From: Deltaproteobacteria bacterium
GTDB taxonomy: Bacteria; UBA10199; JADFYH01
Direction: 5' to 3'
DNA length: 51,340 nt
Assembly: GCA_015233135.1 (NCBI GenBank)
Contig: JADFYH010000021.1
Location: forward strand, 1-51,340
In this document: one piece after another, positions 1 to 51,340 of the stretch
Layout of the letters: every line of letters begins with the position of its first letter
Numbering within the stretch: position 1 is the first letter of the stretch
Position numbers and translations under genes: made by a program
Notes under the pieces: model-generated
Told to the model about the DNA's origin: nothing
What the model saw: only the letters and a program-made list of their open reading frames with translations
Database searches by the model: none

Positions 1-6
1 GATCAT

Positions 7-60
7 AGGCGAGGCTCCTTTCTTGTCCTTTTCAAACCAAGAAATCCTCGCCTTCTTTTT
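7..60 (+). terminator. Rho-independent terminator of an upstream gene
   Basis: A long hairpin with two paired blocks: positions 7-14 (aggcgagg) pair with 46-53, and 19-25 (tttcttg) pair with 38-44, around a 12-base loop. It is followed directly by a T-rich run (54-60). The T-run is on the plus strand, so it would end a plus-strand transcript from a gene outside the window. Confidence 0.7.
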
Positions 61-143
61 ATCTCTAAGCAAAATTAAACTTTCCTTACTTTTTGCTCTT
101 TTTTACCCCCAGTAATTAAATGCATCCAGCCTAGATATTTTAA

Positions 144-164
144 GCAACTTTTATGAGAAGTTGC
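144..164 (+). other. Small hairpin in the leader of the helicase gene
   Basis: A perfect 7-bp stem (gcaactt at 144-150, aagttgc at 158-164) with a 7-base loop, about 50 bases before the ATG at 212. There is no T-run, so it is not a terminator. It could be a leader structure or an operator; only the symmetry is seen. The rest of 61-211 is AT-rich and shows no promoter I can call with confidence. Confidence 0.25.
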
Positions 165-211
165 CGATAACTGCACCCGAAGTTAAAAAAAAGACAAAAA
201 GATAAAACATT

Positions 212-328
212 ATGAACTACAATTTCTTCCTTACCCCTCATACTCCTATTGGCGGACAAGCGGGCCCTGCGAATGCACAGAGCCCTCTGGATGCTCAATT
301 AGAGGGGGGGCAGCAACCCCCCCCATAG
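212..328 (+). pseudogene. Out-of-frame 5' fragment of the helicase/alpha-CTD gene
   Basis: An ATG at 212 opens a short frame (starting MNYNFFLTPHTPIGG) that stops at the TAG at 326-328, just after an 8-base C run (317-324) and an 8-base G run (303-310 region). Removing one base from either run joins this frame to the main one, which is open from position 303 and reads as normal protein ([15 protein letters not shown] and onward) up to the annotated TTG start at 429. So this is most likely the true start of the downstream gene, separated by a one-base slip. It could be sequencing error, phase variation or a real mutation. Confidence 0.6.
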
Positions 329-428
329 GCAGACGGCAGATCCGCTTTCTGAGCCGGTTTCCAGACATATCAATTCACAGCCTGTAAACCCGAATTTTTT
401 TACCCACTTTGCGGATGATTGTAATTAT

Positions 429-3400
429 TTGTTACACGCCGCCGAACAAAAGCTTCTTCCGCACACTCATCCTCTCTTTGCTGTAGCTCATAATTTTCTC
501 GATAGACACCTTCAAAATGAAACTCTGCGTCATGGCAGCAATGAATTTTTAGCGGCCCTTCAAGAACATGTTTTTAAGGCCGACTTTGTGGTGGAAACCG
601 GTTTGGCCTTGGTCACCTGTACTATGGGAGGGTCGGTGGCAGGGGTTTTGGGTGTTCGCAATCTTTTACTTCGTGGCTTTGTCGTGCATTTGGCCTCGAG
701 TCGCTTACACCAAGGTTTGGAATCTCTCTATTACGGTGAAAACCGCCTACATCTGTTAGAAGTGAATAAGGATGTGCGTGGAGGCATGAACATGGGCGCC
801 GCAGAATATGTGGGCCATTTTGCTCAACCTGCGTTGGCAGCTTTGTTTGGTGGAAGCAGTTTATCAGGGCGTGTTGCTGCTTATTTTACAGCCCGTGCCT
901 TGGGTGGGCTTACGATGAGTCTCGGTGCAGCGACAGAAATTCTGGGAGCCAGAGCTTTGGATGGTCTTTTGGGCATTCATTATTTTGTAGATGCCCAAAA
1001 CAACGCTATCGCCGCCCATTTTACAGTGCAGGCCCTCACTCAAGCTGTCTGCAGCGATTTTGGTATGAATACCGGAGGACATCTGGGGAGTCTACTTCAT
1101 GCGCGTACGAGTACATTTGAACTCCCTCTCCTTACGAAGGAGAGGGCTGGGGAGAGGTCTGCTTCACCTTTACCCCACGCAAAAGTTCCTACTTTCGCTT
1201 TTGCAACTTCTGATTTTATTCCTGATTTTACAGACTGTTCCTTTGATCCTTTAGATCCCACTTCAAAATTTCGTGATAAATTGGACAGGCAACAGGGTCT
1301 CTTTATTCAAAACACAACAATGACTACAGGTGTGGCTGCTGGTACAACTGCTGCGTTTGTTGCGCCACGTGTTGCCGCTGAGATTGCCGCCCGCTGGGGA
1401 CTTCGTGACTATCAAACCCGCATGCTGGAAGGTATCGAAAAGGATGTCATTGGAAAAACTTCGTTGTGGTTAGGGCTTGCCTCACCCATGCAAACCGGAA
1501 AAAGTCGGATGAAGGGGCCCATCATCGATTTATTACGACATTATATGCCGGCAAACACACGCTATATCGACTTAAGCTCGTCTTCGACTATCACTTTGCA
1601 ATCCATTGTCGATTTAGTGGATGCCAGTCGCTTTCCCGATGGAGACAGCCATTTCGGTTATGAAAATATTGGGCGCTTAGATAAAGACGTTAAAATGTAT
1701 GATAAGCTGATTACGGTAGCCAGCATGTACACCCTGTCGAGGTGCTTGGATAAATTTGACCCCAATATTCCTACGGTGATCCTCAATGACGAGGCCTTCT
1801 TCACGCAGTCTTCCAGCCATCGTAAAATTTACCAGCATTTTGCTTTGGGCGAAGAGGTCAAGGTCGGCAAACGTAGCCGGATGCGGCCACCTGCCGCTGC
1901 TGGTAACAGAGGATTGGTTATTGGCTTGTCAGGAACTGGTGCAGGTTTGGAGGGTTATCATCAAAGTGGTGAATATAATATTTTGGATGCCATTGAAGAG
2001 GGTTATATTCGTCATCTCAGTGGTCGGCGCGTGATTTTAGGAAGAAAAGCAGTAAGAGACGCAGAGCAAGTTGCAATCTCTGAGGAGGAACGAGTGACCC
2101 TCGAGGCTCGAGGTGTCACCTATACAGAAAGCCGAGATGAAAAAACAGGTGAGCGTCTGATTCTGTGGGACCCAAGCATCCAAAACGCAAAGAAGTTGGT
2201 GAAGTATTATCACTTCAATCTTTATCAAAAAGGTTTTCAAAATAAGAATTTTATTTTTGTCCATACCATTAAGCAAGCCACTGTGATGCAGCAGGCAATG
2301 AATGAATTTTACGGACCTGATTATGCACAAGTCATTCATTCCGATAACGAGGATGCCGATAATCAAGCAGCTGTGCGGGCTTGGGAGCAACAAGACAAGC
2401 CGATTATTTCGATAGTGATGCTCTCTCGAGGGTTTCGCGGAAAGGGAGCTCAAGCGGCTTTTCATACTTATCAGACGGACAGCATTGAGCTTTTTGCACA
2501 ACGCACCGGTCGTGGTTGGGCCGATGAGCCTGATCATCGCATGCCTGATTTCTTTGTTTTGGAAGTGGCCTGGAGCGACAAAGCGGAATTTGCTTCTTTA
2601 GCGCAGGTCTTGGGTGTGGTGGAAGATCCCGGAAAAGATTTTACTTCGCGTGGTTTGAGAGAAAAAGTTCGTCGGGAAAGCGACGAATCGAATGCAGCGC
2701 AAGATACTGGCGGGCAGACAAAACCAGCGACAGCTGCTCAGGAAGATAGGGTTCAAGTGGATGTTACAGATCTTTTCACACACTTGCCAGCCATCGAAAC
2801 CTGGCGTCGGTCCATCGTCGCACCGATTGCGGCAGTGGGAGGTGTTGATGCTTTAGCAGAGGCGAGTGCTGTGCCCGCTGCAGTATTGCGTGGATTTTCA
2901 ATTGGCACAGTGCCCACACGTCTAGATTACCTTCTGAGATTGCAAGGTCTCTTGGGCGGCGAAGCAGCCACACAGCGTTTATTTATTGAGACTTGGGAAA
3001 CAGTCGTTCATGAATGGTTAGCAGGTGGACAAGGTCTGGAAGCGCGACTCACCGCAGAACTTTCAGAATGGATGCTTGCTGAAGGCCAAAGCCTTTCCGA
3101 ACGTGCTGAGCATCTGGATAGGATCTTGCGAAGACAATTTCATCCGGAACCGACAAATCGAAAAACTTTTGAATATGGTTTGTATAGCCTCATTCCAAAA
3201 CTGAAAGAGTTGTGGCTAAAATCTTTCATGGCAGCGGATCAGGATGAGATTAATGTTGAATTTCCCTGGACTGACGAAGAAGTTCTGCAACAAATGACGA
3301 ATGCCACAATAACTTTTGAAACTGAAATCGAAGAGGCAATCGACTTGGCTGTATTTCGACACCGCATTATGGCAGAAAAAGTAAGTACACGCGCAGAATT

Positions 3401-4532
3401 AGCACGGCATTGGAATGTGGCTGCTGAGCTTATTCAAGAGATAGAAAAAGATTTACAAAACCGTTTTCTTATCTGGATGACTTGGCAAGTCAGCGACTCT
3501 TACGAAGCAAGAAAAGGACTAGAAAATCCTGCTGTTAATCCAAGGGGCTTACGATTAGAAATGCCTGTCAGTCGTCATGTGCCAAAAAGATTACATGATT
3601 ATATTCTTGCCTTGAGAGGATATAGCCCAAATCGGCGTTCTGATCGAGAATGGGTTGAATGGCTGAAACAAGTCGATACTAGCGGATTATTATCGGATAT
3701 TCACGCACAAGTTTATCAAGGTTTAATAGCGGGTGAGAGCTATGAAAAGATTGCTGCCAGATATAATGGAAATTCACTTAGAGTAAATGGGTACATTTCT
3801 CAGATTTTGTATGAAAGGTTACGCGAAATATTCCTACAGAATTGCAATACAGAAGAATTGCTGGAAGCTTCTGCAAGCTTATTGAAAGCCTATGATTTAG
3901 GCAAAAAAGTAAAAGATCTATTAAATGTAGGAAGAGAAACACTTGGAGAAAATTTAGCGAAACGACTTGAGGAAATTTTTGCAAAAAAGGGTGTGAATCT
4001 TCAGATAGAAAATAAGCAGAAAAATCCACGACTTTTACTCTTTGCAAAATTGGATAGGCCTGTAGAGAGTTCGATGAGCCTTTCTGTTCGATCTGCTAAT
4101 GCCTTGGAAGCGCTCAAGGTTAGATTTATAGGAGATTTAGTCTCCTATAGAAGAGAAGACTTGATGCAGGTGAAAAATTTTGGTGAGTTCTCATTGCAAG
4201 AGATTGAAAATGTTTTGAGTAATTTTGGTTTAAGTCTGGGGATGGATACGCAAGGCTGGACAGCTCCTGGTATTAATACAACAAAAGCTAGAGCTGCCTT
4301 ACAGCTCCATAATCTAAATTTGCGAGTAGACGAAGTGACTTTAAGCGTAAGGGCTGCAAACTGTCTGCAAAATGCTAATATTCAATACTTAGGAGAACTT
4401 GTTCGGATGAGCGAAGAGATATTCGAAAAACATAGTGCATTTGGTCCTAAATCGCGCAAAGAAATAAAAGATATGTTAGCTCAATTCGGGCTTAGTTTTG
4501 GAATGAATGTGGGAGATTGGATCCCAAGTTAG
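429..4532 (+). CDS. SF2 helicase-like protein with two RNA polymerase alpha-CTD domains
   Basis: A protein of 1,367 residues from the TTG at 429; the frame is open back to 303 and the real start is probably ATG 212 across a frameshift. Residues about 40-220 are Gly/Ala-rich and hydrophobic. A linker follows that contains a translated palindrome (1121-1157). The helicase core has a Walker A-like PMQTGKSR (about 352), an acidic ILNDEAFF in motif II position (about 450), SGTG (about 500), a second RecA-like domain starting at [10 protein letters not shown] (about 607) and a motif VI QRTGRG (about 690). A long helical middle has no family I recognise. The C-terminus carries two alpha-CTD copies, about 1205-1272 and 1298-1360, each with VR(S/A)AN, IGDLV/LGELV and GLS(L/F)GM. 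The alpha-CTD contacts DNA and activators in RNA polymerase, so a DNA-bound or polymerase-linked ATPase is inferred. The N-terminal layout is shared with the giant gene at 18599. Confidence 0.8.
1121..1157. repeat. REP-like palindrome translated inside the helicase gene
   Basis: ccctctccttacgaaggagaggg plus a trailing ggggagagg: the same C-rich/G-rich palindrome type found between genes elsewhere in the window (8129, 29510). Here it is in frame and encodes [12 protein letters not shown] in the linker between the hydrophobic N-terminal region and the LFIQN motif. Confidence 0.7.
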
Positions 4533-4622
4533 GCATCCTCGTTTTTTGAATCAGATATTTTGTAACACCTGGAAGCGGCTTGAGTAAAGCGACAGCCAGG
4601 TCCGCCAATAGAGGAGATCGCG

Positions 4623-5672
4623 TCAAGGCATGAAAGGGATAAGCCAGGTGCATGCGGGATTGGATGGTTTTGAAGCATTCGTTTGCATAAGAAGCGACTC
4701 CCTCATTTTTATCTTGATGATAATGTGTAAAGGCCTTGCGAGCCGTGTAAAGGCCTTGCGAGCCGTGTAAAGGGCGATGGCCATTCCACTTCCCGTCAAA
4801 GAGGGGATGACCGCAAACTGATCTCCCAAGGGATAAATTCCAGTTTCTTGAGTTGAAACTTTGGCTCTAAATAAATAGCCGTAGGGAATTCCTGACATAG
4901 CCAGCACCTTGGGCCATAGAGGAGAAGCATTTTTGAGAAATTCACCCAGACTTGGGTTTTCCTTTTGAAGAGAGCTAAGCGTCGTTTCATAAGAGTTTTC
5001 CAAATTACGAAAACGTTTTTTATCGATAATAAAACAAAAGTTGGCGATTTGATTTTCTATTTTACACAGTCCCCCATAGCCTCCCTTAAAGAAAAAAAGC
5101 GCGATATCCTGTTTTAATTTTTTCTGGGCTTCCTCTGTTAAATGACAATGCATTTTAAAGCCTATGGCAGAGCTTTCCAGCCCTTGTCGGATATTCATTT
5201 TTTTAAGTTCATGTTTTCCAGTGGCCAGAAAAAGTGTTTTTGCTTTTAAAATGCCTCGTGAAGTTTTTAATAGAAAGGTTTGTGAAGAATCTTTTTCGTA
5301 ACTTTCTGCCTGTTCTCCTCTAAAAATAAGACAGCCCGCTTGGCCTGCTTTTTCAAGACAGGCTTCATCCAGCACATAACGAGATAAGCCGCGAGCTGGA
5401 GCATCAAACAAGTTTCGACTATTAAAGTGAGTGGAATAAAAAGAAAATGCGTTGAGCGAGGATGCTTTCAAGGCATCCAAATCTATTCCCAATTCCTTTA
5501 GGTAGGGCAGAGTTTCCTGGCTTAAAAATTCGCCGCAAATTTTATGATGGGCCTGGGCCTCGCGTTCCACAATCGCCACCGAATAGCCGTGAGACGCGAG
5601 GTGAAAGCTTGCTGCTGAACCGGCAAGGCCTCCCCCGATAACCAACACGTCAAAAATTTGTTGTGGTCGCAT
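4623..5672 (-). CDS. FAD-dependent oxidoreductase (geranylgeranyl-reductase-like), C-terminus frameshifted
   Basis: The N-terminal Rossmann motif VLVIGGGLAGSAA binds FAD. HKICGEFLS and the late GDQFAVIPSLTGSGMAIAL are the usual second and third flavin motifs of this family, which includes geranylgeranyl reductases and halogenase-like monooxygenases. I chose the ATG at 5672 because GGAG lies 6 bases upstream; earlier in-frame codons overlap the methyltransferase gene. The 3' end is altered: a 20-bp tandem duplication (4731-4770) shifts the frame. With one copy removed the protein would continue as a normal family tail (SRMHLAYPFHALTRSP, then LLKPLPGVTKYLIQKTR) to a TAA at 4492-4494, overlapping the convergent helicase gene. 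The methyltransferase upstream overlaps by 23 bases, so the two are probably co-transcribed. The substrate is unknown, and the product may be inactive. Confidence 0.8.
   Translation of the reverse strand: MRPQQIFDVLVIGGGLAGSAASFHLASHGYSVAIVEREAQAHHKICGEFLSQETLPYLKELGIDLDALKASSLNAFSFYSTHFNSRNLFDAPARGLSRYVLDEACLEKAGQAGCLIFRGEQAESYEKDSSQTFLLKTSRGILKAKTLFLATGKHELKKMNIRQGLESSAIGFKMHCHLTEEAQKKLKQDIALFFFKGGYGGLCKIENQIANFCFIIDKKRFRNLENSYETTLSSLQKENPSLGEFLKNASPLWPKVLAMSGIPYGYLFRAKVSTQETGIYPLGDQFAVIPSLTGSGMAIALYTARKAFTRLARPLHIIIKIKMRESLLMQTNASKPSNPACTWLIPFMP
4731..4770. repeat. 20-bp tandem duplication that frameshifts the oxidoreductase
   Basis: aggccttgcgagccgtgtaa occurs twice head to tail (4731-4750 and 4751-4770), with a partial third copy, gtgtaa, at 4725-4730. 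The unit is not a multiple of three. The reading frame on the minus strand makes family-like protein on both sides only if one copy is removed. Confidence 0.9.
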
Positions 5673-6225
5673 AGGTGACTCCATAGCGAAAAGGCCAGTA
5701 CCAGGAAACATGCAGATGTTTTTCTTCTAATCCTGAACGCTGGATTAAATTTTCCCAATCTTTACGTGTAAAAGACCGTGCCACAGAGAGCGGCGCATCG
5801 TTGCGGACCAAGCGATTGTAGTTTTGTAATCGCACGTAATAGCGAATAAAATAATAGGGAAGACAATGTCGATGGAGATCATTGATAAACCAACCCCACT
5901 GCGCATTGGCTGTCATCCACTGCATGACTTTAATAATTTCTTCATTGCTAAGGTGATGAGTAAAAAGCGAATTGAGAATAATGTGGTAGGGCTCATCGGG
6001 TTTGAAGTCGAAAACGTTACTTGTAAAATAGCGTATAGGCAGCCCTTTAGGCGTCAATTTCTGAGCGGCTTTTTTAGCCCAGGGATTGAGGTCTACACCG
6101 CTCAAATCTACTTTTAGTTTTTGTTTTTGAGCCCATTCGTAAATACGTCTTAAATAATCTCCATTTCCAAAACCAATATCCAAAATGCGTATGGGTTTAT
6201 CTTCAGGATGAGCGCTCGGAATCAA
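5650..6225 (-). CDS. SAM-dependent methyltransferase, class I
   Basis: Motif I is RILDIGFGNGDYLR, followed by a motif II acidic residue in LSGVDLNPWA and the motif IV region HIILNSLFTHHLS. This is the Rossmann methyltransferase fold of the UbiE type often paired with an FAD oxidoreductase, as here. The frame opens with a TTG at 6225, but family members carry about 25 more N-terminal residues, and the same frame is open back to 6279 with a fitting sequence (NQNTGSYRHTFKALHSLIPS). It is closed there by a TAA next to a six-base A run on this strand. One base fewer in that run would connect it to a GTG at 6313 that overlaps the end of the TPR gene. The 3' end overlaps the oxidoreductase start. 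The substrate is not evident. Confidence 0.78.
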   Translation of the reverse strand: MIPSAHPEDKPIRILDIGFGNGDYLRRIYEWAQKQKLKVDLSGVDLNPWAKKAAQKLTPKGLPIRYFTSNVFDFKPDEPYHIILNSLFTHHLSNEEIIKVMQWMTANAQWGWFINDLHRHCLPYYFIRYYVRLQNYNRLVRNDAPLSVARSFTRKDWENLIQRSGLEEKHLHVSWYWPFRYGVTYATTTNF

Positions 6226-6305
6226 GCTGTGTAAGGCTTTAAAGGTGTGGCGATACGAGCCCGTGTTCTGATTGATTTTTTAAGACGAAGTGCAAAAACT
6301 GTATA

Positions 6306-7112
6306 CTACTCACTTTCCTTCTTCATCTTCTCCATAAAATTCATCAACTCATCCTGTCGTTTCATTTCATTCGCACGGTATTGAGCTTGTTGCAGTTCAG
6401 GGTCTGTGGGGCTTTGTTGCAGGGCCTTGTTCAGATACTCCAAGGCGTTTTTCCAATCTTTTGCTTCCAGATAAGAGTTCCCCATCATTTTGTAAATTTT
6501 GGTGAGCTGTGCGGGAGTGGCTCCATCCAGAGGCAATTGGCTTGCCTTGGTAAAATATTCCAGGGCCTTGCCTGGGTCTTTTTTACTCAGAGAAAGCTCG
6601 CCCAAAATATAATAGAGCACAAAACTGGGAGTGCCTACTTCGGCGGCTCTGGTGAGGTAAGGCAGGGCTTCATCGGTTTTTTTATTGAATAGCAAAACCC
6701 TTCCTATCGATTCATAAAAATCCTGTTGGTAACGATGAGGGGTCTTTAAAATTTTGAGCCCGGTTTCGGACTCACGATAATATTGCAAGGCGGAGTATAA
6801 ACTTCCTGTGGCCTCCGAGCAGGCCGCCAATTTAAAATTGACGATGGGGTCGCTGCAACCAGCCTTGATGGCTTCTTTCAGGTAGGCGATGGTTTTTTCG
6901 CAATCGCGTTTGTTGTAAGATTCAAAGCCATCTTTTACCAAATCGTTCCAGGCCTTTGAAGTACGGCCGTTTTTTTTGTAATAATCATAATCGTCATAAT
7001 TGGTGAGAATGGCCTTTTCGTTTCCCGAAGTGGCGCTTGAAGTGGCCGGGGCACTTTGGGCAAAGCTGAAATTGGGAATAAAAAGAAGCAGGATTAGAAA
7101 AATGAAGTTCAT
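6306..7112 (-). CDS. Secreted TPR-repeat protein
   Basis: A protein of 268 residues starting at the ATG at 7112, chosen because a clear signal peptide follows (MNFIFLILLLFIPNFSFAQ, cleavage after FAQ likely). The longer upstream frame reaches into the rpsB leader and reads as non-coding. The mature part has an acidic/tyrosine patch (YDDYDYYKKNG) and then several tetratricopeptide repeats, including AWNDLVKDGFESYNKRDCEK, ALPYLTRAAEVG, ALEYFTKASQLP and ALEYLNKALQQSP, ending in a charged helix. TPRs bind proteins, so a periplasmic scaffold or assembly role is possible, but the partner is unknown. It is transcribed away from rpsB and lies just before the methyltransferase. Confidence 0.75.
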   Translation of the reverse strand: MNFIFLILLLFIPNFSFAQSAPATSSATSGNEKAILTNYDDYDYYKKNGRTSKAWNDLVKDGFESYNKRDCEKTIAYLKEAIKAGCSDPIVNFKLAACSEATGSLYSALQYYRESETGLKILKTPHRYQQDFYESIGRVLLFNKKTDEALPYLTRAAEVGTPSFVLYYILGELSLSKKDPGKALEYFTKASQLPLDGATPAQLTKIYKMMGNSYLEAKDWKNALEYLNKALQQSPTDPELQQAQYRANEMKRQDELMNFMEKMKKESE

Positions 7113-7204
7113 GGTTGCAGTGTAACATGGCCTTATGTTAACCCGAAACGACTTTTTTATTATTAACGAACAGAGTCTAAAAATGAATTTCTCAAGACCC
7201 GGTG

Positions 7205-7220
7205 TCCCGATCAATCGGGA
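7205..7220 (+). other. Short hairpin in the rpsB leader
   Basis: tcccgat / atcggga is a perfect inverted repeat 46 bases before the rpsB start. Ribosomal protein S2 mRNAs in several bacteria have structured leaders that allow autoregulation. Whether this is such a leader or only a small palindrome cannot be told from one copy. Confidence 0.25.
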
Positions 7221-7265
7221 TCGTCTTGGGCCTTTAGATTCGGTGCAAAACCAAAAGGAGCCCAT

Positions 7266-8120
7266 ATGTCTGAGATTTTAATGAAAGACCTGCTCGAAGC
7301 AGGCGCGCACTTCGGTCATCAAACCCGCCGATGGAATCCCAAAATGAAGCCCTATATCTATGGGGCCCGCAATGGAATCCATATTATCGATTTATCTATC
7401 ACTCTGAAATTGGCTACTGAGGCCATAAATTTTGCCCGGGAAGTTGTCTCTCAAGGGCAGGATGTGTTGTTTGTCGGGACCAAACGTCAGGCCCAGGATA
7501 TTGTTCGGGAAGAAGCCGAAAAGTCCGGCATGTTTTACGTCTGTGAACGCTGGCTGGGAGGCACTCTTACCAATTTTAAAACCATCAAGGCCTCTATTGA
7601 TCGTCTGCATGATTTGCAGACCAAAAAAGAAGACGGCACTTTTGCGGCCTTGAGTAAAAAGGAAAATCTCAACATCGATCGAGAAATTCAAAAATTTGAA
7701 AAATCGCTGGGTGGAATCAAACACATGGTGAAGCTCCCAGGGCTTGTAGTGGTGGTGGATCCTAAAAAGGAAAAAATCGCCATTCATGAAGCCAAGGTCT
7801 TGGGTATCCCCGTGGTTGCCATGGCAGACACCAATTGTGATCCGGAAGATATCGATTGTCTGGTGCCTTGTAACGATGATTCCATTCGTGCCATTCGTAT
7901 CATTTTGGGGGGAATTACCGAGGCCATCCAGGAAGGAAAACAAGTGCGCGAAGAGAATGCCCGTGCCGAAGGAAATCGTCCTTTGGGTGAAGAGAAAAAA
8001 GCCGTGGGACGTGAGAAGGGGAAAGGCAAACCCGCAGCCTACGTGTCCAAACCCGAGTCGGAAGAGGAAGGTTTGCAGACTTTTAGTGCCACGGCTGTTA
8101 CGGAAGAAAAAACAGAGTAA
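7266..8120 (+). CDS. rpsB: 30S ribosomal protein S2
   Basis: A protein of 284 residues that begins [19 protein letters not shown] and contains the typical [44 protein letters not shown] and [16 protein letters not shown] segments, with [20 protein letters not shown] near the end of the fold. S2 binds the 30S head late in assembly. The start has a strong AAGGAG 7 bases upstream. The C-terminal 45 residues are a charged extension ([15 protein letters not shown] and onward), common and variable in S2. It leads the block rpsB-tsf-pyrH-frr-uppS-cdsA-dxr. Confidence 0.97.
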
Positions 8121-8128
8121 GAACATAT

Positions 8129-8216
8129 CCCCCTCTCCCCTTGTGGGAGAGGGTAGGGTGAGGGGGTAGATTAATTTGCACCCTCTCTCTGACTCTCTCC
8201 CCTCAAGGGAGAGAGG
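8129..8216. repeat. Two REP-like palindromes between rpsB and tsf
   Basis: First unit 8129-8166 (ccctctccccttgtgggagaggg, then gggtgaggggg); second unit 8180-8216 (ccctctctctgactctctcccctcaagggagagagg). Each can fold into a hairpin, neither has a T-run, and they resemble the palindromes at 1121, 20076-20228, 20772 and 29510. They could stabilise or attenuate the mRNA between the two genes. Confidence 0.75.
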
Positions 8217-8233
8217 AATAACAGGAGAAAAAT

Positions 8234-9849
<1,616 letters not shown>

Positions 9850-9863
9850 AACAAAGGAATTTT

Positions 9864-10418
9864 ATGTCAAATTCAGTCATTCAAGAGAGTAAAGATCGAA
9901 TGGAAAAATGCCTGAAGTCTCTTCAGGTGGATCTGGGTAAAATGCGTACCGGTCGAGCCAGTTTAAGTATGCTGGATGCTGTGCGCGTGGACTATTATGG
10001 AACTCCCACTCCTCTGAGTCAGGTGGGAACCCTGGGTGTGCCGGAACCTCGCATGATTACGATCGCTCCCTGGGAATCCAAGCTGATTCCCGATATTGAA
10101 AGGGCGATTTTAAAATCCGATTTGGGTCTAAATCCGGTAAACGATGGAAAGCTGGTGCGATTACCTATCCCCGCACTGACAGAAGAGAGAAGGCGCGATT
10201 TGGTGAAGATTGCAAAAAAACAGGGAGAGGAAGCCAAAGTGGCCCTGCGCCATGTGCGCCGCGATTCGATGGATAGCTTAAAGAAACAGGAAAAAGACGG
10301 CTTACCCAAAGATGAAGTGAAACATCTGGGAGATGAAGTTGAAAAAATAACCCACGAATATGTGGCTAAAGTAGATCAAATCATTAGCGCTAAAGAAAAA
10401 GAACTCTTGGAAGTTTGA
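9864..10418 (+). CDS. frr: Ribosome recycling factor
   Basis: A protein of 184 residues. I start it at the ATG at 9864 (MSNSVIQESKDRMEK) because AAGGA precedes it at the right distance; the frame also opens 24 bases earlier, overlapping pyrH. It contains GKMRTGRASLSMLDAVRVDYYG, the hinge LSQVGTLGVPEPRMITI and the C-terminal helix with KVDQIISAKEKEL. It splits post-termination ribosomes together with EF-G. The family length matches. Confidence 0.96.
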   Translation: MSNSVIQESKDRMEKCLKSLQVDLGKMRTGRASLSMLDAVRVDYYGTPTPLSQVGTLGVPEPRMITIAPWESKLIPDIERAILKSDLGLNPVNDGKLVRLPIPALTEERRRDLVKIAKKQGEEAKVALRHVRRDSMDSLKKQEKDGLPKDEVKHLGDEVEKITHEYVAKVDQIISAKEKELLEV

Positions 10419-10439
10419 GGTCACCACTTTACAAATCTA

Positions 10440-11177
10440 ATGCTATCACTAGACCCCGATAAAATTCCACATCATATCGCCATTATTATGGACGGCAATG
10501 GCCGTTGGGCCATGCAAAAAAAACTGCCCCGTTTGGAAGGTCATCGAAAAGGAACCGAGATTGTCGAAGAAATTGTGATTTATGCCAAAAAAATGGGTGT
10601 AAAAGTGCTGACTTTATACGCCTTTTCCAGCGAAAATTGGCAAAGACCTCCGGAAGAAGTAAAAGGGTTGATGGATTTACTCAAAAATTTTCTGAGCTCC
10701 AAGCGCGAAAAACTGATTCAAAATAAAATTCGTCTCCATACCATTGGTGAAACCGCTTTGCTTCCCCCTGAAGTATTGGAAGAGCTTCAGAGGAGCATGA
10801 AACAAACCGAGCATTTTGATGATCTGCACCTGGTGCTGGCGCTTTCTTATGGGTCTCGATACGAAATATTGAAGTCTGTTCAACAGATTGTAAAAAAACG
10901 CCTCAAGACTCAGGATGATTCTGCGGTGAGCGAAGAGGAATTGAAAGCAGGACTTCAAACGAGCGCTTTTCCGGATCCTGATTTACTCATTCGAACCAGC
11001 GGAGAATTCAGGATCAGTAATTTTTTGCTTTGGCAGATTGCTTACAGCGAACTCTACTTTACCGAAAAACTTTGGCCCGATTTTGTCCCGAAAGATTTTT
11101 TGCAAGCGGTGCTTGCCTATCAAAAAAGAGAAAGACGCTTTGGCATGACGAGTGATCAGTTGAGAGATTTTGATTAG
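10440..11177 (+). CDS. uppS: Undecaprenyl pyrophosphate synthase (cis-prenyltransferase)
   Basis: A protein of 245 residues with the substrate-binding IIMDGNGRWA (catalytic Asp), the conserved LTLYAFSSENWQRPPEEV and the C-terminal RTSGEFRISNFLLWQIAYSE and LWPDF motifs. It condenses farnesyl-PP with isopentenyl-PP units to make the C55 lipid carrier for peptidoglycan and polysaccharides. It sits in the usual place between frr and cdsA. RISNFL is the common ...RLSNFL variant. Confidence 0.95.
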   Translation: MLSLDPDKIPHHIAIIMDGNGRWAMQKKLPRLEGHRKGTEIVEEIVIYAKKMGVKVLTLYAFSSENWQRPPEEVKGLMDLLKNFLSSKREKLIQNKIRLHTIGETALLPPEVLEELQRSMKQTEHFDDLHLVLALSYGSRYEILKSVQQIVKKRLKTQDDSAVSEEELKAGLQTSAFPDPDLLIRTSGEFRISNFLLWQIAYSELYFTEKLWPDFVPKDFLQAVLAYQKRERRFGMTSDQLRDFD

Positions 11178-11185
11178 GAGCTTTT

Positions 11186-12001
11186 CTGTTCGCAAACATC
11201 GATAAAAAAAGAATCTATTGGGGACTAGGACTCGCGGTCTTTGCAGTGCTCTTTGTTTTTTACGCCCCACTGGCCCTTTTTAAAAGTTTTGTAATTGTAG
11301 TGGTGGCCCTTTGTTTAAAAGAGTACATGTCCATTGCCTTGCCTCATCATCCTTCTTCTTCTCCTCAATTAGGTGTAGTGCTGGGAACAATTTTGAGCGC
11401 GGTCATTCTCTTTGCCAAAGGGGGGTCCGATCTCTGGATTGCCAGTTTAACCCTACTGGTAGTGACTACTTTTGTTTTTTATCTTTTCCGTAAACATGAA
11501 ATGGGTCTGATCCTGCATCAGATTGCTATCACCGTGTTGGGCTGCATTTACATTGCCTCACTTTTTTCTTATGTGGGTTTGATGCGGGCCTTGGATCACG
11601 GCGTATTCTGGGTTTTTTTGGTAGCGGGGGCCACTTTTATGTCTGACACTGGGGCCTATTTTGTCGGACATGCGATGGGAAAACACAAACTGGCACCCCT
11701 GGTTTCTCCGGGTAAAACAGTAGAGGGTTTTGTAGGCGGAGTTTTAGGGAGTGTGCTTGCAACTTTTATCTGCAAACTTGTTTTCTGGCAGGCCTTTCCC
11801 AAAAAAGAATGCGTGATTATAGGTGTTTTAATTGGAGTGATTGGGCCTCTGGGAGATTTATCGGAATCGCTCATCAAGCGCAGTGTAGATGTGAAAGATT
11901 CTGGGCAACTGATTCCAGGACACGGAGGTTTGTTGGATAGGGTAGATGCTCTGCTCTTTACGGCGCCTTTGGTATATTACTACGCGCTATTCAGAGGCTG
12001 A
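11186..12001 (+). CDS. cdsA: Phosphatidate cytidylyltransferase, probable CTG start
   Basis: A polytopic membrane protein making CDP-diacylglycerol. The C-terminal half holds the family signature: MSDTGAYFVGHAMGKHKLAP, SPGKTVEGFVGG, and then GDLSESLIKRSVDVKDSG with GHGGLLDRVDALL. The first ATG/GTG-type codon in frame is the GTG at 11246, but that would cut the first membrane helix. The frame is open back to a TGA at 11171, and AGGAG (11176-11180) is spaced 5 bases before a CTG at 11186, giving FANIDKKRIYWGLGLAVFAV. I place the start there. CTG starts are rare, so this is inference; the shorter GTG start remains possible. Confidence 0.85.
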   Translation: MFANIDKKRIYWGLGLAVFAVLFVFYAPLALFKSFVIVVVALCLKEYMSIALPHHPSSSPQLGVVLGTILSAVILFAKGGSDLWIASLTLLVVTTFVFYLFRKHEMGLILHQIAITVLGCIYIASLFSYVGLMRALDHGVFWVFLVAGATFMSDTGAYFVGHAMGKHKLAPLVSPGKTVEGFVGGVLGSVLATFICKLVFWQAFPKKECVIIGVLIGVIGPLGDLSESLIKRSVDVKDSGQLIPGHGGLLDRVDALLFTAPLVYYYALFRG

Positions 12002-12004
12002 TTT

Positions 12005-13225
12005 ATGCTAAAAACCCTCTCCATCCTTGGTTCCACGGGCTCCATCGGGACTTCCACTCTGGATGTGGTTCGTCAAAATCCAAACCGTTTTCGAGTGCAG
12101 GCCCTCGCCGCAGGAAAAAATCTAAATTTACTGATTGAACAAATTCGGGAATTCAAACCCAAGCTTGTGAGTGTGCAGCACGAAAAAGATCTGCCCCCGC
12201 TTCGCGAAATTTTTCCCGAATTAAAAATTTTTTCAGGCACAACGGGCCCCACAGAAATTGCCTCCCTCGCTGAAGTCGATCTTGTGGTTTCCGCCCTGGT
12301 TGGCGCTGCGGGTTTGTTGCCCACTTTAAAGGCCATTGAAATGGGCAAGGATATAGCGCTTGCCAATAAAGAAACCATGGTGATTGCCGGGGAGTTGGTC
12401 AACGAGGCTGCCAAAAAAGCAGGGGTTAAAATTTATCCGGTCGATAGTGAACACTCTGCCATCTTTCAGGCCCTGCAGGGAAACCGCATTGAAGAAGTTC
12501 GAAAAATTATTCTCACGGCTTCGGGAGGCCCTTTTCGAACTCATGCCTTGGAAGATTTACAAAACGTCACTTTGGCCCAAGCCTTGAAACATCCCAACTG
12601 GAACATGGGGCAAAAAATTACGATTGATTCGGCAACCCTGATGAATAAAGGATTTGAGGTAATAGAAGCCCGCTGGCTCTTTGACTTGCCCGAAGAAAAA
12701 ATTGAAGTTCTCATTCATCCCCAAAGTATTATTCACTCGATGGTCGAATATCAGGATGGATCCGTGATGGCTCAGCTGGGCATCCCCGACATGCGAGTGC
12801 CTATTTCGTATGCGCTTTCTTATCCCGAAAGATTGAAAAATAATTTAGTTTCACTCGATTTAATTAAAATTCAAAATCTCAGTTTTTTTGAACCCAATTT
12901 AAATAAATTTAAATGCCTGGCTTTAGCAAAGAGAGCCTTAAAATTAGGAGGAGGGGCCCCCTGTATTTTAAATGCGGCCAATGAAGTGGCAGTCGACTTG
13001 TTTTTAAAAGAAGAGATTGGGTTTTTACAAATTCCGGAATTGAATGAATGGGTGATGAAGGCGGGACAAGAACAACGCGCTTCTACCATAGAAGATTTGA
13101 TTCGACTGGATGCTTGGTCCAGAGAAAAGGCGATGGAATATTTTGAAACAATAGATCTCTTTCGTAAATCGCTGTACGATCCAATTGCGGCGTTGCGGTA
13201 TCCAAAAAATCCTCATTTGCAGTAG
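12005..13225 (+). CDS. dxr: 1-deoxy-D-xylulose 5-phosphate reductoisomerase
   Basis: A protein of 406 residues with the NADPH-binding LSILGSTGSIGTSTLDVV, LVVSALVGAAGLL, ANKETMVIAG, the metal/substrate motifs PVDSEHSAIFQ and TASGGPF, and the catalytic region NMGQKITIDSATLMNKGFE. It makes 2-C-methyl-D-erythritol 4-phosphate in the MEP isoprenoid pathway, supplying the precursors used by UppS upstream. It is the last gene of the block. The rseP protease gene that often follows is absent; the next gene is on the other strand. Confidence 0.96.
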   Translation: MLKTLSILGSTGSIGTSTLDVVRQNPNRFRVQALAAGKNLNLLIEQIREFKPKLVSVQHEKDLPPLREIFPELKIFSGTTGPTEIASLAEVDLVVSALVGAAGLLPTLKAIEMGKDIALANKETMVIAGELVNEAAKKAGVKIYPVDSEHSAIFQALQGNRIEEVRKIILTASGGPFRTHALEDLQNVTLAQALKHPNWNMGQKITIDSATLMNKGFEVIEARWLFDLPEEKIEVLIHPQSIIHSMVEYQDGSVMAQLGIPDMRVPISYALSYPERLKNNLVSLDLIKIQNLSFFEPNLNKFKCLALAKRALKLGGGAPCILNAANEVAVDLFLKEEIGFLQIPELNEWVMKAGQEQRASTIEDLIRLDAWSREKAMEYFETIDLFRKSLYDPIAALRYPKNPHLQ

Positions 13226-13305
13226 CAAACTCCGGTATTTTGGACCCTCCGCGCCTTGCACTTGGGACCGTTCGCTGATTTATGAAAGAGATCTAATTTT
13301 TAAAA

Positions 13306-14574
13306 TTATGCCAATTTCTTATTCGGCATGCTCTCAATTGCCTTTACTCTCTCCAAAGTAGTTGGGTGAGAATAGTAGTAAAAGCTGTACCAAGGGTGAG
13401 GCGTCAGATTTGAGAGATTCTCTTTACTCAGTTTCAGCAAGGCATTTTTCATGTTTTCTTTCTCGCCTGTTGCGTTCACTGAAAAAGCATCCGCCTCATA
13501 TTCGTATTTACGAGAAAGATAGTTGGAAAGTGGAGTGAGCATAAAGGTGAAATGTCCTGCAAATAAACTAAAAAGGACCAAAGCCTTGTAGGCAGCGGCT
13601 GGGCCGGCTCGGAAAATGTCGTACAGTTCTGGCCATTTCATGAGTTGAGCCAAAACAAAAAAGCCAATGCCTGTCATAAAAAATCCTAAAATCAATTGTT
13701 TGAGAATGTGTTTTTTCTTGTTGTGTCCCATTTCATGGGCCAGCACACTGATAATCTCTGGTTCGTTCATTTGCTGCCTTAAAGTGTCAAACAGAACGAT
13801 GCGTCTAAACTTTCCAATGCCCGCAAAATAAGCATTGGAATGACTGGAGCGCTTGGATCCATCTAAAGTAAAAATCCCTGACATTTTGAAATTAATTTTT
13901 CGAGCAATGGCAAAGATGGCTTCTTTGAGACTTCCTTCTTCCAAAGGAGTAAATTTATTAAAAAGAGGGGCAATAAAGGAGGGATAAACGGCAGCAAGCA
14001 AAAGTTGAAAAGCGAACAAGCTTAAGAATGCCCAGATCCACCAGGCACTGCCCGTTTTGCCATAAAATAAAAAGAGGGCATACAAAATAGGTACTCCTAA
14101 AACCAGAGACAATGTTGCACCTTTTAATAAATCTTTCATCCACAAGCCAAAAGTCATCTTGTTGAAGCCAAATTTTTCTTCGATGACAAATTGAGAATAA
14201 AGCGAGGCAGGCAAGGAAAGTAATGAAAAAACTGCCCCCACACACAAACAATAGGCCACCGCAAAAGTAAGTGATTGGCTCACTAGATGATTTTGTAAAA
14301 ATAATTCTACTCTGTGAAAAAAACCAAAGAAAAGTAGCGCGAGAATGATCAGGTTTGAGATCCAACCTGAAAGCAGAGAAAATCGCAATCGACTGAGATT
14401 GTAAGCGGTACTTTTTTGATAAGTCCCTAGGTCGATATTCTCTTTGTAAAACTCAGGGACCTGATGCTGATTTTTTTTGATTTCCCTTTGGTTAAGAAGA
14501 TTGAGAAAGGTTTCCCAAAGTTCATGGATGAAAAAAAAGAAAAGAAATAAAGAGAACAGATTAAGAACACTCAT
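13306..14574 (-). CDS. M48 peptidase, Ste24/CAAX-protease type
   Basis: A protein of 422 residues with about seven hydrophobic membrane segments and the zinc site SVLAHEMGHNKKKH (HExxH), with the third ligand in the downstream EYEADAF. The N-terminal region, with LGTYQKSTAYN and SGWISNLIILALLFFG, follows the Ste24p layout rather than HtpX. In eukaryotes Ste24 cuts prenylated proteins; in bacteria the role is probably membrane-protein quality control. Its start overlaps the end of the CBS gene by 4 bases, so the two are co-transcribed. Confidence 0.88.
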   Translation of the reverse strand: MSVLNLFSLFLFFFFIHELWETFLNLLNQREIKKNQHQVPEFYKENIDLGTYQKSTAYNLSRLRFSLLSGWISNLIILALLFFGFFHRVELFLQNHLVSQSLTFAVAYCLCVGAVFSLLSLPASLYSQFVIEEKFGFNKMTFGLWMKDLLKGATLSLVLGVPILYALFLFYGKTGSAWWIWAFLSLFAFQLLLAAVYPSFIAPLFNKFTPLEEGSLKEAIFAIARKINFKMSGIFTLDGSKRSSHSNAYFAGIGKFRRIVLFDTLRQQMNEPEIISVLAHEMGHNKKKHILKQLILGFFMTGIGFFVLAQLMKWPELYDIFRAGPAAAYKALVLFSLFAGHFTFMLTPLSNYLSRKYEYEADAFSVNATGEKENMKNALLKLSKENLSNLTPHPWYSFYYYSHPTTLERVKAIESMPNKKLA

Positions 14575-14984
14575 TTTGCAAGCCTGGTGTGCAGCAGGCC
14601 TGCCAACGTTTTCAAGGCGTCTACCGCTGTAAAAATGCCTACCACTTTTTCATTTTGAACCACGATGGCAGACCCGTATTTGTGGGAAGCCATTTCAGAG
14701 ACTACCTCATCCAAGGGAGTATCGGGCGAGGTAAGATAAGGATCCAGAGACATGGCACCTTTAATTTTAACCTCAAGGGGGTTTGCACCCGAGAGGGATT
14801 CTACTAAATGAACATCACGATCCGAAATTAGGCCAACAATCTTTCCGCCGTCGAGGACGGGGAGATGGCGGATACCCAACTCGCCCATCATTTTTTTTGC
14901 TTTATCGATGGTCTGTTCCTGACCAATAATCGTATGGGGGGAGGTCGTCATGTGTTTCTGAATGGAGGGAATAGGTTTTGTCAT
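14571..14984 (-). CDS. Two-CBS-domain protein
   Basis: A protein of 137 residues started at the ATG at 14984, which has AAGGA 6 bases upstream. It is a pair of CBS domains: the first around TIGQEQTIDKAKKMMGELGI with RHLPVLDGGKIVGLISDRDV, the second around LDEVVSEMASHKYGSAIVV and EKVVGIFTAVDAL. CBS pairs bind adenosyl nucleotides and act as energy sensors. There is no fused effector domain. It overlaps the Ste24-like gene and may form one operon with it and the small gene upstream. Confidence 0.85.
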   Translation of the reverse strand: MTKPIPSIQKHMTTSPHTIIGQEQTIDKAKKMMGELGIRHLPVLDGGKIVGLISDRDVHLVESLSGANPLEVKIKGAMSLDPYLTSPDTPLDEVVSEMASHKYGSAIVVQNEKVVGIFTAVDALKTLAGLLHTRLAK

Positions 14985-15008
14985 GGCAGTTCCTTGCAAG
15001 ATTAAAAA

Positions 15009-15335
15009 TTATTTTCGAATGCGATCTGCTCCTACCCACTCGTCCCAAGAGTGGCTGTAGCCATCATAATGGATTCTCACAAGAGGTCTTTTGAGGTTTA
15101 CACGAATGACATGGGCGGGATACCAAGTACCATGCCAAAGTACCTGAACAGGCTCTCCCAGTCTAAAAGGAGGCGCTCCTACCACGAGAGCTTGATTTTG
15201 CGCTGTGGGTGTGGGGGAAGTGTTTATATGAGTATTGACGGGAGGAGATTGCCCAGAAATTTGAGCTTGAAGCAGACCTGAAAAGATTGTGAAAAAGAAA
15301 GACAACATCAGGCCGAGTTTGATTTTTTGATTCAT
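15009..15335 (-). CDS. Secreted Tudor-knot/chromo-like domain protein
   Basis: A protein of 108 residues starting at the ATG at 15335, with a strong AAAGGAG 5-6 bases upstream. A signal peptide (MNQKIKLGLMLSFFFTIFSG to about LQAQ) is followed by a Pro/Thr/Asn linker and then a compact domain: VQVLWHGTWYPAHVIRV and VRIHYDGYSHSWDEWV. The W-x-AxV...VHYxGxxxxxDEWV pattern is that of Tudor-knot/MBT-like domains, known mostly from eukaryotic chromatin proteins and sometimes found in secreted bacterial proteins. The ligand is unknown. It precedes the CBS gene on the same strand. Confidence 0.7.
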   Translation of the reverse strand: MNQKIKLGLMLSFFFTIFSGLLQAQISGQSPPVNTHINTSPTPTAQNQALVVGAPPFRLGEPVQVLWHGTWYPAHVIRVNLKRPLVRIHYDGYSHSWDEWVGADRIRK

Positions 15336-15427
15336 TTTTTCTCCTTTAAAGTTTAACAAATCCTGAAATAGGATTTTTATACATGAGAGCTCTGTTAGCT
15401 TAGCTTTTAAAACTTGGCAAAAGTATT

Positions 15428-17263
15428 ATGCTTTCCCTTATCAATCTTTCAAAATCCTTCGGTGGCCAGCAACTGTTTGAAAATCTCAGTTTGCAAATGA
15501 CTGCCCGCGAACGCTTGGCACTCATTGGTCGCAACGGCTCCGGTAAATCCACCTTGTTTAAAATCATCACCGGACAAGAAGAAGCCGATAGCGGTGAAGT
15601 GCGTTTCCCTCAAAATTATCAAATCGCTTATCTGGCCCAGCATCTCCATTTTGAAAAGGAAAATATTCTGCAGGAAGTCCTAAGTGCCTTACCGGAGAGT
15701 TCCGATTCTCTCCAATATCAAGCCGAAAAAATTCTGTTCGGTTTGGGATTTTCAAAGTCGGATCTCGACTTGCCCGCCTCTCATTTTTCGGGTGGTTTTC
15801 AGATTCGAATCAACCTGGCTAGAAGCCTGGTGGCCGCGCCGCAGCTGCTTCTATTGGATGAACCTACCAATTATCTCGATATCATCTCTATCCGCTGGTT
15901 CGAAGATTTTTTGCACGCCTGGCCAGGGGAGCTGATTGTGATTTCGCATGATCAATCTTTTTTGGACCGTATCTCCACGCACACGGCCATGCTGTATCGA
16001 AAGAAGCTGCGTAAAATCTCAGGCAGCTGTGAAAAGATTTATCATCTGATTGCCGAAGAAGAGGCCCTGCATGAAAAAACCAGGCTGAATCAGGAAAAGA
16101 AACTCAAAAAAGAAATGGAATTTATTGATCGCTTTCGATCGAAAGCGACCAAGGCGGCAGCGGTGCAGTCGCGCTTGAAACTTCTCGCAAAAACCAGCAG
16201 GCTGGAGAAAATTGACAGCGAAGAAAATCTGGATTTTTCATTTTCTGAAGCGGAGTTTGAGGCAGATAAAATGTTGGAGTGTCGGGAGCTGAGTTTTGAT
16301 TATGTCGCCGAGTGTATTCGGGAGAGGGGACTTATCAGTAAGTTCTCTTTTCTCATCAAGGCCAACGAACGCATTGCCATCCTCGGAAAAAATGGAAAAG
16401 GCAAATCGACCTTGCTGGCTTTGATGGCAGGGGAACTAAAGCCGAACTCTGGAGAAATTTATCAACATCCCCATTTGAAAGTGGGATATTTTGGACAAAC
16501 CAATATTGCGCGACTTCAAAACAATTTAAGCATTGAAGAAGAAATTGCCTCGGTGAATTCCGATTTGTCTCAAACCCGCGTACGCAGTTTAGCAGGCTGC
16601 ATGATGTTTAGTGGAGACGAAGCGCAAAAGAAGATTTCGGTTTTATCCGGTGGAGAAAAAAGCCGCGTGCTGCTGGCAAAACTTTTGGCCGAGCCGCACA
16701 ATCTGCTTTTACTCGACGAACCGACGCATCATCTGGATATCGAATCGGTGCAATCGCTGCTGCAAAGCATTCAAGAATTTTCAGGTTCTGTGGTGATGGT
16801 AACCCATCATGAAAAAATTCTACGGGAGTTTGCGGAGCGATTGATCGTTTTTCAAAACGGAGAAGTGTTTAGTTTTGAAGGCAACTATGATGAATTCTTG
16901 GCCAAGATAGGCTGGCAAGAAGAGGCCATTCAAAAGGAGGAAAATCCTGGCAAAAACATGAACAAACAGGAGTTGCGTCGTGCGAGGGCAGATCTCATCA
17001 GCGAAAAATCGAGAAGGTTGACTCCTCTGAAAAAAGAAATGGAAAAACTGGAAAAACAAATTGAGACCCAGGAAAAACAGATTCAGCAATGGAACACAGA
17101 ACTTTTAGAAGCCGCTCAAAATTCGAATGTGAGCATTCTCTCCACTCATCCCAAACAGATTAAAGAACTGCAGCTTCAATTGGATGAGGCCTATGTAAAA
17201 TTGGATCAAAATCTAAGTGAGCAAGAAAAAGTGCAGGGGGATTATGAATTGATTAATGGGTAA
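15428..17263 (+). CDS. ABC-F family ATPase (Uup/YheS-like)
   Basis: A protein of 611 residues with two ATP-binding domains and no membrane segment. Domain 1 has GRNGSGKST, SGGFQIRINLARSL and LLLLDEPTNYLD; domain 2 has GKNGKGKST, LSGGEKSRVLLAKLL and LLLLDEPTHHLD. A charged helical linker (EKKLKKEMEFIDRFRSKATK) separates them, and the C-terminus is a coiled coil (KKEMEKLEKQIETQEKQIQQ). ABC-F proteins act on ribosomes, in translation rescue or antibiotic protection. The coiled-coil tail resembles Uup. The 3' end overlaps the convergent AAA gene by 11 bases. Confidence 0.9.
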   Translation: MLSLINLSKSFGGQQLFENLSLQMTARERLALIGRNGSGKSTLFKIITGQEEADSGEVRFPQNYQIAYLAQHLHFEKENILQEVLSALPESSDSLQYQAEKILFGLGFSKSDLDLPASHFSGGFQIRINLARSLVAAPQLLLLDEPTNYLDIISIRWFEDFLHAWPGELIVISHDQSFLDRISTHTAMLYRKKLRKISGSCEKIYHLIAEEEALHEKTRLNQEKKLKKEMEFIDRFRSKATKAAAVQSRLKLLAKTSRLEKIDSEENLDFSFSEAEFEADKMLECRELSFDYVAECIRERGLISKFSFLIKANERIAILGKNGKGKSTLLALMAGELKPNSGEIYQHPHLKVGYFGQTNIARLQNNLSIEEEIASVNSDLSQTRVRSLAGCMMFSGDEAQKKISVLSGGEKSRVLLAKLLAEPHNLLLLDEPTHHLDIESVQSLLQSIQEFSGSVVMVTHHEKILREFAERLIVFQNGEVFSFEGNYDEFLAKIGWQEEAIQKEENPGKNMNKQELRRARADLISEKSRRLTPLKKEMEKLEKQIETQEKQIQQWNTELLEAAQNSNVSILSTHPKQIKELQLQLDEAYVKLDQNLSEQEKVQGDYELING

Positions 17264-18395
17264 GATCTTCTTCCCACAATTCTTTAATAAAGCTTTGAAA
17301 AGGTAAGAGGCGTGCTTTGTACTCGGTCAACTCTACATTTTTATTTCCTAAATGGACTTGATAGAATTTTGGAATAGGAGTTCGGGAAGAAAAATAAGAG
17401 ATGTTGGGACTGAGGTTCCCTTCGCCTGTTTTGCATTCTACTGCGAAGAGAGGTTTATTATTTTTGAGGATCACGAAATCAATTTCTCTTTTCATCGAAT
17501 CCCGCAAAAAGCGTAATTCCATTTTTTCTCCTTGGGTATCTTCGATAAAATGGCAATATTTGAGCAAATGGGAAGCGACAAAGTTTTCAAAACGTGCTCC
17601 TTCGTTTTCGCATTGAGACCAATCCCAGAGATAAAGTTTGCGTTCTTTTTTTGCTGCCCGAAGTTGGGTTAAACCATAAGGCTGAATTCTATAGACGAAA
17701 TATAATCTTTCCAAAATCTGTATCCATTTTTCAGCGGTTTCAAAGGTGACTTGTAAATCATTACTCAGGTTGGATACCGATAAAGGGGCGCTTACCCGGG
17801 AAGGGAGAATATCCAAAAGAAGCTCAACGTGAGAGACATTTCTCACCTGTTCTAGGGAAATCAAATCTTCCTGAAGGACACGGCTTTTTCTTTCCTTTTG
17901 CCAACGTTTATAGGCAATTTCATCTGCTTTTAAGAAAGGCTCGGGAAATCCTCCATAAGTGAGGAGTTGGGAAATAGAACCTTTTTGTGCGGACCCTATT
18001 TCGTCTAAAGTGAGAGGATGAAGACGATAATAATGATAACGACCTTGCAAGGAATCCCCACCACGTCGGTAATAATCTAGTCGCGCGGAGCCGGTGACCA
18101 GGATTTTCAGTTTGGAACGCTGTTTGTCGAATATCCCTTTGATGAAATTCCTCCAATGCTTGTATTTGTGGATTTCGTCAAAAATCAAAAGTTTTTGTTG
18201 CGCAGGCAACTCACCCGCCAAGAGTAACTTTCGAGTAGAAAGATCATCCCAACTCAGATAGGCAGGATGTTCGGTATCTGTGCTGCCTAGCAAGTGAAAA
18301 GCCAAGATTGTCTTTCCAACTTGGCGAGGCCCGCCAAGAAAAACCATCTTTTCCTTCAAATCTTTTGAAATAAAAGGTTCTAAGTATCTGTGCAT
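17253..18395 (-). CDS. AAA ATPase with DUF4143 domain
   Basis: A protein of 380 residues. The N-terminal AAA_14 domain has Walker A GGPRQVGKT (about residue 21), Walker B KLLIFDEIHKYKHW and the sensor/Arg region LVTGSARLDYYRRGGDSLQG. The C-terminal DUF4143 region contains REIDFVILKNNKPLFAVECK, which fits a PD-(D/E)xK nuclease-like fold with its D...ExK residues. Such genes are widespread, mobile in distribution and of uncertain role; a link to defence or toxin-antitoxin-like systems is only speculation here. The start codon lies inside one copy of a direct repeat (18391-18437), suggesting self-regulation. Confidence 0.88.
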   Translation of the reverse strand: MHRYLEPFISKDLKEKMVFLGGPRQVGKTILAFHLLGSTDTEHPAYLSWDDLSTRKLLLAGELPAQQKLLIFDEIHKYKHWRNFIKGIFDKQRSKLKILVTGSARLDYYRRGGDSLQGRYHYYRLHPLTLDEIGSAQKGSISQLLTYGGFPEPFLKADEIAYKRWQKERKSRVLQEDLISLEQVRNVSHVELLLDILPSRVSAPLSVSNLSNDLQVTFETAEKWIQILERLYFVYRIQPYGLTQLRAAKKERKLYLWDWSQCENEGARFENFVASHLLKYCHFIEDTQGEKMELRFLRDSMKREIDFVILKNNKPLFAVECKTGEGNLSPNISYFSSRTPIPKFYQVHLGNKNVELTEYKARLLPFQSFIKELWEEDLTH

Positions 18396-18437
18396 AAATT
18401 AGGGTACTATCTAATTAATGCATGCATAAATTAGGGT
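18391..18437 (-). promoter_or_regulatory. Paired 15-bp direct repeat over the AAA/DUF4143 start
   Basis: tgcataaattagggt occurs at 18391-18405 and 18423-18437, exactly 32 bp apart (three helical turns). Read on the minus strand, each copy contains an ATG at the same place; the proximal one is the gene's start codon. A related tatgcatttt lies at 18449. Two equally phased sites at a start codon look like an operator for a repressor, possibly the gene's own product. Confidence 0.5.
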
Positions 18438-18598
18438 CAAGGCTATTTTATGCATTTTAAGATAAGAGAAAGATCCGTTAAAAAAATCTTGAGTTTTTGC
18501 GAGGCTTGGGTGTTCAGAGAAAAAGAAAAAAATAGAGGGTATTGAAGTTTTTTTTAGAAAAATACGCAACTTTTTCAAACTACTGTCGAAAACCTCAT

Positions 18599-21500
18599 AT
18601 GACTCATGGAATTCGACTTCATACTGAAATAGGCAATTTAGACAATTTTGAGCAAAACCATACTACTTTTAGCAATTCCGCAGAACCCGCTAATGCTGAT
18701 GCTGCTGTTTTGGATGGCGTAGCTAAAGCTCCTGCTTCCGACCGGGCTCAGTTGTTCCGAGCAGAACAATCTTACAATCGTGATTTAGGCATGCAAGTTC
18801 ATGCCCTTCAGGCCCTTGTTTCAATTTATCCCTCAGAAAATGATAGTCGTGAAAAAGTCCAAGCAATCTTGCTCGAGTCACTGCTTTTGGTGCGCTCTGA
18901 AAAGTTCAGGGATGTAGATGCAGCGATTGCCCATCTGCTTGAAAATGCGGGCTCAGATTCTCAAAGTACCTGGCAGCAGTTTACGCAAACAGAACTGGGC
19001 AAGGGCTGCCTGGCCTTTTTGCATCAAAGTCAAAGGGGCGTGACGCGGGAGAGTCTGGTCGTCCTGACGGGAATTGCCGAACAGCTCTTGCCTCCCCCGG
19101 CCTATCTGGGAAGAATTATGGGTCTGGGAGGGCTAGTGTCCGCCTTTGCGCATGGGAATATTTCGAAGTGGGCCGAGTTTTCAGGAGAAATGTTTCATCT
19201 GGGAAGAGACCTTCTGCAGGCCTCGCAAGGCGTGCTACATCGCCTGCATCAGGGTTTTCAATATACTCTCACACACCCTCTGACCCAGATGGTCTGTGAT
19301 TGGGAGAGCTATTTATTTTCGCAAAACCCTACTTCGCAAAGCGAAGCGGAAAGAAATCAGGTGGCTGAGTTTTTGATGGGAATGGTGAACAGCCGAGCTC
19401 CCGAGCTGGCGGAGGCCACAATGCAGGGGAGCTTGGGACAACGGGTGGGCCTTCGTGAAGTGGAGAATTCTCTCAGGCGCTCGAGTCTGATTTTTGTGGA
19501 GAGTAGCGGTGATTTTTTATCCACACTTTCCAATTATGCCGCCAGCGTTTTTTCGGGCTACCTCAACTACCGATTATCGGCGACGCCTTTTTCACGATAT
19601 GGACTTTTGCTTTCGGCCGTAACCGGCGCTGGCAATGGCTTGGTGCAAGGCGGAGTGCAGTTGATGCATCAACTGGGCGGCATGAGTTCCCAACAAATTT
19701 CAGAAAATGCAGGATCACTGGCCTGGCAACTGGCCAAATCGATGTTGATTGGCGTGGGCTCCAGCCTGGGGGAACATGGGGTCGGACACGTACTGCACGG
19801 CTTGCCGATCGCGCATCCGCTCTTGAAAATATTCACCGCTGCCGCCGGATTTGCCTTGGGGGATGTGGGCGCTGAGCTGCTGACTACCGAGGCCCTAGAT
19901 CGAATAGGGGTGGCGCTGCATCTTCAAGAAGATCAAATTTTGCAAGCCCGCGGCATTTACAATTTTGCCTCGAATGCCATCGAAGAAGTAGGGCTGTCGA
20001 ATCATCTCACACCCTTGGGCTTGCTGCATTGCAGGGCCTTGGGGGCGGCGGCGGGAGCGGGGGTGGCGGTAAATAATCCCCCCTTGCCCCCCTTATTAAG
20101 GGGGGAGAGTTCTGAGCCCTCTCTCCCTCGAGGGGAGAGAGTTGGAGAGAGTGTGACCTCAGAGGCACGCGAGATCCCCCTCTCCCGAAAACCCTGCGGC
20201 TTTTCCTCACCCCTCCAGGGGGGAGGGAGAAGTACGAGTCTACCAGTTTACCAGTCTACGAGTTCACCCATCTACGCCTACGCCAGTTCCGCCGATCCAG
20301 TGCTTGAATTTTTAGGACAAGCCCCAAATGATATGGATCCAGTGGCTGCCCATATCGCTCGAATAGAAGGCACACAAAGAAATCTCTTTATTCAAAATGA
20401 CTTGGGTGTGGGAGCTGCAGGTCCACAGTCCGTGGAGCTTTCCGATTTTCAACGCTACCAAAATGCCATTCGTCCTCGTTTGGCAATTCTGCAGGATGTG
20501 AGTTCTGCCACAGAAGAAGAGCTGGGGGCCCTTACGGAACAGGAAGTTTTTCTGCGCCAATCTTACCTGGAGGCCTTGCAGAGAATAAATCGGGATTATC
20601 AGGAATGGATTTTGGAGGTGAATAAAAATTCTGATGAGATTTCTGCAGAGCAGAAAAAATCCCTCGAACATTTTTTACCTTTTTATGCCCGCGTCGCTTT
20701 GGCCCATTTTGGAAGAGAAATGCCGCGGCAAGTAGGGTATTTGGAGTGGGTGTTTGAGGTGGCGTATTCTCAAATCCCCCCTGACCCCCCTTTGTCAAAG
20801 GGGGAAATTAGGCGAACCTTAATCCGTTTTCTGTCCTCCCAGCCCGAACGCCATGGAATTGGCTTTCATTCTGAAGCGAGAAAACTTTTTGCCCCTGTAC
20901 GAGGCATTGAAGAAATCAAGACCCGTCTGGGAAGAGAAGCTTATTCCCGCTTTAGAAAAGACATGATGCTCAAACTTGCGGCCCGGGGGGATGGGCTTTT
21001 TGCGCGCTACCGCAATAGCACCCGAATTTTGGATCTGCTACACGCCTATATGGATGAGGCCTTGGAGAGAAATGGTGCGAATGCCTCGCTGGCCTTCGAT
21101 GCTTCTCTTTATAGAGAGGCCCTCCGCAAAGACTTGGGGAATCCCTATTCGCTGGAGGTACAAAAAATCTTTTTATCGCTTTTGAATCTTTCAGAAAGCG
21201 AAATGGAAGCACAGCTTTGGAGAGAGGGAGAGATCTACAAAAAGCTGGATGCGAAAAATTGGAAGATGTTGGAATTGCCTGCGGTCGCTTTTGTGCAAGC
21301 AAAGACCGCCGAAGCGCATGGGAGCTTTCTGGGAAGGGTATTTGGTCTTGCGGTGGCCGGAGTTTTGAAACTCATCACAGAGGCAAACTTGGGCTTTAAA
21401 GGCAATACGATAGGCGCCTGGGGAAGGCATGCCCCGGATGATTTTCGGTTTGTGCAAGGCCTGCATACCTTGGTGACCGGCGAGTGGTATCGATTTGCGC

Positions 21501-24500
21501 TAAGATCAGACGCCGCCATGCAGACTGGAATGCAGGGCATTGTGGATCCGCACGAATATATGCGTCGGTTTCATTCCTCAGACGAATATCCCTTCAGCCC
21601 CAATGAGGCAAAAGAGCTGGTGGTTCCGGTGCCGGAACTGTTTTGGGGTATTCCTTTCGAAAATTTAACGCTTGCCGAAGTGGTGCAAAAATATCTGGAG
21701 GTCTTTCAGGTTTCAGACCGCGATTTGGCAAATGCCTGCCTGGTAGAAAAAAGGGATGGCAGACAAGAGGCGCTGGACCCTGCAACCCTTGCCAATTATC
21801 GAAAGGGTGAGGTTCATCTGGTACAAAGGTCGACGCTTAAGGCCCTGGCCTTGGCCCTCAGCGGAAACAATGAAGAGCTGCGTGCGCAACTGGAACAATT
21901 TTTCTTTTTTCTCAAATACAAAAATTATTTTGAATCGAACTTCAATGTTTATCGAAGAAGCGATGCGGCTGAGTCGTCTGCAGACGGCCGTGTCAATCTG
22001 GAAACTCCACATCCTTCGCAATATCCGGTGGTTTTACAAAAGCTGACTCAGCCTCTCCATCGCGTGCCATCTACTCAACGCCTCAATCTTCACAAAGAAC
22101 CGCTGGCGTCTATCAATGATTGGTTTGATTACCTCATCGCCCTGGAAGATCGCCTGCTGGAATACCGGGCAACGGGTGCCCAGCAAGTGCTGGTTCGAAA
22201 TCACGAAGGCCTGCTCAAATTACTTTTGAACGGGGTAGATAGATCTTCGCTGAAAGTGACAAGCGAAGAAGGTCGTTCCTTTGTCAATGTAGATATCAGC
22301 ATGCTGCAAGCCCGTCTTCAAGGCCTGATTGATAGCCATTTGGATCACTGTAGTGAGGCTTACGAACATGCCAGCGCACAGACGGTTGTTCCTGAAAAAC
22401 GCATTCAGGAATTGAAATCTTTTTATCGCGATTTGGCCTTGTTGGGAGAAGATCTGCTGCTCTATCACCGTCCTCAGTCACAATTAAAATTGGGAGAGGC
22501 AGTGGTAGATTATGAAATTTATCCGCCTACCCAAGGGTTTTTGCAGGGTGTGAAAATTGTATCCCAGTCTTCGGAATCCGAAGCGGGGCAAGCCTTTCAG
22601 GTGCAGGTGGCGGTGATGGATTTGATTGAAAATGCCCGCGCACTCTTGAATGAGCAAAAATGGAAAAATGGCCAAGCCCTAACTAAAGAGGAAAGAGATT
22701 TTTTTAGAGGGAAAGACAAGGGCGCTGAGTTGAGTGCAGAAAATTTAAAACGTTTGATTCATTTAAGAATTGCCCGCGAACTGGCGGTGCAAAAGGCCTT
22801 GGTGGCCAGAGCTGATTTTGCCTACTGGCGCGACTATCTTCAAAAAGAATTTGCTGAGCTCACCGCAGGCCAAGCGGCCATGCTGGCCAGGCTGGATGCC
22901 GAGCTCGAGGAAAAGTCTTATGTCTGGACCAAAAAATTTGAAGACTTTCATGATGCCCTTTTGCACCGCCTTGTGAAAAAACGAACGGCAAATTCCGCTC
23001 TGGCCGTACCAGCAGGCTGGGCGATGATTGATCCTGTGGATCCCTCTACGCTTCAAGCCCAAAACCTGAGTGAGGACAGATTTGCAGAAATGGTTTTCTT
23101 TGTTTATCTTGTTCAATTTGGAAATGTAGAAAAAGAAATTTCGTACCACTTGGATAGAATTGAGGCGATTATTCGGGAGGGTTTTCCCAGATACCCCCAC
23201 TTGGATAATGAAGAATCCAGACTGAAGATCCATGCCCAGGTTGCCCGTTTGCTGGAAGCGCATGCCCAGAGACGCCCGTGGATCAGCAGTGCCAGTGCCA
23301 TCCCTACACAAACTTCTCCCAACCCCTTTGCCTTTCGTGAGCATCCAATAGCCTACCTGTTGGAAAGTTTTTCCGTGGAAGAAAGGCCTCCGCTGGATGC
23401 CTCTCTGGCCAGGTTGTTTTTGCAGCTCTGCGAGAATCAAAGAACAAGAGAGGGCAGGGCGCTGAGTGAAGAGGCGCTTGAGCAAAATCTGGAAGCAGCC
23501 CTCCGACAATTTAGTCGGCTGGGTTTTGCGAGGGAAGGCTGGAGTGTAGCAACTCTCCAGGCGGGGGCTTCGAAACTCTATCTGCACTTTGCACGGCATT
23601 TGGCCAACATTGAATCGTTGGCCACTCATCTGAGCCCACTGGTGGAGGATTTGAAAACCAGGGGCGGCTTGCTTGATGTAGACAAAGTGTTTCAGCAGAT
23701 TTTTTTGAGTCAGGTGAACAGTCTGCTTTTGGATACAAGCCCGAAAACGGCGCAAGAAGTCGTACAGGAGTGGTGGGAGCAAAATAAAAACCGCTTGGGG
23801 GATTACGGTTTTGTGCAGGCCTCACTCACAGAGGGAATTTTGCAGAACTACTATGCTCGCATTTGGAAAGTGCTGCAATTCAGGGTTGCGGCCCTGTTGC
23901 CAGCTTTTGATAAAATCTCCGAGAAAAGCAGAACAATGGAAGACAACTTTAAAAAACTATTTCTGGATGAATTTCAGCTGATGGTTTCAGAGGAACTGCT
24001 CGCAGATGATTTATTTGATTTGAAAGATGGCGAAGCCGTGTTGCGCTGGCTAGAGGCCCTGGGGTCTTTGAATCTGGTGATGGACCAGCCAGGACGCAGT
24101 GCCCGAGATTTACAGAGTAACACCCAGGATGTGATGGCCGCACTGGAAGTTTTGGATAAGCCTATGGTTTCTATGGTGGCCCCAGTGGATTCTGTTGTTC
24201 CTATCGATTCTGTGCCTCCCATAGCTCCTGTGGTGGAGGAAACAAGAATACCAAAGGTGTTCCAGGATTTACTGGCCTTGGCAGAAATAAATCTGGGGGA
24301 CAGCAAAATTAGCCTGGAACAGGCCTTAGAGAGGCTTAAAACCCTTTTATTGGAGAAAGATTTAAATTACCACCTTAGAGCAGAGCTGACCCGCGTGTTA
24401 TCTGAAGCAGAAGGGCTAGATCAAAAAAATATTGTATTGGCCAACTTTTATATCCGCCGCAGGGAGGCAATACAAAAATTGCCCTCACTTCAAGAAGCAG

Positions 24501-27061
24501 ACGAAAGAAGGGCGAAGGAGTATACCGCTTATTACTACTGGTGTTTAATAGAAGGGGTTAAAGATGATTTTTCTAGTCTTGGATCTTTGTTAGAATATAA
24601 AATTAAACGGGGAATTATCCCTACTACTCCGATACGTCGAAAAATTGTAGCAGAAGAGCAAGAATTTAGAGAGGCTGCGATTCAATATCAAAGGGCAGGC
24701 TTTTCAGAAGAGCAGTGTTGTAGTTATTTGAATAAGCGAAATTTATACGTGTTTACAAGGCACCGCTCAGAATTGTTTAAAGGGGAATTGGTAGAGCTCC
24801 GAATTAATATGCTGGTGCATGTGGTCTTTAATGATATTCCCTGGGTGCGTGAACAGTGTACAAAGGATTCTATACCATGGAGCCTGAACGTTATTTCAAA
24901 ATGCGTTGAAATGTTTTTAGAATCGGAGGTGCACAGTTCGGTGGCTCAAAAGATTAATCGTATTTTGGATACTTACCAAGTTTCCAGTCAGGCCACTCCT
25001 GACGGACGGGTACATGCAATCGAGCATTTAGTGGGTGCCTTGAGCCTCTGCTTGTTTGGGCATGAAGAGCAGGTTCGCGAGGCCTTTGAGCTTGATTCTC
25101 ATAAAAAAGAAAAATTGAAGAATCCAATGTCTGTTGCTTTACAAGCTGTGGCAGGAGCCTTGGAGGGAGAGGTGATTGGGAAACAGGCGCTGGAAATTCC
25201 CGACGAAGACCTGCGGCTTTTTCCTCCTCTGGTTTTTTATTTTGTTGGATTACTGCAACAGGTTGTTCCTGAATCAGAATATGATAAACTGACAGACGTA
25301 GCAAAAGAGACTCATGGGGAGATTACAAGGGTTTACAATCTGCAAAAACATTCCAGACTGGATTTGCGAGCTTATTTTGAAAAACGTGTTTTGGAAATAT
25401 ATATGAAGTCTCAAGCACGCATTTTGCAACTTTGTGATTGGCAGGCCTTTATAGAGAAAGAATGTGCAGAGGATTTTTTGTTATTAACAGCGGAAGATCT
25501 AAATCAGATCGAGCATCAGCTTGATGGAGAATATGAAGAACAGAATGAGCTGCTTTTACAGGCAGGGATAGGAGTTCTGTCAGCTCAGCAAAAAATGGAT
25601 TATAGAAACACAGCCCGATTCATAAAAAAAATATTTAAAATTAGATCTTATTTTGCAGAAAATGAATCTGATTATGCTGTTAGAATGAGAGCTATTATTG
25701 CGGAGGATAATGAAATTATAATTCGCAGCACCGCTGCGCTTATAAAGAGAGGCAAAACACGCGCAGACAAGCTTATACTCTATTACCTCTGCATCCGTCG
25801 GGAATTATTAGAATTGCCAAGAAAAACAGAGGTGACAGTAGATCCCATAGTGCCGAGTGATTCCGACGCTTCTAATCAGGAAACCTTGAGCGAAATGGTG
25901 AATGCGGTTTTGCATTATGGGGCTGCGGGTGAATTAAAAGGTAGGATAAATTTTGCTCTGCAGCAATTCATTGCTGGAACTCTGGTTGGAAAGGATTTTT
26001 TTGAGATATTTTTACCTTCACTATTATCTCAATGGAGTGAAGATATCCAAGCCTGCCTGCAAAGGGCCAAAGAGGGGGCAGTAGCCATAGGGACTGCGCT
26101 GGGCGACGAAGAACAACAAAGAAAAAATTTACCTCCCGAGTTTCAATATTATGCCTCACTCATTCCCGTAGAAAGAAAAGCGGATGAAGTTGCCGAAAAT
26201 ATTCCTCTCTCTTTTGCCTGCTATCGGGATATGGCCTTAAGCTCGCATCAGGGCACGGCAGGCAGTGAAAAATTTCTGGAAAGATTTTACCTCCTCAAAA
26301 GAAAAATAGGAATTGATGCAACTGTAGCCTTGGATGCTGCCATTCGAGAAGCCGCGCCTGAAATGTTGAAGCGCTTCAGTTTTAGAAAGTTGGTGGAGGA
26401 GCATTGTGAAGAGTTGAAGCCTTTTATAGAAGGTGCATTGGTCAATTTGGATAATAATCATAAAAAAGATTTAGCTAAGTTCAAGTCTAAGCATAGGTTA
26501 TCACGAAGTTGTTCTGCGATGATTAATGCTATTTTGGCCATTATAGAATCTAGAGAAAATTCTGAATCGTTACTTATAGGCTTAGAGGCTATAAATAATA
26601 TTCAAACATCTTTGGGGGCAGTGGCTATCGAGAAAGATGCTGAGCAAGTTACAGAAAAATTTGTAAAATTATATTTGGAACATCGACAAGCAATTTTGCT
26701 GCTGCCCCCCAAATCCCCTCTTAGCCTTGCTCAACAAAAGATGCAGAAGGATCTTAGCGATGGGCTATTCAATGCCTTGATGAACGACTTTACTCGCCGC
26801 GCTTATTTTGAAAAATTGAAGTCCCAATTTGGCTTTACGGCTCTGGATCTTATTAAGGTCAGCATTCAAGAACTTGGCTGGGAGGAAAAAGAAGAACCCA
26901 TGCCGTGGCAGGATTATTTACTGAGGCTTTCAGTCAATGAAGGCTTTGCAATCGAATTTTTACAGGCCTTGGAGGGTGTTCGCACTAAAATGAGAAACAC
27001 AGCCGACCTGGATGAATGGGCTGCCCAATGGTTTTGGGTGAGGCATTTTCAACAAAAATGA
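18599..27061 (+). CDS. Giant protein of unknown function, first part (cut by in-frame TGA)
   Basis: A protein of 2,820 residues from the ATG at 18599 (a TTG at 18542 is also in frame). Residues about 180-450 are Gly/Ala-rich hydrophobic segments (YLGRIMGLGGLVSAFAHG, LLLSAVTGAGNGLVQGG and others). A linker full of translated palindromic DNA follows (20076-20228), then RNLFIQN (about 595), matching LFIQN in the protein at 429. The middle is long and helical; about 1028-1095 looks like an XRE-type helix-turn-helix (DLANACL, then LANYRKGEVHLVQRSTLKAL). The last third holds degenerate repeats around YxxRREAIxxLP. No enzyme motif is seen. After the TGA at 27059 the same frame continues as clear protein to 28372, so the gene was probably one unit of about 3,257 codons. 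A secreted or envelope-associated role is speculation. Confidence 0.75.
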   Translation: MTHGIRLHTEIGNLDNFEQNHTTFSNSAEPANADAAVLDGVAKAPASDRAQLFRAEQSYNRDLGMQVHALQALVSIYPSENDSREKVQAILLESLLLVRSEKFRDVDAAIAHLLENAGSDSQSTWQQFTQTELGKGCLAFLHQSQRGVTRESLVVLTGIAEQLLPPPAYLGRIMGLGGLVSAFAHGNISKWAEFSGEMFHLGRDLLQASQGVLHRLHQGFQYTLTHPLTQMVCDWESYLFSQNPTSQSEAERNQVAEFLMGMVNSRAPELAEATMQGSLGQRVGLREVENSLRRSSLIFVESSGDFLSTLSNYAASVFSGYLNYRLSATPFSRYGLLLSAVTGAGNGLVQGGVQLMHQLGGMSSQQISENAGSLAWQLAKSMLIGVGSSLGEHGVGHVLHGLPIAHPLLKIFTAAAGFALGDVGAELLTTEALDRIGVALHLQEDQILQARGIYNFASNAIEEVGLSNHLTPLGLLHCRALGAAAGAGVAVNNPPLPPLLRGESSEPSLPRGERVGESVTSEAREIPLSRKPCGFSSPLQGGGRSTSLPVYQSTSSPIYAYASSADPVLEFLGQAPNDMDPVAAHIARIEGTQRNLFIQNDLGVGAAGPQSVELSDFQRYQNAIRPRLAILQDVSSATEEELGALTEQEVFLRQSYLEALQRINRDYQEWILEVNKNSDEISAEQKKSLEHFLPFYARVALAHFGREMPRQVGYLEWVFEVAYSQIPPDPPLSKGEIRRTLIRFLSSQPERHGIGFHSEARKLFAPVRGIEEIKTRLGREAYSRFRKDMMLKLAARGDGLFARYRNSTRILDLLHAYMDEALERNGANASLAFDASLYREALRKDLGNPYSLEVQKIFLSLLNLSESEMEAQLWREGEIYKKLDAKNWKMLELPAVAFVQAKTAEAHGSFLGRVFGLAVAGVLKLITEANLGFKGNTIGAWGRHAPDDFRFVQGLHTLVTGEWYRFALRSDAAMQTGMQGIVDPHEYMRRFHSSDEYPFSPNEAKELVVPVPELFWGIPFENLTLAEVVQKYLEVFQVSDRDLANACLVEKRDGRQEALDPATLANYRKGEVHLVQRSTLKALALALSGNNEELRAQLEQFFFFLKYKNYFESNFNVYRRSDAAESSADGRVNLETPHPSQYPVVLQKLTQPLHRVPSTQRLNLHKEPLASINDWFDYLIALEDRLLEYRATGAQQVLVRNHEGLLKLLLNGVDRSSLKVTSEEGRSFVNVDISMLQARLQGLIDSHLDHCSEAYEHASAQTVVPEKRIQELKSFYRDLALLGEDLLLYHRPQSQLKLGEAVVDYEIYPPTQGFLQGVKIVSQSSESEAGQAFQVQVAVMDLIENARALLNEQKWKNGQALTKEERDFFRGKDKGAELSAENLKRLIHLRIARELAVQKALVARADFAYWRDYLQKEFAELTAGQAAMLARLDAELEEKSYVWTKKFEDFHDALLHRLVKKRTANSALAVPAGWAMIDPVDPSTLQAQNLSEDRFAEMVFFVYLVQFGNVEKEISYHLDRIEAIIREGFPRYPHLDNEESRLKIHAQVARLLEAHAQRRPWISSASAIPTQTSPNPFAFREHPIAYLLESFSVEERPPLDASLARLFLQLCENQRTREGRALSEEALEQNLEAALRQFSRLGFAREGWSVATLQAGASKLYLHFARHLANIESLATHLSPLVEDLKTRGGLLDVDKVFQQIFLSQVNSLLLDTSPKTAQEVVQEWWEQNKNRLGDYGFVQASLTEGILQNYYARIWKVLQFRVAALLPAFDKISEKSRTMEDNFKKLFLDEFQLMVSEELLADDLFDLKDGEAVLRWLEALGSLNLVMDQPGRSARDLQSNTQDVMAALEVLDKPMVSMVAPVDSVVPIDSVPPIAPVVEETRIPKVFQDLLALAEINLGDSKISLEQALERLKTLLLEKDLNYHLRAELTRVLSEAEGLDQKNIVLANFYIRRREAIQKLPSLQEADERRAKEYTAYYYWCLIEGVKDDFSSLGSLLEYKIKRGIIPTTPIRRKIVAEEQEFREAAIQYQRAGFSEEQCCSYLNKRNLYVFTRHRSELFKGELVELRINMLVHVVFNDIPWVREQCTKDSIPWSLNVISKCVEMFLESEVHSSVAQKINRILDTYQVSSQATPDGRVHAIEHLVGALSLCLFGHEEQVREAFELDSHKKEKLKNPMSVALQAVAGALEGEVIGKQALEIPDEDLRLFPPLVFYFVGLLQQVVPESEYDKLTDVAKETHGEITRVYNLQKHSRLDLRAYFEKRVLEIYMKSQARILQLCDWQAFIEKECAEDFLLLTAEDLNQIEHQLDGEYEEQNELLLQAGIGVLSAQQKMDYRNTARFIKKIFKIRSYFAENESDYAVRMRAIIAEDNEIIIRSTAALIKRGKTRADKLILYYLCIRRELLELPRKTEVTVDPIVPSDSDASNQETLSEMVNAVLHYGAAGELKGRINFALQQFIAGTLVGKDFFEIFLPSLLSQWSEDIQACLQRAKEGAVAIGTALGDEEQQRKNLPPEFQYYASLIPVERKADEVAENIPLSFACYRDMALSSHQGTAGSEKFLERFYLLKRKIGIDATVALDAAIREAAPEMLKRFSFRKLVEEHCEELKPFIEGALVNLDNNHKKDLAKFKSKHRLSRSCSAMINAILAIIESRENSESLLIGLEAINNIQTSLGAVAIEKDAEQVTEKFVKLYLEHRQAILLLPPKSPLSLAQQKMQKDLSDGLFNALMNDFTRRAYFEKLKSQFGFTALDLIKVSIQELGWEEKEEPMPWQDYLLRLSVNEGFAIEFLQALEGVRTKMRNTADLDEWAAQWFWVRHFQQK
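20076..20228. repeat. Cluster of three REP-like palindromes translated inside the giant gene
   Basis: Unit A 20076-20109 (ccccccttattaagggggg), unit B 20117-20151 (ccctctctccctcgaggggagagag) and unit C 20174-20228 (ccctctcccg ... cccctccaggggggaggg). All are read in frame, giving a low-complexity Pro/Arg/Gly linker (NPPLPPLLRGE, SLPRGERVGES, SPLQGGG), followed by short direct repeats of the type gtctaccagtttacca. Confidence 0.8.
20772..20810. repeat. Fourth translated REP-like palindrome in the giant gene
   Basis: aatcccccctgacccccctttgtcaaagggggaaatt, read as IPPDPPLSKGE. It is the same sequence type as unit A at 20076 but at a different place in the protein. Confidence 0.7.
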
Positions 27062-27184
27062 GGGGCCGAAGAATTTAGCGAAAGGGAAGGCATTCTCCTG
27101 AATGCCATTCAAAAAGGACCTCATGAACCTACTGAAACTACTTTTGATCCCATCAAACAAAAATATGCCTTTGTTGCAGAGTAT

Positions 27185-28372
27185 GTGGTGGGTAGCATGT
27201 GGAAAAGCAAATTGTTCAAACAGGTGGAATCTTATTTTGCCCGAGTAGCTTCGCTTCAACTCAACGAAGCCATGTGGAATGAACAAGTTGAAAACTATGC
27301 ACTCTTTTGTCTTTTGCAGAAGAGCAAAAGGCTTGAGCAGTATCCGCTTGAAAATGACTTAGCCGCCGCCGACGAAATTTTAAATATGTTTGGACCTTTA
27401 AGGCCTGAATATGTGGCCTGGTTGCAGCAGGAATATCCAGCCTTGAAGTTGAAAGGAGATCTTTCAGGCTCCAACCTGGCAAAAGCCCTGGTGAGAATGT
27501 TGCAGGCAGCTGATCAGGATAAAACAATTAGAGAACGCTTTGATTGTCGGGTGAAGAAACTTAGGGAAAAATACAGATTCGAAACAGAAAGAGCCATTGC
27601 TATTGCCTATCTGGAAAGTCGGGAGGAAGTTTTGTCAAAGATTCCTCGACCTGAAAAAAAATATGATAATGCTGGCGCAATATTCCGAGTGCTGGTTTAT
27701 CCTGACCTCATGCCCATGCCTTTAGAACGCTTGGTGAAACTCACTTTGAATCGGTCAGAATTTCGAGAGATCATGCAAACCTTTTACATGCAATTCTGGA
27801 AGAAAATAATTGAACAAGAACATTCGGATGACAAGGCCAAGCAAAATAAACTGGAAATTGCGGCTTATAGAGTTTTTGAGGCATTCTTGAAACCAGCGGA
27901 TCGTTATGTGACAGACGATGGCTCCGATAATGGATTTAGACTTGCTTTGGAGCACATCTGGCAAAGACGTATTCAGGAGGCATTTCATGGCACTATACAG
28001 CAAAGGATTAGAACTTATGAGTCGCTAAAAAAACTGTGCTCCTCTGCAAGGCGCACAGAGCTACAGTCCTTTCCGGAATTGCGCCCCCTGAATTTTATGG
28101 AAGACTGCCTGATACGTCCTTTCTTAAAGGATTTAAAGATTGAATATCAGCCTGATCTTCAAAGTAGCGTTTATTACCCGGATAGTTTGGTGATTGTTTA
28201 TCTTGTCCAAATAGTCGCAAATCCAGAAGTCTCTGAGGCGGTTCAAAACTTGATAGAGGAGCTGTTGTTTGAGCCTGGGCTTCAAGCCGGGAAAAAAATA
28301 AAGGCAGGTGTTTTTGAACGCTACAAGGCGCGGCGCGAGGAGTTGCGGGGCTTGTTAGGGGCCGGCTTATAA
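27185..28372 (+). CDS. Continuation of the giant protein after the TGA
   Basis: 395 residues from a GTG at 27185, but the frame is open from 27062, right after the TGA, and is the same frame as the giant gene. The intervening 41 codons (GAEEFSEREGILLNAIQKGP and onward) read as normal protein. It carries another copy of the repeat (IAIAYLESREEVLSKIPRPE) and ends KARREELRGLLGAGL. There is no convincing ribosome-binding site, so separate translation is doubtful. The simplest view is the 3' part of one gene interrupted by a nonsense codon (for example CGA to TGA); readthrough is an alternative. Confidence 0.65.
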   Translation: MVGSMWKSKLFKQVESYFARVASLQLNEAMWNEQVENYALFCLLQKSKRLEQYPLENDLAAADEILNMFGPLRPEYVAWLQQEYPALKLKGDLSGSNLAKALVRMLQAADQDKTIRERFDCRVKKLREKYRFETERAIAIAYLESREEVLSKIPRPEKKYDNAGAIFRVLVYPDLMPMPLERLVKLTLNRSEFREIMQTFYMQFWKKIIEQEHSDDKAKQNKLEIAAYRVFEAFLKPADRYVTDDGSDNGFRLALEHIWQRRIQEAFHGTIQQRIRTYESLKKLCSSARRTELQSFPELRPLNFMEDCLIRPFLKDLKIEYQPDLQSSVYYPDSLVIVYLVQIVANPEVSEAVQNLIEELLFEPGLQAGKKIKAGVFERYKARREELRGLLGAGL

Positions 28373-28507
28373 ATGCAGATGAGTTTTTATTTCCTGAATT
28401 TCTTCATCATGCCGTTCCACTTTTTCAATCACGTAATCCAATTTTTCGTTAATGGATTTTAATTGGCTTCCGTTCTCATTCCAAAGAGTGAGAGCAAATA
28501 ATGTCAA
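28367..28507 (-). CDS. Small coiled-coil protein
   Basis: 46 residues from a TTG at 28507, in the same frame as and 9 bases after the stop of the deoxyhypusine-synthase-like gene. A short hydrophobic start (TLFALTLW) leads into a heptad-patterned helix (SINEKLDYVIEKVERHDEEI). The 3' end overlaps the end of the giant gene by a few bases. The start codon is uncertain and there is no clear ribosome-binding site. The clean coiled-coil pattern is the main support; a mutated 3' extension of the upstream gene is less likely. Confidence 0.4.
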   Translation of the reverse strand: MTLFALTLWNENGSQLKSINEKLDYVIEKVERHDEEIQEIKTHLHL

Positions 28508-28516
28508 AAGAATTTC

Positions 28517-29491
28517 TTACCACCCCAAAACATACGCAAAAATCAGCGGGGCTACAATGGTGGCATCTGATTCCACAATAAATTTTGGGGTGTCTATGCC
28601 CAATTTCCCCCAGGTGATTTTTTCGTTGGGGATGGCGCCCGAATACGATCCATACGACGTGGTTGAATCCGAAATCTGGCAGAAATAGCTCCAGAAGGGC
28701 ACGTCATGCCATTCCAAATCTTGATACATCATGGGGACCACACAGATGGGAAAATCGCCCGCAATGCCACCGCCGATTTGAAAGAATCCCACACCTTTTC
28801 CAGAAGAATTTTTTCGATACCAATCCGACAAACTCACCATGTACTCAATGCCACTCTTCATCGTGGTGGGTTTGATTTCTTCTTTGATTACATAGGAGGC
28901 AAAGATATTTCCAAGGGTGCTGTCTTCCCAACCCCCAACCACAATCGGTAAATTCTTTTCCGCGGCGGCGATCATCCAGCTGTCTTTGGGGTCGATTTGA
29001 TAATATTGTTTCAAGACGCCGCTGTTGATCATCTTGAACATGAATTCATGCGGCAGATGGCGCTGACCCTTGTCATTGGCCTCTTTCCAGAGGGCGTGGA
29101 TGTGTTTTTGCAAACGACGAAAGGCCTCTTCTTCGGGAATACAGGTGTCTGTGACACGGTTGAGGCCTTGTTCCAGAAGTTCCCATTCCTGCTGAGGGCT
29201 GAGGTCACGATAATGGGGCACTCTTTTATAGTGATTGTGCGCCACCAGATTCATCAGATCTTCTTCGAGGTTGGCGCCGGTACAACTGATGATCTGCACT
29301 TTGTCCTGCCGTATCATTTCGGCCAGCGACACCCCCAGTTCGGCCGTACTCATGGCGCCCGCGAGAGAAATCAACATCTTGCCACCTTCTTCCAAATGTT
29401 TTTTGTAGCCTTCAGCAGCATCCACTAGAGCAGCGGCATTGAAGTGACGGTAATGGTGTTTGATGAATTGGGTGATGGGGCTTTGAGTCAT
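28517..29491 (-). CDS. Deoxyhypusine synthase family protein (bacterial, homospermidine synthase-like)
   Basis: A protein of 324 residues with GGAG 7 bases before the ATG. NAD-binding segments of the DHS fold are visible: LISLAGAMSTAELGVSLAEM, IISCTGANLEEDL and FQIGGGIAGDFPICVVPMM. The C-terminal EKITWGKLGIDTPKFIVESDAT matches the region of the catalytic lysine (WGK). Eukaryotic DHS modifies eIF5A, which bacteria lack. Bacterial members have been linked to homospermidine or related polyamine synthesis, so that is the likelier role. No polyamine genes are near. Confidence 0.88.
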   Translation of the reverse strand: MTQSPITQFIKHHYRHFNAAALVDAAEGYKKHLEEGGKMLISLAGAMSTAELGVSLAEMIRQDKVQIISCTGANLEEDLMNLVAHNHYKRVPHYRDLSPQQEWELLEQGLNRVTDTCIPEEEAFRRLQKHIHALWKEANDKGQRHLPHEFMFKMINSGVLKQYYQIDPKDSWMIAAAEKNLPIVVGGWEDSTLGNIFASYVIKEEIKPTTMKSGIEYMVSLSDWYRKNSSGKGVGFFQIGGGIAGDFPICVVPMMYQDLEWHDVPFWSYFCQISDSTTSYGSYSGAIPNEKITWGKLGIDTPKFIVESDATIVAPLIFAYVLGW

Positions 29492-29509
29492 AGTGTTTCT
29501 CCAGTTGTC

Positions 29510-29560
29510 TACCTCACCCCGGCCCTCTCCTACTCTAGGAGAGGGTTAGGGTGAGGTGGA
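29510..29560. repeat. REP-like palindrome before the Pel locus
   Basis: cctcaccccggccctctcctactctaggagagggttagggtgagg: an extended palindrome with an inner stem (ccctctcct/aggagaggg) and an outer stem (cctcaccc/gggtgagg). It lies between divergently transcribed genes and has no T-run. Confidence 0.8.
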
Positions 29561-29585
29561 AATCTCCTAAGTATTTTTCCTTTCA

Positions 29586-29614
29586 TTGACAAGTGATTCT
29601 CTTTCACCAATGAT
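29586..29614 (+). promoter_or_regulatory. Possible promoter of the Pel locus
   Basis: A perfect TTGACA (29586-29591), a 17-base spacer and aatgat (29609-29614; 4 of 6 matches to TATAAT). If real, transcription would begin only a few bases before the ATG at 29625, giving an almost leaderless mRNA and excluding the GGAG at 29617. That conflict keeps confidence low. Confidence 0.3.
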
Positions 29615-29624
29615 TTGGAGCATT

Positions 29625-31496
29625 ATGCAAATAAATATCCGGCTTTTATTGCTCTGTGACGATGCTCTGAGCTGTCGCGAAATTACTCAAAGCTTAAAGG
29701 ACAGGCATTCGTTTTTGAATGAGGTTCAACTCTTTCAGGTGGCTCATTTTTCTGAAGCCTTTGCCCTTTTGGAATCGAATGCCATCGATGTTGCCCTCCT
29801 CGATTTGAATTTGAAGGGTTTTCAAGGCCTGGAGACCTTAAGGCTTTTTCGTGAAAATTTTAAAACCATCCCCGTGATTGTCCTGAGTGCCTTGCACGAT
29901 GAGGCTACTCCAAAACGGGCCTTGGAAGAAGGGGCCCAGGATTATTTAATCAAGGGGACCCTCGACTCACGCCTGCTAGCCAAGTCTATGACCTATGCCA
30001 TCGAGAGAGCCCGTTTATTGAATAATTTGGAAAATTCGAGTGAAGAGCGTTTTCATTACATGATTGATCAGAGTGCGGATGGCTTGATCGTCATCGATGA
30101 AGCCCATGTGGTGAAATTTCTCAATCCGGCGGCAGAACTGCTGTTGCGACATCCCAAACATAAAATTTTAGGAAGACAATTGGGCTTTCCTCTTACTGAA
30201 AATCAGAACACCAAATTGGAAATTCCGCTTCCCGATGGCGAAAAAAAAATCGCGGAAGTACAAGTGGCGCAGATCGAGTGGGAAAATAAAAAGGCCTTTC
30301 TGCTTTCTATAACGGATGTGACCGAGTTGATGCGGCTGGAACAGATGCGTTCCGAGGTCAAAGAACGTCGCAGACTGGATAAACTGAAAGACGATTTTAT
30401 TTCCACGGTTTCTCATGAATTGCGAACTCCTCTCACGATCGTCAAAGCGGCTATTAGCAATTTGAAAGATGGAGTGGTGGGGGAATTGACTGAGAAACAA
30501 AAGAGGGTGTTGGATATTACCAATCGGAATGTAGACCGCTTGGCGAGGCTCATCAACGATTTGCTGGATCTTTCTCGTTTGGAATCGGGCTTTGCAAAGA
30601 TGAATCGCAGGCGTCTCAATTTGTTGCCCATTCTTCAAGAGGTTCTGCAGAGCTTTCAAACTGTGGCAAAAGAAAAAAATATCATCCTCGAAGCCTTTTT
30701 GCCTCCACACATTCCCATGGTCTATGCAGATCCCGATTTACTGAGTCAGGTGCTGCATAATTTAATGAACAATGCCCTGCGTTTTGCCAAAGAAAAAATA
30801 ATACTGCGGGCGGTAAAGCTCGACCGCGAGGATTTGCGCATCAACATCGAGGATGATGGTCCGGGGATAGAAAAAAATCAGTTGGCCAATTTGTTCAACA
30901 AGTTTGTACAGGTCAATCGACCGGTGGGAGGAGAAGGCTACAAAGGGACGGGATTGGGACTGGTCATCTGCAAAGAAATTTTGGAACATCACAATGGCCA
31001 GATAGGGGTGGATAGTTTTGTGGGCATGGGAAGCTGTTTTTATTTTACCTTGCCCAAGTACGAAGAAGAGGTGGATTACGAAGTGGCCTTGCAAGGAGCA
31101 TTGAAAGATGCGGAGGAGAGAAATAAAAAAGTTTCTTTGCTGGTGCTTCGTGTTTCTAACCTTGAAGAAATCAGGCTCGTTTGTGATGCGGAACAAATCG
31201 ATGGTTTCATGAGCGAAGTAGAGGAGTGCCTGCAAAGCGAGGTGTTACGCCGTGAGGACAGGTTAATCTCACATCCTTTAAAGGCCTTTGTTCTTGTGGT
31301 GGCCGAAACCGCCTTGCTGGGGGCCACTTCGCTTCGAGTGCGGATGGAAAAAGAATTGAATAAAATTAAGTTGTTTAGTCAGGAGGGCCCCGTAAGGCCT
31401 GAATTTAAAATAGGCATTGCGGTTTATCCCGACGATACCCAGGAGCTGCCTCAGCTATTGGACCTTGCACAGCGTTCTTCCAAGGAGTCTGTATGA
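29625..31496 (+). CDS. Hybrid sensor kinase: receiver-PAS-HisKA-HATPase-degenerate GGDEF
   Basis: A protein of 623 residues from the ATG at 29625, chosen because the receiver fold starts there (INIRLLLLCDD). Order: receiver with phosphoacceptor D60 (VALLDLNLKG); PAS about 145-235 (DQSADGLIVIDEAHVVKFLN); HisKA with H264 (STVSHELRTPLTIVK); HATPase with LMNNALRFA, DDGPGIEKNQ and GYKGTGLGLVICKEI; then about 120 residues shaped like a GGDEF domain (FKIGIAVYPDDTQELPQLLDLA) but lacking the GGDEF signature, so no cyclase activity is expected. There are no membrane helices, so it is cytoplasmic. It overlaps the next response regulator by 4 bases and opens the Pel locus, so it probably controls Pel production. 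Confidence 0.85.
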   Translation: MQINIRLLLLCDDALSCREITQSLKDRHSFLNEVQLFQVAHFSEAFALLESNAIDVALLDLNLKGFQGLETLRLFRENFKTIPVIVLSALHDEATPKRALEEGAQDYLIKGTLDSRLLAKSMTYAIERARLLNNLENSSEERFHYMIDQSADGLIVIDEAHVVKFLNPAAELLLRHPKHKILGRQLGFPLTENQNTKLEIPLPDGEKKIAEVQVAQIEWENKKAFLLSITDVTELMRLEQMRSEVKERRRLDKLKDDFISTVSHELRTPLTIVKAAISNLKDGVVGELTEKQKRVLDITNRNVDRLARLINDLLDLSRLESGFAKMNRRRLNLLPILQEVLQSFQTVAKEKNIILEAFLPPHIPMVYADPDLLSQVLHNLMNNALRFAKEKIILRAVKLDREDLRINIEDDGPGIEKNQLANLFNKFVQVNRPVGGEGYKGTGLGLVICKEILEHHNGQIGVDSFVGMGSCFYFTLPKYEEEVDYEVALQGALKDAEERNKKVSLLVLRVSNLEEIRLVCDAEQIDGFMSEVEECLQSEVLRREDRLISHPLKAFVLVVAETALLGATSLRVRMEKELNKIKLFSQEGPVRPEFKIGIAVYPDDTQELPQLLDLAQRSSKESV

Positions 31497-31864
31497 AAAA
31501 AATATTGATCATTGATGATGAAAGAGAACTTACCGAACTCATGAAAGACAGGCTAGAACTCGAAGGCTTTGAAGTGAGCTGTGCCTACGATGGAGTAGAA
31601 GGTTTGCTTCTTGCGACCCAAGAAAAGCCGGAGCTTATTTTACTCGATTTGCTCATCCCAAAAATGGATGGGCAGCAGGTGTACCAAACGCTCAAAAAAA
31701 ATACCCAGACGGCTTCTATTCGGGTGATAGTTTTTACTGCAAACAATAAGGCTTTTGATACCTATTGGGAAAAAGAAGTGGGGGCTTTTAATTATCTTGT
31801 GAAGCCTTTTGATTTTAATCAGTTGCTGCGTCGCATTCGTGGAGAGAGGAGAAGAGGGGAGTGA
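31493..31864 (+). CDS. Stand-alone response regulator receiver
   Basis: 123 residues, one receiver domain: acidic pocket IIDDERE, phosphoacceptor D52 in LILLDLLIPKMDG, conserved Thr in VIVFTANN and Lys in YLVKPFD. No output domain. It overlaps the kinase gene by 4 bases and is its likely partner. It would act by protein contact, perhaps with Pel components, since it has no DNA-binding domain. Confidence 0.92.
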   Translation: MKKILIIDDERELTELMKDRLELEGFEVSCAYDGVEGLLLATQEKPELILLDLLIPKMDGQQVYQTLKKNTQTASIRVIVFTANNKAFDTYWEKEVGAFNYLVKPFDFNQLLRRIRGERRRGE

Positions 31865-31884
31865 GGCTTAGTCTTGGTCTTGCG

Positions 31885-32034
31885 CGATTTTATAAATATT
31901 TCCCGTTTTTTGTAGGGGCGGTGCCTCTGTGCCCGCCCGCAGATGGATGTGCTTTGAATCCAATTGAAAAGCAAAATCATGGGCGGGCACAGAGGCACCG
32001 CCCCTACAGGATTTTAAATATTATTATAAAATCG
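31885..32034. repeat. 150-bp palindrome before pelA
   Basis: The inner arms 31911-31938 and 31981-32008 are perfect 28-base reverse complements (tgtaggggcggtgcctctgt on the left arm). The outer arms, 31885-31901 and 32016-32034, are also nearly complementary (cgattttataaatattt). The 42-base centre is unpaired. It lies between the response regulator and the pelA ATG at 32041 and differs in sequence from the C/G-run palindromes elsewhere. It is probably a small non-autonomous insertion, with possible effect on pelA expression. Confidence 0.85.
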
Positions 32035-32040
32035 TGTAAA

Positions 32041-34104
32041 ATGAATTGCTTGAGTTTACTTTTCTTTTCCCTCTTCTTTTTCTCCCCCAACACCGCAGAA
32101 AGCCAGGAGATCCACGAAATCCCCCGCCGTGTGCTTATTTTTTATGACACCGCGCAAACTCAAGATCCCTTTTTTAATTCCTTTCATCAGCAAGCCGAGG
32201 TCTGGCTGAATCATCTAGGTCTGCAGGCCTATTACTGGCGCAGTGATTGGCCACTTCCCAGCCCGGCGCATATGGAGGGGGTGAGGGGGATTGTGACCTG
32301 GTTTAAGCGTGCCAAGGTTTTTGCGGAACCGGCTGCTTATTGCCATTGGATCAAAGATCAAATGCAGCAGGGAAGAAAATGGATTATTTGGGAAGAGTTG
32401 GGTTTTGCCGAACAAGGTCCAAAACCTTTGGCTACCGAGTGTGTAGAGGCCTTGCAGGAGCTGGGTTTGCAGTACGGCGGGGAATTTAGCGATAATACTT
32501 ATTTTTGGGAGCTGCTGAAAAAAAATCCGGAATGGGCTGAGTTTGAGCGGCCTTTGAAACTGACCGATTCTCTCACCTATAACCTTTTTAAACCGGTCCG
32601 TAGAGATTTAAACGTCTACCTTTCCATCCAAAGAAGAGATTTGGAGCAAAGCGAATCGGTAATGATAATGACCTCCCCCAAGGGGGGCTTTGTCCAAAAC
32701 TCTTATGTGAGGGCCGTTAGCCCCGATCAGACCCAGATTCAGTGGAGGCTCAACCCTTATCTCTTTTTCAATGAGGCCCTTCAAATGCAGGGTTTGCCAC
32801 GTCCCGATGTGACAACACAAAATGGAAAACGTCTCTTTTTATCAAATATTGACGGGGATGGAATTTTTAATGCCTCTCAAAAAAAAGAAAATGCCTATTC
32901 GGGTGAAGTGATTTTGGAAGACATCCTGAAAAAATATCCCCAGTTGCCCATTTCGACTTCTCTCATTGTGGGCTACCTTGATCTACTCAGCTATCAGACC
33001 CCACGCATTCAGGAGCTGTACAAAAATATATTAAGTCTTCCCAATACCGAAGTGGTGGCCCATGCCTACTCCCATCCTCTGGTTTGGGATAAAGGAAAGC
33101 TTTCTTTGGAAGTACCCCACTATCAGTTTGATCCCGTGCAGGAAGTGTCTCGCGCCCAGAGCCGCCTGGATGGATACCTGCAACAAAATCATATTTCCAA
33201 AAAAGTAAGTCTTTTCAGTTGGAGTGGAAATTCTCTCCCTCAGGAAAATGCGCTGAAAACTACCTATGATTTGGGTCTGAAAAATATCAATGGGGGAATG
33301 ACTCGCTTTGATGCCCTGCACAAGAGTTATGCCTATCTTTATCCCTTGGGAATCTTCAGAGGGCCTTATCTGCAGGTCTATTCCCCTTCGAGTAATGAAA
33401 ATGTGTATACAAATTTATGGCAGGGCCCTTTTTATGGTTTTAGAGATTTAAGACTTCTCTGGGATCGCAGCGAAAATCCAATTCGACTCAAACCCCTCAT
33501 GCTTTATTATCATTATTATAGTGGCGAAAGGCTGGCCTCTCTCAAGGTGCTGCAAGAACTTTACGAGGATGCCTTAAGCCAGGAGCCTTTTCCTCTATTT
33601 ACTTCTGAATACGTGGCAGAGGTTCAAGATTTTTTTTCAACGCAACTCAAGCAAGTGTCTGCCAGCAGCTTTGAAATCAATACTCAGGGGGCTTTAAAGA
33701 CGATTCGCTTCGACCACGAAAAAAGAAATATAGATCTCAAACAATCGAAGGGGATTTTGGGCTTTGGCCATTTTCAAGATAATCTCTACGTTTGGTTGAA
33801 CGAAGATTTAAATCACTTGCTGGTGCTGGATGCCAAAGAACAAGCGCTGCCTTATTTGCTGGATTCCAACGCAAAGATAAAATCTTTTCGAGCGACAAGC
33901 TCGCAGATTGAATTCGACGCCCAAGGCTGGCTGAGTCCAAAAATTCGTCTAGCGGGACTGGAAAAAAATAAAAAATTTATCTTGGAAGAGGAGCATGAAA
34001 CGAGACCTGTGGAAAGTGATGGCCAGGGTCAGGTGACTTTAGCGTTAACAAATAATATTCAAAACAGGTTTGTCCATGTCCGTCTCTTACCCCAGACTTT
34101 CTAA
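32041..34104 (+). CDS. pelA: PelA-like polysaccharide deacetylase
   Basis: A protein of 687 residues from the ATG at 32041, where a signal peptide begins (MNCLSLLFFSLFFFSP); the longer frame upstream is the palindrome. A Rossmann-like domain (RRVLIFYDTAQTQDPF to about 240) precedes a deacetylase domain with NIDGDGIFN (D271, D273) and VVAHAYSHP (H341, H345), the same D-x-D and H-x3-H arrangement as Pseudomonas PelA. A beta-rich C-terminal domain follows. In Pel systems PelA deacetylates the polymer in the periplasm. The N-terminal glycoside hydrolase domain of Pseudomonas PelA (about 950 residues) is absent. The gene overlaps pelB. Confidence 0.87.
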   Translation: MNCLSLLFFSLFFFSPNTAESQEIHEIPRRVLIFYDTAQTQDPFFNSFHQQAEVWLNHLGLQAYYWRSDWPLPSPAHMEGVRGIVTWFKRAKVFAEPAAYCHWIKDQMQQGRKWIIWEELGFAEQGPKPLATECVEALQELGLQYGGEFSDNTYFWELLKKNPEWAEFERPLKLTDSLTYNLFKPVRRDLNVYLSIQRRDLEQSESVMIMTSPKGGFVQNSYVRAVSPDQTQIQWRLNPYLFFNEALQMQGLPRPDVTTQNGKRLFLSNIDGDGIFNASQKKENAYSGEVILEDILKKYPQLPISTSLIVGYLDLLSYQTPRIQELYKNILSLPNTEVVAHAYSHPLVWDKGKLSLEVPHYQFDPVQEVSRAQSRLDGYLQQNHISKKVSLFSWSGNSLPQENALKTTYDLGLKNINGGMTRFDALHKSYAYLYPLGIFRGPYLQVYSPSSNENVYTNLWQGPFYGFRDLRLLWDRSENPIRLKPLMLYYHYYSGERLASLKVLQELYEDALSQEPFPLFTSEYVAEVQDFFSTQLKQVSASSFEINTQGALKTIRFDHEKRNIDLKQSKGILGFGHFQDNLYVWLNEDLNHLLVLDAKEQALPYLLDSNAKIKSFRATSSQIEFDAQGWLSPKIRLAGLEKNKKFILEEEHETRPVESDGQGQVTLALTNNIQNRFVHVRLLPQTF

Positions 34105-36874
34105 AATCAGGATTCTGCTATTGTTTGTGGCCTTTGCGGGGCTCGCTTATTTCCTCTATCCGCGCGATCTTTTTTTGGCCCGGCTGTATGAACAGAATGA
34201 ATCTTACGTCCGTGCCGAAAAATATTACAGTCAATATTTGGAAAACCACCCCGCCAATAAGAATATCGCTCTCAAACTTCTTTCGCTTTACGAGCGCATA
34301 GGTACGCCTGAAAAAGCCAAGCCCTACTTGGAGCGGCTGATTGCGATTCGCTATAAAGATTGGGATTTAGCGCAAGTCTATTTGAATTATCTGGATGAAC
34401 AAAATTTGAGAGAAGAGGCTTTTCAATCACGTTTAAAAATAGCGCGAGAGTTTAAGGAAGATAAACAGATTCCTAAACGAAAAATCGAGACACTGCTTGA
34501 AGACGCCCTGCAATATGCGCTCTGGGAACAAAAGACGGACGAGGCTTATAGCATTTTGGGAGAGCTTGTTCAAATAGGTTCCAAGCCCGAAGATTACCTC
34601 AGTCTGCTTTTACAACTAGATCAGGGTTTGAAAAAAACCGGGGCTTTAATCGCCCGGCTTGAAAAAGGGATAGCACAAGATCCAAACAACGAAAATTTAC
34701 AGGAAGATCTCATTCAAATTTATCGAGTGATTGGAGAAGAGGAAAAAGCCTGGACTTTGACGGAGACCCTGCTGCAAAAAAAACCGAAGGCCTTGAACGG
34801 GTTGAAACTGGCCTATCATCTGGCAGAAAAAAGACAAAATTCGGAAAAGCAAATGGAGTTGGCCCAAAGGATAGAGGCGCTTCCTGATCTGAGTGAAGAG
34901 GATAAAAAAGATTTTGGACATATTCTGGCCTCGCTTTTTCTACAAGCGGGAAAGTTGGAACAGGCGCTGATTTATCTCAACCAGCTTTTGCAGAGTTATC
35001 CTCAAGATCAAAGTTTGTGGAAAGATAAAATTGCCCTTCTTTCAAAGCAAAAAAAATGGGATCTCTTTTTCCCCTTCATTGAAGAATATCAAAAACATTT
35101 TCCGGAGGATGCTGAAGTTCAGCCACTTTTATTTCAGGTTTATCTTTATGAGCTCAAGGACTCTCAGAAGCTCGATTTTTATCTTGGCTTTTTAAGCGCC
35201 CATCCCGATTTAAAGCGAGCACAAGAGCTGGCCTATTTTTATCAGAATACAAACCCAGATCTTTTTGAAAAAGCACTTTTAGGATTGGAGAAAATTTTTC
35301 CGAAAAATACCTTGTGGCTGGAGCTTCGCTATCAGAAGGCCTTGCAGGAGAAGAAAGAAACCCTGGCTTTGGAAGTATTACTCAAAATTGAAAGTAAGCG
35401 CCCTTTGAGGGCTGAGGAGCTTGAGGCGATGGCAAGTCTTTATTACGACCTTGGAAACCACGCGCAGAGCCTAAACACCTTCGAAAAACTGGCGCAGCTT
35501 CGACCGACTGCTGCGACCTATAAAAAAGTGGGGCTTGAATTTTACTATGTCCATCAACTGACAAAAGCCAAAGACTATCTGCAAAAGGCCTTCTTGAAAG
35601 CGCCTCAAGATGCCAGTCTGGCTTATTATTTGTCTGAAATCAGTCTAGAACAGAAGAATAAAAAAGAATTTCTCAGTTATGCCCAAAAAAGTAAGGGGCT
35701 TTTTGAAAAACAAAAAAATAAGACGCCCGAAGAACAGAAGCAACAATGGACCTTACAACTGCGTGTCGACCTGGAAACTAAAAACTTCAAAAAGGCCTAT
35801 GTAGCATTGAAGAGCGATCGCGAAAAAAATCCGTCTGGTTTTCTGTATAAAAAAGATCTGGCCTACGTGGCCTTCACTTTAAAAGATTACCAAGAGGCCG
35901 CAGTGTTATTGAAAGAGCTTGATCCCAAACATCAGGATCCTGAACTGAAAGATTTGCATCGCGGTTTGCAAGAGGCCTTTTCTCCCAAGCTCTCCACTTA
36001 TTTTGAACTCACTCATTTGGGGGATGCCGTCCTTTATAGCGGGCATTTACAGCATCGTCAGCCTTTGAGCGCCTCGTTTTCCCTTTTGTCTCAATTGCAA
36101 GTCGGTCACTATCATATTGCTAGTTCCAATTTGAGTGGAGAGTTTAGCAGCCTCTCCACGGCCCTGGAGAAACGTTTCTTTCCCTACAAGCTCCAGACCG
36201 GTTTAGAGTTGGGCCTAAGCGAAGCACGCACTGTTGTTTCGCCCTGGTTAGAATTTGATTTTGAGCCTCATCCCTCTTACGGGCTGAGTTTTTTTTATCA
36301 AAATCATAAACTCAAAACGGATTTACCGGTTTCCATTATAGAGGGGAATCTGCAGGATGAGTGGAAGATCCGTCAGCAAGGAAATGTAAAAGACAAATTG
36401 CTTTGGAGTCTGGAGCTTGAAGCAAATCGACAAGTTTTGAAGACGGGTGAAAAGAGTGGAGGTTATGAAGTGATCCCCTCCTTACAATGGGTGTTTTTTC
36501 AAAAACCTTTTTTAAGTTTGGGGTATCAATATCAATGGGCCGAACAGAAAGGGGCGGATTTTCTACTCAAAGTTCCCTTGATAGAGCGTCTCAATATGCA
36601 TACTCTCAATTTAAACTACTCCCAAAGCTGGGGCGATCAATTAAAAGTGGACGCCAATTTTTTTATAGGGGAAGATTTTAGCCGGCATCTACACGCCTTT
36701 GCGGGTGATCTTTGGGGTGTACAAACTCAAGTGCTGTATGCTCCCACTCATGCACTCGATCTATTTGCCCGCTATCAATATGCGCAAGAGGCAAATCAGG
36801 CGAATGTGGGGCATTCTCATCAGGCACAAATAGGATTAACTTTCTACTGGGGTTTCTATGGCAAGCGAAGGTAA
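34076..36874 (+). CDS. pelB: PelB-like TPR scaffold and outer-membrane beta-barrel
   Basis: A protein of 932 residues from the ATG at 34076 (a TTG two codons earlier is also possible). The N-terminal membrane helix (IRILLLFVAFAGLAYFLYP) is followed by many TPR-like repeats (for example YYSQYLENHPANKNIALKLL and LNTFEKLAQLRPTAATYKKV). The last ~290 residues alternate polar/hydrophobic with aromatic ends (LGYQYQWAEQKG, LFARYQYAQEA, QIGLTFYWGF), typical of an outer-membrane barrel. PelB exports the polymer and its TPRs hold PelA. The end overlaps the next gene by 17 bases, adding YGKRR after the terminal aromatic strand. Confidence 0.87.
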   Translation: MSVSYPRLSKIRILLLFVAFAGLAYFLYPRDLFLARLYEQNESYVRAEKYYSQYLENHPANKNIALKLLSLYERIGTPEKAKPYLERLIAIRYKDWDLAQVYLNYLDEQNLREEAFQSRLKIAREFKEDKQIPKRKIETLLEDALQYALWEQKTDEAYSILGELVQIGSKPEDYLSLLLQLDQGLKKTGALIARLEKGIAQDPNNENLQEDLIQIYRVIGEEEKAWTLTETLLQKKPKALNGLKLAYHLAEKRQNSEKQMELAQRIEALPDLSEEDKKDFGHILASLFLQAGKLEQALIYLNQLLQSYPQDQSLWKDKIALLSKQKKWDLFFPFIEEYQKHFPEDAEVQPLLFQVYLYELKDSQKLDFYLGFLSAHPDLKRAQELAYFYQNTNPDLFEKALLGLEKIFPKNTLWLELRYQKALQEKKETLALEVLLKIESKRPLRAEELEAMASLYYDLGNHAQSLNTFEKLAQLRPTAATYKKVGLEFYYVHQLTKAKDYLQKAFLKAPQDASLAYYLSEISLEQKNKKEFLSYAQKSKGLFEKQKNKTPEEQKQQWTLQLRVDLETKNFKKAYVALKSDREKNPSGFLYKKDLAYVAFTLKDYQEAAVLLKELDPKHQDPELKDLHRGLQEAFSPKLSTYFELTHLGDAVLYSGHLQHRQPLSASFSLLSQLQVGHYHIASSNLSGEFSSLSTALEKRFFPYKLQTGLELGLSEARTVVSPWLEFDFEPHPSYGLSFFYQNHKLKTDLPVSIIEGNLQDEWKIRQQGNVKDKLLWSLELEANRQVLKTGEKSGGYEVIPSLQWVFFQKPFLSLGYQYQWAEQKGADFLLKVPLIERLNMHTLNLNYSQSWGDQLKVDANFFIGEDFSRHLHAFAGDLWGVQTQVLYAPTHALDLFARYQYAQEANQANVGHSHQAQIGLTFYWGFYGKRR

Positions 36875-37232
36875 AAAAATTTTAATTATAGATGATGAAC
36901 CCGATTTTACCGAGTTGGCAGCCACCATGTTGGGCTTCCACGGTTTCCAGATGACTGCGGTGAATGATCCCTTGAGGGTAGAGAATACCATCGACCAGCA
37001 TCCATTTGACTTGATTGTGACGGATCTCATGATGCCGGGCCTGGATGGTTTTAAACTTATTAAAAAAATTCGATCCCGGGTCTCTTATCAGCAAACTCCC
37101 TTGATTGTGTTGACGGCAAAAATAATAAGCGATGAAGAACGAAAATTTTTATTAAATCATCAGGTTCAAGTCGTCTCAAAACCTTTTCATCCTCATCAAT
37201 TGGTAGAGCAGATTCGGAAGTTGTTAGTGTAG
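36858..37232 (+). CDS. Second stand-alone response regulator receiver
   Basis: 124 residues, one receiver domain: IIDDEPD pocket, D56 in LIVTDLMMPGLDGF, Thr in IVLTAK and Lys in VVSKPFHPHQ. No output domain. It is embedded between pelB and pelD, where Pseudomonas has pelC. A role in signal transfer to the inner-membrane Pel complex is plausible given the kinase at 29625. Confidence 0.92.
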   Translation: MASEGKKILIIDDEPDFTELAATMLGFHGFQMTAVNDPLRVENTIDQHPFDLIVTDLMMPGLDGFKLIKKIRSRVSYQQTPLIVLTAKIISDEERKFLLNHQVQVVSKPFHPHQLVEQIRKLLV

Positions 37233-37241
37233 TTTATTCAT

Positions 37242-38615
37242 ATGATTTTTTTTAAAAAACACCCCTATCTCTACGAAATCCCCTTGGCCTTTATCCTCCT
37301 CTTGTGGGCCGCACAAATTTTTTATCCTAATTCTCCTGCTTTTAATGGGGTTGAGCCTCATCCTTTTTGGATCGTCCTTCTACTTTTTGCGCTTCGTTAT
37401 GGTCTCAATGCAGGTATCTTAAGTGCCCTCCTCGCCGCAGGTCTTTATATTACTTATTCCTGGTTCTATTATGAACGCTATCTTTTAGAAGATTTTCAAT
37501 TTTATATTTTACCAGGATTATTTCTGCTTGTGGGGGGGGCTTTAGGTTTGGTGGGGCAAAAATTTAAGGGACAGGTGTCAAATTTGGAGCAAGAAAAAGA
37601 GCAGCTTCAAGACTTACAGAAGAATTTGAAAGCTGAAATTGAAACTCAAAAAGAAATGAATCTGCAGTTAGAAAAAAAAATTGTCACTAAAAGTTCTACC
37701 TTGATTACCTTGTACGAAGGTGCGCGACGTTTTGATAATTTAAATCTGGAAGAACTTTATCCTGCTATTCTAGACTTCATCTTGAAAACTCTGGAGGCTT
37801 CTCAAGGCCTGATCTATATAAACGAGCAGCAAAGTTGGAAGCTGAAGAGCTCCATGGGCTTTACAGAGCCCCCTCTTCAGGCAGAAGTGTTGAGTTTTCT
37901 GGACTTAGTACTTTGCCAAAAACGCAGCCTTAGCTTGCGCGAGCTCTTGCAGCAAAATTCTGCCGCATCTAAGCTCTCTGCCTCTAAAATGCCTATCTTG
38001 ATGGGCCCCTTACAAAAGGGAGAAGAGGGAGAAGTGCTGGGCGTTTTTTTAATCTATGAACTTCCTTTTCAAAATTTAAACTCTGCCACGCTGAATCTTT
38101 TTAGTTTCTTACTCTTATGGGCTTCACGCGCTTTGGGTCGAACGCTTCATTTTGAGGCGCATAAAAAAATGGAAATATTCGATCAAAATCTACAAGTGTT
38201 TTCCGAGAATTATTTTGAATCGCGGCTGGCAGAGGAATTTGAACGGGCAAGAACCTACTATTTGCCTTTATCCCTGGGGCAGATTGAGATCTCTCTCGAG
38301 GCCCTGACGGCTCTCCAAAGAGATCTTTTTTTGAAAGGAATTGTTCAGATCTTAAAGGATACATTGAGACCCATGGATGTTGTGGCTTATTTTCCAAACA
38401 ATAAAATTCAATTTGCTTTTTTGCTGATCACCACGTCGGCCACACAAGCTGAAAATTTTAAAGAGAGAATATTTCAAAGTTTTAAATTTTTTTTAGAAGC
38501 GTGGAAAAAAACTCAGGCGGATTTGCATGTGGGCTTGGCCCTGACGCATTATGCCCCGCAGCTGAAAAGTCTAGAGGAATGGCGGGAGGGCTTGCGGTTT
38601 AAAAATGTTGGGTGA
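37242..38615 (+). CDS. pelD: PelD-like c-di-GMP receptor
   Basis: A protein of 457 residues. Order: about four membrane helices (to about 105; LYEIPLAFILLLWAAQIFYP, LFALRYGLNAGILSALLAAG and others), a coiled coil (LEQEKEQLQDLQKNLKAEIE), a GAF domain (about 155-290) and a degenerate GGDEF domain. RPMD (R376-D379) sits five residues before the position of the GGDEF signature, which reads PNNKI. R-x-x-D is the c-di-GMP inhibitory-site motif, and PelD binds c-di-GMP by such a site without making it. It gates Pel synthesis. Confidence 0.87.
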   Translation: MIFFKKHPYLYEIPLAFILLLWAAQIFYPNSPAFNGVEPHPFWIVLLLFALRYGLNAGILSALLAAGLYITYSWFYYERYLLEDFQFYILPGLFLLVGGALGLVGQKFKGQVSNLEQEKEQLQDLQKNLKAEIETQKEMNLQLEKKIVTKSSTLITLYEGARRFDNLNLEELYPAILDFILKTLEASQGLIYINEQQSWKLKSSMGFTEPPLQAEVLSFLDLVLCQKRSLSLRELLQQNSAASKLSASKMPILMGPLQKGEEGEVLGVFLIYELPFQNLNSATLNLFSFLLLWASRALGRTLHFEAHKKMEIFDQNLQVFSENYFESRLAEEFERARTYYLPLSLGQIEISLEALTALQRDLFLKGIVQILKDTLRPMDVVAYFPNNKIQFAFLLITTSATQAENFKERIFQSFKFFLEAWKKTQADLHVGLALTHYAPQLKSLEEWREGLRFKNVG

Positions 38616-38654
38616 CAGACTTCCTCCCCCCAGGAGAGGGGGATAAAATACTCT

Positions 38655-39689
38655 ATGACACAAACCGAAAAAAAACGCTGGGGTCTCTTTCTGTTTGTCT
38701 GGTTGCTATCCGGTTTATTGCAACTTTTCTTTTTTCGACTTCTTTTTTTTAAAGCGTACAGTGCTCCAATATCTTTCGCCCTGTTTTCCACTCACCTTGG
38801 ATCGTCGCTGGTTTATTTTATTTTGACCGAAGAGAAAAATAAACAGCGAGGGCGCGTTTGGCCCATTCAATTTTTTTTTCTTAGTTTTTTTATGCCGGGG
38901 ATAAGCTTCATATTTTTACCCTTTCTTTGGGCTCAGCAATTGGAAGGCAATTTTGTAATGGACGACAAAGCGGAAATAGAAAGTCTGGAATTCAGCAAAG
39001 TGTTCTATGAAAAAGTATTAAGCCCTCAAGAAAAAATATTCGAAGCCTTGGACATTGAACCTTATGCGGATATTTTGGCGGGGCAGGATATTGAGCTAAA
39101 AAGAGGGGCCATTGAACGAATGGTGGAGTTGAAAAATAAAGAATCGATTCAACTTTTGGAGAAATATCGTTCGGACAATTCGAGTGAACTGCGTTTTTAT
39201 GTTTTGAGCGCCCTGCATCGAATCCGACAGGAATTCGAGGAAGAATTAGCTGCTGCAAAAAAAGAAACGCAGGGAAATTTTTACAAAATTTCTGCCCGCA
39301 TTTATTTGGCTAAGGTCTATCTGCAGTACGTTCAATCGGGTTTGTTAGACCGGAGCATGCAGAATAGTTATTTAGAGGAGGCAGCGCATCACCTTCGTGA
39401 GAGTTTGAATTCAGGGCATGCCCAAGCTCACGCCTTTGAAGTGTTGCTGGAGCTTTTCATTCTTCAAAAAAATTATGCCTCGGCCCTGCAACTATTAGAA
39501 GAAGCCTATCCTAAAGGATGGTGTAAGACCGATTTCTATTTTCAAAAGAAAACCGAACTTTTTTATGTTTCGAAGGATTATTTAGGTTTAAAACAATTTG
39601 TTGCGAATTTCCCTTTGGCTCAGCTTCAATCGACGAAGTCTACCCAACTCTATTACGGCTGGGGAGGGGAGGCTTATGCAAACACCTAA
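38655..39689 (+). CDS. pelE: PelE-like membrane TPR protein
   Basis: A protein of 344 residues. Two or three hydrophobic segments at the start (FLFVWLLSGLLQLFFFRLLF, and FFFLSFFMPGISFIFLPFLW) are followed by a soluble helical part with TPR-like repeats (ARIYLAKVYLQYVQSGLL, YASALQLLEEAYPKGW). Size, topology and position after pelD fit PelE, a partner in the inner-membrane complex. It overlaps the HEAT gene by 14 bases. A partial C-rich palindrome lies just before it (38620-38643). Confidence 0.75.
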   Translation: MTQTEKKRWGLFLFVWLLSGLLQLFFFRLLFFKAYSAPISFALFSTHLGSSLVYFILTEEKNKQRGRVWPIQFFFLSFFMPGISFIFLPFLWAQQLEGNFVMDDKAEIESLEFSKVFYEKVLSPQEKIFEALDIEPYADILAGQDIELKRGAIERMVELKNKESIQLLEKYRSDNSSELRFYVLSALHRIRQEFEEELAAAKKETQGNFYKISARIYLAKVYLQYVQSGLLDRSMQNSYLEEAAHHLRESLNSGHAQAHAFEVLLELFILQKNYASALQLLEEAYPKGWCKTDFYFQKKTELFYVSKDYLGLKQFVANFPLAQLQSTKSTQLYYGWGGEAYANT

Positions 39690-41643
39690 TTCGATTACTT
39701 CACCTTTACAAAAGATTCGGGAAGCTCTGGAAGGAAGTAGCGAAGATGCCAGATACCAGGCCTGGATGACCCTTTATCGGGCAGAGCAGGCGGAATATGG
39801 GCAAGAATTAGATCGCATTCTTCAGGAGAAGGATCCCATCTTAAAAATAAAGTTGGCTCGTTTTTTGGCACAAATTCCAGAAAGCAAAGCCGTACAGCTT
39901 TTGGCAGTGCTGTTACTCTCAGAAAATTTGCTGGTTTTTGAGGCAGCCAAAAAGGCGTTTGAGAAGAATGCGTTAGAAAAGAAGGCAAAATTTCTGTTGT
40001 TTCTTTTACAAGATCCCTCTTTGGAAAAACGCCTCTTCGCCATTGAAAAATTGGCGCAGGCAAATATTTATGATGCCTTACCCCATTTTATCCAGCAGAT
40101 TCAAAAGGCAGAAGAAATAGAAAAAATCGCTCTACTCAAGGCCTTTCGCTATTTAGCCGAACCTAAGGTATTTCCTCTTTTAAGAAAGATGTTTGAGGAT
40201 AAAAACACCAAGCTGCGTCTCGAAGTCTTGTTTGCCCTCATTAAACTTTATGAAGAAGGACATTGGAGAAGTGAAAGAATTATTTTGCGAGCGCTGCAGG
40301 ATGAAAGCGCAGAATTGCGTCGGGTGGCCTTGTGGGGTTTAAGACAGCGTCCAAAAAGACGGCATTGGAAATGCTTTGAGTTTTGTTTCGTGCATGATCA
40401 AGAGCTGTACGTGCGGGAAGAAGCTTTGAAGGGCCTTTGTTGCTATTCGCAAGAAAAAACTATTCGATTATTATTGCAGACAATAGGCCAAGAAAAAAAT
40501 CCCGGTTTTGCCCTAAAAATAGAGGCACGACTGTTGGCTCTGCCCCAGGAAAAATTGAAAAAAGTTTTTTGGAAATTGGCAAATAAAAAAATATTTTTTG
40601 AGAATACCCGGGTACTTTTTTATTTGGCACTGTTACAAAAAAAATCTCAAAAAGTTTTCAAATTTCTTATTAAAAAAATAGCTGCAGGTGCGGCGCCCAA
40701 ACAACAGGTACTGCTTCTGGAAGCCTTGGTAGAAATCAGGCTACCAGAAGCCATAAAGCTATTTGAAGCTTATTTAAACGAGAGTCCTCTTGAAACCTAT
40801 TATGCTTTGCTAGGGATTATCCGACTAATGAAAGAGGGGATTCCCGTTCCACTCGAGAGCTATTTTGATAAAAATCTTCTTTCCCCCTTCTCTCAAGAAG
40901 TGTTGCTGAAGGAACTCCTCAAGATGAAACAAAAACCGCTTTCGGAAAAAAAACTGATGGCCTTGCTTTCTTACTCAGAAGCTAACGCTCAGCTTTCCAT
41001 CACTTATCTGGCTGCCCTCAATTTGATAAAGATATCCAGTGAAGCAGGAGTGGAACGAATGCTCCGCAATTGTGCTCTGCAAAAAGATTTCCCCTTGCTC
41101 GAGTCGTTTCAAAAAATGATTACCTGTTTTTTTAAAGAAAATCCTGAGTTTGTTTTCAGGCTGCTAGAAAAAAATCATGAGAAGGAAGTCACTGCACTCC
41201 TTTTTAAAATTTTGTCTGAACTCGATTGGAGTGCTGAGCGTCTTGAAAAAGTTTTTCCTGCTTTGTTTTTGGCGTTTAGAAGTGGCTGTTCTTCATACCT
41301 TCAGAAAGATTTTTTTTATTTTTTGCAAGGGCTTCTTTATAATCAAAAGTCGGGGTTTCAGAGTTTGATGAGCACGCTTCAACTTCAGGAGCAGCACGGT
41401 TTTCTCGATTCGCTGAACACGGCTCCCTCGGATTTATTGTTGCACATAAAAAGTGAAGAGTTTTCTGAAATATTTTTTTCGGCACCGCCAGAAATTCAAA
41501 ACAAGATGCTGCGTCTCTGTTCTGAAAAAAAACATGCTTCGTTTTATTCCTTTGCTGTATCTTTAATAAGCCGGATTTCGGACTTTGAATCGGAAATACT
41601 TAAAAATATTTTAAGCGACTGTATTGTGGAGCAAACTGTCTAA
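39676..41643 (+). CDS. HEAT-repeat protein in the Pel locus
   Basis: A protein of 655 residues from the ATG at 39676. It has many alpha-helical repeats of about 35-40 residues, of which the clearest are HEAT-like (LRLEVLFALIKLYEEG, RRVALWGLRQRPKRRHW, YVREEALKGLCCYSQEKTIR). No signal peptide or membrane helix, so it is cytoplasmic. It is translated in close coupling with pelE (14-base overlap) and pelF (stop and start share bases). It is not a standard Pel gene. A cytoplasmic scaffold for PelD/PelE/PelF is inferred. Confidence 0.75.
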   Translation: MQTPNSITSPLQKIREALEGSSEDARYQAWMTLYRAEQAEYGQELDRILQEKDPILKIKLARFLAQIPESKAVQLLAVLLLSENLLVFEAAKKAFEKNALEKKAKFLLFLLQDPSLEKRLFAIEKLAQANIYDALPHFIQQIQKAEEIEKIALLKAFRYLAEPKVFPLLRKMFEDKNTKLRLEVLFALIKLYEEGHWRSERIILRALQDESAELRRVALWGLRQRPKRRHWKCFEFCFVHDQELYVREEALKGLCCYSQEKTIRLLLQTIGQEKNPGFALKIEARLLALPQEKLKKVFWKLANKKIFFENTRVLFYLALLQKKSQKVFKFLIKKIAAGAAPKQQVLLLEALVEIRLPEAIKLFEAYLNESPLETYYALLGIIRLMKEGIPVPLESYFDKNLLSPFSQEVLLKELLKMKQKPLSEKKLMALLSYSEANAQLSITYLAALNLIKISSEAGVERMLRNCALQKDFPLLESFQKMITCFFKENPEFVFRLLEKNHEKEVTALLFKILSELDWSAERLEKVFPALFLAFRSGCSSYLQKDFFYFLQGLLYNQKSGFQSLMSTLQLQEQHGFLDSLNTAPSDLLLHIKSEEFSEIFFSAPPEIQNKMLRLCSEKKHASFYSFAVSLISRISDFESEILKNILSDCIVEQTV

Positions 41644-43103
41644 TGGATGTTTGTCTTATATTAGAAGGGACCTATCCTTATGTGTCCGGTGGGGTTGCCA
41701 CCTGGGTGCATCAACTCATTACTTCAATGAAGGGGATTAATTTTGGACTTTATTGCATTAGTGCGCATGCGGATCCTACCCGAAAACTGCAGTATGTGCT
41801 TCCTCCCAATGTGGTCTATTTTCAGGAGTTGTTTCTTCACGATTATAATTTGAGAAATATTAGTAAGCGCAAACCTGGCCCAGGAGATTTCAAAAAATTG
41901 AAAGACGTTTTGGAAGAAATAGGAGGAAAGAATTATAAAAATTTCCCTCAGTTGCTTGAGCTTTTTCAGGGAGAAGACGCCTGTTTCCATTCCAAAAATA
42001 TTTTTGCCTCCCAGCAGATTTGGGACCTTTTAATTTCTTACTATGAACGTTTTGCCCCTGAAATTTCCTTCATCGATTTCTTTTGGACCTGGAGAAATAT
42101 CTATCTGCCTGTGCTCGAAATCTTTCAGGCTCCGCTCCCTCGGGCCAAAATCTATCATGCCGTCTCCACCGGCTATGCGGGGTTGCTGGGTGTGGTCGCC
42201 AAATTACTTCAGGGAGAAAAACTGTTTATTACAGAACATGGCATTTACACCCATGAGCGAAAGCTGGAAATAGCTCAGGCCTCCTGGATTTTAGACCAAG
42301 AACAAAAACGCCCTCGTGCCTCACGAGAAATTTCCTTTTTCAAAAAATGGTGGACCGCTTTTTTTCAATTGCTTTCCAGTTTGGCTTACGATTCGGCGGA
42401 TCAGGTTTTCACTCTTTTCGAAGGAAATAAAATCCGGCAAATTCTGGAAGGCTGTGCCCCAGAAAAATTGTGTATTATCCCCAATGGAATTCTCTTAGAA
42501 GAAACTCCCCTTTTAAAATCCAGGGAGAAGAAAGGCCCTTCAATCGGATTGGTGGGAAGGGTAGTGGAAATCAAAGATATTAAAACCTTCTTACGGGCCG
42601 CTGCATTGGTTTTGGAGATGAAACCCGAGACCGAATTTTATGTATTGGGCCCCCTGGAGGAAGAAAAGGAATATGCCGAGGAATGCATGGCTTTATCGGA
42701 AGAATTGGGATTAGATAAAAAAGTTCATTTTACAGGCAAAGTAGAAATGAAAGATTTTTACCCAATTTTGGATGTGCTTGTTTTAACCAGCTTGTCGGAA
42801 TCTCAACCTTATGTCATTCTAGAGGCTTGCTGGATGGGTATTCCTGTGGTGGCAACGGATGTGGGGGCCTGCCGGGAAATGCTGGAGGGTAGCTCGGATT
42901 CCGAGGATAGGAACTTTGGAAAAAGCGGGTTACTTACCCCTGTCTCCAGCCCCCAAAAAACGGCGGAAGCGATTTTGGAACTTTTAGAACATCCCTCACT
43001 ACGACAACAAATGGCGCATTCCGGGCGCGCGCGGGTGAAGAAATTTTACAATCAGGAGGATTTGCTTTCAAAGTATTTAAATTTTTATGAACAGAATTTA
43101 TAA
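41643..43103 (+). CDS. pelF: PelF glycosyltransferase
   Basis: A protein of 486 residues, GT-B fold, family GT4. The N-terminus VCLILEGTYPYVSGGVATWV is the characteristic PelF start. The C-terminal half has IGLVGRVVEIKDIKTFLRAA and the E-x7-E motif ESQPYVILE. PelF is the cytoplasmic glycosyltransferase that builds the Pel polymer from UDP-sugars. The start overlaps the end of the HEAT gene. Confidence 0.94.
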   Translation: MDVCLILEGTYPYVSGGVATWVHQLITSMKGINFGLYCISAHADPTRKLQYVLPPNVVYFQELFLHDYNLRNISKRKPGPGDFKKLKDVLEEIGGKNYKNFPQLLELFQGEDACFHSKNIFASQQIWDLLISYYERFAPEISFIDFFWTWRNIYLPVLEIFQAPLPRAKIYHAVSTGYAGLLGVVAKLLQGEKLFITEHGIYTHERKLEIAQASWILDQEQKRPRASREISFFKKWWTAFFQLLSSLAYDSADQVFTLFEGNKIRQILEGCAPEKLCIIPNGILLEETPLLKSREKKGPSIGLVGRVVEIKDIKTFLRAAALVLEMKPETEFYVLGPLEEEKEYAEECMALSEELGLDKKVHFTGKVEMKDFYPILDVLVLTSLSESQPYVILEACWMGIPVVATDVGACREMLEGSSDSEDRNFGKSGLLTPVSSPQKTAEAILELLEHPSLRQQMAHSGRARVKKFYNQEDLLSKYLNFYEQNL

Positions 43104-43123
43104 CTTCCCTCTCCCTTGAGCAG

Positions 43124-43327
43124 GCATAGGTATCTACACAAATCAGCAAGGTACTAATTTTGTTACTCTTGGTGATCCCTCCCCTTAAGCTAAGGGGAGG
43201 TTAGGAGGGGTTATGAAAGATTTTGCAAATTAGAGAAGCCCAGAATTTTGCAAGATTTTCCATAACTCCCCCAACCCCCTCTTAGCTTAAGAGGGGGAAA
43301 TATCAAAAGATGTGTAGATGCCTATGC
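43124..43327. mobile_element. 204-bp MITE-like hairpin element with 8-bp target duplication
   Basis: The ends are inverted repeats (gcataggtatctacaca at 43124-43140; the reverse complement at 43311-43327 differs by one base). The outside is flanked by TTGAGCAG on both sides (43116-43123 and 43328-43335), an exact 8-bp target duplication. Inside, two long arms around 43172-43222 and 43258-43300 are reverse complements (cttaagctaag with G runs, then gttatg). There is no transposase frame, so it would be moved in trans. Removing it rebuilds a small hairpin (ccctctccc TTGAGCAG gggaaaggg). Confidence 0.85.
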
Positions 43328-43363
43328 TTGAGCAGGGGAAAGGGCTTTTGAGAAAAAACTCCC

Positions 43364-44767
43364 ATGGCAGGCATAGGGTTTCGTTTACAAAAAATTTTAC
43401 AAGGTCGTTCTTATACCGATTTCGCGCGCGCCTATCTTTTTTCAACGGTGATCGCAAGTGGGCCCTCACTTTTGGTCATGCTGAGTTTGGCACTGCTTCG
43501 TTATCGCCTGCAGTCCAGCTTCAATATGGAAGACCAGAAGCTGCTGGTTTCGCTATTTTCGTATCTTTATGCTTTTTCGATGATCGTGGTAGGGCCTTGT
43601 CTCTACGTTGTCACCCGATACCTGGCGGACATGGAATATTTGGGAAAACTGGCGGTGTTTTCTCCCACTTATTTTTCTTTGCTCAAAATTTTATTTTCTG
43701 TGGCCTCCCTTTTAGAATGGGGCTTTACTTATTCTTTATCTATCCCTTTTTCGGCTAAAGTTCTGCTCTGGGTCTTATTTTTATTAATCGTCGGCATTTG
43801 GGTGGCGCTCACTTTCATCAGCATTCTTCGGGGTTATAGCTGGATTGTCTTCGCCTTCTTTTCTGGGGGAGCGGGGGGGCTGTTGCTTTCCATCCCTTTT
43901 ACCCAGTACTGGGGCTGGCAGGGTTTTATCGGCGCCTATACTTTGGGGCAGGGCCTGATCTTCTTCATTTTAACCATTCGCTTGGTAACCGAACTGGGCA
44001 TGCCTTTTCAAAATGATTTTTCATTTTTAAGTTACTTTAAAAAACAACATTATTTGGTTTGGATTTGTACCTTTTATTTTGCGGGAAATTGGGTGGATAA
44101 ATTCGTTTTCTGGGCTTCTCCTCATGCCGAAATTATTCTGGGAAAATTGGCCACTTGTCCTTTATACGATGCCCCCATTTTTTTAGCTTTTCTCACGATC
44201 GTGCCTGCCATGGCCTTTTTTCTTTTGCAGATGGAAAGCACCTTCGCAAAAAATTATCATTTGTACTTCGAATGTATCCGCAGACGCAGTCCACTTCATA
44301 CTATTCTCGGGCAGAAGAGGGCGATGGTCTCCGAGTTGTATGGGCATTTTAAACAATTCATGCTTTTTCAAGGAATCGTCTCCCTGCTTATCGTGTTGAT
44401 GATGGAAGAAGTCTGTAATTATTTTATGATCGAGCCTCATCAGATGGGAATTTTTAGGATTGGTATCTTGGGCGCTTTTTTGCAGATGATGTTTGTGATG
44501 TTGCTGACCCTGCTTTTTTATTTTGATTTTCTTCAAGAGGCATTTTGGATGAGTCTGCTCTACTTTGTCAGTAACGCCCTGTTGACCCTGGCAACTCTGC
44601 AACTAGGCTTAGCTTCTTATGGTTATGGAGTCACAATCTCCTGCCTTATTTCTTCGTTTTTCACTTTCTTGCTTTTGGACAGCCGCCTTAAATATCTGGA
44701 GTATTACACCTTTATGAAGCAGCCTATTTCATTCCCTCCTTTTTCTTATGAGGAAGAGCTTTTTTGA
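43364..44767 (+). CDS. pelG: PelG membrane transporter
   Basis: A protein of 467 residues with about twelve membrane helices. The N-terminus MAGIGFRLQKILQGRSYTDF, with ASGPSLLVMLSLALL, is the hallmark of PelG, a flippase-like (MOP/Wzx-related) inner-membrane component that moves Pel across the membrane with PelD and PelE. It follows pelF after 260 bases holding the mobile element and ends the Pel locus. Confidence 0.93.
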   Translation: MAGIGFRLQKILQGRSYTDFARAYLFSTVIASGPSLLVMLSLALLRYRLQSSFNMEDQKLLVSLFSYLYAFSMIVVGPCLYVVTRYLADMEYLGKLAVFSPTYFSLLKILFSVASLLEWGFTYSLSIPFSAKVLLWVLFLLIVGIWVALTFISILRGYSWIVFAFFSGGAGGLLLSIPFTQYWGWQGFIGAYTLGQGLIFFILTIRLVTELGMPFQNDFSFLSYFKKQHYLVWICTFYFAGNWVDKFVFWASPHAEIILGKLATCPLYDAPIFLAFLTIVPAMAFFLLQMESTFAKNYHLYFECIRRRSPLHTILGQKRAMVSELYGHFKQFMLFQGIVSLLIVLMMEEVCNYFMIEPHQMGIFRIGILGAFLQMMFVMLLTLLFYFDFLQEAFWMSLLYFVSNALLTLATLQLGLASYGYGVTISCLISSFFTFLLLDSRLKYLEYYTFMKQPISFPPFSYEEELF

Positions 44768-44789
44768 GTACAACAAGTCTTATTCACGG

Positions 44790-44818
44790 TTGACTAGATT
44801 CAGGGTAGGCGATATGGG
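44790..44818 (+). promoter_or_regulatory. Possible promoter of the lipoprotein gene
   Basis: TTGACT (44790-44795), a 17-base spacer and TATGGG (44813-44818), 29 bases before the ATG at 44848, with AGGGAGA in between as ribosome-binding site. The -10 box is weak (3 of 6). Confidence 0.35.
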
Positions 44819-44847
44819 GCCCTGCATCTAAAACATAGGGAGAATAC

Positions 44848-45627
44848 ATGAAAAAAATATCTTTTTTAATGCTTGTACTGCTGTTGAGTGTCACTGCCTG
44901 TAAACAGAACAAACCGAGTCAAAAGAGTCCCTCTCATGCTTCGCCATTTGATCTTTCTATGACCGAAACAGCTCCGGGGATGGAGGATAATAAATCGGGT
45001 TCAGGGAAGGTGATTGAAACTATGAACTCTGGTGGCTATACCTACGCAAAGATTGATGTTGATGGAACCAAGCTGTGGGTAGCTGGTAAAGAAACAGCTC
45101 TGACTGTGGGTAAAAAGGCAAGCTTTTCGGGAGGCATGCCGATGATGAACTTCCATAGCAAGACACTCAATCGAACCTTTGACGTGATTTACTTTGCATC
45201 TTCTCTTCAGGCTGGGACTGCCACGGCACCCAAATCCACTTCACCTGAATCTGTACCTGATCAAACTCAAGCCCCTCACACAGGGGCCCCGATTCCAGTG
45301 ACAGAGCATGTCGTAGGAATCAAGAAGGCCGAAGGGGGTAAGACTATCGCCGAGATTTTTGCTCAAAAGGCTAATCTCTCGGGTAAAGAGCTTGTCGTCC
45401 GTGGAAAAGTGGTCAAGTACAACGGAGGAATCATGGACCGCAACTGGCTGCACATTCAGGATGGATCAGGTACGTTGGGGAGCAACGACCTGACAGTCAC
45501 CAGCACGGATACAGCGGCTGTTGGCAATACCGTTCTGGTCCGCGGAATACTTGCTACTGAACAAGATTTTGGTGGGGGATATAAATACAGCATCGTGCTG
45601 GAGAAGGCCAAAATCACTGTAGAATAG
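44848..45627 (+). CDS. Lipoprotein with NrfJ-like and OB-fold-like domains
   Basis: A protein of 259 residues. Lipoprotein signal MKKISFLMLVLLLSVTAC with Cys18. A first domain (GKVIETMNSGGYTYAKIDVD, WVAGKETALTVGKKASFSGG, MMNFHSKTLNRTFDVIYF) resembles NrfJ-related proteins found near multihaem cytochromes. After a Pro/Thr linker, a second domain (ELVVRGKVVKYNGGIMDRNW, LHIQDGSG, GNTVLVRGILATEQDFGGGY) looks like an OB fold. It probably sits at the periplasmic face of a membrane. Its position just before the cytochrome gene suggests a helper role, but transcription may be separate. Confidence 0.75.
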   Translation: MKKISFLMLVLLLSVTACKQNKPSQKSPSHASPFDLSMTETAPGMEDNKSGSGKVIETMNSGGYTYAKIDVDGTKLWVAGKETALTVGKKASFSGGMPMMNFHSKTLNRTFDVIYFASSLQAGTATAPKSTSPESVPDQTQAPHTGAPIPVTEHVVGIKKAEGGKTIAEIFAQKANLSGKELVVRGKVVKYNGGIMDRNWLHIQDGSGTLGSNDLTVTSTDTAAVGNTVLVRGILATEQDFGGGYKYSIVLEKAKITVE

Positions 45628-45646
45628 AAATCTCAGAAACATCACG

Positions 45647-45693
45647 AGAATGAATTCCCTCTTGCCTTGTTATAGGGGGGTTCATTCTTGTTC
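45647..45693 (+). terminator. Possible terminator after the lipoprotein gene
   Basis: agaatgaa (45647-45654) pairs with ttcattct (45681-45688), with an inner ccct/aggg pairing, followed by tgttc. The T-run is poor, so termination may be weak. Confidence 0.4.
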
Positions 45694-45815
45694 AAAATAA
45701 TTTACTCGATAACCGCATAAAATCCTTATCAAATCTTAAAACACAAAATTATATATTCATTTTTTACGCAACATTCCTTGCTAGCATACGATAACCATAG
45801 TGTCGTTATTTGTGC

Positions 45816-45845
45816 TTGTTGTGATCCGCATCATACCCTTATAAT
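45816..45845 (+). promoter_or_regulatory. Promoter of the multihaem cytochrome gene
   Basis: TTGTTG (45816-45821), an 18-base spacer and a perfect TATAAT (45840-45845). Transcription would start near 45852, about 50 bases before the ATG at 45903. The rest of 45694-45815 is AT-rich with no gene. Confidence 0.5.
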
Positions 45846-45902
45846 GTCGGGTGGGGCTAGTTGCGGTTTAACTTTTTTGTTCACACTTTTATTAAGCCTT
45901 TT

Positions 45903-48900
45903 ATGAGACTTTTTATACGACCTTACCCATTGAACTTCATCCTCTGTTTTTTTCTCATTTTATTTGCAGGATGTTCCAATACAAATCCACCGGATCCGGT
46001 AGGGCCAAGTACTGGAATTGCAGTTTCACCCAGTGAGAGTCCCACTTCTCAGATCGTTCCTCATACGGAGCCCTGGATTCCTTTACACGGAACCTGGGTC
46101 AATCAAAACGGTATTCAGGTTTGCCTAAACTGCCACAAAATCTCTTCAACCGATGTCGAAAGAGCTCCTACCTGCTTTTCTTGTCATCCCTTCCCCCACA
46201 CGGAGGGGTGGGTTCAAAAAGAAAATCATGGGGCCTATGCCCTGGCACAGGGACAAAACGTTTGCACTCTATGTCACGGCGATGACTTCAAGGGAGGAAT
46301 TTCAGAAATCTCTTGCAACACCTGTCATACAATTTTTCCACACACGGCCTCTTGGGCAGACCCTGGTGAACATGGCAATGTTGCGAAGGGAGATGGGAAG
46401 AACCTCTGTAAAGGTTGTCATGGCGATGATTTTAACACAATGCTTTCGGGGAAATCCTGTAAATCTTGCCACAACAATGTATATCCTCACCCAACGGATT
46501 GGAGAAATAAGGAAAATCATGGGCAATGGGTTGCAACCAATGGAAGTGCAAGCTGCGCTACACAATGTCATGGGACGGATCTGAGTGGTGGGCTTTCTGG
46601 AGTGGCCTGTAGGTCTTGTCATAATGGAATCTATCCCCATGCAGCTGGGTGGCAGGATAATCATGGTGCAACGGCTAATCGTTTAGGAAAAGCTGCCTGC
46701 CAAGACTGCCATGGCAGTGACTTTAAGCAGATGCTCGCTGGAAAAAATTGTTTTTCGTGCCATGCCGATTATCCACATCCGGAGAGTACCACCTGGATCC
46801 CTTTCCAGGGAGGTCACGGAGAGAGGGTCAAAACCAATGGATCTACGGATGCCTGCAAACTTTGCCATGGAACTGATCTGAAGACAGTAAAGCCGGACGG
46901 CAGGAACTGTTTCAGCTGTCATGCTTCCTATCCCCATCAGATAGTCTCTTCCACCTGGAATACCTTTGATGGACATGCTCGTTATGTTCTGGAAACGGCT
47001 CATGGTTCCAAAGAAGAATGTAAAAACTGCCATGGGACTGATCTTCGGGGGGGTAATCGAGGAAACCCCACCTGCTTTAATTCGGCCTGTCACGCCTCCT
47101 ACCCACACCTGGACGGCTGGCTAAGACCAGTGGGGCAAACCCAGGAGCATGCTGTCTATGCTCATTCTAATGGCACTACCAGCTGTGCCACAGCCCATTG
47201 TCATGGAGTGGGGCTTGTTTCGGTTGCTGGCGTTACCTACGGATTGAGTTGCACCGGTTGCCATCAGAGCTACCCCCATATCCCCGATTGGGCCTTGGGG
47301 ACCAATCATGGCCGACAGGCCTTGGTAGATACAAACATCACTGGTTGTAAGGCCTGTCATGGCGATGCCTTGGACCGGAGAACCAGCACAACCTTAGTCG
47401 GTCACGGTGCCTGTGCGGAATGTCATCCAAGCTATACCAGACACCGGAGTGCGCTCCTGGTAGCCGCTACCGATAACCATTGGGCTAGAGGAACAGAACA
47501 TGGGACTTATGTTCTAGACCCCTCCCGGGATCGAGTGACCACACTCACTGAGTGTCAGAAATGCCATGGTTCAGATTATCGGGGTGGACTCTCGGGACAA
47601 AGCTGTAAAGACTCAAGCTGTCATGAGACCTATCCTCATCTTGCGGGATGGGCCCCTAGCAGCGATGGTCATGCCTCAGATCACGGCCCTCAAGCGGCTG
47701 CTAATTTTAATGCCTGTCGAGCCTGTCATGGAGCCGATTTGAATATTGCCCCCGTAACTGGGCATGGCTCTTGTTCTGCTGCCTCCTGTCATCCCAGCTA
47801 TGCTCAACACCGTTCAGATGGAATCTTTCGGGAAGCTTGGCGTACCTTTGACGGGCATGGGGCTTTCCTCATGGGGCCACTAGGCTCTACTCCTCCACCG
47901 ATCAGTACTCGTTACAATGAATGCAAAACCTGTCACGGAAGTGATTTGAGCAGAAATATCAACGATCGAAATTGCAATTCCTGTCATCAAAACTATCCTC
48001 ATCCAGCAGGCTGGGCAGACCCAAGCAATCATGGCCATTTTGTGAGAGAAAATGGTTCCACCTCCTGTGCTCAAGCTCAATGTCATGGCACCGGCCTTAT
48101 TCCCACCACAGAAACTCGTGGGACGAATTGTGCCAGCTCAGGTTGCCATACCGATTTTCCGCATCTGGCCGGCTGGGGCCCGTCAACTGATGGAAGCACT
48201 TCACGTCATGGAACCGTTGCAATTTCTGGAACCGAGATTGAGGCTTGCAAGGCCTGCCATGGGGCGGATCTCTCCAATGAAATGGTCGCTAGTGCCGACC
48301 CTCGGGGAAGAGGATCTTGTGTAGATTGCCATGCCGTTTATTCCCAACACGGAAGGGTGCGGGGTGTTTCCACCTGGACCGGGCCCGGAGCTGGATCTCA
48401 TGGCCCCTACATTCGCGGGGCAAGTGGGGAATTCACCAAGGCTCAAAGAAATGCCAAACTCCTCGAATGTAAAACCTGTCATGGCGCAAACTTTGATGCC
48501 CCTATTCCCAGCGGAAACTGTAGGGGATGTCATGTCAGCTATCCTCACCAGGACAGCACGGCAGGGCGATGGATTGCGGGTGCTGTTCATGGAGCAGCCG
48601 CCATTTCAGACCTCAATAATTGCAAGACCTGTCATGGTGCCGGCTTGAACAATGTCATGATTACAGACACTGCAGCGGCAAGTACAGGATCCTGTGTCAG
48701 CTGTCACTCCAGCTACGCCCAACATCGCCGATCTACAGAAACTCCTACAACTCCTTCACTATGGCCTACTACAGGGCATGGGCAGTATGTTTTGGGTCCC
48801 GTCGGGGCAAGAAATAGCGAAGCTGTAAAGGCCACTAAGCTGACCGAATGCCAGACTTGTCACGGCGCCGATTATTCAGGTGGCATTTCGGGAACAGCTT

Positions 48901-51149
48901 GCAGGTCGTGTCATGAGAGTTATCCACAAAGACACATTCCCGGAGCTACCTGGGGGACCTATGCAGGGCACGGAGCCTCTCTCATGGGCGCTCCTGGAAG
49001 TACCCCTGCGCCAGTCGGTACGCGTTATAACGACTGTAAACTTTGCCACGGAAATGATTTGAGAACGGATGTGGGTAGCAGTGGAACCAGCGGAACGACT
49101 TGCTATAGCTGTCATCAAAACTATCCTCACCTCGATCTTGATGCCTGGAGAACTGGTCAGCATGGCAGTGTTGTTCGTAGCAGCGGAACACGCAGTTGTG
49201 CGGAGGCAGAATGTCACGGAACTGGTCTTATTCCCACCACGGGAGTAACCCGTGGACCAAGCTGCAGCCAGACTGGATGTCACAGCAATTTTCCACATAC
49301 AACGGGCTGGTATCCGGTCACAGGGTCGAGCACGATTTCAACACACGGAACCACCGCCATCTCCGATATCGATTCTTGCAAACGCTGCCACGGTGCCGAT
49401 CTGGGGAATGTCCTCAGTAGCACAGGCACCGGTGGGCATTCTTGCAACAATTGCCACAGCACCTACTCCAGACACGCTCGGGTGGCTGGTTCAACTACTC
49501 CTCTCTGGAGAGATGCTCATGGGGCTTATATCAACGGGGCAAGTCGAGAGTTCACGAGGGCTCAGAGGGATACCAATCTCCTTGAATGCAAAACCTGTCA
49601 TGGAGAACACTTCGATGCCATTCCAAGCGCAAACTGCAGCAGGAGCTGCCATTCCAGCTATCCTCACCAGGATGGTACCGCTGGGCGATGGATTACGGGT
49701 GCCGCTCATGGCGCAGCGGCTATTTCAGATATCAATAATTGCAAGACCTGCCATGGTGCGGGGTTGAACAATGTCATGATTAGCGATCCTACGGCCACAA
49801 GCACGGGGGCTTGCACTAGTTGTCATGCCAGCTATGCCCGGCATCCACGCGCTACAGGCAGTTCCTCAACCTGGTCTAGTACAGAACATGGACAATATAT
49901 TTTGGGGCCAGTGGGGGCAAGATATTCAGCCGCGGACAGGGCTGCCAAGTTGACCGAATGCCAGGCCTGCCATGGAAGCGATTATTCGGGAGGTCTCGCT
50001 GGGGTAGCCTGCCGAACTTGCCATGAAAGTTATCCACAAAAGCATGCACAGAGCGGTTGGGGAACCTATAATGACAGCGGAAATGGACATGGGAACCATG
50101 TCTTGGTTAATTTAGACAATGTGAAAGCCTCTTGTAAACTATGCCATGGAACTGATCTGCGTGGAGGAAATTCCGGGGTTGATTGCAGCAACAGCGGATG
50201 TCACGCCAATTACCCTCATGGTGACCCCGCCAGCGCTAGAAGTCTCAGCGATGAACCCATTACCAGTGCGTGGATTTCTACAGGACATGGCCCTGCTTCA
50301 CTGGTAGGCGCCTCTACTTTTAGTGGGCCTACTGCCAGAGTAAATAATTGCGGCAGTGCGAATTGCCATGGGCCAACGTTGTCTGGAAGAGTGGTCACTG
50401 CAGCGGATGGCACGAGGATAGAAGTGTATACCTGTACACTCTGTCACACAGAATTCCCTCATGAAACCAACCCCGCTTGGTTGAGACCAGGACGAACGTC
50501 CCCAGGAGAACCCAAAAACCATGCCCTGAAAATGATTGAAGAATCGAGGGTTGGAGGCAATTGCTACGGATGCCATGGAAGCAGTTATGAGCGAAGACTT
50601 GGTGGAATCGCCTGCACCGATTGCCATACCAGCGGTGTCACACACACGGCTTCCTGGTGGGTTTCCGGGCCGACCACTCCTTTCCCTGCCTCTCCAGAAC
50701 ACGGGAACTATTTACATTCTGTTTCCTTCACCTCTGCAACTTCAGCGACCCAAAATTGTAAAGATTGCCATGGTCATGTCTCCCCCATCAATGATGTTGC
50801 CGTTGATTTTTTACCAACTGATATCAGAAGCAGTTTGGAAACCCGCTCTGATTGTTATCGTTGCCACTGGGCCTATCCCCACAAGAGTTTTTTTGCTCGC
50901 AGCCCCTTGAGTAGAGCCTACGATTGGTCTTTGGGGCATGCCTTCTACGTAACCGATAGTCCTCTTTTTGTCGATGAAACGGGCGCGCGTCCCAGTCCTA
51001 CAGATCCTACCGACTTTTGGACAGTTATGTGGGCTTCTAATTTCTCTAACGCCCGACGAGTAACCTGTGAACAGGGAGGGGGCTGTCATTCCTCCAGAAG
51101 AACAAGCACCACCATGTGCTCGACGGCTTGTCATCCTGTTGGGCGATAA
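45903..51149 (+). CDS. Giant multihaem c-type cytochrome lipoprotein, about 56 haem motifs
   Basis: A protein of 1,748 residues from the ATG at 45903 (a TTG at 45861 is also in frame). It has a lipoprotein signal (FILCFFLILFAGC). I count 42 CxxCH motifs plus 14 spaced variants: three Cx3CH, ten Cx4CH (such as CFNSACH and CSQTGCH) and one Cx5CH. Haems occur in pairs, typically CKxCHGxDL then CxxCHxxYPH, every 40-50 residues, with a conserved YPHxxxW. Two consecutive blocks of about 370 residues (47838-48950 and 48951-50057) repeat with 12 motifs each. Such proteins carry electrons across or outside the envelope. There is no barrel or porin gene in the window, and no membrane helix beyond the signal. 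Nothing else is seen after the stop (51150-51340). Confidence 0.93.
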   Translation: MRLFIRPYPLNFILCFFLILFAGCSNTNPPDPVGPSTGIAVSPSESPTSQIVPHTEPWIPLHGTWVNQNGIQVCLNCHKISSTDVERAPTCFSCHPFPHTEGWVQKENHGAYALAQGQNVCTLCHGDDFKGGISEISCNTCHTIFPHTASWADPGEHGNVAKGDGKNLCKGCHGDDFNTMLSGKSCKSCHNNVYPHPTDWRNKENHGQWVATNGSASCATQCHGTDLSGGLSGVACRSCHNGIYPHAAGWQDNHGATANRLGKAACQDCHGSDFKQMLAGKNCFSCHADYPHPESTTWIPFQGGHGERVKTNGSTDACKLCHGTDLKTVKPDGRNCFSCHASYPHQIVSSTWNTFDGHARYVLETAHGSKEECKNCHGTDLRGGNRGNPTCFNSACHASYPHLDGWLRPVGQTQEHAVYAHSNGTTSCATAHCHGVGLVSVAGVTYGLSCTGCHQSYPHIPDWALGTNHGRQALVDTNITGCKACHGDALDRRTSTTLVGHGACAECHPSYTRHRSALLVAATDNHWARGTEHGTYVLDPSRDRVTTLTECQKCHGSDYRGGLSGQSCKDSSCHETYPHLAGWAPSSDGHASDHGPQAAANFNACRACHGADLNIAPVTGHGSCSAASCHPSYAQHRSDGIFREAWRTFDGHGAFLMGPLGSTPPPISTRYNECKTCHGSDLSRNINDRNCNSCHQNYPHPAGWADPSNHGHFVRENGSTSCAQAQCHGTGLIPTTETRGTNCASSGCHTDFPHLAGWGPSTDGSTSRHGTVAISGTEIEACKACHGADLSNEMVASADPRGRGSCVDCHAVYSQHGRVRGVSTWTGPGAGSHGPYIRGASGEFTKAQRNAKLLECKTCHGANFDAPIPSGNCRGCHVSYPHQDSTAGRWIAGAVHGAAAISDLNNCKTCHGAGLNNVMITDTAAASTGSCVSCHSSYAQHRRSTETPTTPSLWPTTGHGQYVLGPVGARNSEAVKATKLTECQTCHGADYSGGISGTACRSCHESYPQRHIPGATWGTYAGHGASLMGAPGSTPAPVGTRYNDCKLCHGNDLRTDVGSSGTSGTTCYSCHQNYPHLDLDAWRTGQHGSVVRSSGTRSCAEAECHGTGLIPTTGVTRGPSCSQTGCHSNFPHTTGWYPVTGSSTISTHGTTAISDIDSCKRCHGADLGNVLSSTGTGGHSCNNCHSTYSRHARVAGSTTPLWRDAHGAYINGASREFTRAQRDTNLLECKTCHGEHFDAIPSANCSRSCHSSYPHQDGTAGRWITGAAHGAAAISDINNCKTCHGAGLNNVMISDPTATSTGACTSCHASYARHPRATGSSSTWSSTEHGQYILGPVGARYSAADRAAKLTECQACHGSDYSGGLAGVACRTCHESYPQKHAQSGWGTYNDSGNGHGNHVLVNLDNVKASCKLCHGTDLRGGNSGVDCSNSGCHANYPHGDPASARSLSDEPITSAWISTGHGPASLVGASTFSGPTARVNNCGSANCHGPTLSGRVVTAADGTRIEVYTCTLCHTEFPHETNPAWLRPGRTSPGEPKNHALKMIEESRVGGNCYGCHGSSYERRLGGIACTDCHTSGVTHTASWWVSGPTTPFPASPEHGNYLHSVSFTSATSATQNCKDCHGHVSPINDVAVDFLPTDIRSSLETRSDCYRCHWAYPHKSFFARSPLSRAYDWSLGHAFYVTDSPLFVDETGARPSPTDPTDFWTVMWASNFSNARRVTCEQGGGCHSSRRTSTTMCSTACHPVGR
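47838..50057 (+). repeat. Two 1.1-kb super-repeats inside the cytochrome gene
   Basis: Copy 1 47838-48950 and copy 2 48951-50057, each opening with W-x-T(F/Y)xGHGAxLMG and closing with CRxCHESYPQ(R/K)H. Both contain GTGLIPTT, GAxxEFTxAQR, GAAAISD(L/I)NNCKTCHGAG and LNNVMI. DNA identity is high in places (48616-48662 against 49735-49780), so the duplication is fairly recent. A partial third copy begins at 50058. Confidence 0.85.
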
Positions 51150-51340
51150 GTTTTGAATTGATTGTCAGCAGAAATGAGGGCTTAAAATCAGCTCACCGAC
51201 TTTAAATGTGAGACTCCCGACTTCCGCACTAGCGGTTACAGATTCTTTAAAAAACAATAGCTTATAAAAATAAGGGGGCACTACATTTTTCTTTTTTATA
51301 CGGTCAGTAAAGTGGCCTTTTGTTTTCGGACTAATCCAAA

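What the first reader, a model, noticed from the sequence alone, without database searches (positions are those of the whole stretch)
45903..51149. About 56 haem motifs in one lipoprotein
This is among the highest haem counts for a single polypeptide, by reading the sequence. A lipid-anchored chain of about 1,750 residues could form a long electron wire from the cell surface. The gene has its own promoter, and a lipoprotein gene beside it.
Basis: partly seen in the sequence, partly recalled or inferred. Interest (0 to 1): 0.8.

Follow-up and report, generated by a model that had tools for sequence, protein, structure and literature searches.

The report
Giant 56-haem surface electron-wire lipoprotein
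An uncultured Deltaproteobacteria-like microbe carries a gene for one very long lipid-anchored protein with places for 56 haem groups, most likely a surface wire passing electrons into or out of the cell; proteins with even more haems are already known, so it is an unusually large, undescribed member of a known kind.

Summary
The frame at 45903-51149 (+) encodes 1,748 residues with 42 CXXCH, 3 CX3CH, 10 CX4CH and 1 CX5CH motifs, 56 in all; every cysteine after the lipobox is in a motif. The motifs form 28 two-haem modules, each preceded by a linker with at least two further histidines, enough to give every haem two histidine ligands. Six modules (12 haems) arose by tandem duplication.

The claim to be among the highest counts is only partly right: 63, 85, 86 and 113 are published.

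The protein belongs to an unnamed family found in 24 of 45 genomes of its class (other members 15-42 motifs). The family co-occurs perfectly with one of two outer-membrane barrel families (24/24 against 0/21 in genomes lacking it). In many relatives it sits beside barrel and periplasmic cytochrome genes. Here the only such cassette is on another contig: a predicted 22-strand barrel, a 9-haem cytochrome and an 8-haem lipoprotein, plus a NrfD-type quinol module elsewhere.

Best reading: the extracellular wire of a porin-cytochrome conduit, resembling but apparently unrelated to MtrCAB and PCC3. Surface location, haem packing, partners and electron direction are untested.

The parts
45903..51149 (+). 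gene of the 56-haem-motif lipoprotein cytochrome, 1,748 aa (mature 1,725 aa, 182 kDa apo)
45903..45974 (+). lipoprotein signal peptide with lipobox LFAGC; lipid-modified Cys24 predicted
   Evidence: sequence; the Cys is invariant in 20 aligned relatives
46050..46625 (+). N-terminal region (residues 50-241) conserved across the family, modules 1-4; distal and proximal His and Cys invariant or nearly so
   Evidence: AlphaFold2 pLDDT about 60-87, mostly 75-87 from residue 105 on
47793..48914 (+). modules 12-17 (12 haem motifs), first copy of a tandem duplication
   Evidence: 64% protein and 71% DNA identity to modules 18-23
48915..50024 (+). modules 18-23 (12 haem motifs), second copy of the tandem duplication
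51066..51134 (+). C-terminal haem pair (CX5CH and CX3CH), which aligns by eye with the C-terminal TCGGG..CH...C...CH element of relatives
45628..45902 (+). 275-nt intergenic gap; no sigma-70 consensus promoter found
44848..45627 (+). neighbouring lipoprotein gene (259 aa); not conserved beside the family elsewhere, probably unrelated

Best explanation
The gene encodes an outer-surface multihaem c-type cytochrome. It is exported, lipid-anchored at Cys24 and loaded with 56 covalent, mostly bis-His haems in 28 two-haem modules, forming an extended chain of haems. It acts as the extracellular wire or terminal of a porin-cytochrome conduit. Proposed route: menaquinol, then the inner-membrane NrfD/FeS/4-haem module, then periplasmic mono-haem cytochrome(s), then a 9-haem cytochrome in or at a 22-strand outer-membrane barrel, then the 8-haem PKD-domain lipoprotein and/or this 56-haem lipoprotein, then a mineral, partner cell or redox compound outside; or the reverse for electron uptake. 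Shown: gene, motifs, histidine supply, lipobox, tandem duplication, co-occurrence with barrels, presence of all parts in the genome, predicted barrel fold. Inferred: haem attachment, surface location, physical partnership with the barrel, electron direction and substrate.
For: 56 motifs use every mature Cys except the lipobox Cys. All 28 inter-module linkers hold at least 2 non-motif His, while 23 of 28 intra-module linkers hold none. These His are among the invariant or nearly invariant columns of the family alignment. Residues per haem 30.8, inside the 22-39 reported for PCC3 wires. The family is present in 24 of 45 genomes of the class; all 24 have a type I or type II barrel and none of the 21 others has either (Fisher 2.6e-13, not corrected for relatedness; gained or lost together within families f12, f13, f19, f21). 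In many relatives the cytochrome gene adjoins barrel + 7-haem + 2-haem genes, and in G025 barrel + 9-haem genes plus a NrfD/FeS/4-haem module. The own genome has barrel + 9-haem + 8-haem lipoprotein on contig C44 and NrfD/FeS/4-haem on C1. The barrel is predicted with 22 strands, pTM 0.69, and matches outer-membrane porins, Foldseek E down to 3e-10. Haem-attachment (Ccm-type) genes are present.
Against: In this genome the cytochrome gene is not beside a barrel; it follows a Pel polysaccharide operon and a non-conserved lipoprotein, at a contig end. The type II conduit already has its own lipoprotein partner (8-haem PKD protein), so the 56-haem protein could be redundant or serve another role. 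No expression data. AlphaFold2 gave only moderate confidence beyond residue about 290 and no match to a solved cytochrome; haem-haem distances could not be measured.
Confidence: 0.72

Rival explanations
1. Electron capacitor: the lipoprotein sits at the periplasmic face of the outer (or inner) membrane and stores up to 56 electrons, buffering respiration rather than passing electrons outside.
For: Large haem number in a small genome with few other multihaem proteins in the pattern and family searches; the genome has ACIII, cbb3-type and NO-reductase gene sets, so electron supply may fluctuate; lipobox alone does not prove surface exposure. Storage is also suggested for PCC3 cytochromes.
Against: Perfect co-occurrence with outer-membrane barrels and adjacency to barrel genes in relatives point to the outer surface.
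Confidence: 0.15
2. Same conduit, but run for electron uptake (for example from Fe(II) or a partner cell) instead of metal or partner reduction.
For: PCC3, the nearest described analogue, is proposed for Fe(II) oxidation; the genome has oxygen-reducing and NO-reducing terminal enzymes that could accept the electrons.
Against: The partner module is NrfD/FeS/4-haem, which resembles quinol-oxidising modules (own knowledge) but can run either way; no Cyc2 or Mto search was made. Direction cannot be read from sequence.
Confidence: 0.3
3. A multihaem enzyme (nitrite, sulfite or organohalide type reductase) with a catalytic haem.
For: Weak profile matches to multihaem nitrite reductases and hydroxylamine oxidoreductase in the PDB search, as expected for any CXXCH-dense protein.
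Against: No atypical active-site motif such as CXXCK; His supply fits bis-His coordination throughout; no family match beyond generic cytochrome c3/c7/MtrC-type domains.
Confidence: 0.04
4. Pseudogene or assembly artefact produced by repeat collapse or chimera.
For: Repeat-rich gene near a contig end.
Against: 5.2 kb open frame with a strict module pattern; repeats are diverged (70-80% DNA identity), not identical copies; both ends match relatives.
Confidence: 0.03

Closest known systems
PCC3 porin-cytochrome system (Sideroxydans, Leptothrix, other Proteobacteria; PMC5566968, PMC10734462)
   Same: Porin + periplasmic multihaem cytochrome + extracellular multihaem cytochrome with very many haems (median 34, up to 63 and 85), repeated units, low residues-per-haem ratio (22-39; here 30.8).
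   Different: PCC3 porins have up to 42 strands and the periplasmic cytochrome about 21 haems, with a 5-helix b-type inner-membrane protein; here the barrel is predicted with 22 strands, the periplasmic cytochrome has 9 (or 7) haems and the inner-membrane partner is NrfD/FeS/4-haem. Sequence homology to PCC3 proteins was not tested.
MtrCAB / MtoAB (Shewanella and others)
   Same: Logic: barrel, periplasmic multihaem cytochrome, extracellular lipoprotein cytochrome; Pfam finds an MtrC/MtrF domain II/IV-like stretch in the protein.
   Different: MtrC and MtrA have 10 haems each and MtrB 26 strands (PMC12133095); the barrel and 9-haem profiles found no significant match in a PDB sequence search.
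OmbB-OmaB-OmcB and ExtABCD etc. of Geobacter
   Same: Clusters of barrel, periplasmic cytochrome and outer-surface lipoprotein cytochrome in a delta-proteobacterial setting.
   Different: Haem numbers and gene content differ; homology not tested here.
Giant cytochromes: 86-motif protein of Desulfuromonas acetexigens; 86- and 113-motif ANME/Methanoperedens proteins
   Same: Single polypeptides with more than 50 haem motifs, proposed for extracellular electron transfer.
   Different: They are larger; the archaeal ones carry S-layer domains and are not lipoproteins of an outer membrane. Sequence relation to the D. acetexigens protein not tested.
OmcS, OmcE, OmcZ cytochrome filaments
   Same: Haem chains for long-range conduction.
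   Different: Those are polymers of 4-8-haem subunits; this is one long chain. No PDB sequence match and no fold match for the N-terminal model.

Membership tests
multihaem c-type cytochrome | multiple CXXCH-type haem-attachment motifs in an exported protein | tested here: met
   56 motifs, signal peptide and lipobox; Pfam Cytochrom_c3_2 2e-31, Cytochrome_C7 7e-26
multihaem c-type cytochrome | haems actually attached; host has a cytochrome c maturation system | tested here: inconclusive
   Three Cytochrom_C_asm proteins in the genome, two beside a CcmE/CcmG/CcmH-like set on C1; attachment itself needs the bench
outer-membrane lipoprotein cytochrome | lipobox with signal peptide | tested here: met
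   LFAGC24; Cys column invariant in relatives
outer-membrane lipoprotein cytochrome | exposed on the cell surface | not testable with these tools
   inferred from barrel co-occurrence only
porin-cytochrome conduit (general) | outer-membrane barrel gene with a periplasmic multihaem cytochrome gene | tested here: met
   C44: barrel 22 strands overlapping a 9-haem gene; not adjacent to the 56-haem gene in this genome
porin-cytochrome conduit (general) | extracellular cytochrome encoded in the same cluster | tested here: inconclusive
   met in many relatives; in this genome the cluster holds an 8-haem lipoprotein and the 56-haem gene is on another contig
MtrCAB | sequence homology to MtrA/MtrB | tested here: not met
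   no PDB sequence match for the barrel or 9-haem profiles, no Pfam match for the barrel
PCC3 | porin, periplasmic cytochrome of about 21 haems, extracellular giant cytochrome and 5-helix inner-membrane protein in one cluster | tested here: not met
   9-haem or 7-haem partner and NrfD-type module instead; homology to PCC3 sequences not tested
Geobacter OmbB-OmaB-OmcB / Ext conduits | homology to Omb/Oma/Omc or Ext proteins | not tested
   no reference sequences were compared

The most novel reading that the evidence does not exclude
This family, with its two barrel types and 7- or 9-haem partners, is a separate porin-cytochrome lineage, independent of Mtr, Omc/Ext and PCC3, spread through an uncultivated bacterial class, in which the extracellular wire lengthens by tandem duplication of two-haem modules (about 15 to 56 haems) so that wire length is an evolvable trait.
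Probability: 0.4. Interest if true: 0.6.

Novelty: new variant of a known kind. Interest (0 to 1): 0.45.

Why it matters
It gives a natural length series (about 15 to 56 haem motifs) of one homologous surface cytochrome in related genomes, all tied to outer-membrane barrels. That would let one test how the length of an electron wire changes extracellular electron transfer. It also points to extracellular electron exchange in an uncultivated, small-genome bacterial class, read from MAGs filed as unclassified Deltaproteobacteria.

Tried and rejected
Record-holder claim: rejected from the literature. Homology to a solved cytochrome: phmmer none; a profile of the N-terminal region hits OmcA at 2e-8 and other multihaem proteins weakly, probably driven by CXXCH spacing. 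Neighbouring lipoprotein 44848-45627 as a partner: no homologue in fetched neighbourhoods, no PDB match, no Pfam match above its cut-off. Type I barrel and 2-haem lipoprotein in the own genome: absent. BLASTP self-comparison printed no hits; replaced by module alignment and DNA repeats.

Full report
What is there. The ORF at 45903-51149 (+) encodes 1,748 residues. It holds 42 CXXCH, 3 CX3CH and 10 CX4CH motifs and one CX5CH, 56 in all. All 112 cysteines after the lipobox pair into exactly these 56 motifs; the two others are C24 in the lipobox LFAGC and C15 in the signal peptide. Shuffling the protein gives 1.6 such motifs on average and never more than 9. The mature apo-protein is 182 kDa, 30.8 residues per motif.

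Anatomy. The motifs fall into 28 pairs. Within a pair the spacing is mostly 12-19 residues and usually without histidine; between pairs there is always a linker with at least two non-motif histidines, typically a 'PH' just after one pair and an 'HG' before the next. That supplies about 56 distal ligands for 56 haems, as expected for bis-His electron-transfer haems. These histidines, with the cysteines, are among the invariant or nearly invariant columns of the family alignment. Modules 12-17 (residues 631-1004) and 18-23 (1005-1374) are 64% identical in protein and about 71% in DNA, a tandem duplication of a 12-haem block; without it the protein would have 44 motifs, near the 42 of its best-scoring relative.

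Family. Among 60 related genomes searched, 24 have homologues, all in the same class (45 genomes searched including the own one). Members read in full have 15-42 motifs, many with a recognisable lipobox, several with an extra C-terminal Ig-like stretch. Named relatives are MAGs filed as unclassified Deltaproteobacteria, for example RIFCSPHIGHO2_01_FULL_43_49 and RIFCSPLOWO2_02_FULL_50_16. I suspect the GTDB group UBA10199, from memory only.

Company it keeps. In many relatives the cytochrome gene is followed by a barrel-like protein of about 420 aa (type I), a 7-haem periplasmic cytochrome and a 2-haem lipoprotein. In G025 it is followed by a different barrel (type II) and a 9-haem cytochrome, beside NrfD, FeS and 4-haem genes. 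Searching the class with both barrels: all 24 cytochrome-bearing genomes have type I (20) or type II (9) or both; none of the other 21 has either. The contrast also occurs inside families f12, f13, f19 and f21, so it is not only shared ancestry. The type II cassette is well conserved; in G003 the inner-membrane module, barrel, 9-haem and 8-haem genes are contiguous.

The own genome. It lacks type I but has a type II cassette on contig C44: two mono-haem cytochromes, a 480-aa barrel, an overlapping 9-haem gene and a 1,117-aa PKD-domain lipoprotein with 8 CXXCH. NrfD, FeS and 4-haem genes lie on C1 next to Ccm-type genes. The barrel is predicted with 22 strands (pTM 0.69) and resembles MOMP and AlgE outer-membrane porins. 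Alternative complex III, a cbb3-type oxidase and a NO reductase are also encoded (assignments by reading the genes).

Mechanism. The best-supported reading is a porin-cytochrome conduit whose extracellular wire is the 56-haem lipoprotein. Shown: the sequence features, the genomic association and the predicted barrel. Inferred: haem loading, surface exposure, physical partnership and electron direction. The main weakness is that in this genome the gene is not beside the barrel; it follows a Pel-type operon (31861-44767) and ends 191 nt before the contig end.

What is known. Giant cytochromes with 63 and 85, 86 and 113 motifs are published, so 56 is high but no record. PCC3 is the nearest described logic, but its partner proteins differ; homology to PCC3 or Geobacter conduits was not tested. 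MtrAB homology was tested by profile against the PDB and not found.

Verdict. Real, well-organised and the largest read member of an unnamed conduit family; a new variant of a known kind. Interest 0.45.

Noticed in passing
31861-44767: Pel-type exopolysaccharide operon: PelF (NF038011, 5.5e-142) and PelG (PF16933, 3.5e-104), with TPR/barrel, GAF and polysaccharide-deacetylase-like proteins upstream that look like PelB, PelD and PelA.
   Followed up: partly
28517-29491 (-): Deoxyhypusine synthase family protein (PF01916, 5.7e-40) in a bacterium.
   Followed up: no
18542-27061 (+): 2,839-aa protein with no Pfam match.
   Followed up: no
429-4532 (+): 1,367-aa protein with two C-terminal RNA polymerase alpha-CTD-like domains on a long unrelated N-terminal part.
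   Followed up: no
L063 8142-10736 (-): In relative G005 one 864-aa frame joins an NrfD-like protein to the type II outer-membrane barrel; a real fusion would be odd, a lost stop or assembly error is likelier.
   Followed up: no
L033, L038, L039, L040, L042, L045, L031: Several family members carry about 250 extra C-terminal residues resembling SbsA/Big_5 Ig-like domains after the last haem motif.
   Followed up: no
L049 8747-12100 (+): 1,117-aa PKD-domain lipoprotein with 8 CXXCH beside the barrel, conserved with a C-terminal 'QTDFP.ATLR' signature in relatives.
   Followed up: partly
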